64,000 bases of DNA, from the NCBI GenBank assembly GCA_022820995.1, contig JAJEEM010000045.1, forward strand, positions 1-64,000, read 5' to 3'. Shown piece after piece: positions 1 to 64,000 of the stretch. The first letter of the stretch is position 1. Each line of letters starts with the position of its first letter. The notes under the pieces are model-generated. The model did no database searches. It saw only the letters and a program-made list of their open reading frames with translations, and had not been told where the DNA came from. This DNA comes from Gemmatimonadota bacterium. Its GTDB lineage: Bacteria; Gemmatimonadota; Gemmatimonadetes; Palauibacterales; Palauibacteraceae. The translations under genes were made by a program, and so were the position numbers.

Positions 1-185
1 GTGTCGGGCGGCACAGCGCCGGGGCCGCGCCATTCGAGCCGCGGGGCGTCGGCGCGCTCGGCGCGCGCGCGCACCCCGGCGCTCCGCTCGCCGTGCCGGT
101 CGAGCTGCCAGAACCCGAGGCGGACGAAGAGCGCGCTCAGGCCGATCGCGACGACCCAGAGGACGATCCTGCGGGTGGAGGTCAT
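1..185 (-). CDS. SURF1-family cytochrome oxidase assembly protein (3' end outside the window)
   Basis: The reverse strand encodes a start codon at 185 followed by a hydrophobic N-terminal helix and then the motif LGFWQLDR, the N-terminal signature of SURF1 proteins. SURF1 is an inner-membrane factor for assembly of haem-copper cytochrome oxidases. Only the first 61 codons are inside the window, so the C-terminal membrane segment cannot be checked. The gene is divergent from the acyl-CoA ligase at 363. The 177-bp spacer between them holds a perfect 6-bp stem with a 5-nt loop at 269-285 (CCCGGC/GCCGGG), whose role is unclear. Confidence 0.75.
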   Translation of the reverse strand, partial: MTSTRRIVLWVVAIGLSALFVRLGFWQLDRHGERSAGVRARAERADAPRLEWRGPGAVPPD

Positions 186-362
186 GGAGAGTCGAGTTTA
201 CGGGTTCGCTCCCCCGTGCGCAGCCGGCCCCGGTGACCACGCGCCCCGCCCGGCGATGCCGCGGCGCTCCCGGCTTCTTGCCGGGCCGCGGCCGGTTCGC
301 CGATCTTCCGGCTCGAGTATCGGCGGCCGACGCCGCCCCCGAATCCACCGGAAGGACGCCGA

Positions 363-1952
363 ATGATCTTCCACAGCCCGCATCCACCCATCACCGTCCC
401 GGAAGAGTCCTTCTCCGACTACCTCCTCGGTTCGCTCGGAGACCGCCGGGACAAGCCCGCGTTCATCGAAGGGCCCAGCGGGCGGGTGGTGACGTACGGG
501 CAACTCCGGGACCAGGCGCGCGCCGCCGCGCGGGGCCTCGCGGCACGCGGGCTGGGGCGCGGAGGCGTCGTCGCCATCTGCAGCCCGAACCTTCCCGAGT
601 ACGCGACGGCGTTCCTCGCGGCCGGCATGGCCGGCGGCTGCAGCACGACGCTGAACCCTCTGAGCACCGACGACGAACTCGTCTCCCAACTGAACGATTC
701 CGGCGCTCGCTGGTTCATCACCGTCCCGCCGCTCCTCGACAGGGCCCGAGCGGTCGCGGCGCGAACGGGGATCGAAGAGATCTTCGTGTTCGGGGAGGCC
801 GAGGGCGCCACCGCCTTCGCCGACCTCATCGCGGACGGGATGAAGGACGGGATGCGGTCGGATGCGGTACCGGCGGGCATCGGCGATCCCGCCGAGGATC
901 TCCTCACGCTCCCGTATTCGAGCGGCACGACGGGCGTTTCCAAGGGCGTGATGCTCACGCACAGGAACCTCGTTGCGAACATCGAACAGTTCAGCGCCGT
1001 CGGCCTCGTCGACGCCGGAGATGTCGTGCTCGCCGTCCTCCCCTTCTTCCACATCTACGGGATGGTCGTGGTCATGAGCGGCGCCCTGAGGGCGGGCGCG
1101 ACCGTCGTGACCATGCCCCGCTTCGACCTGGAGGAGTTCCTGGGGGCGATTCAGCGATACCGGGCCACGAGCCTCTACCTCGTTCCGCCGATCGTGCTCG
1201 GCCTCGCCAAGCACCCCGCGGTCGACGGCTACGACCTCTCGTCCGTGAACTGGATCATGTCCGGGGCGGCCCCGCTGGGAGAGGAAATCGCCCTCGCCTG
1301 CCAGGAGCGGATCGGGTGCCGCGTGTTCCAGGGCTACGGCCTCACCGAGGCGAGTCCCGTCACCCACGTCTGTTTCGGGGACAACGTCGATGAGGACAAG
1401 ATCGGGACGATCGGACCGACGATCCCGAGCACCGAGATGATGATCGTCGATCTCGAGTCGGGGGAGGCGCTGGGACCCGGCGGGGAAGGGGAGGTGTGGG
1501 TCCGCGGTCCGCAGGTGATGAAGGGCTATCTCGGGAACCCCGAGGCGACGGCGGCCACGGTCGATGCCGAGGGCTGGCTCCACACCGGGGATGTGGGACG
1601 CGCGGACGAAGACGGGTACGTGACGATCGTCGACCGCGCCAAGGAACTCATCAAGTACAAGGGCTACCAGGTGGCCCCCGCCGAACTCGAGGACCTCCTC
1701 CTCGCCCATCCGGCCGTGGCCGATGTCGCCGTCATTCCGGTGGCGGATGAGGAGGCCGGGGAGATCCCGAAGGCGTGCGTCGTGCGGGCGGGAGAGGTGA
1801 GCGGCGAGGAACTCATGCGGTACGTGTCGGAGCGCGTGGCTCCGCAGAAGAAGATCCGCGCCGTGGAGTTCCTCGAGGAGATTCCGAAGTCGGCGTCGGG
1901 CAAGATCCTCCGGCGGTTCCTGGTGGAGCGCGAGCGGGCCGCGGCGTCGTGA
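363..1952 (+). CDS. Acyl-CoA ligase of the AMP-binding family (4-coumarate:CoA ligase-like)
   Basis: A 529-aa cytosolic ANL-superfamily enzyme that would activate a carboxylic acid to an acyl-adenylate and then to the CoA thioester. Family signatures appear in order: the phosphate loop YSSGTTGVSKG near residue 185, GYGLTEASP near 325, the hinge region GWLHTGD near 402, KGYQVAPAELE near 435, and PKSASGKILRR near 507 with the catalytic lysine. Length is normal for 4-coumarate/medium-chain ligases; the substrate cannot be read from sequence. GGAAGG lies just upstream of ATG 363. The stop overlaps the thioesterase start (GTGA), so the two are translationally coupled and may act in one acyl-CoA pathway. 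Confidence 0.92.
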   Translation: MIFHSPHPPITVPEESFSDYLLGSLGDRRDKPAFIEGPSGRVVTYGQLRDQARAAARGLAARGLGRGGVVAICSPNLPEYATAFLAAGMAGGCSTTLNPLSTDDELVSQLNDSGARWFITVPPLLDRARAVAARTGIEEIFVFGEAEGATAFADLIADGMKDGMRSDAVPAGIGDPAEDLLTLPYSSGTTGVSKGVMLTHRNLVANIEQFSAVGLVDAGDVVLAVLPFFHIYGMVVVMSGALRAGATVVTMPRFDLEEFLGAIQRYRATSLYLVPPIVLGLAKHPAVDGYDLSSVNWIMSGAAPLGEEIALACQERIGCRVFQGYGLTEASPVTHVCFGDNVDEDKIGTIGPTIPSTEMMIVDLESGEALGPGGEGEVWVRGPQVMKGYLGNPEATAATVDAEGWLHTGDVGRADEDGYVTIVDRAKELIKYKGYQVAPAELEDLLLAHPAVADVAVIPVADEEAGEIPKACVVRAGEVSGEELMRYVSERVAPQKKIRAVEFLEEIPKSASGKILRRFLVERERAAAS

Positions 1953-2437
1953 GCGCGGCGCTGCAGGAGCGGTACGCGCCCGAGTCGATCTGTTTCGGCT
2001 GCGGCCACGCGAACCCGGAGGGGCTCCGGCTGCGCAGCTTCCCGGCGGCGGACGGCGACCACGACCCGGACGACGGCCACGACGTGGTGGCGGAGTGGAC
2101 GCCCGGGCCGAATCACCGCTCGTTCCCCGGAATCCTCAACGGAGGGATCATCGGGACGCTGCTCGACTGCCAGTGCAACTGGTGTGCCGCGCACTACTTC
2201 ATGCGCGCGCGCGGCCTGGACCATCCGCCCGTCACGGTGACCGCCGAATACACGGTCCGGCTCCGGAAGCCGACGCCCTCCGACGCTCCGGTGCAACTCC
2301 GGGCGCGGATCGCCGAAGCGGGTGAGCGCAAGGTCGTCGTCGAAGCCGAACTGCTCTCCGGAGGCGAGTGCACGGCCACCTGCTCGGGGACGTTCGTGGC
2401 CATCGGAGAAAGGCATCCGGCGCATGGAACCCGCTAG
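1949..2437 (+). CDS. PaaI-type hotdog thioesterase
   Basis: A 162-aa single hotdog-fold protein. The N-terminal CFGCGHANPEGLRL motif is typical of the PaaI/4HBT-like group, followed by the central hotdog helix region (PGILNGGIIGTLLDC) and a strand with VTVTAEYTVRLRKP. It probably hydrolyses an acyl-CoA or aryl-CoA thioester in the cytosol. The GTG start overlaps the stop of the acyl-CoA ligase by 4 nt, which decides this start over longer in-frame extensions and suggests the pair makes and breaks the same class of thioester. The 3' end overlaps the amidase start by 14 nt. Confidence 0.85.
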   Translation: MSAALQERYAPESICFGCGHANPEGLRLRSFPAADGDHDPDDGHDVVAEWTPGPNHRSFPGILNGGIIGTLLDCQCNWCAAHYFMRARGLDHPPVTVTAEYTVRLRKPTPSDAPVQLRARIAEAGERKVVVEAELLSGGECTATCSGTFVAIGERHPAHGTR

Positions 2438-4436
2438 CACCCTCGCTCGCACGCTCGCCCCGCGCAGTCCCGGCTTCCACGGCTTCGTCCCCCGGAGCCT
2501 CGTCGCCTGCGGCCTCGTCGTTCGCCACCTCATCGTGTGGGGTCTCGCGTTCGCGTGCGGCGCCTCGTCGGCGGCACGGCTCTCCGCCCAGGCCCCGGAC
2601 GCCGGCGGACTGCCGTTCGAGGTGTGGGAGGCGTCGATCCCCGAGCTTCAGGCCGCGCTCGAATCGGGTGCGGCGACCTCCGCCGACCTCGTCGACGCCT
2701 ACCTCGCCCGGATCGCGGCGTACGACCCGGCGGGGCCGACGCTCAACGCGATCGTCCGCCTCCATCCCGAGGCGACGGAACAGGCGCGGCGGCTCGACGC
2801 GGAGCGCGCGTCGGGGCGCGTGAGGGGGCCGCTGCACGGGATCCCCATCCTCCTCAAGGACAACTACGACACCTTCGACATGCCCACGACCGGGTCGACG
2901 CTCGCGCTCGCGGGCTGGACGCCGCCGGACGACGCCTTCCAGGTGGGGAGGCTGCGCGAGGCGGGAGCGATCATCCTCGCGAAGACGAACCTGCACGAAC
3001 TCGCGGCGGGGATCACGAGCATCAGTTCGCTCGGCGGGCAGACGCGGAACCCGTACGATCCGGCGAGGAACCCCGGCGGCTCGTCCGGCGGGACGGGGGC
3101 GGCGGTCGCGGCGAGCTTCGGCGCCGTGGGCTGGGGCTCCGATACGTGCGGGTCGATCCGCATCCCGTCATCGGTCCACAACCTCGTCGGGCTGCGGCCG
3201 ACGAAGGGGTTGTCGAGCATCGACGGGATCATCCCCCTCTCGCACACGCAGGACACGGGCGGGCCGCTGGCGCGGTCGGTCGTGGATCTCGCGATCGCGC
3301 TCGACGCGACGGTCGGCGCGGATGCGGCGGATCCGGCGACGGAGGCGATGCGGGACCGCGAGCCGGCCGGCTTCCGCGCGGCGCTCGACGCGGAGGCGCT
3401 TGACGGAGCCCGAATCGGCGCGCTGACGGAGTGGCTGTCGGAGGGCGGCGCGGAAGGTCCGGTCACCGACATCGTCCGCGCGGCGCTCGATGCGATGGCC
3501 GCGGCGGGGGCGGAGATCGTCGATGTCGAGATCCCGGACCGGGACTCGCTGCTCGCGAACACCAGCGTGATCGGGCACGAATTCGCCGTGGATCTCGCCG
3601 CGTACCTGGATGCGGCCGGCGGCGCGCCCGTGGCCTCGCTCGGGGAAATCGTGGAACGGGGACTGCACCACGAACAGCTCGACGGCACCTTCCGGCGGCG
3701 CAGCGAGTCGGGGCCGCGCGATGAAGCCGCCTATGCCGAGGCGCTGGAGCGGCAGGCCGCGCTGCGGGAAGCGATCGTGGCGTTCATGGACGAAGAGCGG
3801 CTCGACGCGATCGCCTATCCGACGCTGCGGCGCGATCCCGCGCGGATCGGCTCTCCGCCGGTCGGGGGGACGTGCCAGCTCGCCGCGCACAGCGGCCTCC
3901 CGGCGATCAGTGCGCCCGCGGGGTTCACGCGGACCGGGATGCCGACCGGCGTCGAGCTGATCGGCCGCCCGTTCGACGATGCCCGTCTGGTCTCGTTCGC
4001 GTACGCGCTCGAACGGGCGATCGAGCCGCGCCGCGCACCTCACCGCACGCCCCCGCTCGTGGACGGCCGCGCGCCGGAGCCGCTCCGATTCAGCGTCGCC
4101 GGCGACGGCGGATGGGCCGGGCGGCCCGCCGCCCCTCGGCTCCAGGGCAGCTTCAGCCTCGACCTCCCGCGCGGCACCCTCCGCTACCTCATCTCCACGT
4201 CCGCCCTCGGGCCGGCCGACGTCCACGCGATCGTGCTCCAGCGCCGCGGCAGCGGGACGCGGCCGAACGCGATCGTGCGCCGCCTCTCCGGCCCCGGCGT
4301 CGCGTCGGCCGAAGGGACCCTGACGCTGAGCGCCGCCGACCTGGAAGACCTGCTCGCCGGACGGATCGAACTCGCCCTCTACACGGCGGACCGCCCGCTC
4401 GGCGCCGTCCGACTCGCCCTCACGCCGGAGGGCTGA
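2424..4436 (+). CDS. Exported amidase-signature hydrolase with C-terminal CHRD-like domain
   Basis: A 670-aa protein starting at ATG 2424, with an N-terminal hydrophobic export segment ending near ARLSAQ. The amidase domain spans roughly residues 40-530 and carries the Ser-cisSer-Lys triad: Lys in LLKDNYDT (about 144), GGSSGG (about 218-223) and the nucleophile region GSDTCGSIR (about 239-247). Residues from about 555 onward form an added beta-rich domain (GSFSLDLPRGTLRYLI, ending in GAVRLALTPEG) resembling CHRD domains of secreted proteins. It would cleave amides outside the cytoplasm. The CHRD call is tentative. It overlaps the thioesterase by 14 nt and probably shares its transcript. Confidence 0.88.
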   Translation: MEPASTLARTLAPRSPGFHGFVPRSLVACGLVVRHLIVWGLAFACGASSAARLSAQAPDAGGLPFEVWEASIPELQAALESGAATSADLVDAYLARIAAYDPAGPTLNAIVRLHPEATEQARRLDAERASGRVRGPLHGIPILLKDNYDTFDMPTTGSTLALAGWTPPDDAFQVGRLREAGAIILAKTNLHELAAGITSISSLGGQTRNPYDPARNPGGSSGGTGAAVAASFGAVGWGSDTCGSIRIPSSVHNLVGLRPTKGLSSIDGIIPLSHTQDTGGPLARSVVDLAIALDATVGADAADPATEAMRDREPAGFRAALDAEALDGARIGALTEWLSEGGAEGPVTDIVRAALDAMAAAGAEIVDVEIPDRDSLLANTSVIGHEFAVDLAAYLDAAGGAPVASLGEIVERGLHHEQLDGTFRRRSESGPRDEAAYAEALERQAALREAIVAFMDEERLDAIAYPTLRRDPARIGSPPVGGTCQLAAHSGLPAISAPAGFTRTGMPTGVELIGRPFDDARLVSFAYALERAIEPRRAPHRTPPLVDGRAPEPLRFSVAGDGGWAGRPAAPRLQGSFSLDLPRGTLRYLISTSALGPADVHAIVLQRRGSGTRPNAIVRRLSGPGVASAEGTLTLSAADLEDLLAGRIELALYTADRPLGAVRLALTPEG

Positions 4437-4534
4437 CACCCCAGCCTCGACGCGGTGGACCCGGTGCCGAACCACGGTCCCCGGTCGGCTCAGCGGGGTA
4501 GTCCGTATCGGCCGGGTGACCGATGCCGCAGTCG

Positions 4535-4581
4535 ATGCGTCTACCGCTCGACGCATTGAAATTACGCATCCCTTTCGGGAT
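4535..4581 (+). promoter_or_regulatory. Two adjacent small hairpins ahead of the BsuPI lipoprotein gene
   Basis: ATGCGTC (4535-4541) pairs perfectly with GACGCAT (4550-4556) across an 8-nt loop. It is followed by ATCCC/GGGAT at 4568-4581 with a 4-nt loop. They sit in a locally AT-rich stretch 38-84 nt upstream of ATG 4619. They could end amidase transcription, act as an operator, or be chance. Confidence 0.3.
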
Positions 4582-4618
4582 CGAAACATCGAAATATCGA
4601 ATCAGGAGATCGACGGAG

Positions 4619-5143
4619 ATGAAGCTACGGAGCACCTGGACCATGGCGGTCCTCATGACCGTCGCCATCGCCTCCGCAGGGTGCGGAGACAGTCCGACCG
4701 AGCCGGGGGAGAGCGGTACGCAGCACGAGTTGTCGGAGACCGGGAGGGAGAGCCGCAGCGGCGCCGAGTCCGACCGGCAGTTGCGGCTGTCGCTGTCCAC
4801 GGGCGAAGAGTCGCCGGAGGCCGCGACGCCCATCGTCCTCGACCTTACCGGCACGAACGATGGTCAGTCCACGCTCGTCCTGGGTTTTTCCGACGCCCAG
4901 CGCTACGACTTCGAGGTGATCTCGGAGGACGGGACCGTCGTCTGGCATTGGGCGGAGGGCAAGTTCTTCGCCCAGGTGCTGGGAGGCGAGACGCTCGAAC
5001 CCGGCGCCTCGCTGCGCTGGACCGGGAGAATCGAAGCCGGGCTGCCGGCCGACGTCTACCGCGTCATTGCCACCCTCACGACGGTGGAGCCTCAGGCCAT
5101 CGAGGCCACGCTCACCGTCCTTCCCCGAGCGGGCGACCAGTGA
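4619..5143 (+). CDS. Lipoprotein with BsuPI-type (intracellular proteinase inhibitor-like) beta domain
   Basis: A 174-aa protein starting at ATG 4619 behind an AGGAG site. A short charged N-terminus, hydrophobic core and lipobox (ASAGC, Cys22) mark it as a lipoprotein. After a Ser/Gly/Glu-rich linker, residues about 75-170 form an Ig-like beta domain of the BsuPI type (VLDLTGTNDGQSTLVLGFSD, then RYDFEVISEDGTVVWHW, then LEPGASLRWTGRI). BsuPI was described as a serine-protease inhibitor, but in exported proteins it is usually just a beta-sandwich module. It lies 182 bp after the exported amidase and faces the FAD oxidase; its partner is unknown. Confidence 0.75.
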   Translation: MKLRSTWTMAVLMTVAIASAGCGDSPTEPGESGTQHELSETGRESRSGAESDRQLRLSLSTGEESPEAATPIVLDLTGTNDGQSTLVLGFSDAQRYDFEVISEDGTVVWHWAEGKFFAQVLGGETLEPGASLRWTGRIEAGLPADVYRVIATLTTVEPQAIEATLTVLPRAGDQ

Positions 5144-5214
5144 ACGAAACGATGCAACCGGAAGCCGGGCGACCGCGAGCGGCGAGAACATCGGGGCGGT
5201 GGAGGGCGACGGCG

Positions 5215-6438
5215 CTATGAGATGGATCCGGAGCCGTAGACGCCCAGGAGCAGTGCTTTCTCCTCGAAGCGCTCCGCGCGGTACGGTTCGAGGTCGACGT
5301 CCGGCGCCTCGCCCAGCAGGGACTGCGCGACGCAGCGTCCGATCGCCGGGGCCATCTTGAACCCGTGTCCCGAGAAGCCGTAGGCGAGGTACAGACCGGG
5401 CAGGCCGGGCGCGGGACCCAGCACCGGATTCCAGTCCGGCGTGATGTCGTAGGGTCCCACCCATGAATCCGTGAGGCGCGCCCCCTCGAAGGCCGGCATG
5501 CGGGCTCGGATCTGAGCCTGCTGCAGGGAGACGAGCTCCCCAGGGGCTGCGGCCGTCATTCGGTCGGGATCGTCCAGCGGGTCTCCGAAGTCTCCGGTCC
5601 CCGCGAGCACGTCACCGCCGCCCGCAGGTCGAAAATACATTTTGTTGTCGACCGTAAGATCCTTTACGACAGGTAATTCAGGCCCATACGACGATGCGCC
5701 GCCGAACGTCAGCACCACGTGTCGCGACACCTGCAAGTGGAGCGCCTCGACCGCGTCGTCCGACAGACCGGAGTCGGCATAGAGACCCCGAGTCCAGGGC
5801 CCGACCGCGCTCACGACACACTCGGCCTCCACGGTGCCGTCGGGCGTGACCACGCCGGTGACGCGCCGCCCGGAGGGAGCGCCGTTCGAGGCCAGATGCA
5901 GCCGCCCGACCGGTGTGTTCTCGAAGACGGCGACCCCGCGCCGCCGGGCGGCCGTGACGTACCCCAGCGTGGTGGCGACCGGATCGGCGTAGCCGGACGC
6001 GGGTTCCCAGCCGATCGCGGCGACGTCGCCCAGTTCGAGCCAGGGGTGCAGCTCGCGCGCCTCGGCGCGACCGATGGCCGACGTGTCCGCGCCCAGCGCC
6101 CGCTGCCGCGCGAGGTTGTCGGCCAGCCGGTCGGCGAACGCTCCGGCTCCCGCGAGGATCAGGTAGCCCGAGTTCACGAAGCCGCACTCCACGTCGCCTT
6201 CGCCGAGCGCCTCCCGGAAATTGCGGAACACGTCGAGGCTCCGAAGCGTGAGCGCGGTGTTGCTCGCCACCGAGTAGTGGCTGCGGATGATCGCGCACGA
6301 CCGGCCCGTGCCCCCGCCGCACACCTCGCCCCGGTCGAGGAGGGCCACCGAGGCGTCGGACAGCTCCGCGAGGTGGAAGGCGACGGAGGCGCCGACGACG
6401 CCTCCGCCCGCGATCACGAAGTCGTAACCGCTCTTCAC
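5215..6438 (-). CDS. FAD-dependent amine oxidase (DAO family, sarcosine oxidase beta/glycine oxidase-like)
   Basis: A 407-aa flavoprotein. It opens with the dinucleotide-binding fold DFVIAGGGVVGASVAFHL, the Glu/Asp-type second strand (VALLDRGEVCGGGTGRS) and SCAIIRSHYS, and ends with the family C-terminus SWVGPYDITPDWNPVLG followed by YGFSGHGFKMAPAIG. DAO enzymes oxidise amino groups of small amino or imino acids to give an imine and H2O2. The GTG start at 6438 is 16 nt downstream of the stop of the exported amidohydrolase, so the two are likely one operon: peptide or amide release outside and amine oxidation inside. The specific substrate is not determinable. Confidence 0.88.
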   Translation of the reverse strand: MKSGYDFVIAGGGVVGASVAFHLAELSDASVALLDRGEVCGGGTGRSCAIIRSHYSVASNTALTLRSLDVFRNFREALGEGDVECGFVNSGYLILAGAGAFADRLADNLARQRALGADTSAIGRAEARELHPWLELGDVAAIGWEPASGYADPVATTLGYVTAARRRGVAVFENTPVGRLHLASNGAPSGRRVTGVVTPDGTVEAECVVSAVGPWTRGLYADSGLSDDAVEALHLQVSRHVVLTFGGASSYGPELPVVKDLTVDNKMYFRPAGGGDVLAGTGDFGDPLDDPDRMTAAAPGELVSLQQAQIRARMPAFEGARLTDSWVGPYDITPDWNPVLGPAPGLPGLYLAYGFSGHGFKMAPAIGRCVAQSLLGEAPDVDLEPYRAERFEEKALLLGVYGSGSIS

Positions 6439-6454
6439 CGATCCGCCTTCTGCG

Positions 6455-9400
6455 TCAGCGGGACGTCACGCCCGGGAGCCCCTCCGGCTCGTCGTCCCAC
6501 CACCAGAGCGGGGCCAGCGACCGCTGCCGGGGATGGATCTCATCCAGCGTATCCGCGTCGTACAGGCGTCCGTTCAGCATCACCTGCTCGATCGCGTTCG
6601 TGTTGCGCAGGTCGTCCAGCGGGTTCGCGGTCAGGATCACGAGGTCGGCGAGCTTGCCCGCCTCGATCGAGCCGAGGTCCCGGTCGAGCCCGATCGCCTC
6701 GGCGCCGAAGATCGTCGCCGTCCGCAGCGCGTCGTGCTCGTCCATGTCGTCGGCGGCCATCGCCCACAGCTCCCAGTGGTAGCCGAGTCCCTGCAGCTGG
6801 CCGTGGCTCCCCACGCCCGCCTTGCCCCCCGCGTCGACGAGGTTCCGGACGAACTCCCCGTGTCGCGAGAACACGTGCTGGTCCTCGCGGAACCACTGCG
6901 CCCGGCGCAGCGTGCGCGAGTCCACCTCGTCGTGCGGCACGAAGCGGCGCAGCTTCGAATCGTCGTGCGGGTTCTCTCGGGAATAGAAGTAGTTCTCCGC
7001 CCACGGGCCCCCGTACGACACGAGCAGCGTCGGCGTGTAGACCCGGCCCGTCTCGGCGAAGAGCCGCACGTAGTCGTCGTACACCGGGAAGATGGGGATG
7101 GAGTGCTCGAGCCCGGGATAGCCGTCGATCGTCTCCGTGAGGTTCTGCCGGAGATTGAGCGACCCCTCCGTCGTCGGCATGAGCCCGAGTTCGCGGGCCG
7201 CCATGATGATGTGCTGCCGCCCCTTCCTGGCGGCCGAGACGTACATCTTGATCGTCTTCGTGTCGAAGTAGTCCGCGTACCGGGAGAGGACGTTCATCGC
7301 CTCCTCCTCGGTGTCGATCCCGTCCTGCCAGAAGACGCCGGGTCCCGTGGAGTAGACGCGCGGTCCGAGAATGCTCCCGGCCCGCACCATGTCCGCGTAG
7401 GAGAGGACCTCGGTGTTCCCGGTCTGCGGGTCGCGCGTGGTCGTCACGCCGTAGGCGAGGTTGGCGAGATAGGGCCACACGTCCGTCCGGTGGAGCTGGT
7501 CGCGGGCCCGCAGGTGCGCGTGCGTGTCCACGTATCCCGGGACGACCGTCCTGCCGCTGATGTCGAAGACGACGGCATCGTCGGGAACCGCGACCGAGCC
7601 GCTCGCTCCCACCGCCTCGATCCGGTTGTTGCGGATGACGATGTCCGCGCTCTCGATGACCTCGTCGCCGTTCATCGTGATCGCGCGCCCGCCGCGGAGC
7701 ACCGCGACGCCCGCGGGGATGTCGCGCGGCGCCTCGATGAGGATGCGGTGTTCCGCCGCCCGGTATCCATCGGCCTCCGCTTCCTCTTCGGTGTCCTCTT
7801 CTTCCTCCTCCTCCGCCTCCGCTCCGGCCTCTTCATCCGTCTCCTCGTCGGCCTCTTCCTCGGCTTCGGCCGCCTCCACGCTGTCTTCGTACGCCCGCGC
7901 CGCATCGAGGTCGTAGGAGAAGTGGGCGTTGCCGAGCGAGAAGTGCACCGTGCGGCCATCGCCGCTCCAGGCGGGGAACTCGCCGCCGATCTCGGTGACG
8001 CGGCGCGCGGGGAAGGAGGCGTTTTCAGGGTTCGAGACGTTGATCGCCGGGATCACGCCGGCGCGCGGCACCGTCACGGCGTAGATCTCGCGCTGGATCT
8101 CCGCCAGCGCCTGGTCGCCGCGCGGCGCCATCTCGATGGTCGAGGGAGACAGGCCCTGCGTCGATCCCTGGGGGGTGGGCCCGCGCACCTTCACATGCTC
8201 CTTCTCGTCCGTCCCATCCCAGCGAATCGAGACCAGGGCGTCGGGGAAGCGGAAGAGGTGGATGCGGTCGTTCTCCTCCACGAAATGGGGATTCGCCCGT
8301 CCGTCCGTGGGCGCGATGAGCGTCGCCGGCCCGCCGTCGGAGCCGTCCGGGTCGGCGGACACCCACACGATCTCGGTGCCCGGCGCGCCACCCTCGCCCT
8401 GCGTCTCGTAGGCCCGGATAAGCCCTCGCACCGCCACGATCCTGTCGCCGGGGCCCCAGGCGGGGGCGAAGTACGTCGCCGCGTCGCGTGTGAGCCGCAC
8501 CGGATCCCCGCCGCCGTCCGCGCGCGCCTTGTACAGGTGCCCCTCGGTCCCGTCCCACGTCGAGTAGGCGATCCATTCGCCGTCCGGCGACCAGGTCGCG
8601 AAGTGCTCCGACATGTCCGCGTCCGTGAGGCGTTCGGAGTTCGAGCCGTCGGCGCCCGACACCCACAGGCGGTCGAGCGCCGTGAAGGCGAGCCGGTCGC
8701 CGGAGGGGGAGGGCGCCGCATCGCGAATCTGGCGCACGGTGAAAGTCGGCGTGTCCTCGATCGGATAGTCGAAGTCGACCCTCGGTCCCAGCGCGAGGTC
8801 GAACCGGACGCGGAAGGGAATCTCCTCCGCGTCGCCGCCCTCGACCGGGAGCTTCCAGATCTTCCCGCCGTAGGAGGCGAGGAGATGCCGGGAGTCCGGC
8901 GTGAACGACATGCCGGGGAGCGCGTCCAGCGTGGCCCGCGACTCCTGGTCGTCGTGCTGGACGGGATAGGCGAGCCAGCGCTCGTCGCCGCTCTCGAGGT
9001 CCCGGATCATGAGGCCCGTGTGTGCGTCGTGACGCGTCCCGAACACGAGCCAGCGGCCGTCGGGCGAGAGCACGGGCCGGATCGCCGAGCCGTATCGCGA
9101 GGAGCGGGTGTATCGTTCGCCCGACTCGCGGTCGTACGCCTCGAGCTGGTACTGCGGGAACTGCGCGTTGTAGGTCCAGTCTCCGGTCCGCCGCGCGTAC
9201 CAGATGTAGCGGCCGTCGGAGGAGACGGCGGCCCCGAGCATCTTCAGGTTGTCCGGTTCCGAGACGAGCTGGATGCCGCTCCCGCCGTCCACGTGGAACA
9301 GCTTGAGCTTCGGCAGCCCGCCCCCGCGAAAGCCGCCCATCGACGCGACGATGTAGTCCCCGTCCGGCAGCCACTCGGGAGACTCGGCGCGATTGGCCGA

Positions 9401-9868
9401 ACCCTTCGAGATCTGCGTCGTGTCGGCGCCGTCGAGGGAGCGGATCCAGATGTTCTGCCCGCCGTCATGGTCGGACGTGTAGACGATCCGCGTGCCGTCG
9501 GGAGAGAAGCGGGGCTGGGCGTCGAAGGCCATCCCCGACGTGAGTTGCGTCGCATCCCCGCCGCCGATCGGGATCGTGAAGAGATCGCCGAGGTAGTCGA
9601 AGACGATCGTCTCGCCGTCCGGGCTCACGTCGAGCGAGATCCAGCTCCCCACCGTCATGTCCATCGGAACGGTCCGGTCGACGGGAAGCGGGAGGTTCTC
9701 GTTCTCCGGCTCCCCGTCTCCGTCCGAGCCCTGCTGCGCGGCCGCCGGGTGCGCCGGGGGCACCGCCGCGAGCAGGAATCCGAGGCAGAGCCCGAGGCGG
9801 AGCGACGCCGAAAGAATCGCATGTGCCGGGTACGCGCGGAACGGACGCTGTTTCGCCAGTAGATTCAT
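6455..9868 (-). CDS. Exported amidohydrolase with N-terminal PD40/TolB-like beta-propeller
   Basis: About 1,137 aa from ATG 9868, preceded by AGGGAA; longer in-frame extensions lack a better site. There is a signal peptide ending near HPAAAQ, then repeated WD40-like PD40 blades (ISLDVSPDGETIVFDYLGD, then FSPDGTRIVYTSD, then WLPDGDYIVAS) over roughly residues 50-650. An acidic linker of Glu/Asp/Ala (about 680-720) precedes the amidohydrolase TIM barrel, with the metal motif VDTHAHLRARD, and the family's C-terminal strand ADLVILTANPLDD. These proteins are thought to hydrolyse peptides or cyclic amides in the periplasm. Likely cotranscribed with the downstream FAD amine oxidase. Confidence 0.9.
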   Translation of the reverse strand: MNLLAKQRPFRAYPAHAILSASLRLGLCLGFLLAAVPPAHPAAAQQGSDGDGEPENENLPLPVDRTVPMDMTVGSWISLDVSPDGETIVFDYLGDLFTIPIGGGDATQLTSGMAFDAQPRFSPDGTRIVYTSDHDGGQNIWIRSLDGADTTQISKGSANRAESPEWLPDGDYIVASMGGFRGGGLPKLKLFHVDGGSGIQLVSEPDNLKMLGAAVSSDGRYIWYARRTGDWTYNAQFPQYQLEAYDRESGERYTRSSRYGSAIRPVLSPDGRWLVFGTRHDAHTGLMIRDLESGDERWLAYPVQHDDQESRATLDALPGMSFTPDSRHLLASYGGKIWKLPVEGGDAEEIPFRVRFDLALGPRVDFDYPIEDTPTFTVRQIRDAAPSPSGDRLAFTALDRLWVSGADGSNSERLTDADMSEHFATWSPDGEWIAYSTWDGTEGHLYKARADGGGDPVRLTRDAATYFAPAWGPGDRIVAVRGLIRAYETQGEGGAPGTEIVWVSADPDGSDGGPATLIAPTDGRANPHFVEENDRIHLFRFPDALVSIRWDGTDEKEHVKVRGPTPQGSTQGLSPSTIEMAPRGDQALAEIQREIYAVTVPRAGVIPAINVSNPENASFPARRVTEIGGEFPAWSGDGRTVHFSLGNAHFSYDLDAARAYEDSVEAAEAEEEADEETDEEAGAEAEEEEEEDTEEEAEADGYRAAEHRILIEAPRDIPAGVAVLRGGRAITMNGDEVIESADIVIRNNRIEAVGASGSVAVPDDAVVFDISGRTVVPGYVDTHAHLRARDQLHRTDVWPYLANLAYGVTTTRDPQTGNTEVLSYADMVRAGSILGPRVYSTGPGVFWQDGIDTEEEAMNVLSRYADYFDTKTIKMYVSAARKGRQHIIMAARELGLMPTTEGSLNLRQNLTETIDGYPGLEHSIPIFPVYDDYVRLFAETGRVYTPTLLVSYGGPWAENYFYSRENPHDDSKLRRFVPHDEVDSRTLRRAQWFREDQHVFSRHGEFVRNLVDAGGKAGVGSHGQLQGLGYHWELWAMAADDMDEHDALRTATIFGAEAIGLDRDLGSIEAGKLADLVILTANPLDDLRNTNAIEQVMLNGRLYDADTLDEIHPRQRSLAPLWWWDDEPEGLPGVTSR

Positions 9869-9971
9869 CAGGCATTCCCTGCAGGTTCGAGTACTACCAG
9901 GTGAAGTCCAGTACCCCAAACTGCGACAACTCCCGGTCCCCGTCACGGTCAATGCCGGTGGGCAGGCCGGA

Positions 9972-10514
9972 TCAGAGATCGAGGATTCGCAGCAGCGTAC
10001 GGATGTGCTCGTCGTGTTCCGCGGCCCGCCGGAGGTCGCGCAGTCGGAACCGGCGTTTCAACTGGCGGAGTTCGGGCGGCTTTCGGTAGTCTGGCCAATA
10101 GCGCCGGAGTTCTCGCTCGGTCGATTGTGCTTGAGGCTTCGTCTGCTCGCGTCCCGGGTGGAGCCGGAGCAGCAATCCCTCCAGGTTTGGAGTCAACAGG
10201 ACGATACGGAACTCGTACCTGCGGGCCGCGGCGACCGCATCTCTGCCAGCGTTGAGGTCCTGCACGATGCGGTCCGCATCGAGCAAAACCAGCCGACCCT
10301 TGATCTCGCGACGGCCGGACAGCTTCCCGAGACGCCGCGCGGCCTCCTCGACGACATTCAGCGAGTCGCCGCCGCTCCCCGTATTAACCAACAGATGGAT
10401 GTGAAGGCCGGCCTCGTCGCAGATGGAACGGAGCCACTGGACGAACGCGCGTTCGCTGGGTCCCTCGACTCCAATGAAGATGACCCGGCGTTGCGGAACC
10501 GGACGGCGCGGCAC
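9972..10514 (-). CDS. RloB-like TOPRIM-fold protein, partner of the adjacent AAA ATPase
   Basis: A 180-aa protein starting at GTG 10514, 6 nt after the ATPase stop. It has the TOPRIM arrangement: Glu17 in VIFIGVEGPSERAF and the Asp pair in LVLLDADR (Asp79 and Asp81). PNLEGLLLRLHPG corresponds to the family's conserved NPCFELWLLLHF-type stretch. The C-terminal half is basic. In RloA/RloB-like and PARIS-like pairs, such a TOPRIM protein is the nuclease effector released or controlled by the ATPase during phage attack; that role here is inference. Its gene order and orientation (ATPase first) match those two-gene systems. Confidence 0.7.
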   Translation of the reverse strand: MPRRPVPQRRVIFIGVEGPSERAFVQWLRSICDEAGLHIHLLVNTGSGGDSLNVVEEAARRLGKLSGRREIKGRLVLLDADRIVQDLNAGRDAVAAARRYEFRIVLLTPNLEGLLLRLHPGREQTKPQAQSTERELRRYWPDYRKPPELRQLKRRFRLRDLRRAAEHDEHIRTLLRILDL

Positions 10515-10520
10515 CTGGGC

Positions 10521-11729
10521 TCAGCCCGGCCTGGGGAGGCCGCCCAGAACCCCAATGCGGTACTTCGGGTAGAGACGCACATCGCGGCGCAGGCCCCGGA
10601 CGTCCCGGAGGCCATGAACCTTGGTGCCGCCACTGTCGTCCTTCTCGACGATGAAGACTTCTTCCTTCTCGAGATCGTCGAGCAGGCCCATGTGATGGGA
10701 GGTCAGGAGGAGTTGTGCGTCCAGAGGATTGCTCTCGCGGGACCTGAACAGGCGAAGTAGTTCGCCCACGATGTCCACATGCAGATCGCCGTCGACCTCG
10801 TCGAGGATGGCCAGTCCGGTCCGGTCGAGCGCGACCTTGATCGCCGGCAGCAGATGAAGCAGTCGTTGCGTGCCCGCCGACTCGTAATCCAGCAGGATCG
10901 GGCCAGTGAGTCCCTCGTGGCTGAAGCGGATGTACTTGCCGATGCCGGCGAGTCCGGGGTCGAAGATGTCCATGTCTCCGATGCCGAGATCGCTGGATCG
11001 GAGCTGCCTCTCGACCCAGCCGCGCGATTCCGGATATTTTTCCAGCCAGTCGATCAGCGTCTGCGTCTTCATCGACAAGATGTCGGGCCCATGGATGTTC
11101 GTCGTGCTCACCCATCCTCTCATCCTATCGGCGATTCGGGCCGCGAGAGGCACGTTGAGCCACGCGAGGGTCGCGATGACGGAGGCGCCCCGCCGGACAG
11201 CCCTCAGCCGGTCATCCCGCGGCTTGAGATCGAACTCGGGAGAAACGTAGATGCGCGTTTCGCCGTCACGTCGCTCGAACAGCCGGCGGCGGCGACCCTG
11301 CGGGAAGTGAAGCAACGCTTCGCGCCGGACGAACAGGTTTGCGGGTTCCGCTTCCGCCTCTTCCCACCCGAGTTCGAGTTCGTAACGGAACAGCCGACGG
11401 GGTGCATCGGGCGCCAGCGCGTCCCATTCCCCCTCCAGCGAAAATCGGGTCTCCTTCCGCTGTGTTTCCTCGGTGAGAAACGGAACGATCGTGACAGGAT
11501 CGTCGAGCCTGGAAGCAATGCGAAGGAGGTCGACGAACGCACGCAGCAGGGTGGACTTCCCCGCAGCGTTGGGTCCCATGAGCACGGAGACGGCCGGCAG
11601 CCGCACGCTCGGCTTCGCCGCGCTCCGGCGGAAGCGCGTCAGGTCGGGCGCCGTCCCGGCAATCCGGAGATCCAACGTCGCCCTGTCGCGTATCGATCCG
11701 TAGTTGGATACTGAAAATTCGTGAATCAC
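10521..11729 (-). CDS. RloA-like AAA/ABC-type ATPase, probable defence sensor
   Basis: A 402-aa ATPase. The N-terminus HEFSVSNYGSIRD is standard for the COG1106/AAA_15-AAA_21 group. It has Walker A GPNAAGKST (about 52-60), a signature-like region in LDYESAGTQRLLHLLP, Walker B LAILDEVDGDLH (Asp310, Glu311) and the H-loop LLTSHH near 342. I prefer GTG 11729 as start because it gives the family's usual N-terminus and lies 6 nt after a TACAAT element, suggesting a leaderless message. ATG 11747 is the in-frame alternative and has no Shine-Dalgarno. It is coupled to the RloB-like gene downstream, and together they resemble two-gene abortive-infection systems. Confidence 0.78.
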   Translation of the reverse strand: MIHEFSVSNYGSIRDRATLDLRIAGTAPDLTRFRRSAAKPSVRLPAVSVLMGPNAAGKSTLLRAFVDLLRIASRLDDPVTIVPFLTEETQRKETRFSLEGEWDALAPDAPRRLFRYELELGWEEAEAEPANLFVRREALLHFPQGRRRRLFERRDGETRIYVSPEFDLKPRDDRLRAVRRGASVIATLAWLNVPLAARIADRMRGWVSTTNIHGPDILSMKTQTLIDWLEKYPESRGWVERQLRSSDLGIGDMDIFDPGLAGIGKYIRFSHEGLTGPILLDYESAGTQRLLHLLPAIKVALDRTGLAILDEVDGDLHVDIVGELLRLFRSRESNPLDAQLLLTSHHMGLLDDLEKEEVFIVEKDDSGGTKVHGLRDVRGLRRDVRLYPKYRIGVLGGLPRPG

Positions 11730-11735
11730 AGACAG

Positions 11736-11763
11736 ATTGTAACGCATTTTCGTCGTGAACGAA
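11736..11763 (-). promoter_or_regulatory. Likely promoter and palindrome at the start of the ATPase gene
   Basis: Reading the minus strand, TACAAT (11741-11736) matches the -10 consensus at 5 of 6 positions and ends 6 nt before GTG 11729. The palindrome TTCGT-N5-ACGAA (11749-11763) sits where a -35/operator would lie. No purine-rich ribosome site is present, which supports a leaderless transcript. The -35 itself is weak. Confidence 0.4.
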
Positions 11764-11906
11764 AGATGGCTCCGGGAAATCACATGAGGTCTTGCGTCTG
11801 GACGACGGACACTATTCCGGGGTAGCAGGGACGTTCCGGCGGAACATCGCGAAGTTCGGCCACGTCGCGGTTTGCGCGTCGCCCCCCCGCCATGCACTCT
11901 CCGGCC

Positions 11907-12461
11907 ATGAATCATCTCTCCGTGCTCGCCATCGCGGGCAGCTGCCGCCGCCGGTCGTTCAACCGGGCGCTCCTGCGGGCCGCCATCGCGCGGGCGCCGG
12001 ACGGCGTCGAGACCCGGGAGTTCGATCCGTCCCGGCTCCCGTTCTACGACGGAGACGTGGAGGCCGCCGGCGATCCCGACGTGGTCGCGGAGTTCAAGGC
12101 CGCCGTGCACGCGGCGGACCTCGTGCTGCTGGTCACGCCCGAGTACAACGGGGGTCTGCCGGCCGTGCTCAAGAACGCCGTCGACTGGGGGTCGCGACCG
12201 CCCCGCCCTCAGGCGTGGGACGGGAAGCCGGTCGCGATCATGGGGGCGACGCCCGGCCGCCTGGGGACGGCGCTGGCCCAGCGCTCGCTGCGCGAGTCGC
12301 TCGCGGGGCTGAACGCCCACGTGATGCCGCAGCCGCGCGTCCTGCTGTCGGGGGCGGGCGCCGTGTTCGACGAGGATCTCGAGTTGGCGGACGCAACGAC
12401 CGGGAAGCACCTCGACAGATTCATGTCCGCCGCCGCGGAATGGGCGGAGCGGTTCCGGTAG
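11907..12461 (+). CDS. NADPH-dependent FMN reductase family protein (flavodoxin fold)
   Basis: About 184 aa. LSVLAIAGSCRRRSFNRALL is the FMN-phosphate binding loop, VLLVTPEYNGGLPAVLKNAV the second flavin-contact loop, and KPVAIMGATPGRLGTA follows the expected third strand. The family reduces FMN or quinones and azo compounds with NAD(P)H. ATG 11892 is an alternative start 15 nt upstream; neither has a clear ribosome site, and 11907 gives the usual family N-terminus. It stands alone between the RloAB-like pair and a gene remnant, so it may mark original chromosomal background between insertions. Confidence 0.88.
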   Translation: MNHLSVLAIAGSCRRRSFNRALLRAAIARAPDGVETREFDPSRLPFYDGDVEAAGDPDVVAEFKAAVHAADLVLLVTPEYNGGLPAVLKNAVDWGSRPPRPQAWDGKPVAIMGATPGRLGTALAQRSLRESLAGLNAHVMPQPRVLLSGAGAVFDEDLELADATTGKHLDRFMSAAAEWAERFR

Positions 12462-12500
12462 ACGGCACTCGCCAGTGGCCCGACACGAGGAGCGCCCTCT

Positions 12501-12641
12501 GTGGAGACGGACCGCGCCGTCGGCTCCCTCGTCCATGACCCGAAAACGCAGAGCTTTCGCACACTTCAGGTTCCGGAGGCTGGTGCGACCGTAAGCGCCG
12601 ACGGGGCCCTTGCCGACAGGGAAGCTGCCCCACACTCTTGA
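12501..12641 (+). pseudogene. Remnant of a streptogramin/virginiamycin B lyase-like beta-propeller
   Basis: An open stretch of about 46 codons reads VETDRAVGSL, then HDPKTQSFRTLQVP, then EAGATV, ending at TGA 12641. This resembles one C-terminal blade of Vgb/streptogramin-lyase-like propellers, where a WFVET-type strand is followed by DPKTQTF and a Gly-rich turn. No start codon, no upstream blades, and the last residues do not follow the family. I read it as a decayed gene end left between the FMN reductase and the transmembrane-EEP pair. It could be chance similarity, and the rest of the 222-bp gap shows nothing else. Confidence 0.35.
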
Positions 12642-12683
12642 ACGCCCAGGCATATGGTCCCGCGCTCTACGAGGAGGCGAGGA

Positions 12684-13046
12684 ATGCAAGGTTGGCTCGC
12701 GCAGTGGTGGCCCCTGCTGATAGCGGTCCTTATCCTGGTCCTGGTCATCGGTCTGGGTTCGATGGTTCTCCGTTTGGTTGGCAGTCAACAGTCCGACACC
12801 AGGACCGCCTTCGAGACCGTTTTCCGGAAACGGATGGTCCAGCCAATCGTTACACATATAATGGCGTGGACTTTCGCCTTGATGGCCTCGAGTTTGATCA
12901 TTTCGTTTCTCTTTGTCCAAGAATATGACAAGGCAATAGACGTTTTTTCTTACGTGGTCGCCGTGATCGGCCCAATAATCGGATTCTGGTTCGGGTCCCG
13001 GCATGGCGAGGGAGGTGTGGCCACGGAGGAGAGGGAGAAACGGTAA
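12684..13046 (+). CDS. Small three-TM membrane protein paired with an EEP nuclease
   Basis: A 120-aa protein with an excellent ribosome site (GAGGAGGCGAGGA) directly before ATG 12684. Three hydrophobic segments: WPLLIAVLILVLVIGLGSM near 10-30, IMAWTFALMASSLIISFLFV near 60-80, and VFSYVVAVIGPIIGFWFG near 88-108. A charged stretch (DTRTAFETVFRKR) lies between the first two, with a short charged tail. I do not recognise a named family. It is 18 bp upstream of an endonuclease/exonuclease/phosphatase-fold gene on the same strand, and base composition is less G+C-rich than flanking genes. Small multi-TM proteins next to nucleases often form membrane effectors in defence loci; that is inference. Confidence 0.65.
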   Translation: MQGWLAQWWPLLIAVLILVLVIGLGSMVLRLVGSQQSDTRTAFETVFRKRMVQPIVTHIMAWTFALMASSLIISFLFVQEYDKAIDVFSYVVAVIGPIIGFWFGSRHGEGGVATEEREKR

Positions 13047-13064
13047 CCTCACCCGGAGTATTCC

Positions 13065-14276
13065 ATGTCCTTTACCGATCCGGAATGGGATCTTATCGAA
13101 CAGAGGCTGGATTCCGATCCCCGGCGATACGGTATGCCGGAGGGGGGTCGTGAGAAGTCTCTCGTGCTGGGGTCGTTCAACATCCGAAAGCTCGGAAAGG
13201 CGGTCGGCCGCGAGCGGGAGCTGGATTTCATGGCTCGGTTCTGCGCCTCGTGCGACCTCGTGGCAATCCAGGAGGTCCAGGACGATCTGTCCGGGCTCCG
13301 GCACCTCCGGCGGCGCACGGAAGTCCACGTCGCCGGACTGCCGGGCGAGTATGGGCTGGCGGTGTCCGACATTACCGGCAGCGTTCCGGGACGCAAGGGG
13401 ATGGCCGAGCGGTTGGCCTTTCTCTATAGGCGCCGCAGGATAACCCGGTTGGAATTGGCTTCGGATCTGACCTTTGATCGCACGGCGATCCTGAACGAGC
13501 TGGGCGAGCACCACGACGACTGGAGGACGCACTTCGAGGAACACCGTCGGAAGCTTGCCGACCACGCCCAGGGGCTCAGGAAGACCAAGCCTCGATTCGT
13601 ACCATCGAGGTTCCTTACGTTCGTCCGCAGCCCGCACGTGGTCGCCTTCGAGGCGCCTGCGGCAAACGACAAGCCACCGCTGACGTTCACGGCCATAAAC
13701 GTCCATCTGGTTTATGGCCGCATGAAGGAACGCGAACAGGAGTTCGATGCGCTACTCGATTGGCTGATCGGTCGGCTCAAGAGCGGTGGAAGGAGAATGG
13801 TGACACCCAGCTTTGTCCTGTTGGGTGACCTCAATCTCGATTTCGACAAGCCAAGGTTGGATCGAAAGCGGATCGACGATCGGATTCGTGGACTCAACAC
13901 GAGGCACTTCGGCGACACAGGCGAACGGCGGGTGTATTTCCCGTTCCTGGACCGGCATCCCGGGCATCGCAGGTTTCTGCGAACCAACGCGCGTGCCAGC
14001 CAGACCTACGATCACGTCGGTTTCTTCCGTGGCGCCGATGAGCAGCGGCTGCCCAACGACGAGTGGCTTGACGCCTGGACGCCCCGAAGGGAGCCGGACG
14101 ACTTCGAGTTCGGCGTGTTCGATTTCGCCGATCTGTTTTCCCAGACATTGAGAAACCGATCGTACCGTGGTTTGTCGGCTGCCGAGAAGAGGGATCTGGG
14201 CTCACGCTTCGAACACACCGTGAGTGATCACCTGCCGATCTGGGTCCGTATCCCGCGACCGGGATTTGCGCGCTGA
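13065..14276 (+). CDS. Endonuclease/exonuclease/phosphatase (EEP) fold protein
   Basis: A 403-aa DNase I-like protein without signal peptide. Catalytic signatures in order: the Asn motif LGSFNIRKLG (about 35-44), the Mg-binding Glu in LVAIQEVQDD (about 65), the His strand INVHLVYGR (about 210), the Asp-x-Asn motif LLGDLNLDF (about 250) and the terminal SDHLPIWV. It could hydrolyse DNA or a phosphoester. There is an insertion of charged residues (EHHDDWRTHFEEHRRKLADH) between core strands. Composition is noticeably AT-richer than typical genes here, suggesting transfer. Next to the three-TM gene; convergent with the DUF2235 gene. Confidence 0.85.
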   Translation: MSFTDPEWDLIEQRLDSDPRRYGMPEGGREKSLVLGSFNIRKLGKAVGRERELDFMARFCASCDLVAIQEVQDDLSGLRHLRRRTEVHVAGLPGEYGLAVSDITGSVPGRKGMAERLAFLYRRRRITRLELASDLTFDRTAILNELGEHHDDWRTHFEEHRRKLADHAQGLRKTKPRFVPSRFLTFVRSPHVVAFEAPAANDKPPLTFTAINVHLVYGRMKEREQEFDALLDWLIGRLKSGGRRMVTPSFVLLGDLNLDFDKPRLDRKRIDDRIRGLNTRHFGDTGERRVYFPFLDRHPGHRRFLRTNARASQTYDHVGFFRGADEQRLPNDEWLDAWTPRREPDDFEFGVFDFADLFSQTLRNRSYRGLSAAEKRDLGSRFEHTVSDHLPIWVRIPRPGFAR

Positions 14277-14328
14277 GCGGCGTCCCCGGACGACGCACGG
14301 CGGACGAGGCGCGACGGGAGATCTTTCA

Positions 14329-15303
14329 CTAATCCGGTACCACCACTGTATGCGCCTTGGGCAGGTTGCCAGGAGCGTACCCGAGCGATTGATCGTTCAT
14401 GCGCGACAGCGCGCTCTCGTGGATGTGCGCACCTTGCGAGATGGTTCGCGGGGTTGGCCTCCACAGCCGCCACAGGCCGGTCCTTGAAGGATGGATACAA
14501 CCTGCGGGATCGGGTGCGAGCGCGCCGCACCAGTCTCGTTTCAGACGTAAGCCTTGGTCTTTTGCCTTCAGCAGCATCCACTTCAACGCGATGTCGGAGA
14601 GGCTGGCGTCGCGATGCCAGCCACCGACGTCAGAGTGGCAGCCGGCGAACCAGACCTGTTGAATCGTCTGGTCGTCCGCCTTGGCATCTTCAGACCACAG
14701 ACTAACCGGAAACTTCTGGCGCTGTTCGTCAATGGAGACAGCTTGGTAGCCGTACTTGACATCGTGATTCAGCTTCGAATCGAAGAACTTACGGCCCCAG
14801 AACCAACCCATCGAGCCGACCGTGTCCCACACGCCAATGAAGTGTGGACGGCAGTCGTGGCTATACGTCCGCTTAAAGCCGGGTGCCATGCCGTGACGTC
14901 TTCGATCATTATATATGCGTGATGCGTACGGCACCAAGTTCCGACTTCCCTTCTGAAGCAAGCCGCAACGATTCAACATCCCTGCCAGCGCGCGTACGGT
15001 GAAGGCACCGCGGCTGAAGCCGAATAGAAACAGCTTGTCACCCGGCTCGTACCGCGCCATGAGGTATCGGTAGGCATCCTCGATATTCTGCTGGAGTCCG
15101 GCACCGAACGCCTTTCCCAGAGTGCGGCCCACCCGGCGCCCGAGTTGCCGACCGAGAAAGCTGAAGGTTCCGACACCTGGATCGTAGAAGGCAATCTGGT
15201 TCGCGTCGCGAACGATCGCTTCGTACAGCTTCACGACGTTGGTGTTGTTCGAGCCGTATTCATTACCGGTACCGTCACAGCAAATGACAACGTTCTTGGA
15301 CAT
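14329..15303 (-). CDS. DUF2235 alpha/beta-hydrolase (phospholipase-like effector family)
   Basis: A 324-aa protein starting at ATG 15303 behind AGAGGT. It begins with the DUF2235 strand NVVICCDGTGNEYGSNNTNV and contains the nucleophile elbow LFLFGFSRGAF with Ser97, then PHFIGVWDTVGSMG and the acid/His region WFAGCHSDVGGWH. DUF2235 proteins include type VI lipase effectors and many orphan hydrolases. No signal peptide is seen. It lies 37 bp downstream of the last LRR-metzincin gene on the same strand, so it is probably the distal gene of that operon. Composition is AT-richer than surroundings. Confidence 0.85.
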   Translation of the reverse strand: MSKNVVICCDGTGNEYGSNNTNVVKLYEAIVRDANQIAFYDPGVGTFSFLGRQLGRRVGRTLGKAFGAGLQQNIEDAYRYLMARYEPGDKLFLFGFSRGAFTVRALAGMLNRCGLLQKGSRNLVPYASRIYNDRRRHGMAPGFKRTYSHDCRPHFIGVWDTVGSMGWFWGRKFFDSKLNHDVKYGYQAVSIDEQRQKFPVSLWSEDAKADDQTIQQVWFAGCHSDVGGWHRDASLSDIALKWMLLKAKDQGLRLKRDWCGALAPDPAGCIHPSRTGLWRLWRPTPRTISQGAHIHESALSRMNDQSLGYAPGNLPKAHTVVVPD

Positions 15304-15340
15304 CAGTTGCACCTCTGTTGCTGTACCCTGCCGGAGCACC

Positions 15341-18300
15341 TCACCTCCGCCACGCCTCCGCGTCCGGGATTCCGCGGCTGATGAGCACCTCGAGCGGCGG
15401 ACTCCCCGCCGTCGCACGCGCCGCGGCCGTTCGAGCGAAGTCCTCGACCGGCATATCCGACAAGAAGCCGCGTACCTGCCCGGTCTGAGGATCGCGCAGG
15501 ATGGCCATCGGACGGGCGGTGCCGTCGTGCAGCGTGACCGACCCGCCGGGGCCGGACAGCGTGATGCCGGCCAACTCGTCGGCCCAACCAACCTGCACGG
15601 GCAGGGCGAACACGAAGCTCGCCGCTTGGCCCTCCGCGTCGGCCGTGGCCGGCATGTCGAAGGAGTACGAGAACAGCGGCGTCCCGTCGGCCGTAGCTCC
15701 CTCGATGGTGTATTCGGTCCCCGCCCGAGGAAGTGAGGGTACGGCGTCGACCACGAAGGCGGGGTCCAGATAGGGGATGCCGTCCGCGTCGCGTCCTCCC
15801 CACAGCAGGAGCGTTCGCGTGGGACCCGTGACCGCCGCCGCCATCTGGGCCTCTACGGCGAGGCGGTGATCGAGCGCCTTGTTGAAGAAGAAATCGCTGA
15901 TCCAGAGCCGATTGTTCCGACAATAGGACATGATGTCCGACGCATCCGGCGCCACCAATGCGCGCTGCTCGAAGTCATATCCCCAGGCCCCGATGTTTCC
16001 GTAAGCGTGCGGAAACCAGGGATCGACATAGTCGGGACTGCCGCACGGGGCGTGCCGCAACGAGAGGTTGTGCCCCAATTCGTGGGCCATCACAGGGGCG
16101 CTGCGGATCGACGCGCTGACAAACTGACCTCCAGCAACTCCGACTGCGGTAAAGGAGCTGGATCCGGGCCTTACTCTCCCATCCCACACGCCCATCCAGT
16201 ATCCCGAACCGCCCTCCATGAGGCGCAGCGCCGAAACCTGTCTCAAGATACCGAAGATGTCCGGCGTAGATACCATAACGGGATCGCGCGCCGCAACATC
16301 GAGGTCCGCTATCGGCAGCAGAGCCCGCACATCGGCGAGTAGCTCGTGACCATCGGGATCCGCCGCCATCGCGGAGACCTCATCCGCGGCAGACCAGTCT
16401 GGATTCTCTTCCAGGAGAAACGGGATCAAGGTCAGTTGGAAAGGCGGCAAGGGCCGCACATCGACGGCCACAAGGCCCGAATCGGGGATCCGCTTTGTGA
16501 CGCCGAGGCCGGGATCGAGCGTCGCCTCCGGGTCGATCTCGATCACCATCTCGAGGCCTGGCGCGACGAGCCAGGCTGGAATCTCCGCGTTGGCCGACAG
16601 GGCTAGGTCGCCCTCCAGGATCTCCGTGGGAATGGGCAACGTACTCGCGGGGACGTCGATGGAATGCTGTTCAGCGCCGTCAACGTAGAAGGTGGCCCGC
16701 ACGGCGGGCATCGTGGCGTCACTCTCTCTCGCCGCCGTTACGAAGACCCGAAGCAGTGCCGGCTCTCCCGCCAGTAGCGGGACGGGGTCGTCCCACGACT
16801 GTACGGCTTGGGTCAGGTACACTGCGGCCCCGCCTCCGCACCGCACCAAGCGGCGGTCGGGAATGGCGCGAAACCAAGCATCATAGTCAGAGCCGGGCGG
16901 CCGGCAGAGTCCGGTGCCTCCCGCCATGAGCCGTTCGAGCCGTCCGACGGACAGGAATTCCGAAGGCAGCGGGCCGGCCAGATCGGGGTTGCCCGCCAGG
17001 ATCAACGACTTGAGCAAGACGAGGTTGCCGAACGCCGGCGGAACGGGACCGGCCATTGCGTTGGACCGCAGGTCGAGACTCGTCAGGGCCGCGGCCTGTC
17101 CGAGTTCGGCGGGCAGCGGCCCCGAGAACTGATTGTGACCCAGATTCAGCGTGCCCAGGCTTGCGAGCCGGCCCAATTCGCCGGGAATCGGTCCCGCGAG
17201 TTGATTGTCCGCCAAATCCAGCGTCGCGAGGTCTGCGAGATCGCCCAACTCGGCGGGGAGCGACTCGGAGAGATTGTTGCTAGCCAACCGGAGTTCCCGC
17301 AGCCGCAGGAGGCCGCCCAGCGCAGAAGGGATCGGCCCCGTCAACTGGTTGCCCGACAGGTCCACCACGGCAAGACGGCCCGGCGCGGCAAGCTCTCGCG
17401 GAATGCCACCGGTCAAACCGTTGTCGGCGAGCCGAATGAACTCCAGCGCGCCGAGCTTGCCGAATCCTGACGGGATTGTACCGACAAACTGGTTCCGGCC
17501 GAGGTTGAGCACCTCGAGGCTGCGCAGATCGCCCAGCTCCGGCGGCAAGGTGCCGGACAGAAAGTTCCGCTCAAGTTCGAGTCGCTTGAGACTGTGCAAG
17601 TCACCGATCTCCACCGGAATTGGGCCGGTGAACTCATTCCAGCCCAGATCGAGCCATGTCAGGTGGGCGAGGTCGCCGAGTTGCGGAGGGATCGAGCCCG
17701 AAAGGTCATTATCAGAGAGTCTCATCGTGAGGAGGACCGGCAGCCGTCCAAGTTCCGGCGGGATCGAGCCCGTAAGCACGTTCCGACGCAGGACGAGGCT
17801 CGTCAGATCGGTGAGGCCGCCCAGTTCCGGCGGGATCGAGCCTGCAAGCTCGTTGACGGAAAGATCCAACTCCCTAAGTGCCGTAAGCTGCCCGAGTTCC
17901 GCCGGGAACGATCCGGACAGGCCGTATCCCCCGAGCCTGAGCCCGACGACCCGGCCCGCGGCATCGGTCTCCACGCCGTCCCACTGCGCCAACGGGGCAT
18001 CGGTCAGCCAGCCCGCGCTCTGCCGCCAGTTCCGGCCGTCCGTATTCCGGTACAGGTGTTCGAGAATCTCGCGATCCGTGAGGGGTGGACACTGCACCCC
18101 CGTTCCGGTGTGGTTCGGAATACCGTTCAGCCACGCCTGAAGACCGGGATCGTCCGCCACGCACACGGATGTGCCTTCGTAGTCGAACTCCACCAGCGCC
18201 AGTCCGGCGAGCGACAGGGGCAGTCGGCCAGTAAGCGCGTTGTCGCCGATCCTCAGTTGAGTCATTCCGGCGAGCAGCCCGATGGCTTCCGGAATGTGCC

Positions 18301-20308
18301 CCGACAGCCCGTTTCCGGTCAGATCGAGACCGGAGACCCGCCCGACCGAATCGGTCCCAACCCCGTGCCACCGGCCCAGATTCTCATCCTCGAGCCAGCC
18401 GTCGGATCGTACCCAGCCGGACCCGTTCAAGGCTTCGTAGAGGGTCCTCAGCGCCTGTTTGTCGATCTCGTCACAGAACGGAATGTCGACGGGGTACGCG
18501 ACGTTGCCGCGAGCTTCCACTTGCGCCGCCCACGCCCTGAACTCGTCCGTAGAGGGTAGGCATGCCCCGTCGGTCCTCCGGCAACCAAGCGACTCCAGGT
18601 TGTTCAACGCGGCAAAGCTCAGCGGGAACGAACCTTCCAGCTGGTTGCCGCTCAGTGTTATTGTCCGCAGTTCGTGGAGGTTCCCCAGTTCGGCCGGAAT
18701 CCCCCCCGTCAGGTTGTTCTCGCTTAGGTGTAGGGACCTCAGCTTGCCAAGGTTCCCGAACTCGGGAGGAATCGGACCCGTCAAGCTGTTGCCCCACAAG
18801 CTAAGGAGCTGTAGGCCTGTGAGGTTCCCGAGTGCAGCCGGAATCTGGCCTGTCAGGTTGTTGTCCCAAAGGGACAGCCAACGGAGCTTGGGCGAGTCTC
18901 CGAGTTCCGGCGGTATCGAGCCTGTGAACTCATTCCCGCCCAGTTCGAGAAATGCCAGGTTGGCAAGCTTGCCCAGTTCCGGGGGTATCGGGCCCTGCAA
19001 GTCATTCAGACGCAGCGCCAGCTCTCGAAGCTCAGGAAGTTCATTCAGCCAGGCGGGAATCGGACCGGTCAGACTGTTTTTGCTGAGTCGAAGCGACAGC
19101 AGGTTTTCGAGAGCACGAAGTTCTGGCGGAATCGTGCCCGTTAACTCGTTTTCTTCCAGGTCAAGATGCCTCAGATTCGTGAGCCCTCCCAATACCGGAG
19201 GGACCGGGCCGCTTAGAATGTTGTACCTGAGGACAAGCGTATCCAATTCAGTAAGCTGGCCTAGTTCGGGCGGGATTACGCCCCGCAGGCTATTCTGCCC
19301 GAGAGCAAGTGTCCGCAGGTTGGTGAGATCTCCGAGTTCGGGCGGAATCGTGCCGCTCAAAGCGTTCACCTGGAGGTCAAGCGACTCCAGGTTCGTCAAG
19401 TTCGCCAGTTCCGGCGGGATCGTCCCGGAAAGCCCGTGGCCAATCCATGTGCCGTCGCGCCGTCCGCTGAGATTAAGCCCTACGACTCGCCCGGAAGCGT
19501 CGGTCGATACGCCGTACCACTCGCCCAGAGGCGCGTCTGTGAGCCAGTTGTCGTTGTTGACCCAGTTCGGGCCGTCCGTCGCCTCGTAGAGTGCGACGAG
19601 CGCCGCGCGGTCGGGGTTGGCCGTGTGCGCCAGGATCGTCTCGGACACGTCGCCCGCGGTCGCCACGAGCGTCTGCTCGCCCACGGTCTTTCCGAGCGTC
19701 CACGAGGTCCGCGCGAGGCCCTCGCCGTCGGTGACGGCCTCTGCGGGGTCGACCGTCCCGTGCCCCTCGCCCGGCGTGAACACGACCGTGGCTCCGGCAA
19801 CGGGCGAACCCCGCGCGTCCGTCACGCGCACGACCACCGGCTCCGGCAAGGGCGTCTCGAGATCGGCCATCTGCCCGCCGCCGGACACCACATCCAGCGA
19901 CGCCGCCTCTTGCGCCACCTCGACGGCGGCCGTCGCGCTCAGGCTCTGAAAGATCGCCGTGACCGCCCCGGAGCCGTTGGCCACGGCGGTGGCCCTGCCG
20001 CCAGCGTCGACGGTGAACACGGCCTCGTCGCTGCTCGACCAGGTCACGGTTCCCGGGAACGCGGCGCCGCGCTGGTCCTTGACCGTCGCCCGAAACACGG
20101 CGGTCTCGCCCAGCGATGTCAGTGTCGCCGAGGAAGGCTCGACGGCGATGGAGGTCGGCCGGGCCGGCTCGGGCGGAGGGGGAGGCGGGGGCGCCACGGG
20201 GTCGTCGCCGCAGGCCGTGGCCAAAGTGCCGCCCGCAAGGCCCGTCAGGACGAGGAGCGCCCAGCGGCCGCGCTTCCCGCCGCCGATGAGTCCAAGACCT
20301 TCCTTCAT
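15341..20308 (-). CDS. Giant LRR lipoprotein with C-terminal metzincin protease, copy 1
   Basis: 1,655 aa. Signal peptide with lipobox LATAC (Cys33), Pro-rich linker, a Big_2-like Ig domain (about 50-130) and one Big_1-like domain (about 150-228). Then three LRR caps of the bacterial type (ALVALYEATDGPNW; ALRTLYEALNGSGW; ILEHLYRNTDGRNW), each followed by 24-residue plant-type LRRs (LSGTIPPELGDLTNLRTL). From about 1,170 a protease module begins (PLLAGEPALLRVFV), with zinc motif HELGHNLSLRH at about 1,409 and Met-turn DIMSYC. The metzincin Gly is Ser here. Start supported by AAGGAG upstream. Likely anchored in the outer membrane or periplasm, binding and cleaving proteins. Confidence 0.85.
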   Translation of the reverse strand: MKEGLGLIGGGKRGRWALLVLTGLAGGTLATACGDDPVAPPPPPPPEPARPTSIAVEPSSATLTSLGETAVFRATVKDQRGAAFPGTVTWSSSDEAVFTVDAGGRATAVANGSGAVTAIFQSLSATAAVEVAQEAASLDVVSGGGQMADLETPLPEPVVVRVTDARGSPVAGATVVFTPGEGHGTVDPAEAVTDGEGLARTSWTLGKTVGEQTLVATAGDVSETILAHTANPDRAALVALYEATDGPNWVNNDNWLTDAPLGEWYGVSTDASGRVVGLNLSGRRDGTWIGHGLSGTIPPELANLTNLESLDLQVNALSGTIPPELGDLTNLRTLALGQNSLRGVIPPELGQLTELDTLVLRYNILSGPVPPVLGGLTNLRHLDLEENELTGTIPPELRALENLLSLRLSKNSLTGPIPAWLNELPELRELALRLNDLQGPIPPELGKLANLAFLELGGNEFTGSIPPELGDSPKLRWLSLWDNNLTGQIPAALGNLTGLQLLSLWGNSLTGPIPPEFGNLGKLRSLHLSENNLTGGIPAELGNLHELRTITLSGNQLEGSFPLSFAALNNLESLGCRRTDGACLPSTDEFRAWAAQVEARGNVAYPVDIPFCDEIDKQALRTLYEALNGSGWVRSDGWLEDENLGRWHGVGTDSVGRVSGLDLTGNGLSGHIPEAIGLLAGMTQLRIGDNALTGRLPLSLAGLALVEFDYEGTSVCVADDPGLQAWLNGIPNHTGTGVQCPPLTDREILEHLYRNTDGRNWRQSAGWLTDAPLAQWDGVETDAAGRVVGLRLGGYGLSGSFPAELGQLTALRELDLSVNELAGSIPPELGGLTDLTSLVLRRNVLTGSIPPELGRLPVLLTMRLSDNDLSGSIPPQLGDLAHLTWLDLGWNEFTGPIPVEIGDLHSLKRLELERNFLSGTLPPELGDLRSLEVLNLGRNQFVGTIPSGFGKLGALEFIRLADNGLTGGIPRELAAPGRLAVVDLSGNQLTGPIPSALGGLLRLRELRLASNNLSESLPAELGDLADLATLDLADNQLAGPIPGELGRLASLGTLNLGHNQFSGPLPAELGQAAALTSLDLRSNAMAGPVPPAFGNLVLLKSLILAGNPDLAGPLPSEFLSVGRLERLMAGGTGLCRPPGSDYDAWFRAIPDRRLVRCGGGAAVYLTQAVQSWDDPVPLLAGEPALLRVFVTAARESDATMPAVRATFYVDGAEQHSIDVPASTLPIPTEILEGDLALSANAEIPAWLVAPGLEMVIEIDPEATLDPGLGVTKRIPDSGLVAVDVRPLPPFQLTLIPFLLEENPDWSAADEVSAMAADPDGHELLADVRALLPIADLDVAARDPVMVSTPDIFGILRQVSALRLMEGGSGYWMGVWDGRVRPGSSSFTAVGVAGGQFVSASIRSAPVMAHELGHNLSLRHAPCGSPDYVDPWFPHAYGNIGAWGYDFEQRALVAPDASDIMSYCRNNRLWISDFFFNKALDHRLAVEAQMAAAVTGPTRTLLLWGGRDADGIPYLDPAFVVDAVPSLPRAGTEYTIEGATADGTPLFSYSFDMPATADAEGQAASFVFALPVQVGWADELAGITLSGPGGSVTLHDGTARPMAILRDPQTGQVRGFLSDMPVEDFARTAAARATAGSPPLEVLISRGIPDAEAWRR

Positions 20309-20415
20309 CGCAATTCTCCTTCAGCCATCCTGTTCGGGTGCGTTCCGCTGCCGCGGGTCCCGTGCTGCAGGGACTGATCGCGATGCGCCGGGCACCGAAG
20401 CCGCGACGGGTGTCG

Positions 20416-23400
20416 TCAACGCCGCCACGCCTCCGCGTCCGGGATTCCGCTGCTGATGAGCACGTCGAGCGGTGGACTCCCCACCGTCGCACCCGCTGCG
20501 GCCGTTCGAGCGAAGTCCTCGACCTGCATATCCGACAGGAAGCCGCGTACCTGCCCGGTCTGCGGATCGCGCAGGATGGCCATCGGACGGTCGGTGCCGT
20601 TGTCCAGCGCGACCAACCCGCCGGGGCCGGACAGCGTGATGTTGGCAAGATCATCGGCCCAGCCCGCCTGCACGGGCAGGGCGAACACGAAGCTCGTCTC
20701 TTCGCCCTCGGCGTCTGCGGTGGCCGGCATGTCGAAGGAGTACGAGAACAGCGGCGTCCCGTCGGCGGTCGTTCCCTCGATCGTGTATTCGGTCCCCGCC
20801 GGAGGCAGTGCGGGTACGGCGTCGACCACGAAGGCGGGGTCCAGATAGGGGATGCCGACCGTGTCCCGTCCTCCCCACAGCAGGAGCGTCTGCGTGGGAC
20901 CCGCGACCGCCGCCGCCATCTGCGCATCGATCGAGAGGCGATGGCCGAGCGCCTTGTTGAAGTGATAGTCGCTGATCCAGTCTGGCGGCCCGCAGTAGGA
21001 CATCAAATCGGGTGTGACCGGATCCACCAGGATGCTTCGGGCGAAGTCGTACCCCCAGGCTCCAATGCGCCCCGTGGGAGACGGGAACCAAGGGTCGGGT
21101 GTGCCGGCGCCACCGCAGGGCGCGTGCCAGAGTCCCAGGTTGTGCCCCAGCTCGTGGGCCATCGTGGATGCGGCATGAGGCCGCGCGTAGCTAACGTGGC
21201 CGGGTAGCCGCGCCATCCCCGGGAACCAATGGAACCTCGCCCCGGGTTTTGTCGCAACCACTCCCAGCCAGTATCCCGATCCGCCCTCCATGAGGCGCAT
21301 CGCCTCAATCTGAGCCAACAACTCCGACGGATTCGAGTGAGACATCGACACGGGGTCGTGTGCCTTGATGGCCAGTCCCGCTATCGGTAGCAACCCGCGC
21401 ACTTCGCGGAACGACTCGTGCCCCCCGGCGGCGTCCTCCGCCATCTCGGTAACGGCCCGCGCGGCGGTCGAGTCCGCGTAGCCCTCCCACAGGAACGGGA
21501 TCAGAGTCAACTCGAACTCGGGGACGGCCCGCACATCGACGCCCATGCGGCCGGAAACGGGAATCCGCGTCGTAACCCCGAGCGCGGGATCCAGCGTGCC
21601 ATCCGGATCAACCTCAATCACCATTTCCAGGCCCGGCACGATAACCTCTGCCGGGATCTCGGCGTTTGCCGAGCGCGTAAGGTCCTCCTCCACCACCTGG
21701 GGGGGAATCGGATACGCGCCTCCGGCGATGCGCGCGCTATGCCGCTCGTCACCGTCCACGTAGAAAGTGACTTTGACATCCGGCATGGTCGCAGCGGTGC
21801 CGCCCCGGGTCGCCGTCACGAAGACGCGCAGCAACGCAGGCTCGCCCGCCAACAGCGGCACAGGATAATCCCGCGACTGCACCGTTTGGGTCAGGTAAAC
21901 CGCGAAACCCTCCCGGCAGCGTGCCAGCAGGCGGTCGGTTATGGCGCCGAACCACGCGTCGAAAGCCGCATCGTGCGGGAGGCATAGTCCTGTCCCGCCC
22001 GCCATGAACTGCTCAAGTTGGTTGAGTGCCCTCATGCCTGCGGGCAGCGGCCCGGCCAGATCGGGGTTGTTCGCGAGAACCAACGACTCCAGCAGTTTGA
22101 GGTTCGCGAACTCGGGCGGTATCGGGCCGGCCAGCGCGTTGGACCGCAGATCCAGACTTTGCAGATCAGCAGCTCCCGCAAGTGCCGCAGGCAGGGGTCC
22201 GGAGAGCCGGTTCTCGCCCAGATTCAGCCACGTCAGTCTCGAGAGACGACCCAGCTCCGGAGGAATCGGCCCCGTCAACGCGTTGTTCGACAGGTCCAAC
22301 TCCCACAGGGTTGCGAGGGCGCCGAATCGGGGAGGGATGAGGCCCGTCAACTGGTTGTCGCCAAGTCGCAAGCTTCTCACCGCGCCAAGATCGGCAAACT
22401 CCGCCGGAATAAAGCCCGTGAGTCGGTTCCGCGCGAGGTTGGCGAGTTCCAGGCGGCTCAAGCCGCCCAGAGCAGATGGAACGGGGCCCGAGAGGGAGTT
22501 CCCTGCAAGTGAAAGATAGGTCAGGTTCGCCAGGTCTCCGAGTTCCGGGGGGATCGAGCCCTGGAGCGCATTCCACCCGAGGCGGAGCGACTCCAGGCGA
22601 TCCAGCTTGCCCAGTTCTGGCGGCACCGAACCCACGAGCCGGTTCGCGCTCAGATTGAGAGACGTGAGTCTCGAAAGCTGCCCGAGTGACGAAGGGATGT
22701 TGCCGCTGAGTCTGTTGTTGTTCAGGTCGAGGTCTTCCAGGCGATCCAGATTTCCCAGTTCCAGCGGGATTGAACCCGACAATCTGTTCCTCGAAAGAAG
22801 TAATTCGCCGAGGTGTGACAACTGCGCGAGTTCCACCGGAATCGGGCCGGATAGGCCGTTGTCCCGAAGTCGCAACGCGACAACCCTTCCGGCGTCATCG
22901 GTCTCGACGCCATACCATGCCGCCAACGGTGTATCCGTTAGCCACCCTGCGCTCTGGTTCCAATGTTGGCCGCCCGTGTTCCGGTGCAGTAGTTCGAGAA
23001 TCTCGCGGTCCGTGAGCGGTGGGCACTCCACGCCCGTGCCGACATGTCGCGGGATACGGTTCAACCATTCCCGGAATCCGGTGTCGTCGACTACGCACAG
23101 TGACGTGCCACCGTAGTCGAACTCATCGAGCGCCAGGCTGGCGAGCGACAGCGGCAGTCGGCCGGACAGGGCGTTGTTCGCGATCCGCAGTTCCGTCAAG
23201 CCGGCGAGCTGCCCCAGCGCCGCCGGAAGATGTCCCGACAACCCGTTGGCGGTCAGATCGAGACCCGAGACTCTGCCTACGGAATCCGTCGCAACGCCTT
23301 GCCAGTCCGCCAAGGCCTCCTCTTCGAGCCAGCCGTCCGCCTCCGCCCACTTCTGTCCGCCCGCCGCATCGAACAGTTCTTCCAGAGCACGCCTGTCGAT

Positions 23401-25380
23401 CTCGTCGCACCAGGGAACATCCACATGAAAGCTGCCGGCGCTGCGAGCTTCGACCATCTGCTCCCATTCCCTGAAGTCCGCCGTCGCCGGCAGGCATACG
23501 CCGTCGGACGTGGCGCAACCAAAACTCCCCAGCGCGGTCAGCCGGAGAAAGCTGTGTGGAATGGCCCCCGTCAGCCGGTTCCCTCCCAAAGTCAGGTGAG
23601 TCAGTTTGGTGAGGCTGCCGAGCTCCGCGGGTATCGGACCGGTCAGATTGTTGTCGGACAGACTCAAGCTCGTCAGATTGCCAAGACTGGCCAGCTCCGG
23701 CGGGATCGAGCCCGACAGGTTGTTACCCCACAGAGACAGGCTCTCCAGATTGTCCAGGCTGGCCAGTTCCGGTGGAATTGGACCCGTCAGGTCGTTGGAT
23801 CCCAGAGCCAGATCCTGCAACTCCGTCAGGTTGGCTAGTTCCACAGGAATCCGGCCTGTCAACTCATTGACCACAAGCGATAGACGTCGCAGTCGGTGAA
23901 CGTTGCCCAGTTCAGCCGGGATTGCACCAGTCAGTTGATTGCGGTACAAGTCCAAGGTCTCCAATTCGCGGAGGTTGCCCAGTTCCGGAGGGATGCCACC
24001 AGTCAACTGATTCCTCTTCAGGATTAGTCCTCGCAACTTGGCGAGGCCCGCGAATTCGGACGGAATCTCTCCCGAGAGGTCGTTGTCGCTAAGGTCGAGC
24101 CCCGTCAGAAACGCGAGGCTGCCAAGCTCCGCGGGGATCGCGCCCCAAAGGAGGTTGAGGCTGAGCCTCAAGAGAGTCAGATTCGCGAGGTTTCCGAGGT
24201 CGGGCGGAATGGTGCCCAATAGTCCATTCTCGCGGAGCACCAGCCGGCTGACGCGCCCGGTCGCGTCGGTGTCGACACCGTACCAGTCCTCCAACGGGGC
24301 GTCGGTCAGCCAGTTCTCGCTATTGGTCCAGTTCGGTCCGTCCGTCGCACGGTAAAGGACCTCCAGCGCCGCGCGGTCGGGGTTGATCGTGTGCGCCAGG
24401 ATCGTCTCGGACACGTCGCCCGCGGTCGCCACGAGCGTCTGCTCGCCCACGGCCTTTCCGAGCGTCCAGGCTGTCCGCGCGAAACCCTCGCTGTCGGTGA
24501 CGGCCTCGGCGGGATCCACGGTGCCGTGTCCCTCGCCCGGCGTGAACACCACCGCGGCTCCCTCGACCGGCGCGCCTTCCGCGTCCACCGCCCGCACGAT
24601 CACGGAGTCGTCCAGCGCGGCGCCCAGATCGGCGGTCTGCCCGGCGCCCGACACGACCTCGATGTCGTGCACGATCTCCACGGCCGTGAGCCCCCGGGCC
24701 GCGACCTCGGCCGAGGGGCCGTCGGTGACCGACGCGGCCAGCGTCTGCGCGCCCGCGGCGTCTCCGAGCGTCCACAGGGTCCGCGCGAGCCCCGCGGTGT
24801 CGGTGACCGCCTCCGCGGGGTCGGCCGTTCCGTGCCCCTCGCCGGCGGCGAACACGACCGTGAGGCCCTCGACCGGCGAACCTCCCGCGTCCACCGCCTG
24901 CACGACGACCGGCTCCGGCAACACCGCGCCAGGCCGCGCCGCCTGCCCGTCGCCCGACACGGTCTCCAGCGACGCCGCCTCCTGCGCCACCTGGACGGCG
25001 GCCGTTGCGCTCAGACTCTGGAGCGTCGCGGTGACCGTCCCGGAGCCGTTGGCCACGGCGGTGGCCCTGCCGCCGGCGTCGACGGTGAACACGGCCTCAT
25101 CGCTGCTCGACCAGGTCACGGTTCCCGAGAACGCGGCGCCGCGCTGATCCTTGACGGTTGCCCGGAACACGGCGGTCTCGCCGAGAGACGTCAGCGTCGC
25201 CGAGGAAGGCTCCACGGCGATGGAAGTCGGCCGCGCCGGCTCCGGTGGCGGGGGAGGGGAGGGCGCCACGGCATCGTCACCGCAGGCCGTGGCCCAGGCG
25301 GCGCACGCAAGGCCCGCCGAGACGAGGAGTGTCCAGCGGCCCCGCTTCCTGCCGTCGATGGTTCTGGAACTTATTTTCAC
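20416..25380 (-). CDS. Giant LRR lipoprotein with C-terminal metzincin protease, copy 2
   Basis: 1,654 aa from GTG 25380, preceded by GGAGAACTGCT. Same architecture as copy 1: lipobox WATAC (Cys33), a Big_2-like domain, but two Big_1-like repeats (PGAVLPEPVVVQAVDAGG; DLGAALDDSVIVRAVDAEG). Three LRR blocks each begin with an LRR cap (ALEVLYRATDGPNW; ALEELFDAAGGQKW; ILELLHRNTGGQHW). The C-terminal protease has the complete metzincin motif HELGHNLGLWH at about 1,409 and Met-turn DLMSYC. The first ~300 and last ~130 residues are almost the same as copies 1 and 3, while the LRR core is not. Probably cotranscribed with copy 3 (55-bp spacer) and copy 1 (107-bp spacer). Confidence 0.85.
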   Translation of the reverse strand: MKISSRTIDGRKRGRWTLLVSAGLACAAWATACGDDAVAPSPPPPPEPARPTSIAVEPSSATLTSLGETAVFRATVKDQRGAAFSGTVTWSSSDEAVFTVDAGGRATAVANGSGTVTATLQSLSATAAVQVAQEAASLETVSGDGQAARPGAVLPEPVVVQAVDAGGSPVEGLTVVFAAGEGHGTADPAEAVTDTAGLARTLWTLGDAAGAQTLAASVTDGPSAEVAARGLTAVEIVHDIEVVSGAGQTADLGAALDDSVIVRAVDAEGAPVEGAAVVFTPGEGHGTVDPAEAVTDSEGFARTAWTLGKAVGEQTLVATAGDVSETILAHTINPDRAALEVLYRATDGPNWTNSENWLTDAPLEDWYGVDTDATGRVSRLVLRENGLLGTIPPDLGNLANLTLLRLSLNLLWGAIPAELGSLAFLTGLDLSDNDLSGEIPSEFAGLAKLRGLILKRNQLTGGIPPELGNLRELETLDLYRNQLTGAIPAELGNVHRLRRLSLVVNELTGRIPVELANLTELQDLALGSNDLTGPIPPELASLDNLESLSLWGNNLSGSIPPELASLGNLTSLSLSDNNLTGPIPAELGSLTKLTHLTLGGNRLTGAIPHSFLRLTALGSFGCATSDGVCLPATADFREWEQMVEARSAGSFHVDVPWCDEIDRRALEELFDAAGGQKWAEADGWLEEEALADWQGVATDSVGRVSGLDLTANGLSGHLPAALGQLAGLTELRIANNALSGRLPLSLASLALDEFDYGGTSLCVVDDTGFREWLNRIPRHVGTGVECPPLTDREILELLHRNTGGQHWNQSAGWLTDTPLAAWYGVETDDAGRVVALRLRDNGLSGPIPVELAQLSHLGELLLSRNRLSGSIPLELGNLDRLEDLDLNNNRLSGNIPSSLGQLSRLTSLNLSANRLVGSVPPELGKLDRLESLRLGWNALQGSIPPELGDLANLTYLSLAGNSLSGPVPSALGGLSRLELANLARNRLTGFIPAEFADLGAVRSLRLGDNQLTGLIPPRFGALATLWELDLSNNALTGPIPPELGRLSRLTWLNLGENRLSGPLPAALAGAADLQSLDLRSNALAGPIPPEFANLKLLESLVLANNPDLAGPLPAGMRALNQLEQFMAGGTGLCLPHDAAFDAWFGAITDRLLARCREGFAVYLTQTVQSRDYPVPLLAGEPALLRVFVTATRGGTAATMPDVKVTFYVDGDERHSARIAGGAYPIPPQVVEEDLTRSANAEIPAEVIVPGLEMVIEVDPDGTLDPALGVTTRIPVSGRMGVDVRAVPEFELTLIPFLWEGYADSTAARAVTEMAEDAAGGHESFREVRGLLPIAGLAIKAHDPVSMSHSNPSELLAQIEAMRLMEGGSGYWLGVVATKPGARFHWFPGMARLPGHVSYARPHAASTMAHELGHNLGLWHAPCGGAGTPDPWFPSPTGRIGAWGYDFARSILVDPVTPDLMSYCGPPDWISDYHFNKALGHRLSIDAQMAAAVAGPTQTLLLWGGRDTVGIPYLDPAFVVDAVPALPPAGTEYTIEGTTADGTPLFSYSFDMPATADAEGEETSFVFALPVQAGWADDLANITLSGPGGLVALDNGTDRPMAILRDPQTGQVRGFLSDMQVEDFARTAAAGATVGSPPLDVLISSGIPDAEAWRR

Positions 25381-25435
25381 AGCAGTTCTCCGTCAGTCAT
25401 CCTGTTCGAGTACCTTCCGCTCCTGCCGGAGCAAG

Positions 25436-28400
25436 TCACCTTCGCCACGCCTCCGCGTCCGGGATTCCGCGGCTGATAAGCACGTCGAGCGGTGGGGTCG
25501 CCGCGGTTGCACGCGCCGCGGCCATTCGAGCGAAGTCCTCGACCGGCACGTCCGACAGGAAGCCGCGTACCTGCCCGGTCTGCGGGTCGCGCAGGATGGC
25601 CATCGGACGGTCGGTGTCGTCGTCCAGCGCGACCGACCCGCCGGGGCCGGACAGGGTGATGTTGGCCAACTCGTCGGCCCAGCCGGTCTGCACGGGCAGC
25701 GCGAACACGAAGCTCGTTTCTTGGCCCTCGGCGTCTGCGGTGGCCGGCATGTCGAAGGAGTACGAGAACAGCGGCGTTCCGCCGGCGGTCGTTCCCTCGA
25801 TCGTGTATTCGGTCCCCGCCGGAGGAAGCGTTGGTGCGGCGTCAACGACGAAGGCGGGATCCACGTACGGCACGCCATCCGTGTCGAGCCCTCCCCACAA
25901 CAAAAGGGTTCGAGTGCGGTGTGCGACTGCTGCAGCCACGTTGCCATCCGCGGAGCCGAGACGGTGGTCGAGCGCTTTGTTGAAGGAGTAGTCGCTGATC
26001 CAGCTAGGGTCACGGCAGTAACTCATAACGTCGCGATACCACTCCTCCACTACGCCGCCGCCGCGGACCAGATCGTACTCCCCGGGAAAGTCGTAACCCA
26101 CGGCTCCGATGGATCCGTCCAGATACGGATACCAAGGATCCGGATTGGGAACGGCGCACGGCGCGTGTCCCAAGCTCATGTTGTGGCCGAGCTCGTGGGC
26201 GATTATGCTCCCAAACGGCGTTGAAGCGCTCGACCAGTAACCAAGCCTGGCGACTCCCCCGACGTCGGAGAAATCCGTCATCAGGCCCAGATAGTGGCCG
26301 CCCCTTCCTTCCAAGACCCGGATCGCCTCGGTTTCCCTTAGCACTGCGAAGCCGGAATTACTCGAACTCATCACCGGATCGTGAGCCGTCACATCGATAG
26401 CCGCTACGGGCAAAAGCGTAAGCGTTTGCTGAAGCAACTCATGGTCGTCCGGATCCGCCGCCATGTCCGCCGCAATCCCGATGACCGCCGAGTCTGGATC
26501 GGCGGTCCAGACGAAGGGGATGACTGTAAGGTCGAACAGGGGCATCTCCCGTACATCAACCGCAAGTCGCCCTTTGTGCGGGATCCGTTCCGTGACCCCC
26601 AGTGACGGGTCCAGGGTCCCGTCCGGGTCGATCTCGATTACCATTTCCAGTCCGGGCCGTACGACCTCGCTGGGAATCACGGCGTTGGCGGACCTCGACA
26701 GGTCGCTCTCATCGATCTCTTCGGGGATCGGGACTGATGTGCCGGGAATGTAGACCACGTGGGTCTCGGCGTCGGCACGGTAGAACCGTGCGCGGATTGG
26801 GGGCATGCCCGCGCCCGAACCGCGCGCTGCTGTCACGAAGACCCTCAGCAGCGCCTTATCGCCCGCAACCAGTGGCACCGGCACAACGCGGGACTGTACG
26901 GCTTGAGTGAGGTACGCCATCGAAGGGGCGCAGGACGCGATCTGAGCATCGGCAATGCCTTCGAGCCACGCTTGGAAGCTAGTGTCGTCGCGTGGCGCGC
27001 AAAGGTCTGTGCCGCGGGCGAGCATCGCGTCGATATTGCGGAGGTCGGTCAAGCTCGCCGGAAGAGCTCCGGTCATGTCGGTGTTGTTGGTAAGGTCCAA
27101 CTCGCTCAGGTTCGCCAACGTTGCGAGTTCCGGGGGGACGGATCCGGAAAGCTTGTTGATGCCCAGCCGAAGACCTCTCAATCCAGCGAGCCCGCCCAGC
27201 TCCGAGGGAATCGGGCCGGAGAAGTTGTTCCGCTCGAGAATCAGCCATTCCAAACTGGCGAGCGTACTCAGCTCCGGGGGGATCGGGCCGGAAAGATCGT
27301 TCCATGAGAGTTGAAGCGACTCGAGGGTTTGGAGACTCCGGAGTTCGGGCGGGATCGGGCCGCTGAGATCGTTGAACGCGAGGTCCAGCCGTTCAAGGTT
27401 GGCGAGTGCGCCCAACTCTGGGGGAATCGGGCCGGAAAGATCGTTCGCGGAGAGTCGAAGCGACTCGAGGTTTTGGAGACTGCGGAGTTCGGGCGGGATC
27501 GGGCCGCTGAGATCGTTGCCCGCGAGGTCCAGCCGTTCAAGGTTGGCGAGCGTGCCCAATTCCGGGGGAATCGGGCCTGAAAGATCGTTCCATGAGAGTT
27601 GAAGCGACTCGAGGTTTTGGAGACTGCGGAGTGCGGGCGGGACTGGGCCGCTGAGATTGTTGCCCGCGAGGTCCAGCCGTTCAAGGTTGGCGAGCGCGCC
27701 CAATCCGGGGGGGATCGGGCCGGAGAGCCGTTGCCCGCTTAGGTCCAGGCCCACCACCCGCCCGGAGCCGTCCGTCACTACGCCGTTCCATTCACCGAGC
27801 GGCGCGTCGGACAACCACTTGTCGCCGTTTGCCCACTTCGGCCCGCCAGTCTCGTGGTAGAGACCGGTGAGAATATCCCGTTCCGAGAGGGGAGCGCACC
27901 GGGCGCCTGTGCCCTCGTGCGACGGCACGCCGTTCAGCCACTGCTGGAACGAATTGTCCGCCGGGGCGCACACCTCCGTGCCGGCATAGTGCAACGTGGT
28001 TAGTGAAAGGTTCGCCAGCGAGGCTGGGAGACGGCCGGTGAGCGCGTTGTTGTCTCCGATCCGCAGTTCAGTCAATTCGGCCAGATGGCCCAAGCTCGTT
28101 GGCAGGTTTCCCGCCAAGTCATTGCCCTCAAGGTCGATCGCGGTGACCCGGCCGAGCGAGTCGGCGCGCACTCCATGCCACTCGCGCAGGGCCGATCCGC
28201 CAAGCCAACCTGCGGAGTTCCGCCAATCCGACCCGCCGGTCGCCTCGTGCAACGACTCGAGCACGGCCATGTCCAAATCGTTGCACCACGATCCCACAAA
28301 AGACTCAAGTCCGTCGATCCATTCCAAAAATGGTCGGGTGCCGGGTACGCAAAAGCCGTGGTCGCTCGTACACCCAAAACTCCTCAGCTTTGTCAGATCC

Positions 28401-30319
28401 AGCAACGCCGCCGGCGTTGGGCCGGTCATGCGAGTACCGTTAATTGACAATTCCTCCAGGTTGACAAGCTTGCCGAGTTCCGGCGGCAGCGAGCCCATAA
28501 AGTCGTTCGCCCCAAGTCCCAAGTGCCTTAGGTTTACGAGCTTACCTAGTTCCGGCGGAATCGGGCCGGTGAGCTCGTTTCGTACGAGATGTAGAAATGT
28601 CAAGTTGGTGAGCGTTCCCATCCACGGCGGAATCGGGCCCGCGAGATGGTTCCAAGAGAGGTCTAGGTGAAACAGGTCCGTCAGGTTCCGCACCTGCGTC
28701 GGGATCGGGCCCGTAAACTGGTTTACTCCCAAGTTGAGATTATTTAGGTGCTCCAGGTTCCCGAGCTCGGGCGGTATGGGACCCGACAGGCGGTTCCTGT
28801 ACAGGCTGAGGCGCCGCAGGTTGGTGAGATTTCCGAGTTCCGGCGGAATCGGGCCGGTCAGAAAGTTGTCTCGAAGCACCAACAGTCGCAAAGCCACGAG
28901 TTCGCCAAACTCCGGTGGGATCCGACCCGCCAAGTTATTATCGCCTAGGGCCAGCCACTCCAAGTTGCCGAGCCTGCCAAGCTCCGGCGGGATCGAACCG
29001 ACTAGATCGTTCAACTCGAGGTTAAGTGACTTCAAGTTCGCAAGATTGCCGAGCTCGGGCGGGACTGTGTCCGTTAGGGCGTTTATTCCGAGGTCAAGCA
29101 CCTCCAGGTTCGCGAGGTTCCCCAGTTCTGGCGGGATCGTCCCCGAGAGCCCATGAGGACGACGCGATCCATCTTCAATCCGTCCGCTAAGGTCAATCTG
29201 GACCACCCGTCCCGAAACGTCCGTCTCCACCCCATACCACTCTCCCAGCGGCGCGTCGGTGAGCCAGTTGGTGTTGTCGACCCAGTTCGGCCCGTCAGTC
29301 GCCTCGTAGAGCGCGACAAGCGCCGCGCGGTCGGGATTGACGGTGTGCGCCAGGATCGTTTCGGACACGTCGCCCACGACCGCCACGAGCGTCTGCTCAC
29401 CAACGGTCTTTCCGAGCGTCCACGCGGTCCGCGCGAGACCCTCGCTGTCGGTGAAGGCCTCCGCCGGATCGGCTGTTCCGTGCCCCTCGCCCGGCGTGAA
29501 CACCACCGCAGCCCCCTCGACTGCCGCTCCTTCCGCGTCCACCGCCCGCACGATCACGGAGTCGGCCAGCCCGGCGCCAAGGTCGGCGGTCTGGCCGGCG
29601 CCCGACACGACCTCGATCGCGTGAACGATCTCCACGGCCGTGAGCCCCCGGGCCGCGATCTCGGCCGAGGGGCCGGCCGCGACCGACGCGGCCAGCGTCT
29701 GTTGGCCCTCGGCGTCTCCGAGCGTCCACAGGGTCCGCGCCAGCCCCGCCGTGTCGGTGACGGCCTCGGCGGGGTCGGCCGTTCCGTGCCCCTCGCCGGC
29801 CGCGAACACGACCGTGACGCCCTCTACCGGCGAGCCGCCCGCGTCCACCGCCCGTACGACCACCGGCTCCGGCAACACCGCGCCGGGTCTGGCCGCCTGG
29901 CCGTCCCCCGACACGGTCTCCAGCGACGCCGCCTCCTGCGCCACCTGGACGGCGGCCGTTGCGCTCAGACTCTGGAGCGTCGCCGTGACCGTCCCCGAGC
30001 CGTTGGCCACGGCGGTGGCCCTGCCGCCGGCGTCGACGGTGAACACGGCCTCGTCGCTGCTGGACCACGTCACGGTCCCCGGGAACGCGGTGCCGCGCTG
30101 GTCCTTGACCGTCGCCCGGAACACGGCGGTCTCGCCGAGCGAGGTCAGGGTCGCCGAGGACGGCTCCACGGCGATGGAGGTCGGCCGGGCCGGCTCGGGC
30201 GGAGGGGGAGGGGAGGGCGCCACGGGGTCGTCGCCGCAGGCCGTGGCCAGGGCGCCGCCCGCCAGACCCGCGAAGGCAAGGATCATCACCCGACGGTAGC
30301 GCGCTCTCCGGTCCATCAT
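25436..30319 (-). CDS. Giant LRR lipoprotein with C-terminal metzincin protease, copy 3
   Basis: 1,627 aa, first gene of the triplet. I chose ATG 30319 because AGGAGG lies 8 nt upstream; an in-frame ATG at 30346 has a weaker site. Lipobox LATAC (Cys28), Big_2-like and two Big_1-like domains, then LRR caps ALVALYEATDGPNW, VLESLHEATGGSDW and ILTGLYHETGGPKW, each leading into LRR arrays. The third array holds very regular repeats (LSGPIPPELGALANLERLDL) encoded by near-identical 144-bp units. Protease motif HELGHNMSLGH near 1,375, with Ser at the usual Gly position, and Met-turn DVMSYC. Read leftward into copies 2 and 1. Confidence 0.85.
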   Translation of the reverse strand: MMDRRARYRRVMILAFAGLAGGALATACGDDPVAPSPPPPPEPARPTSIAVEPSSATLTSLGETAVFRATVKDQRGTAFPGTVTWSSSDEAVFTVDAGGRATAVANGSGTVTATLQSLSATAAVQVAQEAASLETVSGDGQAARPGAVLPEPVVVRAVDAGGSPVEGVTVVFAAGEGHGTADPAEAVTDTAGLARTLWTLGDAEGQQTLAASVAAGPSAEIAARGLTAVEIVHAIEVVSGAGQTADLGAGLADSVIVRAVDAEGAAVEGAAVVFTPGEGHGTADPAEAFTDSEGLARTAWTLGKTVGEQTLVAVVGDVSETILAHTVNPDRAALVALYEATDGPNWVDNTNWLTDAPLGEWYGVETDVSGRVVQIDLSGRIEDGSRRPHGLSGTIPPELGNLANLEVLDLGINALTDTVPPELGNLANLKSLNLELNDLVGSIPPELGRLGNLEWLALGDNNLAGRIPPEFGELVALRLLVLRDNFLTGPIPPELGNLTNLRRLSLYRNRLSGPIPPELGNLEHLNNLNLGVNQFTGPIPTQVRNLTDLFHLDLSWNHLAGPIPPWMGTLTNLTFLHLVRNELTGPIPPELGKLVNLRHLGLGANDFMGSLPPELGKLVNLEELSINGTRMTGPTPAALLDLTKLRSFGCTSDHGFCVPGTRPFLEWIDGLESFVGSWCNDLDMAVLESLHEATGGSDWRNSAGWLGGSALREWHGVRADSLGRVTAIDLEGNDLAGNLPTSLGHLAELTELRIGDNNALTGRLPASLANLSLTTLHYAGTEVCAPADNSFQQWLNGVPSHEGTGARCAPLSERDILTGLYHETGGPKWANGDKWLSDAPLGEWNGVVTDGSGRVVGLDLSGQRLSGPIPPGLGALANLERLDLAGNNLSGPVPPALRSLQNLESLQLSWNDLSGPIPPELGTLANLERLDLAGNDLSGPIPPELRSLQNLESLRLSANDLSGPIPPELGALANLERLDLAFNDLSGPIPPELRSLQTLESLQLSWNDLSGPIPPELSTLASLEWLILERNNFSGPIPSELGGLAGLRGLRLGINKLSGSVPPELATLANLSELDLTNNTDMTGALPASLTDLRNIDAMLARGTDLCAPRDDTSFQAWLEGIADAQIASCAPSMAYLTQAVQSRVVPVPLVAGDKALLRVFVTAARGSGAGMPPIRARFYRADAETHVVYIPGTSVPIPEEIDESDLSRSANAVIPSEVVRPGLEMVIEIDPDGTLDPSLGVTERIPHKGRLAVDVREMPLFDLTVIPFVWTADPDSAVIGIAADMAADPDDHELLQQTLTLLPVAAIDVTAHDPVMSSSNSGFAVLRETEAIRVLEGRGGHYLGLMTDFSDVGGVARLGYWSSASTPFGSIIAHELGHNMSLGHAPCAVPNPDPWYPYLDGSIGAVGYDFPGEYDLVRGGGVVEEWYRDVMSYCRDPSWISDYSFNKALDHRLGSADGNVAAAVAHRTRTLLLWGGLDTDGVPYVDPAFVVDAAPTLPPAGTEYTIEGTTAGGTPLFSYSFDMPATADAEGQETSFVFALPVQTGWADELANITLSGPGGSVALDDDTDRPMAILRDPQTGQVRGFLSDVPVEDFARMAAARATAATPPLDVLISRGIPDAEAWRR
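27310..27741 (-). repeat. Three tandem 144-bp units inside LRR gene copy 3
   Basis: Units at 27310-27453, 27454-27597 and 27598-27741 align base for base, with roughly a dozen differences between the first two (about 90% identity by eye). Each unit encodes two 24-residue LRRs. Other LRRs in the gene are similar only at protein level, so these arose by recent in-frame duplication. Confidence 0.85.
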
Positions 30320-30589
30320 CCCGTGATCCTCCTGTCTGCCGAGCATCGCCCATCCCTGTTTCGAGCCGTGTTGACTCCAAACGGTGCAAAATGCGATTTG
30401 TGGACGATACTCACTCTACGCTACGCGATATTTTGGGGACATACCACAGCGTGAGTGCATACCCAGACCGAGGTTCGTGGCAACCGTTGTCGGCGGCGCG
30501 CCCGGTCTCCACGTTGCAGGTCAGACCATGCCGCAGGTGGACCCGCTTCGGGCCACCGGCCGAATACCGCAGCCCTGCAGGGAGGGGTC

Positions 30590-31120
30590 TTGTCCGACAG
30601 CAACGGCGCCTGCGTCATCTTCGAGAAGCTCGCGCCCGACGTCCGGGTGCCTGCCCGGGCCACGGAACAGTCGGCCGGGTACGACATCCGGGCCCATCTC
30701 ACGCGGGGGCCCATTCGGGTCCATCGGGGTGAGGGCCGCGACACCGTTTCCGTGATTCCGACTTCCGGAGACAACGGCAGGTCTTCGATCGAACTCGAGG
30801 CCGGCGACCGTGCGCTCGTGCCGACGGGATTCCGCGCCCGCCTGCCGGACGGCTATGAGGCGCAGATTCGCATGCGGTCGTCGCTCGCCTGGAAGCGGGG
30901 GCTCACGGTGCCCAACGCGCCCGGTACCGTGGACGCGGACTATCCGGACGAGTGGTTCGTCCTTGTCCTGAACTCGGCGCCCCACCCGATTCGGATCGAA
31001 CACGGCGAACGGATCGCCCAGGTCGTCCTCCACAAGTACGAGGTCGCGCGCTGGGAGGAGGGGCCCGTCGCGGTCTCGACGGATCGCGCCGGCGGACTCG
31101 GCAGCACCGGCAAACGATAA
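30590..31120 (+). CDS. dUTPase-family protein (dUTP diphosphatase/dCTP deaminase fold)
   Basis: A 176-aa trimeric-type dUTPase homologue. The five conserved motifs are visible: SAGYDI, RMRSSLAWKRGL, PGTVDADYPDEW, GERIAQVVLH and DRAGGLGSTGKR. It would hydrolyse dUTP to dUMP and keep uracil out of DNA. There is an extra stretch between motifs 1 and 2 (VHRGEGRDTVSVIPTSGDN) compared with minimal dUTPases. TTG 30590 is preferred as start because GGAGGGG lies directly upstream and the fold begins soon after; ATG 30455 would add 45 unlike residues. Divergent from the LRR operon; the 270-bp gap between them holds no gene I can support. Confidence 0.85.
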   Translation: MSDSNGACVIFEKLAPDVRVPARATEQSAGYDIRAHLTRGPIRVHRGEGRDTVSVIPTSGDNGRSSIELEAGDRALVPTGFRARLPDGYEAQIRMRSSLAWKRGLTVPNAPGTVDADYPDEWFVLVLNSAPHPIRIEHGERIAQVVLHKYEVARWEEGPVAVSTDRAGGLGSTGKR

Positions 31121-31132
31121 GGAGAAGACACG

Positions 31133-31231
31133 ATGCCCGAACTGCAGGAATGGCTCCTCGCCATCCCCGTCCTGATCACTCTGCTCGTCATCTTCCTCGT
31201 CGAGGTCACCGGCTCGTCCAGACGGCGCTGA
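31133..31231 (+). CDS. 32-aa single-TM peptide downstream of the dUTPase gene
   Basis: ATG 31133 follows GGAG with 8-nt spacing, 12 nt after the dUTPase stop. The product starts MPELQEW, continues with a hydrophobic helix (LLAIPVLITLLVIFLVEV) and ends TGSSRRR, so it would sit in the membrane with a basic tail inside. No known family. The ribosome site, codon usage and coherent topology support a real gene, but nothing shows expression. Confidence 0.5.
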   Translation: MPELQEWLLAIPVLITLLVIFLVEVTGSSRRR

Positions 31232-31264
31232 GGCGCCCGGCGGCGGCGAGGAGGCTGCCGCGAC

Positions 31265-31912
31265 CTAGCCGAACGGCTCCGGGTGCGGGCGCTCGACCGG
31301 CTCCGTTTCCTCCATGCGGTCGACCTCGATCGTGTCCGCGTTCGGGCAGGCGACGGAACGCGACGCGGCCCCTTCCACGATGAGGTGATCCCCGGTCCCG
31401 GCGCCTCCCAGGTCGCCGGCCAGCGTGTAGAAGTACCCGTCCCGATCCTGGAACGTCACGCAACCGTTCTCCTGCCCGGCGATCGTACCGGTGCGCTGAA
31501 TCCGGCCGTCCCCATCCGTCACGTGGAACGGGTCGGAGAGCCCCGTGGGCGCGAAGTTCCCGTTGAAGATGATGAAGACGACCGCGCGGTCCCACGTCGC
31601 CGTCTCCGGCACGTGCACGGTGGCTCCGATCTCGCCGAACTCGCCCTGATCGCCGGTTCCGAGTTCCTCGAAACCCGTGCCGATGGCGCCCAGACCGACG
31701 ACGACCCTCGCCTGGAGCGGGATATTCTCGGTGTAGAGGCTGACCGCGGTGCCCGGCGGCCCGATGCGCGGCTCCATCGTCTGGATCTGGCGCAGCGAGT
31801 CGGGCGTGGCGGGGTTGGGGTGTGCCTGGGCGAACCCGGCGCCGGCGGTCAACAGCAGCAGCGGCAGCGCGGCGAAGCCTGGCAGGAAGCGTCGTTTCGG
31901 GCATCGGTTCAT
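31265..31912 (-). CDS. Secreted protein with IPT/TIG-like beta domain, function unknown
   Basis: A 215-aa protein from ATG 31912, where GGGAGG lies 5 nt upstream; a longer in-frame start at 31942 has no such site. There is a signal peptide ending near AGFAQA. The mature part begins with a segment resembling IPT/TIG domains (MEPRIGPPGTAVSLYTENI), followed by beta-strand-rich sequence (VFIIFNGNFAPTGLSDPF; CVTFQDRDGYFYTL) and an acidic C-terminus. Two cysteines could pair after export. Convergent with the dUTPase/peptide pair; no clear functional partner. Confidence 0.65.
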   Translation of the reverse strand: MNRCPKRRFLPGFAALPLLLLTAGAGFAQAHPNPATPDSLRQIQTMEPRIGPPGTAVSLYTENIPLQARVVVGLGAIGTGFEELGTGDQGEFGEIGATVHVPETATWDRAVVFIIFNGNFAPTGLSDPFHVTDGDGRIQRTGTIAGQENGCVTFQDRDGYFYTLAGDLGGAGTGDHLIVEGAASRSVACPNADTIEVDRMEETEPVERPHPEPFG

Positions 31913-32059
31913 GGCGGCCTCCCGGCGAAGTCCCTGACCCATGCTGGGCCCGCCGCCGCGTGGTTCGCAAGGCGAGACGACCGGGCGGACGAGCGATACC
32001 GGACCCGGCCCGGCTGCCTGGCGGGCGCCCGAAGGGTTAGCTTCAAGCCCGCTGCACGC

Positions 32060-32144
32060 GCCGGGGTGGCGGAATTGGCAGACGCATCGGACTTAAAATC
32101 CGAAGGGGTCCATCCCCGTGTGGGTTCGAGCCCCACCCCCGGCA
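32060..32144 (+). tRNA. tRNA-Leu (anticodon TAA)
   Basis: Acceptor stem GCCGGGG (32060-32066) pairs with CCCCGGC (32137-32143), with A as discriminator. The anticodon stem TCGGA/TCCGA encloses the loop CTTAAAA, with TAA at 32094-32096. A long variable arm typical of class II tRNAs (about AAGGGGTCCATCCCCGTG) and a T-arm loop GTTCGAGCC are present. CCA is not encoded. Confidence 0.95.
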
Positions 32145-32160
32145 TGTGGCTTCGATCGCT

Positions 32161-32198
32161 GAAGGGGGTGCGGAGGGTCAAGCCCCCGCACCCCCTTC
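32161..32198. terminator. Strong stem-loop between tRNA-Leu and the convergent TonB receptor gene
   Basis: GAAGGGGGTGCGG (32161-32173) pairs perfectly with CCGCACCCCCTTC (32186-32198), a 13-bp stem with a 12-nt loop, 17 nt after the tRNA and 44 nt beyond the receptor stop. No run of T follows, so it may work as a bidirectional GC-rich terminator or transcript-end stabiliser. Confidence 0.6.
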
Positions 32199-32241
32199 CT
32201 TCACACCGAACGGCGGCCCCCTCCTCGGGAGGCGCCCGCGG

Positions 32242-35172
32242 CTAGAACGGGTTGAAGTCCCAGCGCATCCGGGCGAGCACCACGCGGCCGATCGCCGGCG
32301 CCCCCAGCATGCTCTGGTACGCCTTGTCGAAGACGTTGGACACGTCCACCTGGAACCAGAGGTCGTCGTACCCCGGGATACGGAAGCCGAAATTCGCGTC
32401 CAGCGTGGTGACGGCCTCGAGGTCGCCCACCCAGGGTCCGGAGTTGAACGGGAAGCCGTTCTGCGCCCGGAATCGCAGGCCCCCGTTGACCCCTGAATCG
32501 TCGTTCCGGTACGTGAGCGACGCCGTCCCGCGGACGGTCGGCGTGTTCAGCGACACCTCGCTCAGGAGTTCGCCCGCGGTCTCGAAGGTGTTCCGGTCGA
32601 TGAACGAGAGGGACGTCGCCATCTCCAGCTGATCGCTCAGGAGGAAACCGGCGCCCAGTTCGCCTCCCATCACGTCGAACCCGCCGGCATCCTGGTACCC
32701 GAGCGCCAGCGCCGAGGCGGTGCCTCCGACGCTCGTCGGAGTCACGGTCCCCAGCGGAATCTGCGCCGCCTGATCCGCTATGAACGCCGCCGTCCCCAGC
32801 GCCTCCGCCTCCGTCGCGAAGGCCACTCCGACGAGCTGCCGGAACACGCCCGACAGATACGCCCCCAGCTGCGGGCCGTTGAGGAAGACGTGCGGCGAGA
32901 GCAGCCGGAGGGGCGCGATGTAGCTGTCGTAGCGGGTGAACCAGGCGTTGGCCCCGACGGAGACGTTGTCCCCGAACACTCCCTTGTACCCGAACTCGAA
33001 CGTGTTGCTGACCGTCGGCCCCAGCGCCTCGATGTCCTGGAGGTTCGCGAGGTCGACGGCCTCGCAGAACGGGGGCGCCACGCAGCCCTGCGGCGGCGCG
33101 CCGCCTCCCGCGACCTCCGTATCGAGCAGCAGCGCCAGCACGCCCACCTGGTCCCCCGACGGAACGGGGATCAGGGGCACCAGCGGCGCAGCCTGAGGGA
33201 GGAGGGCGCCGATCAGATCCACTGCCGTAGCCCACAACTGCGCCGTGGTCGTCGGCAGGAACTCACGAGGACTCCCGCCGCCCAGCACGTTGAAGGGCGA
33301 CATGTGCATGGGGATCCCGCCCTCCCGCATGTACGAGTAGCCGTTGCCGCCGGAACCGGTGGCGCGCAGGTCGTAGAAGAACGGCGTGCCCGTGATCGGA
33401 ATCGTTCCGCCCGAGATGTCCAGGAACTGGTTCGTGGACGTGGGCGTCGAGAACGCCCGGTTGAAGGTCAGCCGGAACGAGTTCGAGGCGTCCGGCTTGA
33501 AGACCAGGGCGGCGCGCGGCGAGAAGACGGGATCCGCGAGGTTGCTGTTGTAGTCGTACCTGAAGGCGCCGGTGAAGTCGAACTTCGGGCTCAGCGCCCA
33601 TTCCCACTGAACGTAGCCGCCGACCTCGGTCGTCTCGTCGTCGTCCTCGAACACCCCGTTGATCGTCCCCTTGCTGTCCGGGTTCGTCCCGAGGTAGTCG
33701 ACCCCGTAGATGAACCGATGGGAGGATCCGATCCGCGACTGGTACTGCAGCTGTCCGACGAGAAGCGATGAGTTGTCGAAGAGCGGGCGCCCGTTACGGA
33801 GGAGGAAGGTCTCGTCGTTCGTGTTGTAGTTGTAGAAGAGCTGCGCGAACAGGTCCCTGTGCCGGAGACGGGCCTGCCCGTAGGTGACGCCCCAGTTGGT
33901 GACGTTGGACGCGCCCAGCCCGGTGAGTTCCGTCGCCTGGGCGGCCACGTTCCGTCCGGCAGCCAGCACGAGCGACGTCCCCGGCGACGGCTCGAAGTCC
34001 ATGCGTGCGTCCACGCCCCAGTTCCGGTGCCCGTCGTCCCGCCCCATCGCCGCGTTGCGGGCGGACTGGGCCAGCACGCCCTGGTCCGCCGGATTCGTCA
34101 GGTCGAGCCCCGAAGTGAACGGTCCGCAGGCCGGGGAAGTGGGGTCGAACCCGGCCCCGATGCAGGCCTGGCCGGCGCCCGCCACCTGTGCCTCGACGAG
34201 ATCGGTGAAGGCGTATTCCGTCGCGTCGAAATACTGTCCGGAAATCTTGAACCCGAACTTGTCGCTCGGAGCCACCGCGATGCGCCCGTCGAATTGGAAC
34301 AGCCCCGCGTCTCCGCCCTGTATCGGACCGCTGCCGATCCCCCCGTCGTCCCCCTGCTGACGGAGGCCGCCACCGACCGAGAACGTCGCTCCGGGCGAGC
34401 GGATCGGCGACTTCGTCATGTAGTGGACGACGCCGCCTGCCGCGTTCGGTCCGTAGAGGGCCGATCCCGGGCCCAGGACGGTCTCCACGCGCTCCATGTC
34501 GAGTTCCGACGTCGGGTTCAGGTAGAAGATGTTCACGCGGAGCGACGGCACGCGCGCGATCCGGTTGTCCGTCATGAACAGCGTGCGGCCGGAGAAGATG
34601 TTGTTGAAGCCGCGCAGCACCGCCGTGCGGCCGCGGATCCCGGTGCGGCCCACGTTCACGCCGGGTTGGTCCTCCACGTGTTCCACGGGAGATGTGACCT
34701 GCCGTTCCTCGAGGTCGCGCGTTGATACGACCTCCACGGCGGCGGGCGCATCGAGCGCCTTCTCGAAGGTGCGGGATGTTGTCACGGTAAGCGGGTTGAT
34801 CTCGTAGGCCCGCTCCTCCATGGTCGTCGATACCGTCGTCGTCTGTCCCGGCGTTACGGACTGCGATTCCATGACGACGGTCGTCCAACCCGGCGAGACG
34901 AAGCGAACCGAATAGGCACCGGCTGCAATGCCGTCGATGACGTACGTGCCGCCCGGGCCGGTCGTCGTCCGCGCCGCTACCGCATCCTGGGCGTTCGTGG
35001 CCTCGACCATCACAGCCGCCAGGGGTGCGCCCGTGGCGGCATCGGTGACCGAGCCCGCGATTCGCCCCTGGGCCCAGGCGGCGCCGGGGAGAGCCCCGCA
35101 CGCGATGACCGCCGCAAGAAGAAAGGTTCCCCTGCTAGCATTCCGACCGAAACGAACTCCGAATCCCGTCAT
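32242..35172 (-). CDS. TonB-dependent outer-membrane receptor with carboxypeptidase-regulatory N-terminal domain
   Basis: 976 aa from ATG 35172, with GGGAGG 8 nt upstream, and a signal peptide ending AWAQ. Residues about 35-120 form the CarboxypepD_reg-like domain (RIAGSVTDAATGAPLAAVMV). A plug domain follows (PAAVEVVSTRDLEER; GIRGRTAVLRGFNN; LGPGSALYGPNAAGGVVHY), then the beta-barrel, ending in aromatic Phe as outer-membrane barrels do (RMRWDFNPF). It imports an unknown ligand with TonB energy. No SusD-like partner is adjacent. An upstream stem-loop at 35251-35306 separates it from the serine hydrolase gene on the same strand. Confidence 0.92.
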   Translation of the reverse strand: MTGFGVRFGRNASRGTFLLAAVIACGALPGAAWAQGRIAGSVTDAATGAPLAAVMVEATNAQDAVAARTTTGPGGTYVIDGIAAGAYSVRFVSPGWTTVVMESQSVTPGQTTTVSTTMEERAYEINPLTVTTSRTFEKALDAPAAVEVVSTRDLEERQVTSPVEHVEDQPGVNVGRTGIRGRTAVLRGFNNIFSGRTLFMTDNRIARVPSLRVNIFYLNPTSELDMERVETVLGPGSALYGPNAAGGVVHYMTKSPIRSPGATFSVGGGLRQQGDDGGIGSGPIQGGDAGLFQFDGRIAVAPSDKFGFKISGQYFDATEYAFTDLVEAQVAGAGQACIGAGFDPTSPACGPFTSGLDLTNPADQGVLAQSARNAAMGRDDGHRNWGVDARMDFEPSPGTSLVLAAGRNVAAQATELTGLGASNVTNWGVTYGQARLRHRDLFAQLFYNYNTNDETFLLRNGRPLFDNSSLLVGQLQYQSRIGSSHRFIYGVDYLGTNPDSKGTINGVFEDDDETTEVGGYVQWEWALSPKFDFTGAFRYDYNSNLADPVFSPRAALVFKPDASNSFRLTFNRAFSTPTSTNQFLDISGGTIPITGTPFFYDLRATGSGGNGYSYMREGGIPMHMSPFNVLGGGSPREFLPTTTAQLWATAVDLIGALLPQAAPLVPLIPVPSGDQVGVLALLLDTEVAGGGAPPQGCVAPPFCEAVDLANLQDIEALGPTVSNTFEFGYKGVFGDNVSVGANAWFTRYDSYIAPLRLLSPHVFLNGPQLGAYLSGVFRQLVGVAFATEAEALGTAAFIADQAAQIPLGTVTPTSVGGTASALALGYQDAGGFDVMGGELGAGFLLSDQLEMATSLSFIDRNTFETAGELLSEVSLNTPTVRGTASLTYRNDDSGVNGGLRFRAQNGFPFNSGPWVGDLEAVTTLDANFGFRIPGYDDLWFQVDVSNVFDKAYQSMLGAPAIGRVVLARMRWDFNPF

Positions 35173-35250
35173 CGCAAGCGCCTCCCGCCCTTCGGTTGAA
35201 CCTGCCGGCATCACTCACCTACAAGCTAAACCGCGCCTCCGATTCTGTCA

Positions 35251-35306
35251 GCCGGGAGGCGGGCGCGAGGGGGGTCGAGTCCCCCCCGGACACCCGGCCT
35301 CCCGGC
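35251..35306 (-). terminator. Nested stem-loop just downstream of the serine hydrolase gene
   Basis: GCCGGGAGGC (35251-35260) pairs with GCCTCCCGGC (35297-35306), and inside it GGGGGG (35269-35274) pairs with CCCCCC (35281-35287). It starts 8 nt past the stop codon at 35314 and precedes the TonB receptor gene, so it probably ends the serine-hydrolase transcript. Confidence 0.55.
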
Positions 35307-35313
35307 GTATCTC

Positions 35314-37344
35314 TCAGGGCACGCGGCCGAAGCGGACGTCGCGCGTGCGGCCGTTGGCGACGTAGAAGCCGATCACCTGTCCGTTGCGGTCCCGCTCGAA
35401 GGCGAACGACAGGCCGCCGCCCGAGAACTCATCCTCCTCGCCGGGTTCGAGTTCCGCGCGGTCGAGCCTGCGCTGGTGCAGGACGAGATCGCCATCTTCC
35501 ACGGTGAAGGTGTAGAACGTCTCCAGTTCCTCGCTGAAGAAGCGACCCGCGAAGTCGGCGAGATCCTCCGCCGTCGGCTCCCACGCCTCGGGCTCGTCGC
35601 CCTCGAGGCGGGTGGCGTGGTTGTCCCCGTTCTGGTGCAGCGTGAGTCCCTCGACGTCGCCCTCCGGGTTCCGCAGGAAGGTGACGGAAGCCTCGACCGC
35701 GAGCAGGCGGAAGGTCGAGTCGGACGTGGGGACGATCTCGAGCCGCTGCTGTCCCGTGGCCTGCGCATGGAAGGTGTCGCCTTCGCGCGTGAAGGTGAGG
35801 ATGAAGTTCGGCGCCGCGTCGAGCGCGTAGCGCCCGGCGAACTCGTCGAAGGCCTCGGGGTCGAAGTCTTCCGGGTCGAATTCCGCGTCTCCCGCCGTGT
35901 CCTCGCCCTCCGCCTCCATCGCGTCCCCGAAGAAGGCCGCGGCGAGTTCGTATGCGACGCCGCTGTTGAACTGCGCGTGGTTGCTCTGCGTCGTGAGGCC
36001 GGCGTTGATCTCGGGGAAGTAGACGAACATCGAGCGGTGCGCGACGTCCGCGCCCCCGTGGCTCACCCGCTTCAGCCCGCGCTGCTCGTCGACGGAGAGC
36101 CCGTACCCGTACCCCGTCTCCTCCCCGTCGTTGAGCTCGAAGGAGGTCATCATCTCGTCGATGCTCTCCCGCGTGCCGACGCGCGGGTTCGCGTAGTTCT
36201 CGGCCCACGTCTGGAGGTCGCCGATCGTGCTGTAGATCGCCCCCGCGCCGACCGCGCCGCCGAGGTCGCCGATCTGGCGGTATCCGTCCGGGCCCGGGGT
36301 GTAGCCCTCGGACATGTTCGGGACGATGTGCCGCGTGGAGGGCCGCACCATGGTCCCGGTCATCCCCAGCGGTCCGAACACGTTCTCCTGCATGAAAACC
36401 GGGAAGTCCTGCCCGGAGGTCCGCTCGACGATGACCGCCGCGAGGCCGAACGCCGTGTTGTTGTAGTTCCACTCGCCGCCGGGCTCGTTCTGGAGGGCCG
36501 GCTGCCGCTGCACAATGTCGACGAGTTCCGAGCGGTCGATCCAGTCCCCGTGGTCGAGGCGCCGGCCCGTCATCCGCAGCAGGTTCAGGAATTCGCGCAG
36601 TCCCGACGTGTGCGTGACGAGGTGCTTCACCTGAATGGTGTGCTCGAACTCCGGCAGTTCGGGGATGTGCTTGCGGATGTCGTCATCGAGGGAGAGGAGT
36701 CCGCGCTCCGCCTGCAGCATGATCGCGAAGGCGGTGAACTGCTTCGAGGTCGAGCCGATGTTCGTGCGCGTGTCCTCCTCGAAGGGGAGGCCGTAGGCGA
36801 GGTTCGCCATCCCGTACGTCTTCGAGAACAGGGTGCGGCCGTCGCGCCACGCGCGGACCGCGCCGCCGGGGGAGTGCGGACCGTCGAAGCGCGACATGAT
36901 CTGGTCCGCCAACTCCTCCGGGTCCGTCGCGACGGGTTCGCGCCGCAGCAGCGTGACCTCGTAGCGGCCGCCGGCCTCGGCGTCGTCTCCCGAGACGAAC
37001 AGTTCCAGCGTGTGGACGCCCGCGCCGTCCGGCCGTCCGCCGAAGCGCTGGACGCCGCGCCCCAGCCCGCCGAAGCGGCCGACCTGCGTCCCTTCCGGAT
37101 CGAGGACGCGCGCCGTCACGTCGACGGAAATCTGGTTCACCTCGCCGAGGACGAAGTCGTTCTCCCCCGTCTCGAACGTGTAGCGGGCCGTGTCGCCCGC
37201 GGCGAGCGTGCCCGGCAGCGTCCGGCCGACCTCGAGCTCCGTGCCCTGCGCCGCGATCTCCGCGGTCGCAAAGAGGGCGAGAAGTCCCGCGCAGAGCGCG
37301 GAACCGAACGAGTAACGACCGTGGCGACCGAAACGCGAGTTCAT
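35314..37344 (-). CDS. Exported beta-lactamase-fold serine hydrolase (class C/S12-like)
   Basis: 676 aa from ATG 37344, with a GGAG site upstream; the open frame continues far past this point on the same strand but that is shadow. Signal peptide ends near AEIAAQ. Residues about 40-135 look like a pre-peptidase C-terminal-type beta domain (LPGTLAAGDTARYTFE). The hydrolase domain follows with STSKQF (Ser198, Lys201), the Tyr motif WNYNNTAF and the third-box HGGADVA. C-terminal about 150 residues form extra beta-rich lipocalin-like sequence, after an Asp/Glu-rich linker. Likely an esterase, D-aminopeptidase or DD-peptidase rather than antibiotic resistance. Divergent from the tricorn-like protease. 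Confidence 0.88.
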   Translation of the reverse strand: MNSRFGRHGRYSFGSALCAGLLALFATAEIAAQGTELEVGRTLPGTLAAGDTARYTFETGENDFVLGEVNQISVDVTARVLDPEGTQVGRFGGLGRGVQRFGGRPDGAGVHTLELFVSGDDAEAGGRYEVTLLRREPVATDPEELADQIMSRFDGPHSPGGAVRAWRDGRTLFSKTYGMANLAYGLPFEEDTRTNIGSTSKQFTAFAIMLQAERGLLSLDDDIRKHIPELPEFEHTIQVKHLVTHTSGLREFLNLLRMTGRRLDHGDWIDRSELVDIVQRQPALQNEPGGEWNYNNTAFGLAAVIVERTSGQDFPVFMQENVFGPLGMTGTMVRPSTRHIVPNMSEGYTPGPDGYRQIGDLGGAVGAGAIYSTIGDLQTWAENYANPRVGTRESIDEMMTSFELNDGEETGYGYGLSVDEQRGLKRVSHGGADVAHRSMFVYFPEINAGLTTQSNHAQFNSGVAYELAAAFFGDAMEAEGEDTAGDAEFDPEDFDPEAFDEFAGRYALDAAPNFILTFTREGDTFHAQATGQQRLEIVPTSDSTFRLLAVEASVTFLRNPEGDVEGLTLHQNGDNHATRLEGDEPEAWEPTAEDLADFAGRFFSEELETFYTFTVEDGDLVLHQRRLDRAELEPGEEDEFSGGGLSFAFERDRNGQVIGFYVANGRTRDVRFGRVP

Positions 37345-37493
37345 TTGGTAACTCCGGAGGCGGGTTCGAAGGGGCGCGCAAGAGACGGTACGGAGGCCGG
37401 ACTCGAGCGGGCAACCGCACGACCGGCTCAACGCCGAGTCGATACGGGATCGGTACGGAAGGCCGCCGATACCGGTTTCGACACCTCCGGACG

Positions 37494-37499
37494 TACAAT
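37494..37499 (+). promoter_or_regulatory. Candidate -10 element for the tricorn-like protease gene
   Basis: TACAAT, 5 of 6 matches to TATAAT, lies 52 nt before ATG 37552 in the 207-bp divergent spacer. No good -35 is seen at the right distance. The spacer also carries a near-repeat, CGGTACGGAGGCCG at about 37386 and CGGTACGGAAGGCCG at about 37451, which could bind a shared regulator of the divergent pair. Confidence 0.3.
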
Positions 37500-37551
37500 C
37501 AGACGGCACCAACGACTCGATCCAGGACCACCCCAGATTGCGAAGGATCCG

Positions 37552-40500
37552 ATGAAGGCAAGTCTCAGCGCACGCCCGCTCCTCCTCACGGCCATGCTCC
37601 TCGCGGCCTCGTTCCGTCCCTCCTGGGCACAGGACGCGACCGGCACGCTCATGCTCGCCCAGCCCGCGGTGAGCGCGGACCGGATCGCGTTCGGCTACGC
37701 CGGAGACCTGTGGACCGCGGGAGTCGATGGGAGCTCCCCGCGCAGGCTGACCTCGCACGTCGGCGTCGAGTTCAACCCGCGCTTCTCTCCGGACGGGGAG
37801 TGGATCGCGTTCTCCGGAGAATACGACGGGAACACCGACGTCTTTCTCGTGCCCGCGGCGGGCGGCGTGCCCGAGCGGCTCACCTGGCACCCCGGAGCCG
37901 ACCTCGTTCAGAGCTTCACGCCGGATGGATCGGCAGTGCTCTTTTCGTCCGGGCGCAACGCCTACACGGGCCGCCACCGGCAGTTGTTCACGGTCGCGAC
38001 GGGCGGCGGGCATCCCGAACAGCTGCCCATTCCGCACGCGTTCAAGGCGGCGTATTCGCCGGACGGCGCGAAGATCGCCTACACGCCGCTGTACGAAGCC
38101 TTCACCCAGTGGAAGAACTACCGGGGCGGGACGACGACGCGGATCTGGATCTACGACGTGGCGGACCATTCCGTCGTCCAGATTCCGCAGCCCGAGGGCC
38201 GCTCGAACGACACGGATCCGATGTGGATCGGGGACCGCGTCTACTTCCGTTCGGACCGCGACGGGGAGTTCAACATCCACGCCTGGGATCCGGGGACCGG
38301 GGTCGTCTCGCGCGTCACGGCGCACGAGGACTTTCCCGTCCTGAGCGCGTCCGCCGGCGCCGGCCGGATCGCCTACGAGCAGGCGGGGCGGCTGCACCTG
38401 CTCGAGCCCGGCTCGGGCGCAAGCGAACCCGTGCCGGTGTCGATCGCGACGGATCTCCAGGAGGTGCGTCCCCGCTATGCCAGCGGCGAGAACTTCGTCC
38501 GCAACGCGAGCCTTTCGCCCTCCGGCGCCCGCGCCGCCTTCGAGTTCCGGGGCGAGATCGTCACGCTGCCGCGCGACAAGGGGGACGACCGCAACCTCAC
38601 GCAGTCGACCGCCGCCCACGAGCGGAGTCCCGCCTGGTCGCCGGACGGAGAGTCGGTCGCCTGGTTCTCCGACGCCTCCGGCGAATACCGGCTGTACGTG
38701 GCTCCGCAATCCGGTGCGGGTGAGGCCCGCAGCTACGATCCGGCTGGCGCCGGGTTCTACGTGGACCCGGTGTGGTCGCCCGACGGCACGAAGATCAGCT
38801 ACACGGACAACTCGCGGGCCGTGTACTGGATCGACCTCGCGTCCGGGGACACCCACCGCGTGGATGCCGATGTGATGTACGGGCCGCTGCCCCCGCCCTC
38901 GCACGCCTGGTCGCCGGACTCCCGCTGGCTCGTCTACACACGCAACAACGAGACCAACATCCGCACCGCCTACGTCCACCTGCTCGAAACGGGGGAGACG
39001 AGGGCCGTCACGGACGGACTCAGCGACGTCTCCGAGGCCGTCTTCGACGCCGGCGGCAAGTATCTCTATCTCACGTCGTCCACCGACGCGGGTCCCGTGG
39101 TCCAGTGGTTCGCCCAGTCGAACAACGACTTCGAGATGACGAACGCGATCTATCTCGCGGTCCTCGAGAAGGGCACGCCGTCCCCGCTCGCGAGGGAGAG
39201 CGACGAGGAGGCGGGGGACGAGACCGAATCGGAGGCGGAGGGTGCGGACGATGCGGACGAGGTGACGGTCCGCATCGACTTCGACGGACTCGACCAGCGC
39301 ATCCTCGCCCTGCCGCTTCCCGAAGCGGGCTACGCGAACCTGCAGCCCGGCGACCCGGGCCGGCTCTTCTACATCCGGAGCGCGACGGCGAGCGGGTTCG
39401 GAAGCCCCGGCTCGGGCCCCGGCCTTCGCCGCTTCTCCCTCGCCGACCGCGAAGAGGCGACCGTCGTGGACGGCACGCGCTTCTACGACCTGTCGGCGGA
39501 TCGCGCGAGCGTGCTGTACGCGACGTCGGGCGGCTGGTTCATCGGCAATGCCGGCGGGACGGACGTCGGATCCGGCGCGGACCGGCTGCGCGTCGCCGAC
39601 GTGGAGGTGAGAATCGATCCGCGGGCGGAGTGGCGTCAGATCTACGATGAGGCCTGGCGGATCAACCGCGACTACTTCTACGACCCGAACATGCACGGCG
39701 CGGACTGGCCCGCCATGAAGGAGAAGTACGCCGCGTTTCTCCCCCATCTCACCTCGCGGGCCGACCTGAACCGGCTCATGACGTGGCTCCATTCCGAGAT
39801 TGCGGTGGGGCACCACCGCGGCGGGGGCGGCGACTTCCTGCACGAGACGGACAACGTGCCGGGCGGGCTGCTCGGCGCGGACTTCGCCGTCGACCGGGGG
39901 CGGTACCGGTTCGAGAAGGTGTACGGCGGCCTCAACTGGAATCCGGGGCTCCGTTCCCCGCTCACGGAGCCGGGCGTCGAGGTCGAAGCGGGCGAATACC
40001 TGCTGGCGGTCGAAGGGGTCGCGCTCTCGGCGCCGGAGAACCTGTACAGCCGGTTCGAGAACACGGCCGGCCGGATCGTCTCGATCACCGTCGGCCCCTC
40101 GCCGGACGGGGCGGGCTCCCGCACGGTCGACGTCGTGCCGGTGGCGAACGAGGGAGCGCTGCGGAACCGGGACTGGGTGGAGGGCAACCTCGCGCGGGTC
40201 GACGAAGCCACGGACGGGCGCGTCGCCTACGTGTACGTGCCCAACACGGCCGGCGCCGGACACGAGTACTTCAAGCGCTATTTCTTCCCGCAGACGAACC
40301 GCGAGGCCGTGATCATCGACGAGCGGCACAACGGGGGCGGCCAGATCGCGGACTACTACATCAACATCCTCCGGCGGCCCTACATGTCGCACTGGGCGAT
40401 GCGCTACGGCGCCGACCTCGTGACGCCGCAGGGCGCGATCCCGGGCCCGAAGGTGATGCTCATCGACGAGACCGCGGGCTCCGGCGGCGACATGCTGCCC

Positions 40501-40824
40501 TGGATGTTCCGCAAGCTCGAGATGGGGACGCTCATCGGCCGCCGCACCTGGGGCGGGCTCGTCGGCGTCCTGGGCTTCCCGATTCTGATGGACGGCGGGT
40601 CGATCACGGCGCCGAACCTCGCCATATGGACGGAGGACGGATTCATCGTCGAGAACGTGGGCGTGCCGCCGGACATCGAAGTGGAACAGTGGCCGGCCGA
40701 CGTGATCGCGGGCGTCGACCCGCAACTGGAGAAGGCGATCGAGGTCGTGCTGGAGCAGCTCGAGGCGTCACCCGTGGCGACCCCCGAGCGTCCGCCTTTC
40801 CCGATCCGAGTGCGGCGCCCCTGA
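37552..40824 (+). CDS. Exported tricorn-like S41 protease with N-terminal beta-propellers
   Basis: 1,090 aa from ATG 37552 behind GAAGGA, with a signal peptide ending PSWAQ. The N-terminal ~700 residues are PD40-like propeller blades (FNPRFSPDGEWIAFSG; KAAYSPDGAKIAYT; WSPDGTKISYTDN), with an acidic linker near 550. Then come the tricorn core helix (WRQIYDEAWRINRDYFYD), His in IAVGHHRGGG, a PDZ-like segment, and the S41 serine in ETAGSGGDM (Ser977) with TEDGFIVENVGVPPD carrying the Glu. Tricorn enzymes cut long peptides into short ones; classical tricorn is cytosolic, this one is exported. Convergent with the 40909 gene. Confidence 0.92.
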   Translation: MKASLSARPLLLTAMLLAASFRPSWAQDATGTLMLAQPAVSADRIAFGYAGDLWTAGVDGSSPRRLTSHVGVEFNPRFSPDGEWIAFSGEYDGNTDVFLVPAAGGVPERLTWHPGADLVQSFTPDGSAVLFSSGRNAYTGRHRQLFTVATGGGHPEQLPIPHAFKAAYSPDGAKIAYTPLYEAFTQWKNYRGGTTTRIWIYDVADHSVVQIPQPEGRSNDTDPMWIGDRVYFRSDRDGEFNIHAWDPGTGVVSRVTAHEDFPVLSASAGAGRIAYEQAGRLHLLEPGSGASEPVPVSIATDLQEVRPRYASGENFVRNASLSPSGARAAFEFRGEIVTLPRDKGDDRNLTQSTAAHERSPAWSPDGESVAWFSDASGEYRLYVAPQSGAGEARSYDPAGAGFYVDPVWSPDGTKISYTDNSRAVYWIDLASGDTHRVDADVMYGPLPPPSHAWSPDSRWLVYTRNNETNIRTAYVHLLETGETRAVTDGLSDVSEAVFDAGGKYLYLTSSTDAGPVVQWFAQSNNDFEMTNAIYLAVLEKGTPSPLARESDEEAGDETESEAEGADDADEVTVRIDFDGLDQRILALPLPEAGYANLQPGDPGRLFYIRSATASGFGSPGSGPGLRRFSLADREEATVVDGTRFYDLSADRASVLYATSGGWFIGNAGGTDVGSGADRLRVADVEVRIDPRAEWRQIYDEAWRINRDYFYDPNMHGADWPAMKEKYAAFLPHLTSRADLNRLMTWLHSEIAVGHHRGGGGDFLHETDNVPGGLLGADFAVDRGRYRFEKVYGGLNWNPGLRSPLTEPGVEVEAGEYLLAVEGVALSAPENLYSRFENTAGRIVSITVGPSPDGAGSRTVDVVPVANEGALRNRDWVEGNLARVDEATDGRVAYVYVPNTAGAGHEYFKRYFFPQTNREAVIIDERHNGGGQIADYYINILRRPYMSHWAMRYGADLVTPQGAIPGPKVMLIDETAGSGGDMLPWMFRKLEMGTLIGRRTWGGLVGVLGFPILMDGGSITAPNLAIWTEDGFIVENVGVPPDIEVEQWPADVIAGVDPQLEKAIEVVLEQLEASPVATPERPPFPIRVRRP

Positions 40825-40836
40825 CCGCCCGGGCTT

Positions 40837-40888
40837 GACCGGTGGCGGGGCGGGCTCCACGTCCGGGAGCCCGCGTCCCGCCGCGGTC
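40837..40888. repeat. 52-bp palindromic repeat, copy A
   Basis: Identical over 52 bp to 42694-42745. It contains GGGCTCC facing GGAGCCC, flanked by GGCGGG facing CCCGCC, so it folds into a long GC hairpin. It lies between convergent genes ending at 40824 and 40909, a position typical of repeated extragenic palindromes or mobile terminators. Confidence 0.8.
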
Positions 40889-40908
40889 ATGCGGGTCTGA
40901 TTGCGCGA

Positions 40909-41982
40909 TCAGCCTCCGTCCGTGATCGTGAACAGCCTGAGACTCGCGGGATACATCTGCCAGGCCGTGTCATCCAGGACCCGGCTGCTCCAGGCCTCTT
41001 CGTGGAGCGCGTCGCGCCATAGCACCGTCGCCCGGTCGCCCTCCTCGTAGGGCAGGAACAGACCGTCAACCGGATCGATCGCCGGAACGAGCCACACGCC
41101 CCGCTCTCCGGCCCGCATGTCCTTGAATCCGGGCGCACTGACGCCGGGGCGCCCCTCTACGATCCGCTCCATCTCGGCCCGCGTGCTCTCGACCAGCCAC
41201 CGGGGGACCGGCATGCGGGAGATGCGGACGATCCTGGGCGGCTCGTACTCCAGCTCGATTCGCCACAGGATCGTCTCCATCGCGTCGAGGAGAATGACCT
41301 CGCCCTTCCGCCCGCCCGACACCACCATACTCAAAGGGGCTACTCGGTCCATCCAGGACGCCTCGTACGCCAGCTCCGCGGGAAGCGGGACCTCGCTCGG
41401 GATGTTCAGAGGCCGATCGGCGACCGCGTACGCCGTGAGCAGGAAGCCCGGTTCAACGCTCGGTCCGACCGGACCGAGGACATGGTCGACACCGAATCCG
41501 CCCGCGGTCGAGATCACTGGAAGCCGCACGGTCCGCGGCTCGCCCTCTCCGGGAGGGAACCGCACCAGCGCTCCGCGGCCGAGGTCGCCCACCCACAACG
41601 CGCCGTCCGGTGCGAACTCGACGCGCCAGGGCGATTGAAGAACGTCGGGATCCCCCGGTCCCGAGGGTCCGCCCAAGGTCGCGATATGCTCCCCGCCGGA
41701 CCGAAACAACTGGACCCGCCCCGCCAGCCGATCCGCGATCGCGACCGTGTCCCCGAACAGGTCGAACCCGTCAGCTGACTCCAGGAAGATGTCGTCCGAG
41801 AGGATGCCGCCGGGCGGCAGTTCCCGCACCAACCCTTTCACCAAGACCTCCCTGCTCGAACCGACATCGGGTCGGCCGCTGGCGCCACCCTCGCCGCACG
41901 CCCAAGTCGCCCACACCGCAGCGACGAGGCCAAGCCGGTGACGGAGGAGACGTGCACCTGCTCCGCGGATGTCACTCAGCAT
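40909..41982 (-). CDS. Six-bladed beta-propeller lipoprotein
   Basis: 357 aa, start ATG 41982. A basic N-terminus, hydrophobic stretch and lipobox WATWAC (Cys29) mark a lipoprotein. The mature part has blade-like repeats (DGFDLFGDTVAIADRLAGRV; WRVEFAPDGALWVGDLGRG; GRKGEVILLDAMETILWRI), as in 6-bladed NHL-like propellers. Its first codons overlap the stop of the upstream Cys-rich gene by 7 nt, so the pair is translationally coupled. No active site is evident; binding or sensing is more likely than catalysis. The 52-bp palindrome copy A begins 21 bp past its stop. Confidence 0.75.
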   Translation of the reverse strand: MLSDIRGAGARLLRHRLGLVAAVWATWACGEGGASGRPDVGSSREVLVKGLVRELPPGGILSDDIFLESADGFDLFGDTVAIADRLAGRVQLFRSGGEHIATLGGPSGPGDPDVLQSPWRVEFAPDGALWVGDLGRGALVRFPPGEGEPRTVRLPVISTAGGFGVDHVLGPVGPSVEPGFLLTAYAVADRPLNIPSEVPLPAELAYEASWMDRVAPLSMVVSGGRKGEVILLDAMETILWRIELEYEPPRIVRISRMPVPRWLVESTRAEMERIVEGRPGVSAPGFKDMRAGERGVWLVPAIDPVDGLFLPYEEGDRATVLWRDALHEEAWSSRVLDDTAWQMYPASLRLFTITDGG

Positions 41983-42443
41983 TCGTTCAACGTATTACAG
42001 GGATCAGGGGCGGGACCATAAATCGTGATCATCGAACTGCAACCGCCGCTGGACGAAAAGTTCTCGACTCGACCATCGGCCATCCTGTAAAAACAGACGC
42101 AAACCTCGCAGCTAATCAGGCCTGCGGTGTACGGCAGCGGGACATCCACACAATACCCGGACATGCGGACACCACTATCGGGGTTGTTGGGGCCGCCCGA
42201 GATGTATGGGGGACAGCCGCCCTGAACGGCCGCCGCTGCGAGGTCGGCCCCCTCCGCATGGGCGTGTCCGAGCGGAGTGAAGGGAGCAAGCGCGGACGTG
42301 ATGGAGAGGAGGAGGGCGGTCGCCACGATTCGGCGGAACCGCTCCGCACGCGAAGCGCGTGACGAGATCGCCAAGGCTGCGAGACCCCCCCTGAACACTG
42401 CGGAGTGGAACATGACGAAGGAGAAAGACGTGAAGCGGAGCAT
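41976..42443 (-). CDS. Small exported Cys-rich protein, function unknown
   Basis: 155 aa from ATG 42443 with GGGAGG 5 nt upstream. There is a long basic N-terminal region and one hydrophobic segment (VATALLLSITSALAPF) ending near GHAHAEGAD. The mature region of about 80 residues has eight cysteines (GGCPPY; SGYCVD; ISCEVCVCFYR; GGCSSM; DPCNTLNEC), an arrangement suited to several disulfides. No known family. Coupled by a 7-nt overlap to the propeller lipoprotein. Such short exported Cys-rich proteins can be ligands, inhibitors or structural peptides; none can be chosen from sequence. Confidence 0.6.
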   Translation of the reverse strand: MLRFTSFSFVMFHSAVFRGGLAALAISSRASRAERFRRIVATALLLSITSALAPFTPLGHAHAEGADLAAAAVQGGCPPYISGGPNNPDSGVRMSGYCVDVPLPYTAGLISCEVCVCFYRMADGRVENFSSSGGCSSMITIYGPAPDPCNTLNEC

Positions 42444-42473
42444 GCTTGCCTCCCGGGTCTGAGGTGTGCTTTT

Positions 42474-42512
42474 CCCGGGATTCGCTCCCGGGATTCGCTC
42501 CCGGGATTCGCA
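42474..42512. repeat. Three 13-bp tandem repeats (CCCGGGATTCGCT)
   Basis: Units at 42474-42486, 42487-42499 and 42500-42512 are identical except for the last base of the third. Each contains the palindrome CCCGGG. The array lies 31-69 bp upstream of the Cys-rich protein's start, where a promoter or operator would be expected, and its copy number could change by slippage. Confidence 0.85.
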
Positions 42513-42693
42513 AAAATTGGGTAACACATCGTGGGCCGTTTTGCAACCCCCCACGCGTCAGGTGTGGGGAGACTTCGACAGGTACTCTCGATCCCCGATG
42601 ACCCGGCGAGTGCACAGGTGTACGAGTGCACGACCGGGCGCCCTCGTCGCGTAGGTTGCCCGGAAGCTCGACGACGCAAGGGCGTTCCGGTGC

Positions 42694-42745
42694 GACCGGT
42701 GGCGGGGCGGGCTCCACGTCCGGGAGCCCGCGTCCCGCCGCGGTC
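42694..42745. repeat. 52-bp palindromic repeat, copy B
   Basis: Identical over 52 bp to 40837-40888. It ends 5 bp before the stop of the minus-strand gene at 42750, so like copy A it sits immediately past the 3' end of a minus-strand gene. It probably forms the end of that transcript. Confidence 0.8.
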
Positions 42746-42749
42746 GCGG

Positions 42750-43502
42750 TCAGGTGCAGGTGGCGGGATCGACTGTGATCGTGACCGCTTCGGCGCTCAG
42801 CGAGTTCCGGTTCATCCGCACATTGATCATTGCGTTGGCCCCGAGCCGCGTGGCGTCGGCGATGAGCTTCTCGAGCGCTTCGCGAAAGTCCGAACTTCCG
42901 GCTATTCGGTCGAGCCGCTCCTCATCATCCGCTGACAGGCTGCCGCCCGTCATCGTGGCCTGCACCTGCCCGTGTTCCGACTCCTTCGGGCAGCGATCGA
43001 TTCCATCCCATCCGGGATCGCATCGAATGAGCCGCGAATTCTGGAGGTTGATCTGGTTGTCGGTCGTGCCTCCGAAGCAGGCCCAGATTCGGTCCTCGTC
43101 GCCGCCGCCGCCGCCGACGCCGGAGAGAGAGAACACCAGGTCCAGGCGGGTGATCTCCTCCGTGAGACTGGCCGTCGTGGCGGCCCCTCCCGTGCCCATG
43201 AAGAGCGGCTGGACCGAGATCTCGACGCCGAGCGGCACGTAGCACAGCGTGTAGCCGCCGTCGAGCGCGGTCTGACCCTCCATTTGCCCTTCATCGCCGT
43301 CCTTTTCCCAGGTGGCGACGACGGTGGCGCTCGGCAGCCCCATCTGCGTGTCAGGGTCCGAGACGAGTCCCCACAGGGCGCCCGTCATGTCCGGCGAGTC
43401 CGGACACACCTCGTTGAGTTCCTGGGCGACGGCGGCCGCCCCCGTGAGGACCAGCCCCAACGCACCCACCGCCAGCCCGGAAGCGAATCTTCTCAGCGTC
43501 AT
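42750..43502 (-). CDS. Secreted protein with carboxypeptidase-regulatory-like and YbjQ-like segments
   Basis: 250 aa from ATG 43502, behind AGGAGAG. Signal peptide ends near AAAVAQ. Residues about 35-115 look like a CarboxypepD_reg/SdrD-type beta sandwich (ALWGLVSDPDTQMGLPSATV; GGYTLCYVPLGVEI). A Gly-rich linker follows, then a short Cys-containing region. The C-terminal part (FREALEKLIADATRLGANAM, then INVRMN) resembles the YbjQ/DUF74 motif of Ala-rich helix plus GANA(V/M). The YbjQ match is tentative. Spaced 52 bp after the NHL lipoprotein on the same strand, so possibly cotranscribed. Confidence 0.65.
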   Translation of the reverse strand: MTLRRFASGLAVGALGLVLTGAAAVAQELNEVCPDSPDMTGALWGLVSDPDTQMGLPSATVVATWEKDGDEGQMEGQTALDGGYTLCYVPLGVEISVQPLFMGTGGAATTASLTEEITRLDLVFSLSGVGGGGGDEDRIWACFGGTTDNQINLQNSRLIRCDPGWDGIDRCPKESEHGQVQATMTGGSLSADDEERLDRIAGSSDFREALEKLIADATRLGANAMINVRMNRNSLSAEAVTITVDPATCT

Positions 43503-43535
43503 CGTCTTTTCTCTCCTGCAAGCAGCCTGCATCCG

Positions 43536-43565
43536 TTGCGCGCCAGGTTGCGCGTCAATTGCGCG
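43536..43565. promoter_or_regulatory. Three TTGCGCG boxes spaced 12 and 11 bp
   Basis: TTGCGCG occurs at 43536, 43548 and 43559, close to one helical turn apart, overlapping the end of the NHL gene and lying 34-63 bp upstream of the start at 43502. This could be a phased regulator-binding site for the downstream gene, but no factor is known. Confidence 0.25.
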
Positions 43566-44676
43566 TGTACTTCGTGAGTCCGCCCTCGGCGGCGGCCCGC
43601 GAGTTCGGTCCTTCTGCAGCATAAACGTTTCCGTCCGCATCGACCGCGACACCCTCGCCCGCCTCGCCCTGCGGATCGTCGGACTCGTGCGGCGGGATGA
43701 AGGCCGTGACCCGGTCCTCCGACGCGTGGCCGATCCGGACGCCCGTCAGCCAGTCCGAGTGCTGGTTGGGGTTCGATTCGGAGTCGATCGCGTACACGTT
43801 GTCCTCATCGTCGATGAAGAGCCCGCTGACACGGCCGTACTGGTAGTGGGTGTCGAGCAGGTTCCCCTCCTGGTCGAAGATCTGGACGCGGTGGTTCCCG
43901 CGGTCCGCGACGAAGAGGCGCCCCTGCGAGTCGAACTCCAGCGCGTGCGGCGTCCGGAACTCGCCCGGGCCGTCGCCGATCACGCCCCACTCCATGATGT
44001 AGTCGCCGTCGGCCGTGAACTTGATGATGCGGCCGGTGGAGCCCTCGGGCGGGTTCGCGTTCTGCCCGCTGTGACCGTCGGACACGAAGATCGACCCGTC
44101 CGGCGCCGTGATCACGTCGCAGGGCTCGTTGAAGAAGGTGCCGGGCTCGCTGTTCCGGACGCCCGTCTCCCCGAGCGTCATGAGCACCTCGCCCTCGGGC
44201 GAGAACTTCACGACGGTGTGCCCCTTGTCTTCCGTCCCCTGGGAATCGGTGATCCAGACGTTCCCGTCGTCGTCCACGTGGATCCCGTGCGGCAGCACGA
44301 AGAGGCCGGCCCCGAAGCTGGCGAGGATCTCGCCCGTCTCGCGGTGGAACTTGAAGACGGGGTCGACGAGGTTCTCGGCGCACCCGCCGGCGAGCGCGAT
44401 CCCGCCACAGCGGTCGTAGGCCCAGATGTGGCCATCGGTGGGGTCGATGTCGACGCCCGCCGTGGATCCCCACTCGCGGCCGTCCGGGAGCTGGGCCCAG
44501 TCCTTGACGACGTTCGGCGTGGGGTTCGGGAGACCGGCCGCGGCCGGATCCATGACCTCGGCCGACTCCATCATCTCGCCCTCCGCGGCATCCTCCGCTC
44601 CGCAGGCGGCGATGCCGAGGAACGCGGCCCCCAGCACGGTGAGGTGCGCCAGTCCGGTTACGCGCAGCTTCTTCAT
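43555..44676 (-). CDS. NHL-repeat beta-propeller lipoprotein
   Basis: 373 aa from ATG 44676, with GGAGGGAG upstream and lipobox GIAAC (Cys25). Residues about 60-370 consist of NHL blades (STAGVDIDPTDGHIWAYDRC; HGIHVDDDGNVWITDSQG; CDVITAPDGSIFVSDGHS; HALEFDSQGRLFVADRGNH). The blade set resembles peptidyl-alpha-hydroxyglycine alpha-amidating lyase-like propellers, but I cannot confirm the metal-site residues, so only the fold is claimed. It begins a minus-strand pair with the 42750 gene and is divergent from the 44826 lipoprotein. Confidence 0.82.
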   Translation of the reverse strand: MKKLRVTGLAHLTVLGAAFLGIAACGAEDAAEGEMMESAEVMDPAAAGLPNPTPNVVKDWAQLPDGREWGSTAGVDIDPTDGHIWAYDRCGGIALAGGCAENLVDPVFKFHRETGEILASFGAGLFVLPHGIHVDDDGNVWITDSQGTEDKGHTVVKFSPEGEVLMTLGETGVRNSEPGTFFNEPCDVITAPDGSIFVSDGHSGQNANPPEGSTGRIIKFTADGDYIMEWGVIGDGPGEFRTPHALEFDSQGRLFVADRGNHRVQIFDQEGNLLDTHYQYGRVSGLFIDDEDNVYAIDSESNPNQHSDWLTGVRIGHASEDRVTAFIPPHESDDPQGEAGEGVAVDADGNVYAAEGPNSRAAAEGGLTKYTRN

Positions 44677-44697
44677 GTCTCCCTCCGGCCGTTCGGT

Positions 44698-44707
44698 GTT
44701 GCGCAAC
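44698..44707. promoter_or_regulatory. Perfect 10-bp palindrome in a divergent spacer
   Basis: GTTGCGCAAC lies 21 bp upstream of the NHL gene start within the 149-bp spacer shared with the divergent gene at 44826. Position and symmetry fit an operator, but a 10-bp palindrome can occur by chance. Confidence 0.25.
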
Positions 44708-44825
44708 CCGTACCCCGCCCCGCCTCTCGAAATGTGCCTCCGAACTGTCGATCTGGCCAGAGAATGGGCCGGGTCGCAGTTTCGACCGGACGCACGCGGA
44801 ACGATCAACCCGGAGGCCGGTGCCG

Positions 44826-45713
44826 ATGGCGAACTTCCCGAGGAGGCGCGCGCTTCGTCGCGCGGAGCGAGATTCCCGTCACGGGAGACGTGTCGTGAAC
44901 GCCCTGCTCGCCCTGGGGATGGGGGCGGTTGCCGCCTGCGCGCCGGACGACGGCATCCCGCGAACGGCCTCGGGACATCCGAACTTCAACGGCATCTGGT
45001 CCGCGCTCGGAAACGCGTACTGGGACGTCGAGCCGCACATGGCCCGTCCCGCACTCGCCATGCAGGAAGGCCCGGTCGTGCCCGTCCCCGCCACCGAGGT
45101 CGTCGCGCTCGGCGCCGTGGGGTCCGTGCCGTCGGGGCAGGGGATCGTGGTCGGCGGGAGCATCCCGTACCTCCCGGAAGCGCTGGAACGGCGCAACGAG
45201 AACCGCGAGCGCTGGCTCGAGCGCGACCCCGAGATCCGCTGCTACCTGCCCGGCGTCCCGCGCGCGAACTACATGCACCTGCCGTTCCAGATCTTCCAGA
45301 GCGAGTCGAAGTTCTTCATCGCCTACGAGTACGCCGGCGCGGTGCGCGACATCTATCTCGAGGATCCCGGTCCCCCGCAGGTGGATTCCTGGATGGGCCA
45401 GTCGGTCGGGCGCTGGGAGGAGGACACCTTCGTCGTCACCGTGAACGGGTTCAACGGCCAGACCTGGTTCGACCGGGCGGGGAACCATCACAGCTACCGG
45501 CTCGTGGTCACCGAGCGGTGGACGATGCTCGGGCCCGACCATCTCATGTACGAGGCCACGATGGAGGACCCCGAGACGTTCTCGGAGCCGTGGACGATCC
45601 GCCTGCCGCTCTACCGGAACGTCGATCCCGACGCGCGGCTGGGGCAGTTCAAGTGCGTCCCCTTCGTGGAGGAGCTGATGTACGGGCACCTCCGGAAGAA
45701 CCCGATCCGGTAG
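44826..45713 (+). CDS. Lipoprotein of unknown function, paralogous to the next gene
   Basis: 295 aa from ATG 44826, with GGAGG 9 nt upstream. A long Arg-rich n-region precedes the hydrophobic core and lipobox AVAAC (Cys38); GTG 44895 is an alternative with a normal-length but uncharged n-region. The mature protein starts PRTASGHPNFNGIWSALG, followed by IRCYLPGVPRANYMHLPF, MGQSVGRWEEDTFVVTVNGF and HLMYEATMEDPETFSEPW. This is the pattern of a widespread Acidobacteria/Gemmatimonadota exported family without assigned function. The following gene shares the same order of motifs, so the two are likely diverged duplicates in one operon (17-bp gap). Confidence 0.7.
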   Translation: MANFPRRRALRRAERDSRHGRRVVNALLALGMGAVAACAPDDGIPRTASGHPNFNGIWSALGNAYWDVEPHMARPALAMQEGPVVPVPATEVVALGAVGSVPSGQGIVVGGSIPYLPEALERRNENRERWLERDPEIRCYLPGVPRANYMHLPFQIFQSESKFFIAYEYAGAVRDIYLEDPGPPQVDSWMGQSVGRWEEDTFVVTVNGFNGQTWFDRAGNHHSYRLVVTERWTMLGPDHLMYEATMEDPETFSEPWTIRLPLYRNVDPDARLGQFKCVPFVEELMYGHLRKNPIR

Positions 45714-45730
45714 CCGGGGCCGGCGCGCCG

Positions 45731-46837
45731 ATGAGATTCGCGAGTCCTGGACGGCGCCCGCGAGGATTCACCGCCGTGCTCCTGCTCGGAGCCGGGTTCG
45801 GAACCGTCTCTTTCACCGCCTGCGACGGGGCCGGCGGCGCCGCCAACCGGGACGGGGCCGGATGGGTCGTCCCGAGGACCGTCGATGGGCGCCCGGATCT
45901 GCAGGGCGACTGGACGAACGGGACGATGACGCCGCTCCAGCGCCCCGAGGGCGAGGCGCTCGTGCTCACGGCGGAGGAGGTCGCGGTCCGCGAGGGCCGG
46001 CGCCAGGAGTACATCGACGACCGCAACGCGGCCAGCGACCCCGACCGCGAAGCACCCCCCGTTGGAGGCGATGGGTCCACGGGCGCGGCCGGCGGGGTGG
46101 GCGGTTACAACTACTTCTGGATCGACGCGGGCGACCGCGTCGCCGTGTTCAACGGCGAGCCCCGAAGCTCGCTCATCACGCGCCCGGCAGACGGCCGCGT
46201 TCCCGACCTCACGCCCGAGGGGCGGCGGCGCCGGCTGCAGGCCTACGGTCGGCTCGCGGGCGAGTTCGACAACCCGGAGAACCGCCCCATCGGCGAGCGC
46301 TGCATCCTTTCCTTCGGCTCCAACGCCGGGCCGCCGATGCTGCCGAACTACTTCTACAACAACAACTACACGATCGTGCAGACGCCCGATCACGTCATGA
46401 TCCTGACCGAGATGGTGCACGATGTCCGCATCATCCAATTGGGCGAGCCGAAGCCGGCCGCCGGCGACGTGCGCCCCTGGTTCGGCGAATCGTGGGGCCG
46501 CTGGGCGGGCGACACGCTGGTAGTCCGGACGAAGAACCTGAACCCGGACCAGATGGCGGCATACGTCTACCTCTTCGGCCCCGGCTCGGAGAACATGACC
46601 GTGACGGAGCGCTTCACGCGCGCGGACGAGCACACGATCCACTACGAGTTCACCGTCGAGGACCCGGACACGTTCGTCGAGAGCTGGGGCGGGGAAGTGC
46701 CCTTCACGCGCCTCGACGGACAGCTCTACGAGTACGCCTGCCACGAGGGCAACTACGCCCTCTCCAACGTCCTCAGCGGAGCCCGCGCCCAGGAGCGCGC
46801 AGCTACCGGAATGTCCAGCTCCGGACCGTCACGTTGA
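45731..46837 (+). CDS. Lipoprotein of unknown function, paralogous to the preceding gene
   Basis: 368 aa from ATG 45731, 17 bp after the preceding stop; upstream extension of the open frame is not coding. Lipobox SFTAC (Cys31). Mature sequence begins VPRTVDGRPDLQGDWTNGTM and continues with ERCILSFGSNAGPPMLPNYF, HVMILTEMVHDVRI, WGRWAGDTLVVRTKNL and FTVEDPDTFVESWGGEVPF. The order matches the preceding lipoprotein (GIW/GDW, RC, GRW.DT, EDP.TF). No catalytic residues can be named. These proteins often occur near DUF6152 genes, and one lies at 47941. Confidence 0.72.
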   Translation: MRFASPGRRPRGFTAVLLLGAGFGTVSFTACDGAGGAANRDGAGWVVPRTVDGRPDLQGDWTNGTMTPLQRPEGEALVLTAEEVAVREGRRQEYIDDRNAASDPDREAPPVGGDGSTGAAGGVGGYNYFWIDAGDRVAVFNGEPRSSLITRPADGRVPDLTPEGRRRRLQAYGRLAGEFDNPENRPIGERCILSFGSNAGPPMLPNYFYNNNYTIVQTPDHVMILTEMVHDVRIIQLGEPKPAAGDVRPWFGESWGRWAGDTLVVRTKNLNPDQMAAYVYLFGPGSENMTVTERFTRADEHTIHYEFTVEDPDTFVESWGGEVPFTRLDGQLYEYACHEGNYALSNVLSGARAQERAATGMSSSGPSR

Positions 46838-46848
46838 GTGCCCCGGAT

Positions 46849-47100
46849 ATGATGACGCGGCTCATTCGGGTCGAAGACGCTTACGGAATCAGGATACCGG
46901 AAGCGCTGATAGAAGCAGCTGGACTCGATGGCCCCCTGCAGCTGCGAGTCGTGGCCGCGGGTCTGCTCATCCAACGCACATGCGACCCTCGGCCCGGCTG
47001 GGCCGCTGACGCGGGAGAGCTCCAGGGTCGAAGCGACGGCGGCCCGCTCGACCCTCCGTCGCCGACGTCCTTCGACGAATCAGAATGGGTGTGGGAGTGA
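46849..47100 (+). CDS. AbrB/MazE-like antitoxin without an adjacent cognate toxin
   Basis: 83 aa from ATG 46849 (46852 is also possible). The N-terminal swapped-hairpin sequence IRVEDAYGIRIPEALIEAAG followed by LQLRVVAAGLLIQR is typical of SpoVT-AbrB DNA-binding domains. RPGWAADAGELQ and the acidic end SFDESEWVWE match MazE tails that clamp the toxin. It would bind DNA and neutralise a MazF/VapC-type toxin, yet the next gene is HicA, a different toxin family, 76 bp on. Either its toxin was lost or it works with another locus. Confidence 0.65.
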   Translation: MMTRLIRVEDAYGIRIPEALIEAAGLDGPLQLRVVAAGLLIQRTCDPRPGWAADAGELQGRSDGGPLDPPSPTSFDESEWVWE

Positions 47101-47164
47101 CGGATCCTGACGCTGCATCGCCGAGGCTGGATGACCCCGGTGGTGCCAGCGGCGGCGCGTGCGT

Positions 47165-47178
47165 ATGGTACACACCAT
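47165..47178 (+). promoter_or_regulatory. Small palindrome over the HicA start
   Basis: ATGGT-ACAC-ACCAT ends at the second base of the HicA start codon. HicB proteins with a ribbon-helix-helix domain repress their own operon through palindromes near this position, so it could be the operator. Only 5-bp arms, so weak. Confidence 0.25.
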
Positions 47179-47371
47179 GTCGAGTGCGGAGGTCATCAGG
47201 AGACTCAGGCGGGACGGTTGGATGCTTCGAAACACGCGCGGCAGCCACCACCAGTTCACTCACCCCGAGAAGCCGGGACGAGTGACTGTCAAACATCCCA
47301 GCAAAGATCTCCCCATCGGCACTCTGAGGAGCATCTACCGACAGGCGCAGTGGAACTGGGAGGACCGGTGA
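47177..47371 (+). CDS. hicA: HicA-family toxin (mRNA interferase)
   Basis: 64 aa from ATG 47177; ATG 47165 is an alternative. MSSAEVIRRLRRDGWMLRN followed by GSHHQFTHPEKPGRVTVKH is the HicA double-stranded-RNA-binding-like fold with the conserved catalytic His in GSHH. LPIGTLRSIYRQAQW is the standard C-terminus. HicA cleaves mRNA when free of HicB. Its stop overlaps the HicB start by one base (TGATG), which fixes the pair as translationally coupled. Confidence 0.9.
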   Translation: MSSAEVIRRLRRDGWMLRNTRGSHHQFTHPEKPGRVTVKHPSKDLPIGTLRSIYRQAQWNWEDR

Positions 47372-47790
47372 TGCGATTTCCGATCGTGATTCACAAGGAC
47401 GACGACACGGCGTATGGAGTAACCGTGCCCGATCTTCCTGGCTGCTTTTCTGCCGGCGATACGCTTGAAGAGGCCATCGAAGCCGCCGGCGAGGCGGTTG
47501 CCTGCCACATCGAGGGTTTGCTCATCGACGGCGAGCCGATCCCGGAACGGGTGGCGCTGGAAGCGCACCAGTGCAGGGAAGACTTTCGAGATGCTGTTTG
47601 GGCCATCATCACGGTCGACATCTCGAAACTGTCCAGCAAGACGAGACGGGTGAACATCACGATCCCGGCACGTGTTCTGACGATTGTGGATCAGGCCGCC
47701 GTCCGGGAAGGGGAGACACGTTCGGGATTTCTCGCACGTGCGGCGCTGAGCTATGTCCAGCGGCACGCCGAGGCGGAGGCGCCGCAGTAG
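47371..47790 (+). CDS. hicB: HicB-family antitoxin with C-terminal ribbon-helix-helix domain
   Basis: 139 aa. The N-terminal partial RNase H-like domain reads FPIVIHKDDDTAYGVTVPDL, then PGCFSAGDTLEEAIEAAGEA, the usual HicB core that binds HicA. The C-terminus RRVNITIPARVLTIVDQAAV plus RSGFLARAALSYV is a ribbon-helix-helix DNA-binding domain, so it probably represses the operon. Start ATG 47371 overlaps the HicA stop. The 150 bp after the gene hold nothing I can assign. Confidence 0.9.
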   Translation: MRFPIVIHKDDDTAYGVTVPDLPGCFSAGDTLEEAIEAAGEAVACHIEGLLIDGEPIPERVALEAHQCREDFRDAVWAIITVDISKLSSKTRRVNITIPARVLTIVDQAAVREGETRSGFLARAALSYVQRHAEAEAPQ

Positions 47791-47940
47791 GTCGCGGCCC
47801 GCGAGCTTCAGGGTAATCCGTAGCCGTTGCGTCTCCGGCCAACCGTCGCGGAGACTTGCATGCCGTTGTTATCTTGCGAAGTGACGTTGCGAGACTGTCG
47901 TTGTTGCGTCGGAAAGTTGGATGAGATCTGGGTGAAATTT

Positions 47941-48459
47941 ATGCGGAAGCTACCTCCATATCTCCTGGCGGCCGGGGTCGCGCTGGCCGCGGCGGCGCCT
48001 CTGATCGCGCACCACGCCTTCGGCGCCGAGTTCGACCGGAACGCCCCCATCAGGCTCCGGGGCGCCGTCGTGCGGCTCGAATGGGTGAACCCGCACACGT
48101 GGATTCACCTCGAGGTCGAGACCGATGCGGGAGCCGAGGTCTGGATGGTCGAGGGCGGGACGCCGAACACGCTCCTGCGCCGCGGCCTGCAGCGGGACTG
48201 CCTCGCGCCCGGCACCGAACTCATCGTGGACGGCTACCAGGCCAAGGACCACTCGCTCAAGCGGGCCAACGGCCGCGACGTCACCTTCACCGACGGCAGC
48301 AAGTTCTTCATGGGCTCATCCGGCGCCGGCGCCCCTCCCGGCGGTGCGCCGAGGCCGAACGATCCCGCCTACGACGCCAATCCCTGCCAGCCGCCGCCGG
48401 GCTGGGAGGGCGAGATCGTGGAGGTCACGAGCCACAGCATCCTCGAGGAGCGCGAGTAA
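47941..48459 (+). CDS. DUF6152 family exported protein
   Basis: 172 aa from ATG 47941. Signal peptide ends at LIAHHAFGA, and the HHAFGAEFDRNAPIRLRGAV segment followed by EWVNPHTWIHLEVE is diagnostic of DUF6152. The conserved core continues with WMVEGGTPNTLLRRGL and GTELIVDGYQAKD. Function is unknown; the fold looks like a small OB/beta barrel and members occur beside lipoproteins like those at 44826 and 45731. The C-terminal part is Gly/Pro-rich. Confidence 0.85.
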   Translation: MRKLPPYLLAAGVALAAAAPLIAHHAFGAEFDRNAPIRLRGAVVRLEWVNPHTWIHLEVETDAGAEVWMVEGGTPNTLLRRGLQRDCLAPGTELIVDGYQAKDHSLKRANGRDVTFTDGSKFFMGSSGAGAPPGGAPRPNDPAYDANPCQPPPGWEGEIVEVTSHSILEERE

Positions 48460-48489
48460 CGCCCGGGCTCGATTCCCTGCCTGAGGGGT

Positions 48490-48504
48490 AGCCTGACACA
48501 GGCT
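48490..48504 (+). terminator. Short hairpin after the DUF6152 gene
   Basis: AGCCTG-ACA-CAGGCT forms a 6-bp stem with a 3-nt loop, 31 nt after the DUF6152 stop and 26 nt before the M8-like protease start. No T-run follows, so it may end the first transcript or be incidental. Confidence 0.25.
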
Positions 48505-48529
48505 CGCAACCCGGGAGGCTTCGCTCGAG

Positions 48530-50164
48530 ATGACGAAATTGCGCCGCACCAGCGCATGGGTCGCCGTACTCCTCGCCGCCTGTGATGGCGGTGCGACGGT
48601 CCCGTCCCCCCCTCCCGCGGCGCCACCACCACCGCCGCCGCCGCCCCTCGCGGCAAGCGTGGTCATCGAGACACGCAAGATCCTCATCGATTACCTGAGC
48701 GACGTAGAGCTGGATCTGAACGAATGGGTGCGCACGGACACCCTGATCATCCGTCCCGGCCTCACATCCCCGGTCATCCGCGTCACGGCCAGACATGAAG
48801 ACGGGAGCCGGGTTACCGCTGCGGAACCCATCGTCAGGTTCTCGACGGGCACCAATGAGGTCACGTATCGGACGCTCGTCGGTGACAGTCTGAGACAGAT
48901 ATGGCTCCAGCGGGAAAGCTCCGAGTACTGGACCATCTTTGGCCAGGAAACGCCCACCGAGGCGCAGGTTCTCACGGCTGTCGCGAGGCTGGGGACCGCG
49001 GCCGACAGCCTCGTGGTGATCCTCCCGACCGCGTTGGATACGGTCGCGGCTCCAGGGACACGGCCTGAAGGCGTCACCCTGGACGCCGTGGGGGAGCGCG
49101 TGTCCACGCCGCTCGACTGGTTCACCTCGCGCGCGGGGGCCGATATCTCCTACGAGTTCCACGTGGACGAGACCCCGGAGGATGACGACACGGGTCCGGC
49201 GATTCTCGACGTCAGGCAGAACGAGAGCGGCGAGCTGGAGATCACGGCGGTTCGCCGCGGGAGACGGTACCTGCACTACCGGGCGCTGTCGTCCGCCTTC
49301 GAGATGAGCACGGGGCGGATGCTGACGGCCGTCGATGACTGCTACCCCCCGGAATTGGAGAGCCGCCCCGTCTACGACCGCGCCTCCACGGGGTTCCGGA
49401 TCGAGCTGGAGTACGAGGAGCCGGACGATTGGTCGCCGTGCGCGAGGGCCGTGTTCGATCACGCGGTCGGGTTCTACGAAGCCGCCCTGAAGGACAACAC
49501 CGAGCCGCCGGTGTTCCGGGTCCATGTGTTCGACGGGGTTGAGAGCTGCGGGGGTTACGCGTGCGGCGGGCCGATCGGGCCGCGCGTGGGCCGAAGGGAG
49601 GGCGAGGGATCCTACCACCCCGCCGGCGGAGTCTACTGGCCTACGGAGCGTCCATTCGCTCCGACGTTCGGCCGCGTCCCGGACAACTTCGACTACGAGG
49701 TGATGCTGCACGAACTCGGCCACGTGTTCGGCATCGGGACGTACTGGTACGCGGGCGACGTGCAGGTCGTGAACCTCCCGAGCAGCACGAGGAGAGTGGA
49801 TACCCATTTCCCGGGACCCAACGCCGTTGCCGCGTTCGATGCGGCCGGCGGGAGCGGCTACTCCGGCGGGAAGGTGCCGGTGACGAACGACCCCGCCGAA
49901 GATGCCGACGCGGGCGGGCATTGGCGGAGCGTGGTGTGCGGTGAGATCATGACCCGAGGCAACTGTCCGCCGCTCGAGCTGGAGTTGAACTTCGTTTCCG
50001 CCATCACCCTGGGTGCGATCGCCGATTTCGGATGGATCGTCGACATGTCCGTTGCCGAGGAGTTCACGCTCCCCGCCAGGGACATGGCCGCGTGGGTTCC
50101 GGCCGCCCCGGCCCGCCGTTACAGCGACATCATCATGCGGGTGGAGTCCCCGGACGGGCGCTGA
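48530..50164 (+). CDS. Exported leishmanolysin-like (M8-type) zinc metalloprotease lipoprotein
   Basis: 544 aa from ATG 48530 with GGGAGG upstream. Lipobox LLAAC (Cys18), then a Pro-run linker. Residues about 45-270 are beta-rich without a named domain. The protease part carries LHELGHVFGIGTYW (His394, Glu395, His398), followed about 65 residues later by GGHWRSVVCGEIMTR, which supplies a distant third His and the Met-turn region, as in leishmanolysin-type enzymes. The paired cysteines in CGGYACGG lie ahead of the site. It probably degrades proteins at the cell surface. Facing the DUF6644 operon, only 9 bp from its end. Confidence 0.78.
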   Translation: MTKLRRTSAWVAVLLAACDGGATVPSPPPAAPPPPPPPPLAASVVIETRKILIDYLSDVELDLNEWVRTDTLIIRPGLTSPVIRVTARHEDGSRVTAAEPIVRFSTGTNEVTYRTLVGDSLRQIWLQRESSEYWTIFGQETPTEAQVLTAVARLGTAADSLVVILPTALDTVAAPGTRPEGVTLDAVGERVSTPLDWFTSRAGADISYEFHVDETPEDDDTGPAILDVRQNESGELEITAVRRGRRYLHYRALSSAFEMSTGRMLTAVDDCYPPELESRPVYDRASTGFRIELEYEEPDDWSPCARAVFDHAVGFYEAALKDNTEPPVFRVHVFDGVESCGGYACGGPIGPRVGRREGEGSYHPAGGVYWPTERPFAPTFGRVPDNFDYEVMLHELGHVFGIGTYWYAGDVQVVNLPSSTRRVDTHFPGPNAVAAFDAAGGSGYSGGKVPVTNDPAEDADAGGHWRSVVCGEIMTRGNCPPLELELNFVSAITLGAIADFGWIVDMSVAEEFTLPARDMAAWVPAAPARRYSDIIMRVESPDGR

Positions 50165-50173
50165 GGGACCAGC

Positions 50174-50674
50174 TCAGGCCGAGAAGCCGATCCAGCGTCC
50201 CGCCGCGGCCACCGTGAACCAGAGTCCGAGGGAGACGAAGGCGATGAGCCGCGTGCGCCAATCCGCCCGTTCCGGGGCCGCGACGACCAACCACCTGCGG
50301 GCTCCGAAGGTGAAGCCGAGCGCAAACGGGAGCGAGATCATCTTCACCCAGAAAGACGTGTTGTAGTAGCACTTCACGGCTTCCGAGAGGAACAGCGGGA
50401 CCCCGGTCAGGAACATCAGCGCCACCCCGGCCACCAGCCACGGATGCGCGTGCCGCACGACGCCCGCGATCGGCTGCCGCGTGAGCCCGGTGCCCCAGAG
50501 CCGGAGGTCCGCGAGGAGCACCGCGCCGCCGAGCAACCCCAGCCCCAGCAGGTGGACCGCTTCGATGATGGGGAACGCCCAGATCGACTCGCGCACTACG
50601 GTGCCGAGCGCCGTGTTCTCCATTCGCTCGAAGAACGGGAGCCACGCTTCCGGCGCGAACTGACGCCCTCCCAT
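50174..50674 (-). CDS. DUF6644-type four-helix membrane protein, copy 2
   Basis: 166 aa. Hydrophobic segments include WAFPIIEAVHLLGLGLLGGA, LVAGVALMFLTGVPLFLSEA, MISLPFALGFTF and LIAFVSLGLWFTVAAAG. Conserved His in EAVHLLG and RHAHPW could bind haem. ATG 50674 overlaps the stop of the paralogous upstream gene by one base, which decides the start. The family is unassigned but looks like a small membrane cytochrome. It is the last gene of the operon that begins with the monoheme cytochrome at 51720. Confidence 0.8.
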   Translation of the reverse strand: MGGRQFAPEAWLPFFERMENTALGTVVRESIWAFPIIEAVHLLGLGLLGGAVLLADLRLWGTGLTRQPIAGVVRHAHPWLVAGVALMFLTGVPLFLSEAVKCYYNTSFWVKMISLPFALGFTFGARRWLVVAAPERADWRTRLIAFVSLGLWFTVAAAGRWIGFSA

Positions 50675-51228
50675 CAATCCCCCACGACGGGACAACCCGC
50701 CGCCCAGTTCACCCAGCCCGGCTGCCCGGGGATGTCACAGTCGAACCAGTTGTAGGCGATGAGGCGGCCCGCCACGATGATGAGCGCCCACGCCGCGAGC
50801 GAAACGGCGCCCGCCGCCCTCGCGCGCCCCGGCAGGACGGGCAGGCGTTCCCACTCCACGACGCGGCGGTGGATCCCCCGGTGAAAGAGGAAGGCGTTGA
50901 GTCCCGCCACGACGAACAGCAGCACCTTCAGTCTGAAGAAGATGTTGTGGTAGTAGCGGACCGGGTTCGAGTAGAAGATGAGAAGCCCCGTGACGACCAT
51001 GACCGTGAATCCGATCCGGGTCCACGGGAGGAGCCGGCCGGTGACCTCCGAGACGGGCACGCGCCGCATCGTCCAGCCCATCAGCCGGAGGTCGTTCATC
51101 ATCACGGTGCCGAAGAAGAGGGCGACGGCGAGGACGTGGGAGGACTCGATGAGCGGCCACGCGAGGGTTGATTCCAGCAGGGCGACGCTCCAGGGGGTGT
51201 TCCCCAGCCACTCGAGAAACCGTTCCAT
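50674..51228 (-). CDS. DUF6644-type four-helix membrane protein, copy 1
   Basis: 184 aa from ATG 51228. Helices: LAWPLIESSHVLAVALFFGT, IGFTVMVVTGLLIFYSNPVR, LKVLLFVVAGLNAFLFHRGI and GAVSLAAWALIIVAGRL. It aligns with the downstream gene by eye (WPLIESSHVL versus FPIIEAVHLL; FYSNPVRYYHNIFFRLK versus FLSEAVKCYYNTSFWVK), so they are duplicates, possibly forming a heterodimer. A C-terminal tail with two cysteines (WFDCDIPGQPGW; GCPVVGD) is specific to this copy. Starts 12 bp after the monoheme cytochrome gene. Confidence 0.82.
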   Translation of the reverse strand: MERFLEWLGNTPWSVALLESTLAWPLIESSHVLAVALFFGTVMMNDLRLMGWTMRRVPVSEVTGRLLPWTRIGFTVMVVTGLLIFYSNPVRYYHNIFFRLKVLLFVVAGLNAFLFHRGIHRRVVEWERLPVLPGRARAAGAVSLAAWALIIVAGRLIAYNWFDCDIPGQPGWVNWAAGCPVVGD

Positions 51229-51240
51229 GAGCCGGCGCGG

Positions 51241-51720
51241 CTAGTTGCCGTCTCGGCTGTGGGGGTCGCTCGGTCTGAGCGTCTCCACCGCGTACCGGGC
51301 GTGGCAGTCGCGGCAGGCGTAGTAGACCTCCGCGCCGGCGTCGAACACGGCGTCCGGGCTGCGGCGGTCCACCGCGTCCAGCGCCAGGCGGCCCGTCTCG
51401 ATCATCGTCCGCGAGTGGGCCATCCAGTCACCCCGGTCGCGCGCACGGCCGTCCATCATCATCAGGTTGCCGGATTCCGCGAGGATGAAGGCGGCGTTGC
51501 GGAGCGTGGTCCAGTCCTCCTCGGTCAGAGGCCGAAACTGGTGCACGCCCTCCTCGGTGAGGACCTCGCCCACGCCGTCCCAGTAGGCCTCGGCGGCGGG
51601 TTCGAGCACGGAGACCATCAGTTCCTGCACGTCGGCGACGGGGACCGGCCGCTCCGGCGCCTCCCCGGTGCACGCCGCGGCGGACCATAGGACGAGGAGC
51701 GGCAGCCTGGAGTTCTTCAT
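51241..51720 (-). CDS. Monoheme c-type cytochrome lipoprotein (c556-like)
   Basis: 159 aa from ATG 51720. Lipobox SAAAC (Cys17). A four-helix-like region (VQELMVSVLEPAAEAYW; EEDWTTLRNAAFILAESGNL; WMAHSRTMIETGRLALDAV) is followed by the single haem motif CRDCH in YYACRDCHARYAVE near the C-terminus, as in cytochrome c556/c' types. It would carry electrons in the periplasm, perhaps to or from the two DUF6644 membrane proteins that follow on the same strand. Confidence 0.82.
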   Translation of the reverse strand: MKNSRLPLLVLWSAAACTGEAPERPVPVADVQELMVSVLEPAAEAYWDGVGEVLTEEGVHQFRPLTEEDWTTLRNAAFILAESGNLMMMDGRARDRGDWMAHSRTMIETGRLALDAVDRRSPDAVFDAGAEVYYACRDCHARYAVETLRPSDPHSRDGN

Positions 51721-51755
51721 CGCCGGAGAACCTATTCGGGCCGCGCGGACTCGCG

Positions 51756-52856
51756 CTACGAACCCGAAGTGCGGCCGACGTCCGAGTCCCGCCACGCCTG
51801 GTCGGCGGGTTCGTCCGGGTCGGAGCGCAGGAACCGGACAAGCTCCGCGTGGAAGACGTCAGGAATCTCGAACTGGGGCGAGTGGCCGACCTCCGGGAAG
51901 ATCACGAGTTCGGCGTTCCGCAGTTGCTCGGCGACGTTCCGCGCGAGCGCCGGATAGTCGGCCACGAGGCGGTCCTCCGCACCGCCGATGACGAGCGCCT
52001 TCGTCGCGATGTGCTGCCACTCGTAGACCACGGGATCCTCGTACAGGATCGCGCGCTGCGCGGCCCGCACCCGCGCCATGCGCGGCCAGTCTCCGCTCAG
52101 CGTGAGGCCGTATTGGACCTTCACCCACTCGAGGTACTCCGGCCGCCACCCGTTCGGGTAGTAGCGCATGTGTCCTCGGAGCACCGACTCGTACGTCGTC
52201 CCGTTGAGGACGGACTCGTACGTCTCCGCGGGGTCCGTCCACGCCCGCCCCGGCCGCGAATCCGTGAGGCCGATCTGGTTCACCATGGCCACGTGCGTCG
52301 TCGCCTCCGGGTAGGTCGACGCGAACCGGGTCGCGACCATGCCGCCCATCGAGTGCCCCACGATCGCGGCGCGTTCGATCCCCAGCGCATCCAACAGCCG
52401 TTTCGCGTTCCTCGCCGGGATGTGGAGGTTGTAGTGTATGTCGGGTTTCGAGGAGCGCCCGAAACCCAGCCGGTCGATCGCGATCACCCGAAATCCCTCG
52501 TTCCGCAGCGCCTCGATCGTGGGCCGGAATCCCCCCGCGAAGAAGTTCATCCCGTGGAAGAGGACGACCGTCCGCCCGTTCGTGGAGCCGGCCGGAGCCA
52601 CATCCATGTAGGCGAGTCGATACGGGTCGCCATAGACCTCCACCTCGAGATATGACACGGGGTGCGGATACGGGACGTTGCTGTAGTCGATGGCCGTCGC
52701 CTCCCAGTCGGCCGGCGGCTCCGCGGGCGGCTCGGTCTGCGCCGAGACCGGTGCGGCGACCGTCACGACAGTCACGGCGGCCAGGAGCCAGCGGCCCCGC
52801 CGCGCGTCGACTCCGCGCGCCTGCCGACGAAAACCGGGATGGCGGGCATTCGACAT
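51756..52856 (-). CDS. Exported alpha/beta-hydrolase
   Basis: 366 aa from ATG 52856, with GGAAGGAGGATC directly upstream. Signal peptide ends near APVSAQ. Oxyanion strand VVLFHGMNFFAGGF, nucleophile elbow AAIVGHSMGGMVA, acid in VIGGAEDRLVADY and His in FPEVGHSPQFEIP complete the triad. Sequence features (GFRVIAIDRLGFGRSSKP) match the epoxide-hydrolase/haloperoxidase-type group, but no substrate can be assigned. It is 35 bp upstream of the cytochrome gene on the same strand and divergent from the M28 peptidase. Confidence 0.88.
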   Translation of the reverse strand: MSNARHPGFRRQARGVDARRGRWLLAAVTVVTVAAPVSAQTEPPAEPPADWEATAIDYSNVPYPHPVSYLEVEVYGDPYRLAYMDVAPAGSTNGRTVVLFHGMNFFAGGFRPTIEALRNEGFRVIAIDRLGFGRSSKPDIHYNLHIPARNAKRLLDALGIERAAIVGHSMGGMVATRFASTYPEATTHVAMVNQIGLTDSRPGRAWTDPAETYESVLNGTTYESVLRGHMRYYPNGWRPEYLEWVKVQYGLTLSGDWPRMARVRAAQRAILYEDPVVYEWQHIATKALVIGGAEDRLVADYPALARNVAEQLRNAELVIFPEVGHSPQFEIPDVFHAELVRFLRSDPDEPADQAWRDSDVGRTSGS

Positions 52857-52974
52857 GGCGATCCTCCTTCCGGACGGTTGCGGTCCCTCCGGAGCGAACC
52901 TACGGTGCGCAACACCGGCTGTCCCCTCAACGCCGGGCCGCGACCCGGCTCGGCGCCGCTCCCGGGAGGTGTCC

Positions 52975-54258
52975 ATGCGCACGCATACCTTCACTTCGCT
53001 CGGCGTCACCGCCATCGCCTTCCTGCTCGGGGCCGCCCCGTCCGGCCTGCGGGCGCAGGAGGCCCCGGCGCAGGAAGATCCGGTCGCGACCCTCGCCGCC
53101 CGGCTGACGCTCGACGACTACAAGACGACGCTCAAGGGCTTGACGCAGTTCGGCGACCGGCGCCAGGGAACGCAACGCAACCGGGACGCCGTCGACTGGA
53201 TCGAGGAGCGGCTTCAGGAGTTCGGCTGCACGAACACCGAGCGCGTCTTCTACACGTATCCGCCCCCGCCTCCGCCGGATGCGGCCCCTCGCAGGACGGC
53301 ACGCGGCGGCGGCGCCGCCCGCCGCCGCCCCGCCCCGAACGAGGGAGACCTCACCACGTCCACGGGAGGACGCGTGGGGCGGCGCGGCCCCGGCTCGGGC
53401 GGGAGCACGATCTTCGGCTACCGCGCCCGCACCGGCGTGAACCGCGACCTCATGGCGCAACCCGACGAGCGCATCCGCGAACTCAACCGCGAGGAACCCG
53501 TCGACGGCGAGCGGTCCCAGGTCTACTGCACGAAGGTGGGGACGACGCGCCCCGACGAGATGTACATCCTCGGCGCCCACATGGACGGTCACGGCGTGAA
53601 CGAGGCCGTGAACGACGACGGCTCCGGCACCGCGCTCGTCATGGAACTCGCGCGCATCTTCAGCGCACCCGATGTCCGGACCGAGCGCTCGATCCGCTTC
53701 GTCCTGTGGAACAACGAAGAGACGGGCCTGAACGGCGCCCGCGCCTACGTCGCGCAGCGCCGGGCCCTCCAGGGGATCGAGGATCCGCCGGGCACCGGCC
53801 GGTATCCCGAACCGCGATGGATGGGGATGGTCCAGCACGACATGATGCTTTGGGACCACGGCGCGCCTGGTCCCGACGGCCTCGTGAGCCGGGACCAGCG
53901 GCCCGAGGCGGACGTGAACATCGAGTTCCAGTCCAATTCCGAGCGGGCGGACGACTCGATGAAGCTCGCATTCTTCTTCAAGGCCGCGAACGAGGACTAC
54001 GCGACGGACTACCCGGCCGCGGTCGGGCCCCACATGACGAACACCGATTCCACGCCGTTCATGGACATCGTCCCGGCGATCAGCTTGCGCGAGAACGAGC
54101 GGGGCGCGCAGGTCGGCGCCGGGTGGGACCCGAACTGGCACCAGCCGACGGACGTGTGGACGACCTACACGGACGATGACTTCCGGCTCGGCCTCAACGC
54201 CGCGCAGACGACGCTCGCCGCGATCGCGCAGCTGACCGGCGCCAGACTCGACAACTGA
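52975..54258 (+). CDS. Exported M28 family zinc peptidase
   Basis: 427 aa from ATG 52975, with GGGAGGTGTCC in front. Signal peptide ends near SGLRAQ. The co-catalytic zinc site is visible: His202 and Asp204 in LGAHMDGHG, Asp214/Asp215 in VNDDGSGTA, the Glu pair in WNNEETGLNGA (248-249), a later Asp in VQHDMMLWD and a C-terminal His in WHQPTDVW. An inserted Pro/Arg/Gly-rich stretch (about 95-150) is unusual and may be a flexible loop. M28 enzymes are aminopeptidases or carboxypeptidases. Convergent with the cyclophilin gene. Confidence 0.9.
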   Translation: MRTHTFTSLGVTAIAFLLGAAPSGLRAQEAPAQEDPVATLAARLTLDDYKTTLKGLTQFGDRRQGTQRNRDAVDWIEERLQEFGCTNTERVFYTYPPPPPPDAAPRRTARGGGAARRRPAPNEGDLTTSTGGRVGRRGPGSGGSTIFGYRARTGVNRDLMAQPDERIRELNREEPVDGERSQVYCTKVGTTRPDEMYILGAHMDGHGVNEAVNDDGSGTALVMELARIFSAPDVRTERSIRFVLWNNEETGLNGARAYVAQRRALQGIEDPPGTGRYPEPRWMGMVQHDMMLWDHGAPGPDGLVSRDQRPEADVNIEFQSNSERADDSMKLAFFFKAANEDYATDYPAAVGPHMTNTDSTPFMDIVPAISLRENERGAQVGAGWDPNWHQPTDVWTTYTDDDFRLGLNAAQTTLAAIAQLTGARLDN

Positions 54259-54294
54259 CCGGTCGGGGGGCTGCCGACATCTCCGGCGGCTCGG

Positions 54295-54900
54295 TCACTC
54301 CTTGCGATAGACCCTTGCGATCCGCACGGGCGGGGTCAGTTGCTGCGCTTCGTACGGCGCCTGGTGGATCGCGCGTACCACGTCCATGCCCGCCACCACT
54401 CTCCCGAAGGCGGCGAAGCCCTGGCCGTCCGGGTTGCGCATGCCGCCGAAATCGAGCGACGGCTGGTCGCCGATGCAGATGAAGAAGCTGTGCGTGGCGG
54501 TGTCGGGGCCGCTGCGGCCCATCGAGACGGCCCCGTCCCCGTGCAGGAGGCCCGTCTCGGACGTGCGTTCAAGCGGGATGGGCGGGAACGATGCAGCTTC
54601 CAGGTCCGGATTACGCCCGCCCTGCACGACCGCGATTCTGACGGAGTCGTCGGGCTGGTTGTCCGCGTGCACCGTCCGGAAGAACGTGCCGCCGTCGTAG
54701 TACCCGCCGTCCACGTAGCGGAGGAAGTTCGCCGCCGTGATGGGAGCCGCGTCGATGTCCACTTCGAGTTCGAAGGAGTCCATCCCGGTCTCGACGACGA
54801 CCCGGACGGGGTCGCCGGCCTCCGGTGCGGCGACCACGAACCCGGTCGTCCCGAGGCCGAGTGGGACAACGATCGCCGCGATCGCCCGGCGAGTGTTCAC
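54295..54900 (-). CDS. Exported cyclophilin-type peptidyl-prolyl isomerase
   Basis: 201 aa from GTG 54900, preceded by GAGGAGACGAGC; no ATG lies nearer. N-terminal signal segment (AIAAIVVPLGLGTTGFVVAA). The cyclophilin domain shows YYDGGTFFRTVH, VVQGGRNPD, GAVSMGRSGPDTATHSFFIC and FGRVVAGMDVVRAIH. It would catalyse prolyl isomerisation during folding of exported proteins. Divergent from the Gfo/Idh/MocA operon, 103 bp away. Confidence 0.9.
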   Translation of the reverse strand: MNTRRAIAAIVVPLGLGTTGFVVAAPEAGDPVRVVVETGMDSFELEVDIDAAPITAANFLRYVDGGYYDGGTFFRTVHADNQPDDSVRIAVVQGGRNPDLEAASFPPIPLERTSETGLLHGDGAVSMGRSGPDTATHSFFICIGDQPSLDFGGMRNPDGQGFAAFGRVVAGMDVVRAIHQAPYEAQQLTPPVRIARVYRKE

Positions 54901-55003
54901 GCTCGTCTCCTCTCTTTGCTGACCTGATCCGCACAACCTTACGTTTTCGAACCGACCCCGGGCGACCTCGCCCTCGAACCGACTGCATGAGCGTGCACCC
55001 GAC

Positions 55004-56443
55004 ATGAGCGAAGAAAAGAGAGAACCCGACCGCGGGTCGTCCACCGACCGCGGATCGTCCACCGGCCGCGACCGCAGGAGTTTCGTCAAGTCCGTGGCCG
55101 CCGGCTCCGTGCTGGCCGCCGGCGCGCCGTCGCTTCTGGCCGGCGCCGAGTCCGGCCCGCGGAGCGGTCCCGCCGTCCGCCGCACACTCACGCGGGAGCC
55201 CGAAGCCCGCCGCGCGGCGCCTTCCGACGACATCGGGCTGGCCGTCATCGGGGCCGGCGGGATGGGCATGGCGGACGTCTCGACGGCCCTCCGCATCCCG
55301 GGCGTGCGGATGGTGGCCGCCTGCGATGTGTTCGACGGCCGGCTCGACGCCGCGCGAGAGCGGCACGGGGACATCGTCACGACCCGCGACTACCGGGAAG
55401 TCCTCGCCCGCGACGATGTGGACGCCGTCATCGTGGGGACCCCCGACCACTGGCATCAACCGATCTCGGTCGACGCGCTTCGCGCCGGGAAGGCCGTCTA
55501 CTGCGAGAAGCCGATGGTGCACCGGATCGAGGAGGGACACGACCTCATCCGCGCCGAGCAGGAGTCCGGGTCTGTCTTCCAGGTCGGAAGCCAGGGGATG
55601 AGTTCGCTCGGCAACGAGAAGGCGAAGGAACTGTACGAGGAGGGGGCGATCGGCGAACTCAACTACGCCGAGGGCTTCTGGGCCCGCAACGACCCGATCG
55701 GCGCGTGGCAGTACCCCATCCCGGCCGCCGCCTCCGAAGAGACGGTCGACTGGAAGGGCTTTCTCGGACCCGCGCCCGACCGGCCCTACGACCCGCTGCG
55801 CATTTTCCGCTGGCGCAACTACCGCGACTACGGGACGGGCGTCGCGGGCGACCTCTTCGTCCACCTCTTCTCCAGCCTCCACTTCGTCGTGAGTTCGCGC
55901 GGACCCACCCGGGTCCAGGCTGCGGGCGGGCTGCGCTACTGGAAGGACGGACGCGAGGTGCCCGATGTGCTCCTGGGCGTGTTCGACTACCCGGAGACGG
56001 AAACGCACCCGGGGTTCAACCTCTCCCTGCGCGTGAACTTCGTGGACGGGACCTCGGGCAGCACCTTCCTGCGCCTCGTGGGGAGCGAGGGAGCGATGGA
56101 TGTAACATGGACCGAGGTCATCCTCCGCAAGAACGTGGCCGTGGACCCGATGGACGCCTTCTCGCAGGAGAAGATGGCCGAGGCGGCCGCGTCGGCGGAC
56201 GGGCTCCCGCCGAGGGTCCGGATGCTTCCCCCGGCCGAGGTCCGGTACGAAGTCGAGCGCGGGTATCGCGGGGCGCACGTCGACCACTTCTTCAACTGGT
56301 TCGAGGCGATACGCGGCGGCCCTCCCGTGCGTGAGGACGCGACCTTCGGGCTGCGCGCGGCCGCCCCGGCGCTGGCCTGCAACCTTTCCCACTTCGAGGA
56401 CCGCATCGTCCGCTGGGATCCCGACGCCATGAGGCTCATCTGA
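55004..56443 (+). CDS. Gfo/Idh/MocA family oxidoreductase with Tat signal
   Basis: 479 aa. The N-terminus has a twin-arginine motif (DRRSFVKSVAAGS), so it is exported folded with its cofactor. The Rossmann fold LAVIGAGGMGMADVSTAL is followed by VDAVIVGTPDHWHQPISVDA and the catalytic-lysine motif YCEKPMVHR, then the C-terminal sheet domain (VDHFFNWFEAIRGG). Such enzymes oxidise or reduce sugars and inositols with NAD(P). The stop overlaps the start of the DUF1080 gene (TGATG), the common pairing for sugar-derivative breakdown. Confidence 0.9.
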   Translation: MSEEKREPDRGSSTDRGSSTGRDRRSFVKSVAAGSVLAAGAPSLLAGAESGPRSGPAVRRTLTREPEARRAAPSDDIGLAVIGAGGMGMADVSTALRIPGVRMVAACDVFDGRLDAARERHGDIVTTRDYREVLARDDVDAVIVGTPDHWHQPISVDALRAGKAVYCEKPMVHRIEEGHDLIRAEQESGSVFQVGSQGMSSLGNEKAKELYEEGAIGELNYAEGFWARNDPIGAWQYPIPAAASEETVDWKGFLGPAPDRPYDPLRIFRWRNYRDYGTGVAGDLFVHLFSSLHFVVSSRGPTRVQAAGGLRYWKDGREVPDVLLGVFDYPETETHPGFNLSLRVNFVDGTSGSTFLRLVGSEGAMDVTWTEVILRKNVAVDPMDAFSQEKMAEAAASADGLPPRVRMLPPAEVRYEVERGYRGAHVDHFFNWFEAIRGGPPVREDATFGLRAAAPALACNLSHFEDRIVRWDPDAMRLI

Positions 56444-57846
56444 TGAGCGCCCCGAAACGACTCCGGCTCCGCGCCCCCCTCCCGCTTCGCACCCCCCTCC
56501 CGCTCCATGCCCCCCTCGGGGTCGCGCTGGCGGCGGGGCTGGCCCTCGGCTGCGCCCAGGCCCCCGAGGCCTCGCCGGACACGGGGGCGACGGACGCGGC
56601 GGAGACGTCATCCGCCGTCGCGCCCAACACCCTCACGGACGCGGAACGCGAGACCGGCTGGCGGCTGCTCTTCGACGGCGAGACGACGGCGGGCTGGCGC
56701 GGCTACGGGCAGGAGACGTTCCCCGACACGGGGTGGGCGGTGATCGACGGCGCGCTCGTCGTGGGGGCGACGGCCACGGATCCCGACGTGGCCATCGGCG
56801 GAGACATCGTCACGACCGAATCCTTCGCGGACTTCGATCTCAGGTTCGAATTCATGCTGTCGGAGGTGGCCAACAGCGGCGTCCTCTACCGCGTGATCGA
56901 GGAGGAGGACGCCGCGATCTGGTACAACGCGCCCGAATACCAGGTGCTCGACGACACGGCGTACATCGAGATGGACACGATGGACATGCACACGCACCTG
57001 ACGGGTGACAACTACGATCTCCACGCCTCGGGCGAGAAGACGCTGCGAGGACCCGGCGAGTGGAACGAGGGCCGGATCCGCGTCCAGAACAACCTCGTCG
57101 AGCACTGGCTCAACGGGACGAAGACGGTCGAATACGAACTGGGATCGCCCGAATGGGAGGCGCTCGTCGCGGCGAGCAAGTTCGCCCCGTATCCCCGCTA
57201 CGGGCGCGCCGCCTCCGGGCCGATCGGCCTCCAGGACCACGGACGCAACGTCTGGTTCCGCAACATCAGGATCCTGCCCCTCGAATCCGTCTCCCTCTTC
57301 AACGGCGAGGACCTCGACGGCTGGCGCGTGCACGGGACCGAACTGTGGTACGTGGAGGACGGAGAGCAGGGCGGGGAACTCGTGTGCGAGAGCGGCCCCG
57401 ACGCGGAGTACGGCTATCTCGCGACCGAGGCGACGTACCGCGACTTCGACCTCACCGTCGAGTTCATGCAGGAGGCGGACGGGAACAGCGGCGTCTTCCT
57501 GCGCTCGAGCGTGGAGGGGACCACCGTCAGCGGCTGGCAGGCCGAGGTCGCGCCCCCGGGCCTGTTCACCGGCGGGATCTACGAATCGTACGGCCGCGGC
57601 TGGCTCGTGCAGCCCGACCCGGAACTCGACGCCGCGCTCCGCATGGGCGACTGGAACACGATGCGGATCCGGGCCGAGGGCGACCGCGTCGCGACCTGGC
57701 TCAACGGCACGAAGATGGTGGACTTCGAGGACGAACAGATCGGCGCCGCCGATGGCTCGATCGCGCTCCAGATCCACGACGGCGGCGGCATCAAGGTCCG
57801 CTGGCGCAACCTCCGGCTCGTCGACCTGAGCGGATCGAGGCCGTGA
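56443..57846 (+). CDS. Lipoprotein with two DUF1080 (3-keto-disaccharide hydrolase-like) domains
   Basis: 467 aa, lipobox LALGC (Cys37) after a Pro/Leu-repeat n-region. Two concanavalin-like jelly-roll DUF1080 domains: about 70-275 (WRLLFDGETTAGWRGYG; FEFMLSEVANSGVLYR; HWLNGTKTVEYEL) and about 285-462 (VSLFNGEDLDGWRVHG; FMQEADGNSGVFLRS; TWLNGTKMVDFED). Members are linked to hydrolysis of 3-keto-glycosides, acting after Gfo/Idh/MocA oxidation, which matches the preceding gene. The stop overlaps the next start by 4 nt (GTGA). Confidence 0.88.
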   Translation: MSAPKRLRLRAPLPLRTPLPLHAPLGVALAAGLALGCAQAPEASPDTGATDAAETSSAVAPNTLTDAERETGWRLLFDGETTAGWRGYGQETFPDTGWAVIDGALVVGATATDPDVAIGGDIVTTESFADFDLRFEFMLSEVANSGVLYRVIEEEDAAIWYNAPEYQVLDDTAYIEMDTMDMHTHLTGDNYDLHASGEKTLRGPGEWNEGRIRVQNNLVEHWLNGTKTVEYELGSPEWEALVAASKFAPYPRYGRAASGPIGLQDHGRNVWFRNIRILPLESVSLFNGEDLDGWRVHGTELWYVEDGEQGGELVCESGPDAEYGYLATEATYRDFDLTVEFMQEADGNSGVFLRSSVEGTTVSGWQAEVAPPGLFTGGIYESYGRGWLVQPDPELDAALRMGDWNTMRIRAEGDRVATWLNGTKMVDFEDEQIGAADGSIALQIHDGGGIKVRWRNLRLVDLSGSRP

Positions 57847-58280
57847 TCCGGTCCCGGGGCCTGCCGGCGATCGTGCTGGCCGCCGCTGCGGCGTGCGGAG
57901 GCTCCCCGCCCGAACCTCGCGTCAAGGTGTCCTGTTCGGACCTGTATACCATCAGGCCGAGCTTTGCCAGCAGATACGGCACGGTCGACCTAATACGTGG
58001 CCACCGGACCTGGATACGCGTAGTTCTGCTCGATCTGCCGCGGGAGAGATACACACACTGTCCGGTCATGACGCTCGACGGGTTCCGCTGGACCATCGCT
58101 GACCCGGCCGTGGCGCGGATCGTCCGCGAGCGGGCCGAGTCTGCGACTGTGGAGATCGAGGCTGTCGAATACGGCCAAACCGAGTTGCGGGCGTACTACG
58201 GGAACTACCGCGACTTCTGGAAGCCGTTCCGAATCGGCGTGGTCGGCATTCCCCACTCCGACGAGCGAGAGACGAGATGA
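57843..58280 (+). CDS. Small lipoprotein with Ig-like (Big_2-type) segment
   Basis: 145 aa from GTG 57843, chosen because it overlaps the DUF1080 stop by 4 nt and gives an immediate signal and lipobox AAAAC (Cys18). The mature part has strands typical of bacterial Ig domains (WTIADPAVARIVRERAES; VEIEAVEYGQTELRAYYG). No enzyme motif. Its stop overlaps the next start (ATGA), so it is an internal operon gene; local sequence is slightly AT-richer. Function unknown. Confidence 0.65.
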   Translation: MIRSRGLPAIVLAAAAACGGSPPEPRVKVSCSDLYTIRPSFASRYGTVDLIRGHRTWIRVVLLDLPRERYTHCPVMTLDGFRWTIADPAVARIVRERAESATVEIEAVEYGQTELRAYYGNYRDFWKPFRIGVVGIPHSDERETR

Positions 58281-59671
58281 GACTTCTTTGCGCTGTGTTG
58301 GTGACTCTGCTGGCGGCTTGCGGGGGCGACACCGGGGGCGGATCCGCTCTGCCGGCGAGCGAGGACCGGCCGCTCGTGGCCGACTTCGAGGAGGTGTTCC
58401 GGATCGGCGGGATCGCGGCGGAGGGGTGGGACGCGTTCACGGAGATCGTGAACATGGACTTCGATGCGGACGGCCGGCTCTACATCCGCGACGAAGCCGG
58501 GTCCTCCACCCGCATCGTGATCGTGGACGGGGCGGGAGGCCTGGTGGCGGAGTTCGGGCGCATGGGCGATGGCCCGGGCGAGCTTCGCGACGTGGGGCAC
58601 ATGGTGGCCCGGCCCGGGGGAGGAGCCGTCATCGTCGACAATGGTCATCGCGCCTACCTCCTGTTCGGCCCCGGTGGGTCGTTCGAGCGCGCGATCCCCT
58701 TCGCGATCAAGGGCGCCTCCGAAACCGCTTCGGCGGAAGCCGTGCGCTCCGCCCGGCAAGGGGAAACACTCTTCCTGACCCGAAGTCCGGACGCCCGCAT
58801 CAGCGGTGGGGAAATGTCCGTGGAGACCGGTGACCGCACCATCTACCGCATGTCGTTCGCCGAGGCGGGGGAGGCCGCCGCGGTGCCGTTCGCGGCAGGG
58901 TGGGAGGCGCTCCCGGAGCGGCAGTTCACGATGGAATCGGCGGATCCGTCGGACATGTTCGATGCGCTCGGCGATGCATTTACGTACTTCGTGCCCTCCC
59001 TCCTGTTCGACGTCCTCCCCGGCGGCGGCGTGGCGTATTCGGATTCCTCGGCCTACGCGGTCAAGATCCAGCCGGCCTCCGGTGATCCGGTCCGTGTCGT
59101 GGGCCGCCCCCTCCACCCGGAGCCTGTTACGGAGTCGCTGCGGGAGCGCACCCGGGCCCGGATGACGGAAGCCTTCGAGTCTTCGGTCACGGGACAGGTG
59201 AACGGCCAGTCGACGGACGATCTTCCGCCGGCCGTTCGCGCCCAGGTGGCGGCCATGATGGAGGAGATGGTGGCGGGCATGCGCGACGCGGTAGCAAATG
59301 CGGATTTCATGCCGGAAGTGCCCCTCGTGCGGGACCTTCGGACGACCTGGGAGGGGACGATCTGGGTCCAGCGCTGGGGGAGCGATCCGATGGCGCAGAT
59401 CGATGCGCAGGCCGCACTCGCGGCCGGAGCCCCGGAGGGGGATGAGGTCGCCGCCGGCTGGATCGACGTCCTCTCTCCGGAGGGCGAGTACATGGGCACG
59501 TTGTCGCTGGAGGACACGCCCATGCCCGCTGCGTTCGGGCCCGGCGGCCTCGTCGCCTTCGTCGAGACGGACGAATTCGATGTGCCGACGATCATCCTGA
59601 AGCGGCTCCCGGCGACCGTCCGCCTGGAGTCGGGCTCGCCGACCGGGGGTGCCGAGGGCGGCGGTCGTTAG
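58277..59671 (+). CDS. Six-bladed beta-propeller lipoprotein
   Basis: 464 aa with lipobox LLAAC (Cys15). Blade repeats: VNMDFDADGRLYIRDEAGS, VAEFGRMGDGPGELRDVGHM, PGGGAVIVDNGHRAYLLFG, FDVLPGGGVAYSDSSAYAV and WIDVLSPEGEYMGTL. The GxGPGE(L/F) element is characteristic of 6-bladed NHL-like lipoproteins. An inserted helical region (about 300-350, rich in Glu/Arg/Met/Ala) interrupts the propeller. Probably ligand binding or signalling; no active site seen. It precedes a likely separate promoter at 59680. Confidence 0.78.
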   Translation: MRLLCAVLVTLLAACGGDTGGGSALPASEDRPLVADFEEVFRIGGIAAEGWDAFTEIVNMDFDADGRLYIRDEAGSSTRIVIVDGAGGLVAEFGRMGDGPGELRDVGHMVARPGGGAVIVDNGHRAYLLFGPGGSFERAIPFAIKGASETASAEAVRSARQGETLFLTRSPDARISGGEMSVETGDRTIYRMSFAEAGEAAAVPFAAGWEALPERQFTMESADPSDMFDALGDAFTYFVPSLLFDVLPGGGVAYSDSSAYAVKIQPASGDPVRVVGRPLHPEPVTESLRERTRARMTEAFESSVTGQVNGQSTDDLPPAVRAQVAAMMEEMVAGMRDAVANADFMPEVPLVRDLRTTWEGTIWVQRWGSDPMAQIDAQAALAAGAPEGDEVAAGWIDVLSPEGEYMGTLSLEDTPMPAAFGPGGLVAFVETDEFDVPTIILKRLPATVRLESGSPTGGAEGGGR

Positions 59672-59679
59672 CGTGGCGA

Positions 59680-59709
59680 TTGACCCGGCCTTCGCCTGTC
59701 GCGTACCCT
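59680..59709 (+). promoter_or_regulatory. Candidate sigma-70 promoter before the cytochrome/monooxygenase gene
   Basis: TTGACC (59680-59685, 5 of 6 to consensus), an 18-bp spacer, then TACCCT (59704-59709, 3 of 6). It lies in the 72-bp gap before ATG 59744 and could give the gene its own transcript. The -10 is poor. Confidence 0.35.
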
Positions 59710-59743
59710 TTCCGGAGAGAGTCCTCCCGCAAGGAGCCATGTG

Positions 59744-61347
59744 ATGCCGCCCGATACGCGGATCCTGTCTTTCGCCGGAAGATCTTCCGTTCCGTTCGCC
59801 CTTCTGCTGCTCTCCGCGACGGGACTCGCGGCGCAGAACGGTGAGCCCGCCGCCACGGCCCGACATGTCGCGGCAGCCTCGACGGGCGACGCGCCCGCGG
59901 AGGTCACCTTCAGCCGCGACGTCGCGCCGATCCTGCAGCGGGCGTGCGTGCGCTGCCCCGGGACAACGGCGTCGCGCCGATGCCGCTCGTCACGTACGAA
60001 GACGTCCAGCCCTACGCGAGCATGATCGCCCGCCGGACCCAGATCCGGGACCGGGCCGGCGCCATGCCGCCGTGGTACATGGAGAAGGACATCGGCATCC
60101 AGCACTTCAAGGACGACATGTCGCTCGACGAGTGGGAGATCGAGGCGCTCGACGCCTGGCGGCGGGCCGGCGCCCCGGAGGGCGATCCCGCCGACCTGCC
60201 GCCGCCGCTCGAGTTCGACGACGACGTCCTGTGGTCGGCCGGCGAGCCGGACCTGATCGTCAAACTCCCCGAGGTGCTGGTGAAGGGCGACGCACCCGAC
60301 TGGTGGGGGGACATCGAGAGCGTCCCCACGGGTCTCACCGAGGACCGGTGGGTGAAGTCCGTCGAGATCCGCGAGGTGAACGACGTGCCCCAGCGGCGCG
60401 ACGGAGAACACGGCGGGCGGCACACGGTCGGCGGACGCTTCGTCGTCCACCACATGATCTGGAGCACGCGCGTCCTCGAGGGCCAGGAGACGGGTCCCGG
60501 CTCGCGGCGCGCGTCGTCGGACACGGGCTGGCCGGTGCACGAGGTCGGCCGCGAGCCGGACATCTTCGACGAGGAGGCGGGCCGGCTCCTGCGGGCGGGC
60601 TCCTCGGTGGTGTCGAACTCCGTCCACCTCCATTCCAACGGCCGCGATACGCGCGCCCACCTGGAGATCGGATTCCGCTTCCATCCGGAGGATTACGAGC
60701 CGAAGTACCGGCGGACCATCCTCGGACTCGGCAACGGGAGCGACATCGACATCCGGCCCGGCGTGGCGGGGCAGGAACTTCACGCCTACAAGGTGCTGGA
60801 CCAGCACACCAAGATCGTGACCTTCGAGCCGCACCTGCACGCGCCCGGCATGCGCATGTGCCTGGAGGCGATCTGGGGCTTCAACGTCGAGACGCTGAAC
60901 TGCGTCGGCTACGATCACAACTGGGTCCGCGGCTACACCTACGCGCAGGACCACCAGCCGCTCCTCCCGAAGGGGACGGTCCTCCACATCATCGGCTACA
61001 TGGACACGTCCGAGGCGAACCGGAACGTCCCGGACACGCGCAACTGGCAGGGCTCGGGGAACCGTTCGGTCGCGAACATGTTCATCGATCTCGGCATGCG
61101 CGTGGAGATGTCGGATGAGCAGTTCGTGGAGGAGATGGCGATGCGCCGGCACCGGCTCGCGCTCGGCCCCAACGACCACGTCGTCGGCTGCCCGCTCTGC
61201 ATGGTCATCCCCGCCAACGGCGACATGAGCTACTTCGCCGGCGCCGAGTGGCGGCAGTCCGATGCCGCTACCGAGGCCGAGTCCTCCGGCGAAGGCGAAT
61301 CGGGGTCCGGGGACCGCCGCGACCCCGGCGACCGCCGGGAACGGTAA
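59744..61347 (+). pseudogene. Frameshifted exported cytochrome c / copper type II monooxygenase-like gene
   Basis: AAGGAG precedes ATG 59744. The first frame gives a signal peptide and the cytochrome start (VTFSRDVAPILQRACVRC), then runs out at 60025. The family continues in another frame from about 59959 (RDNGVAPMPLVTYEDVQPYA; MPPWYMEKDIG) to the stop at 61347. One base is missing near 59957-59959: TGCCCCGGGAC where TGCCACCGGGAC would restore CVRCHRDNG, the haem motif CxxCH. The C-terminal half resembles copper type II ascorbate-dependent monooxygenase domains (HLHAPGMRMCLEAIWGF; YDHNWVRGYTY; LPKGTVLHIIGYMD). Either a decayed gene or a consensus error. Confidence 0.8.
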
Positions 61348-61349
61348 TC

Positions 61350-62360
61350 GTGGCCGAACCGGTTTCCATGCCCCGGGTCGCGCGGCCCGGGGCGCTGGCC
61401 GTGCCGCTTCTGGGGCTGATCCTCGCCGCGTCCGCGCTTCCCGCCGACTCCGCCGCCCAGACCTACGCCCGGGGGCAGAACGTGGCGCCGGCGTACGAGG
61501 GGTGGGAGCAGAACGAGGACGGGTCGTTCAACTTCCTCTTCGGCTACATGAACCGGAACTGGGTCGAGGAGATCGACGTCCCCGTGGGCGAGGACAATAC
61601 GTTCTCGCCGGGCCCCGCCGACCGCGGGCAGCCGACCCGTTTCCTCCCGCGCCGCAACCGCTTCGTGTTCAAGGTTCGCGTGCCCGCCGACTGGGGCGAC
61701 AGGGAACTCGTGTGGACGCTCACGAGCCACGGCGTCACCGAGAAGGCGTACGCCACCCTGCGGCCCGACTACATCGTGGACAACACGGTGATCATGTCGG
61801 AGACGGGCGCGCTCGGCGCGGGGTCCAGCAACGCCGAGATGCGGTCCAACGAGCCGCCCAGGATCACGCTCGAGGGGGAGCGCACGCGTGAGGCGATCGT
61901 CGGCCAGCCGGTGACGGTGAGCGTCATCGTGGAGGACGACGGCCTGCTGCGGGCGTTCCGCCAGGGCCCGCCGGATCCGCCCGAGACGGCGGAGGACTCC
62001 GCGCGCGTCGACTCGATCGCGAACGCCTTCCCCAGCTTCAGCAGCCGCCAGCTCAGGCCCCCGTCGCGCGTGACGGTGCAGAAGGTGAACGGCCTCTTCA
62101 TGTCGTGGTTCGTCTATCGCGGCGAGGGGGAAGTGACGTTCGACCCGCCGCAGGTGAAGGTGTGGGAGGACACGCGCACGGGCGCGAACTCGCCGTGGGC
62201 GCCGCTCTGGCGCCCCCCGGACCTGCCGGAAGATGGCCGCTGGACGGTGACGGCGACCTTCCTTCGGCCGGGGACCTACATCCTCCGCGGCCGCGCCGAC
62301 GACGGCGGCCTGTTCGCCGACGAGGAAATCACCATCGTGGTGCGCCCCGCCGCCAGCTGA
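61350..62360 (+). CDS. Secreted Ig-like beta protein, operon end
   Basis: 336 aa from GTG 61350, 2 bp after the preceding stop; ATG 61368 is an alternative. Signal peptide ends near ADSAAQ. The mature part starts YARGQNVAPAYEGWEQNEDG and FNFLFGYMNRNWVEEI, a motif seen in exported Acidobacteria/Gemmatimonadota proteins next to the copper-monooxygenase family. It ends with a strand set like a cadherin/Ig domain (GRWTVTATFLRPGTYILRG, then ADDGGLFADEEITIVV). No enzyme motif. Tight spacing suggests joint function with the frameshifted gene. Confidence 0.68.
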   Translation: MAEPVSMPRVARPGALAVPLLGLILAASALPADSAAQTYARGQNVAPAYEGWEQNEDGSFNFLFGYMNRNWVEEIDVPVGEDNTFSPGPADRGQPTRFLPRRNRFVFKVRVPADWGDRELVWTLTSHGVTEKAYATLRPDYIVDNTVIMSETGALGAGSSNAEMRSNEPPRITLEGERTREAIVGQPVTVSVIVEDDGLLRAFRQGPPDPPETAEDSARVDSIANAFPSFSSRQLRPPSRVTVQKVNGLFMSWFVYRGEGEVTFDPPQVKVWEDTRTGANSPWAPLWRPPDLPEDGRWTVTATFLRPGTYILRGRADDGGLFADEEITIVVRPAAS

Positions 62361-62380
62361 CCACGACCCGGAAAGGCTCG

Positions 62381-62617
62381 CTACCGCCGGCCGTACTCCA
62401 CGGCTTCGAGTGCCTGGAATACGTGGACGGCCGCGCAGACGATGAAGCACATGAGGTCGAGCGGCTCTCCATCCGCGAGCCAATGCGTGACCGCATACAC
62501 CAGCAGGACGGCGTTGGCCAGCGAAATGCCGGCGGCGCGGACCCGGCGCTGCGCGAGTTGGCCGAGGCCGGGAACGAGGAGGCTCGCGAACCCCGCGGCG
62601 GGCGCCTTCAGCATCAT
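62381..62617 (-). CDS. Small membrane protein
   Basis: 78 aa from ATG 62617, overlapping the metallo-beta-lactamase stop by 4 nt (62614 is an equally possible start). Starts MMLKAPAAGFASLLVPGLGQ, the Pro-Gly-x-Gly-Gln pattern found in TM2-like or DUF6677-like small membrane proteins, followed by a second hydrophobic segment (GISLANAVLLVYAVTHWL) and a third (LMCFIVCAAVHVFQAL). Function unknown; coupling to the hydrolase is by gene overlap only. Confidence 0.6.
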   Translation of the reverse strand: MMLKAPAAGFASLLVPGLGQLAQRRVRAAGISLANAVLLVYAVTHWLADGEPLDLMCFIVCAAVHVFQALEAVEYGRR

Positions 62618-63558
62618 GCGGCGGTGGCTCGCTTGCGCCAGTAGCGGGCGAGGCCCCACCACGAGTCGCCGGCGCCGAACGCGTCGACGTAGGTGTCCAC
62701 GGGCTCCGCCGGCATGCGCCCGCGCAGGTCTTCCTCGACCCACACCGCGAAGGTCCGGGCCCGGGCGGGGTCGGCGGACGTATCCGGGTCCGCCGGGTCC
62801 TCGTTACCCAGCGACTCGCGCACGGTGCGGGCCCAGCGCGCGAGTTCGTCGCGAAGTTCGGCGAAGTGCGCGGCCGGGTCCTCGACCGCTCCGAAGTGGG
62901 TCGGGATGATGCGGTCGGGATCCCACGCCATGACCCGCTCCATGCTCGCGTTCCAGGCTTCGACGTCGATGTCGGGCACCGGAGTGACCGGGATCACCCC
63001 TCCCGGCGGGATGCGGATGCCGCCGACATCGCCCACCCACGCCGTCCCCCCGTCCTCCTCGAAATAGGCGACGTGGTGCTTCGCGTGGCCGGGCGTGTAG
63101 GCGACGCGCAGCGCACGGTCGCCGAGTTGCAAGGCGTCCCCTTCGTCCACCTCGGTGACGGACTGCGCGGGCACCGGAAGGAACTCTCCCCACAGCGTCT
63201 CCATCCGCTCGCCGTAGATGCGGCCGGCGGAAGCGAGGAGACGCTCGGGCCGGATCATGTGGATCGCCCCCACGGGGTGCACGTAGACCCGCGCCTCGGG
63301 CACCCGATTCACGATCGTCCCGGCGGCCGTCGCGTGGTCGAGGTGGATGTGCGTGAGCAGGACCGCGCGCACGTCGGCGAGGCCGAATCCCGCTTCCCCG
63401 AGCCCGGCTTCCAGCGCCGGGAGGCAGGTCGTGGGCCCCGGGTCGACGAGCGCGACTCCATCCCCGGTTTCCAGCACACCGGTCCCGATGGCGAGATCGA
63501 AACCCTGGAACTTCAGATCGACGATGGAAGTCCGCGCGTCGAGCGTGTGGATCGTCAT
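62614..63558 (-). CDS. Metallo-beta-lactamase-fold hydrolase
   Basis: 314 aa from ATG 63558. The zinc motif LLTHIHLDHATAAG (His70, His72, Asp74, His75) and later ligands (YTPGHAKHHVAYF; WVGDVGGIRI; IIPTHFGAVED) define the MBL fold, closest in arrangement to glyoxalase II-like or lactonase-type enzymes. No signal peptide. The start overlaps the glyoxalase-like gene's stop by 4 nt, so an aldehyde or thioester detoxification pair is possible but not shown. C-terminal about 80 residues (ARWARTVRESLG onward) are helical and family-variable. Confidence 0.88.
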   Translation of the reverse strand: MTIHTLDARTSIVDLKFQGFDLAIGTGVLETGDGVALVDPGPTTCLPALEAGLGEAGFGLADVRAVLLTHIHLDHATAAGTIVNRVPEARVYVHPVGAIHMIRPERLLASAGRIYGERMETLWGEFLPVPAQSVTEVDEGDALQLGDRALRVAYTPGHAKHHVAYFEEDGGTAWVGDVGGIRIPPGGVIPVTPVPDIDVEAWNASMERVMAWDPDRIIPTHFGAVEDPAAHFAELRDELARWARTVRESLGNEDPADPDTSADPARARTFAVWVEEDLRGRMPAEPVDTYVDAFGAGDSWWGLARYWRKRATAA

Positions 63559-64000
63559 CCGTTCTCCTCGGGGCCGGCCGTGCCGGCCGGGTTGGGCGGA
63601 TCGGAGCCGGCGTCGGAGGGCCGCAGCTCGATCCAGAGACCGCCGGCGTTGCCGAGTACGATGTTGTCGGAGACGGACTCGGGCCCGCCGCGCACGGTCA
63701 GCGACACGACCGGGGCGGACTCCGGATCGGCCATCCAGAGGCGCGCGTCGACGACGTACACGGTGCCGTCCCGGATGCCGACGGCGCGCCCGTGCAGGTG
63801 TTCGGGGTGTCGCGACGGGCCGCAGTCGCGGGCCCCGAAGGCGAGCAGGAACCGAGTGAGGCGCTCCGGGTCTTCCACCATCACCCACACCGCCTCGAGT
63901 CCTCGGGCGCCGTTCGGGTGCGGCGCCGGGTCCGCCGGCGTCACGGTCTCGGGATCGGAAGACACGAAGAACACGGGGTGCAGGGGGTGGCCTCGGGGGA
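63555..64000 (-). CDS. Glyoxalase-like/VOC family protein (5' end outside the window)
   Basis: The frame is open to the window edge; in-frame residues before a possible GTG at 63974 (RGHPLHP, then VFFVSSDPE) look like coding sequence of glyoxalase-like domains, so the gene is partial. Visible parts are GLEAVWVMVEDPERLTRFLL, the second VOC half with VYVVDARLWMADPES and VSLTVRGGPESVSDNIVLGN. The C-terminus is Pro/Gly-rich. It overlaps the MBL gene by 4 nt. Metal ligands cannot be confirmed without the N-terminus. Confidence 0.65.
   Translation of the reverse strand, partial: PRGHPLHPVFFVSSDPETVTPADPAPHPNGARGLEAVWVMVEDPERLTRFLLAFGARDCGPSRHPEHLHGRAVGIRDGTVYVVDARLWMADPESAPVVSLTVRGGPESVSDNIVLGNAGGLWIELRPSDAGSDPPNPAGTAGPEENG

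Follow-up and report, generated by a model that had tools for sequence, protein, structure and literature searches.

Plant-type (PS) LRRs are known from the ectodomains of receptors such as FLS2, PEPR1 and GSO1, while peptidase family M66 comprises StcE-type metzincins, whose known member StcE is a mucinase. LRR domains are also one class of the eukaryotic-like proteins of sponge symbionts. Enrichment is reported for MAGs from Ircinia (PMC9531527) and for sponge-associated ones from reef demosponges (PMC8163846), and Latescibacterota MAGs also contain them (PMC12993501). The available parts of these three papers treat them as repeat classes to be counted and discuss a role in helping to evade or mimic the host. 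The words 'peptidase' and 'protease' are absent from the available text of PMC9531527 and PMC8163846, as are 'peptidase' and 'metalloprotease' from that of PMC12993501. No LRR-metzincin or LRR-M66 fusion was found described in PMC open-licence full text, a scope that leaves subscription papers and preprints outside.

Architecture of the tandem genes

The window, i.e., the whole 64,000-nucleotide stretch analysed here, carries at 15341-30346 on the minus strand three tandem LRR-metzincin genes (A, B and C), followed by a DUF2235 gene. The array and its neighbours are as follows.

12463-30579, no strand, genomic island of about 18.1 kb that carries the array; flanks collinear with relatives without the island
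12684-13046, plus strand, small membrane protein, 120 aa, hydrophobic stretches by eye, ending 18 bp before 13065; island cargo
13065-14276, plus strand, endonuclease/exonuclease/phosphatase-family protein, 403 aa, PF03372 at 26.5 bits (cut-off 24.5); island cargo
14329-15303, minus strand, DUF2235 / Tle1-like alpha/beta hydrolase, 324 aa, from MSKNV; GFSRG motif and no signal peptide by eye
15341-20308, minus strand, LRR-metzincin lipoprotein C, 1655 aa; module 15344-16801, with predicted structure
20416-25380, minus strand, LRR-metzincin lipoprotein B, 1654 aa, GTG start; module 20419-21879
25436-30346, minus strand, LRR-metzincin lipoprotein A, 1636 aa; lipobox, Ig-like domains, three LRR blocks; metzincin module 25439-26884

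The original prediction had described three consecutive genes, each joining a lipobox and Ig-like domains to three plant-type LRR blocks and a metzincin at the C-terminus, and this layout was recovered from the open reading frames, Pfam matches and motifs. The spacers of 55, 107 and 37 bp along A, B, C and DUF2235 were the same on re-measuring. For gene A, the earlier start at 30319 is an in-frame ATG, although the reading frame begins upstream, at 30346. All three proteins carry the lipobox ATAC followed by GDD, with the lipobox Cys and no Asp at +2, as in outer-membrane lipoproteins, and each contains Big_2 and Big_1 domains. Pfam LRR_1 matched with E-values of 3e-70 (C), 6e-63 (B) and 1e-52 (A), so the LRR matches are not due to chance. 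We counted 16-18 repeats per window gene, and 54 repeats over A, B and C follow the strict 24-residue consensus LxxLxxLxLxxNxLxGxIPxxLGxL. Each protein has three LRR-cap motifs by eye, the middle block being short; this consensus together with the N-terminal caps, as judged by eye, places the repeats in the plant type. When the LRR block of C was compared with PDB sequences, plant receptor kinases were the best matches (GSO1 at 1.2e-144, PEPR1 and FLS2). The repeat type is thus shared with these receptors; the window proteins, in contrast, are bacterial lipoproteins with a protease and no kinase.

The AlphaFold model of the protease module of C reached a pLDDT of 92.3 and a pTM of 0.91. Its best Foldseek match in PDB was the ADAM-8 catalytic (metzincin) domain (E 7.9e-5, probability 1.00, TM (target) 0.50), and the sole further match at E<=0.001 among the best 50 of 624 rows involved an esterase and was poor (TM 0.16). 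Structure prediction of the protease, one of the checks proposed earlier, thus returned a metzincin fold. A profile search with the module placed snake-venom metalloproteinases on top (E 0.0096). Peptidase_M66 (PF10462; cut-off 20.6 bits) scored 20.7 for C and 18.9, below the cut-off, for B, and was unreported for A at E<=0.001. Module sets comprised frames covering at least 380 query residues for the 79-module and turnover counts, and at least 440 in the others; PF10462 was detected at E<=0.01 in 71 of the 79. The modules share with family M66 the zinc site HExxHxx(S/G/N)xxH and the downstream Met, whereas the window proteins differ from it in their LRR and lipobox N-terminus and in PF10462 scores that only just reach the curated cut-off (C), fall below it (B) or go unreported (A). 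We confidently predict, from the model and these profiles, that the module is a metzincin, distantly M66-like. The C-terminal beta domain modelled alone (A3, 49 of 79 rows used) had a pLDDT of 84.9 and no PDB match at E<=0.001.

All three window proteins have an intact zinc motif (HELGHNLSLRH, HELGHNLGLWH and HELGHNMSLGH). H240, E241, H244, H250 and M291 are kept in 19/19 modules of the same genome. Among the 79 modules, the three zinc His and the Glu are kept in 72 and the downstream Met in 76, and Ser usually replaces the Gly of HExxHxxGxxH (42 S, 12 G, 11 N). Two conserved cysteines (C253 and C294) point to a protease that works outside the cell. Seven of the 79 modules, including the whole tandem array at L071, are missing a zinc His or the Glu but are otherwise preserved, so that some copies must work without proteolysis. 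These copies, and the LRR proteins without a metzincin module that the same genome encodes, would fit adhesins that use the protease to release themselves or in which it has turned structural. We consider this very unlikely for the family, as the zinc site is kept in nearly all modules, and the dN/dS of the protease module, 0.26 over 8 pairs, indicates purifying selection.

Copies, variation and relatives

The genome contains 19 full modules on 13 contigs, and the other 18 are 35-67% identical to C. Searches of other MAGs revealed 73 loci with the module under several phylum labels, sometimes in tandem; 22 of the 73 bear the name prefix jk18x, that of Ircinia sponge MAGs (PMC9531527), and sponge origin is documented for these jk18x-prefixed loci only. 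Three single-contig genomes gave 18, 11 and 8 matches, fragments included. Per-genome copy numbers in the survey of relatives are lower bounds, with about five candidates scored per genome; related genomes hold about 8-19 divergent copies. LRR and lipobox counts were made with regular expressions on open frames, some of which end at contig ends. At least three repeats were present in 73 of 74 relatives with at least 350 aa upstream of the module and in 15 of 18 own copies, while six relatives, in G019 and G004, have the module with 0 LRRs. Among frames uncut at the 5' end, a lipobox was detected in 37/65 from relatives and in 11/17 own ones; the anchoring claim can therefore not be extended to the whole family. 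Of the 67 relative loci that contain a full module, 8 have neighbouring same-strand copies (those at L090 being overlapping frames), so that the union of LRRs and protease in one lipoprotein and its paralogous tandem arrangement, both noted originally, recur elsewhere. Uniqueness to this strain had been named as grounds for refutation: the architecture is widespread, although the array itself is an island seen in this genome only. Phage carriage of the module was rejected, as 600 pattern matches among viral contigs searched with the module set yielded 0 confirmed cases.

Copies differ in how they are shared. A, B and C had no match above 58% module identity in the relatives G201, G163, G060 and G046, while for 10 of the 16 other own copies at least one of these four genomes contained a reciprocal best match at 79-98% identity. 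Copies occur in certain near relatives but are missing from others; in this genome, three of them form a tandem on the 18-kb island.

Per-position information over the 54 window repeats was 2.8-3.7 bits at the variable concave positions, 1.4-2.4 bits at five convex positions and 3.1-3.2 bits at two further convex ones (21 and 23). Variation at the concave positions among window repeats thus appears recognition-like. Orthologues were not hypervariable: across 21 pairs, the N-terminal part was 0.73-0.97 identical and the protease 0.79-0.98. Diversifying selection on the concave LRR face was apparent at first, in an analysis that pooled ten pairs and used L119 three times, and was rejected because one pair drove the signal. 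Without that pair, concave-face dN/dS fell from 0.92 to 0.58, against 0.51 for the convex face (p 0.62), and was still above that of the protease module (p 0.011).

This lack of a firm sign of diversifying selection among orthologues is consistent with nutritional degradation without real target choice, in which the LRRs would be sticky scaffolds and the paralogues would broaden the digestion of mesohyl glycoproteins and mucus-like matter. The weak relation of most modules to Peptidase_M66, the family of the StcE mucinase, points the same way, as does a TonB-dependent receptor, typical of uptake, near the island, yet that gene occurs throughout the genus regardless of the island. StcE itself appeared neither in the profile search (22 matches at E<=1) nor in the best 50 of 624 Foldseek rows, and large LRR surfaces of the plant-receptor type with this many repeats would be costly for stickiness alone. 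We regard the nutritional explanation as rather unlikely, if the most serious of the competing ones.

The island, its cargo and the DUF2235 gene

The island was compared by blastn with 12 of the 16 genus relatives, four with 54-60% TonB identity being left out. It is absent from 12/12 same-genus syntenic loci, in each of which the aligned flank ends lie 13-37 bp apart; empty-site sequences were obtained for five of the 12. The array probably sits on DNA that this strain acquired. Its GC content is 0.650, against 0.707 and 0.689 in the flanks. Direct or inverted repeats were found neither in 12300-13100 nor in 30300-30800, each searched within itself. A TonB-dependent receptor gene at 32242-35214, 1.7 kb from the island, is present in 17/17 genus genomes, with or without the island.

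Among the cargo, the endonuclease/exonuclease/phosphatase-family protein is present in 1 of 17 genus genomes, and its sole PDB match at E<=0.1 was DNase gamma (E 0.016). The small membrane protein has no Pfam family above cut-off; it adjoins LRR-protease genes in L041 and G149/G298 and was found in 11 of 395 phylum genomes. In 8 other genomes, it had no module within the 12.8-19.9 kb read around it, and by its genomic distribution it is not specific to LRR-proteases. It was the only recurrent neighbour noticed at unrelated places downstream of 150 protease genes (143 with more than 1.5 kb of downstream sequence), where most of the inspected clusters turned out to be antisense frames, LRR-proteases themselves or orthologous loci from close relatives.

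The original reading had included immunity, which found no backing in PADLOC, with 0 matches for four of the six island proteins. Weapons against other sponge bacteria, with LRRs choosing the victim in contact-dependent antagonism or predation, would accord with the island location, the gene-level turnover and the hydrolase and nuclease-like cargo adjoining the array. The negative PADLOC result and that for T6SS VipA (PF05591) speak against such use: VipA, the one component searched, gave 0 matches in the genome (94.7% complete), with a positive E. coli control. The conserved cysteine pair, suggestive of an extracellular protease, also fits poorly, and we hold this explanation to be highly improbable.

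The hydrolase gene was the remaining element of the original proposal, as a conserved part of the system. Its product matches PF09994 (DUF2235, now 'T6SS Tle1-like catalytic') with 261 bits, like Tle1-type lipase effectors, and unlike these it occurs in a genome without a VipA match. A dedicated operon, in which LRR proteases open or mark the target and the hydrolase is the co-expressed effector, would agree with the shared strand and the 37-bp spacer. None of the three spacers of the array contains a terminator-like site; 8 such sites were counted across the region, compared with 10.8 after shuffling, and promoter-like sites were absent. A, B, C and DUF2235 may share one transcript. In addition, in G046, a DUF2235 gene (78% identical) follows a 136-aa frame with a relic of an LRR-protease C-terminus, so that both of the genus genomes with PF09994 (2/17) keep the link, and in G149/G298 another lipase (Lipase_3) follows an LRR-protease. 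Beyond these, DUF2235 was found beside LRR-proteases at 0/93 other loci (four of them, L130-L133, without module), with at least 1.2 kb of downstream sequence available for 87 of the 96 modules outside the window. The 3.1 kb examined next to L041, the closest relative, contain no DUF2235; in G078, DUF2235 is present, the 19.9 kb read there contain no module, and modules lie elsewhere in the genome. The hydrolase also appears by eye to lack a signal peptide, against the lipobox of the proteases. DUF2235 as a conserved partner was accordingly rejected as a rule and kept as a lineage-specific neighbour, the operon explanation being quite unlikely; we take DUF2235 and the other small genes as co-travelling island cargo.

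A putative repertoire of guided surface proteases

Of the earlier functional reading, tandem paralogues that join LRRs and a protease in one lipoprotein are supported, while the DUF2235 system and immunity are not. With somewhat better than even confidence, we propose that A, B and C belong to a large, apparently mobile surface-protease family of sponge-associated bacteria that forms an LRR-guided repertoire. The lipid anchor would tether the protein to the outer membrane so that it faces outward; the LRR arc would bind a particular partner, and the fixed protease would cut that partner or its load. Given the sponge-symbiont setting, the likeliest partners would be host extracellular (mesohyl) glycoproteins or surface receptors, and the set may provide a range of guided surface proteases with which the symbiont feeds, attaches or escapes uptake.

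A broader proposal, which we advance tentatively and consider doubtful at present, is that sponge bacteria of several phylum labels share by lateral transfer a receptor-protease repertoire, in which swappable LRR arrays steer one constant metzincin to host or neighbour proteins. Roughly 8-19 specificities per genome would be gained and lost on islands, with lipase-type genes and the small membrane protein travelling with some copies. If true, bacteria would have a counterpart to receptor repertoires, with proteolysis as the output. With a catalytic module predicted at high confidence and intact in most copies, activity and substrate are directly testable in a laboratory host. Fifteen of the 18 LRR-rich genes listed in the genome are fused to the protease, suggesting that the symbiosis relies partly on guided surface proteolysis.

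Array genes and their protease module

Sequence analysis of the draft genome (3.72 Mb, 78 contigs), whose contig C10:1-64000 forms the window, confirmed the noted arrangement of three tandem LRR-metzincin lipoprotein genes and a DUF2235 gene, all on the minus strand and separated by spacers of 55, 107 and 37 bp in the order A-B-C-DUF2235:

25436-30346, minus strand: LRR-metzincin lipoprotein A
20416-25380, minus strand: LRR-metzincin lipoprotein B
15341-20308, minus strand: LRR-metzincin lipoprotein C
14329-15303, minus strand: DUF2235 gene

The three lipoproteins have in common the lipobox ATAC|GDD, Ig-like domains of the Big_2 and Big_1 types, three LRR blocks with caps (the middle block short, as judged by eye) and a metzincin at the C-terminus. 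No terminator-like sites were found within the array spacers, nor any excess of them across the region. When read from the sequence, the spacers ahead of B and C have similar 3' ends with a GGAG site in both, which is what tandem duplication would give.

Structure prediction of the 486-residue protease module, based on 79 aligned sequences, yielded a confident model (pLDDT 92.3, pTM 0.91) with the ADAM-8 metzincin domain as its top PDB match (E 7.9e-5). Weak Peptidase_M66 profile matches were detected in 71/79 modules (E<=0.01) and weak reprolysin matches in up to 32/79. Since StcE was named neither among the profile matches at E<=1 nor among the 50 fold matches listed, we refer to the module as an M66-like metzincin and no finer. 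Its C-terminal beta domain (module residues 322-477) matched no solved structure at E<=0.001. Residues H240, E241, H244, H250 and M291 are kept in all 19 full-length modules of the own genome. In the wider set, 7 of the 79 modules lack one or more of the three zinc His or the Glu, including all three copies of another array, L071. This locus (1474-11443) contains three tandem LRR-proteases, each with a degenerate zinc site (QTIGV..., QGVGG..., QQVGH...), which suggests a non-catalytic duty.

Distribution of the family

The own genome contains 21 module matches, 19 of them full modules, spread over 13 contigs. With fragments counted, four further genomes have 17 (G201), 13 (G163), 9 (G060) and 14 (G046) matches, and three single-contig genomes have 18, 11 and 8. 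Within the phylum, the module was detected at E<=1e-10 in 130/298 genomes. Twelve of 13 genomes of the same genus, own included, were positive; among those listed, none of nine genomes from other genera of the family and none of five from another family of the order was positive. The negative genus member (G089) and one of these nine genomes (G125) were still negative after every candidate was scored.

Across 84,980 species genomes scanned, 73 loci were detected, with title prefixes jk18x (22), RHO (22), SB06 (9), p16x (6) and others (14). Prefixes other than jk18x presumably belong mostly to sponge projects. According to passages of PMC9531527, jk18x names denote Caribbean Ircinia sponge MAGs, among them jk18x7bins.13, our locus L069. 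Submitter labels included Gemmatimonadota, Latescibacterota, Acidobacteriota, Opitutales, Defluviicoccus and Rhodothermales. When 79 modules were placed on a quick tree, 9/10 Latescibacterota rows fell into one clade and the other labels were interspersed; one starred clade comprised A, B, C and L041. Lateral transfer of the module across phyla is likely, with the caution that some labels, 'Gammaproteobacteria' for one, may be mistaken and that stray contigs can end up in bins.

LRRs were present in 73/74 relatives having at least 350 residues upstream of the module and in 15/18 own-genome copies, and same-strand neighbouring copies occurred at 8/67 loci. Among frames uncut at the 5' end, a lipobox was recognised in 37/65 relatives and 11/17 own frames. 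Six relatives, four in G019 and two in G004, have no LRR, from which we infer that the protease probably predates the LRR fusion. G019 is a single-contig genome (4,636,964 bp) from the same class; upstream of three of its four copies (L239-L242), repeated GLPAG...GPNGFSR-type units can be seen by eye. In another single-contig genome, G070 (L245, L246, L247), a regular-expression search did not find the HExxH motif in two LRR-rich carriers; the genome also has three LRR-less copies, side by side, that do contain it. The own genome also encodes LRR proteins without a module-type protease (L130 15857-19192, L131 6748-8553, L132 5413-7893), one of which ends in PD40/TolB-like repeats (by eye).

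Variation of the LRR part

The repeats of A-C follow the plant-type 24-residue consensus, and the top PDB sequence matches of an LRR block of C were plant receptor kinases (GSO1 at 1.2e-144, PEPR1, FLS2). Over 54 strict repeats of A-C, entropy was 2.8-3.7 bits at the concave variable positions, 1.4-2.4 bits at five convex positions, and 3.1-3.2 bits at positions 21 and 23 near the repeat end; the concave versus convex difference in dN/dS depends on one pair. The paralogues are closest at both ends (75-98% over the first 400 alignment columns, 76-87% over the last 200) and 37-72% alike between them, in the LRR and catalytic parts. For 21 orthologue pairs from near relatives, identity was 0.73-0.97 in the N-terminal part and 0.79-0.98 in the protease; length differences included one repeat (24 residues) and two repeats (48 residues), and many were not multiples of one repeat. 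We therefore see change through gene gain, gene loss and length, not hypermutation.

The island and its hydrolase cargo

A TonB-receptor gene close to the array (32242-35214) is present in 17/17 genus genomes, own included, and the 20 kb next to it was compared in 12 of the 16 genus relatives. In all 12, the aligned ends of the array flanks lie 13-37 bp apart and the flank segments adjoining the junction are 82-94% identical, with the junction sequences themselves inspected in five. Measured against these genomes, 12463-30579 is therefore inserted DNA, although a chimeric contig is possible in principle. GC content is 0.650 in the island, 0.707 and 0.689 in its flanks, and 0.585 in the DUF2235 gene. 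Terminal repeats were sought and none found, and Pfam identified no integrase among the six island genes. Compared with most of the 12 syntenic loci, the window has a second, smaller insertion at 9748-11915, which contains an AAA_21 (AbiEii-like) ATPase gene (10521-11747) and makes the locus resemble a hotspot for insertions.

The original prediction had the operon end in a DUF2235 hydrolase. The gene is absent from 93 other loci, and the layout with DUF2235 is no conserved system. It occurs in 2/17 genus genomes; the G046 copy, 78% identical, follows a 136-aa frame bearing a relic of an LRR-protease end. The island also carries a further gene:

12684-13046: small membrane protein

In the window it neighbours the EEP-family and DUF2235 genes. 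It was found in 11/395 phylum genomes from three genera and in 3/17 genus genomes, G298 included, and it adjoins an LRR-protease in L041. Elsewhere it repeatedly lies next to unrelated lipase-type hydrolases. In G149 and G298, a Lipase_3 gene separates it from an LRR-protease, and in five further genomes it is followed by an LCAT-like hydrolase, assigned by Pfam in two and by 86-88% identity in the others (one over residues 73-442 only); no module was present in the stretch read around it in these five. Hydrolase/membrane-protein coordinates at other loci are 10113-11438 (L264) and 8588-9697 (L252). G078 carries DUF2235 at a distance of 5.9 kb from a membrane-protein copy, and the 19.9 kb read there contains no module. 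Because the membrane protein accompanies hydrolases also in stretches that lack the module, DUF2235 may belong to this cargo rather than to the proteases, possibly as a hydrolase/membrane-protein cassette. T6SS VipA was not found in the own genome.

The LRR-metzincin architecture itself is real and widespread, and we found no description of it in the open-licence PMC full-text literature. With moderate confidence, we propose that it would serve surface-tethered, LRR-guided proteolysis in the sponge.
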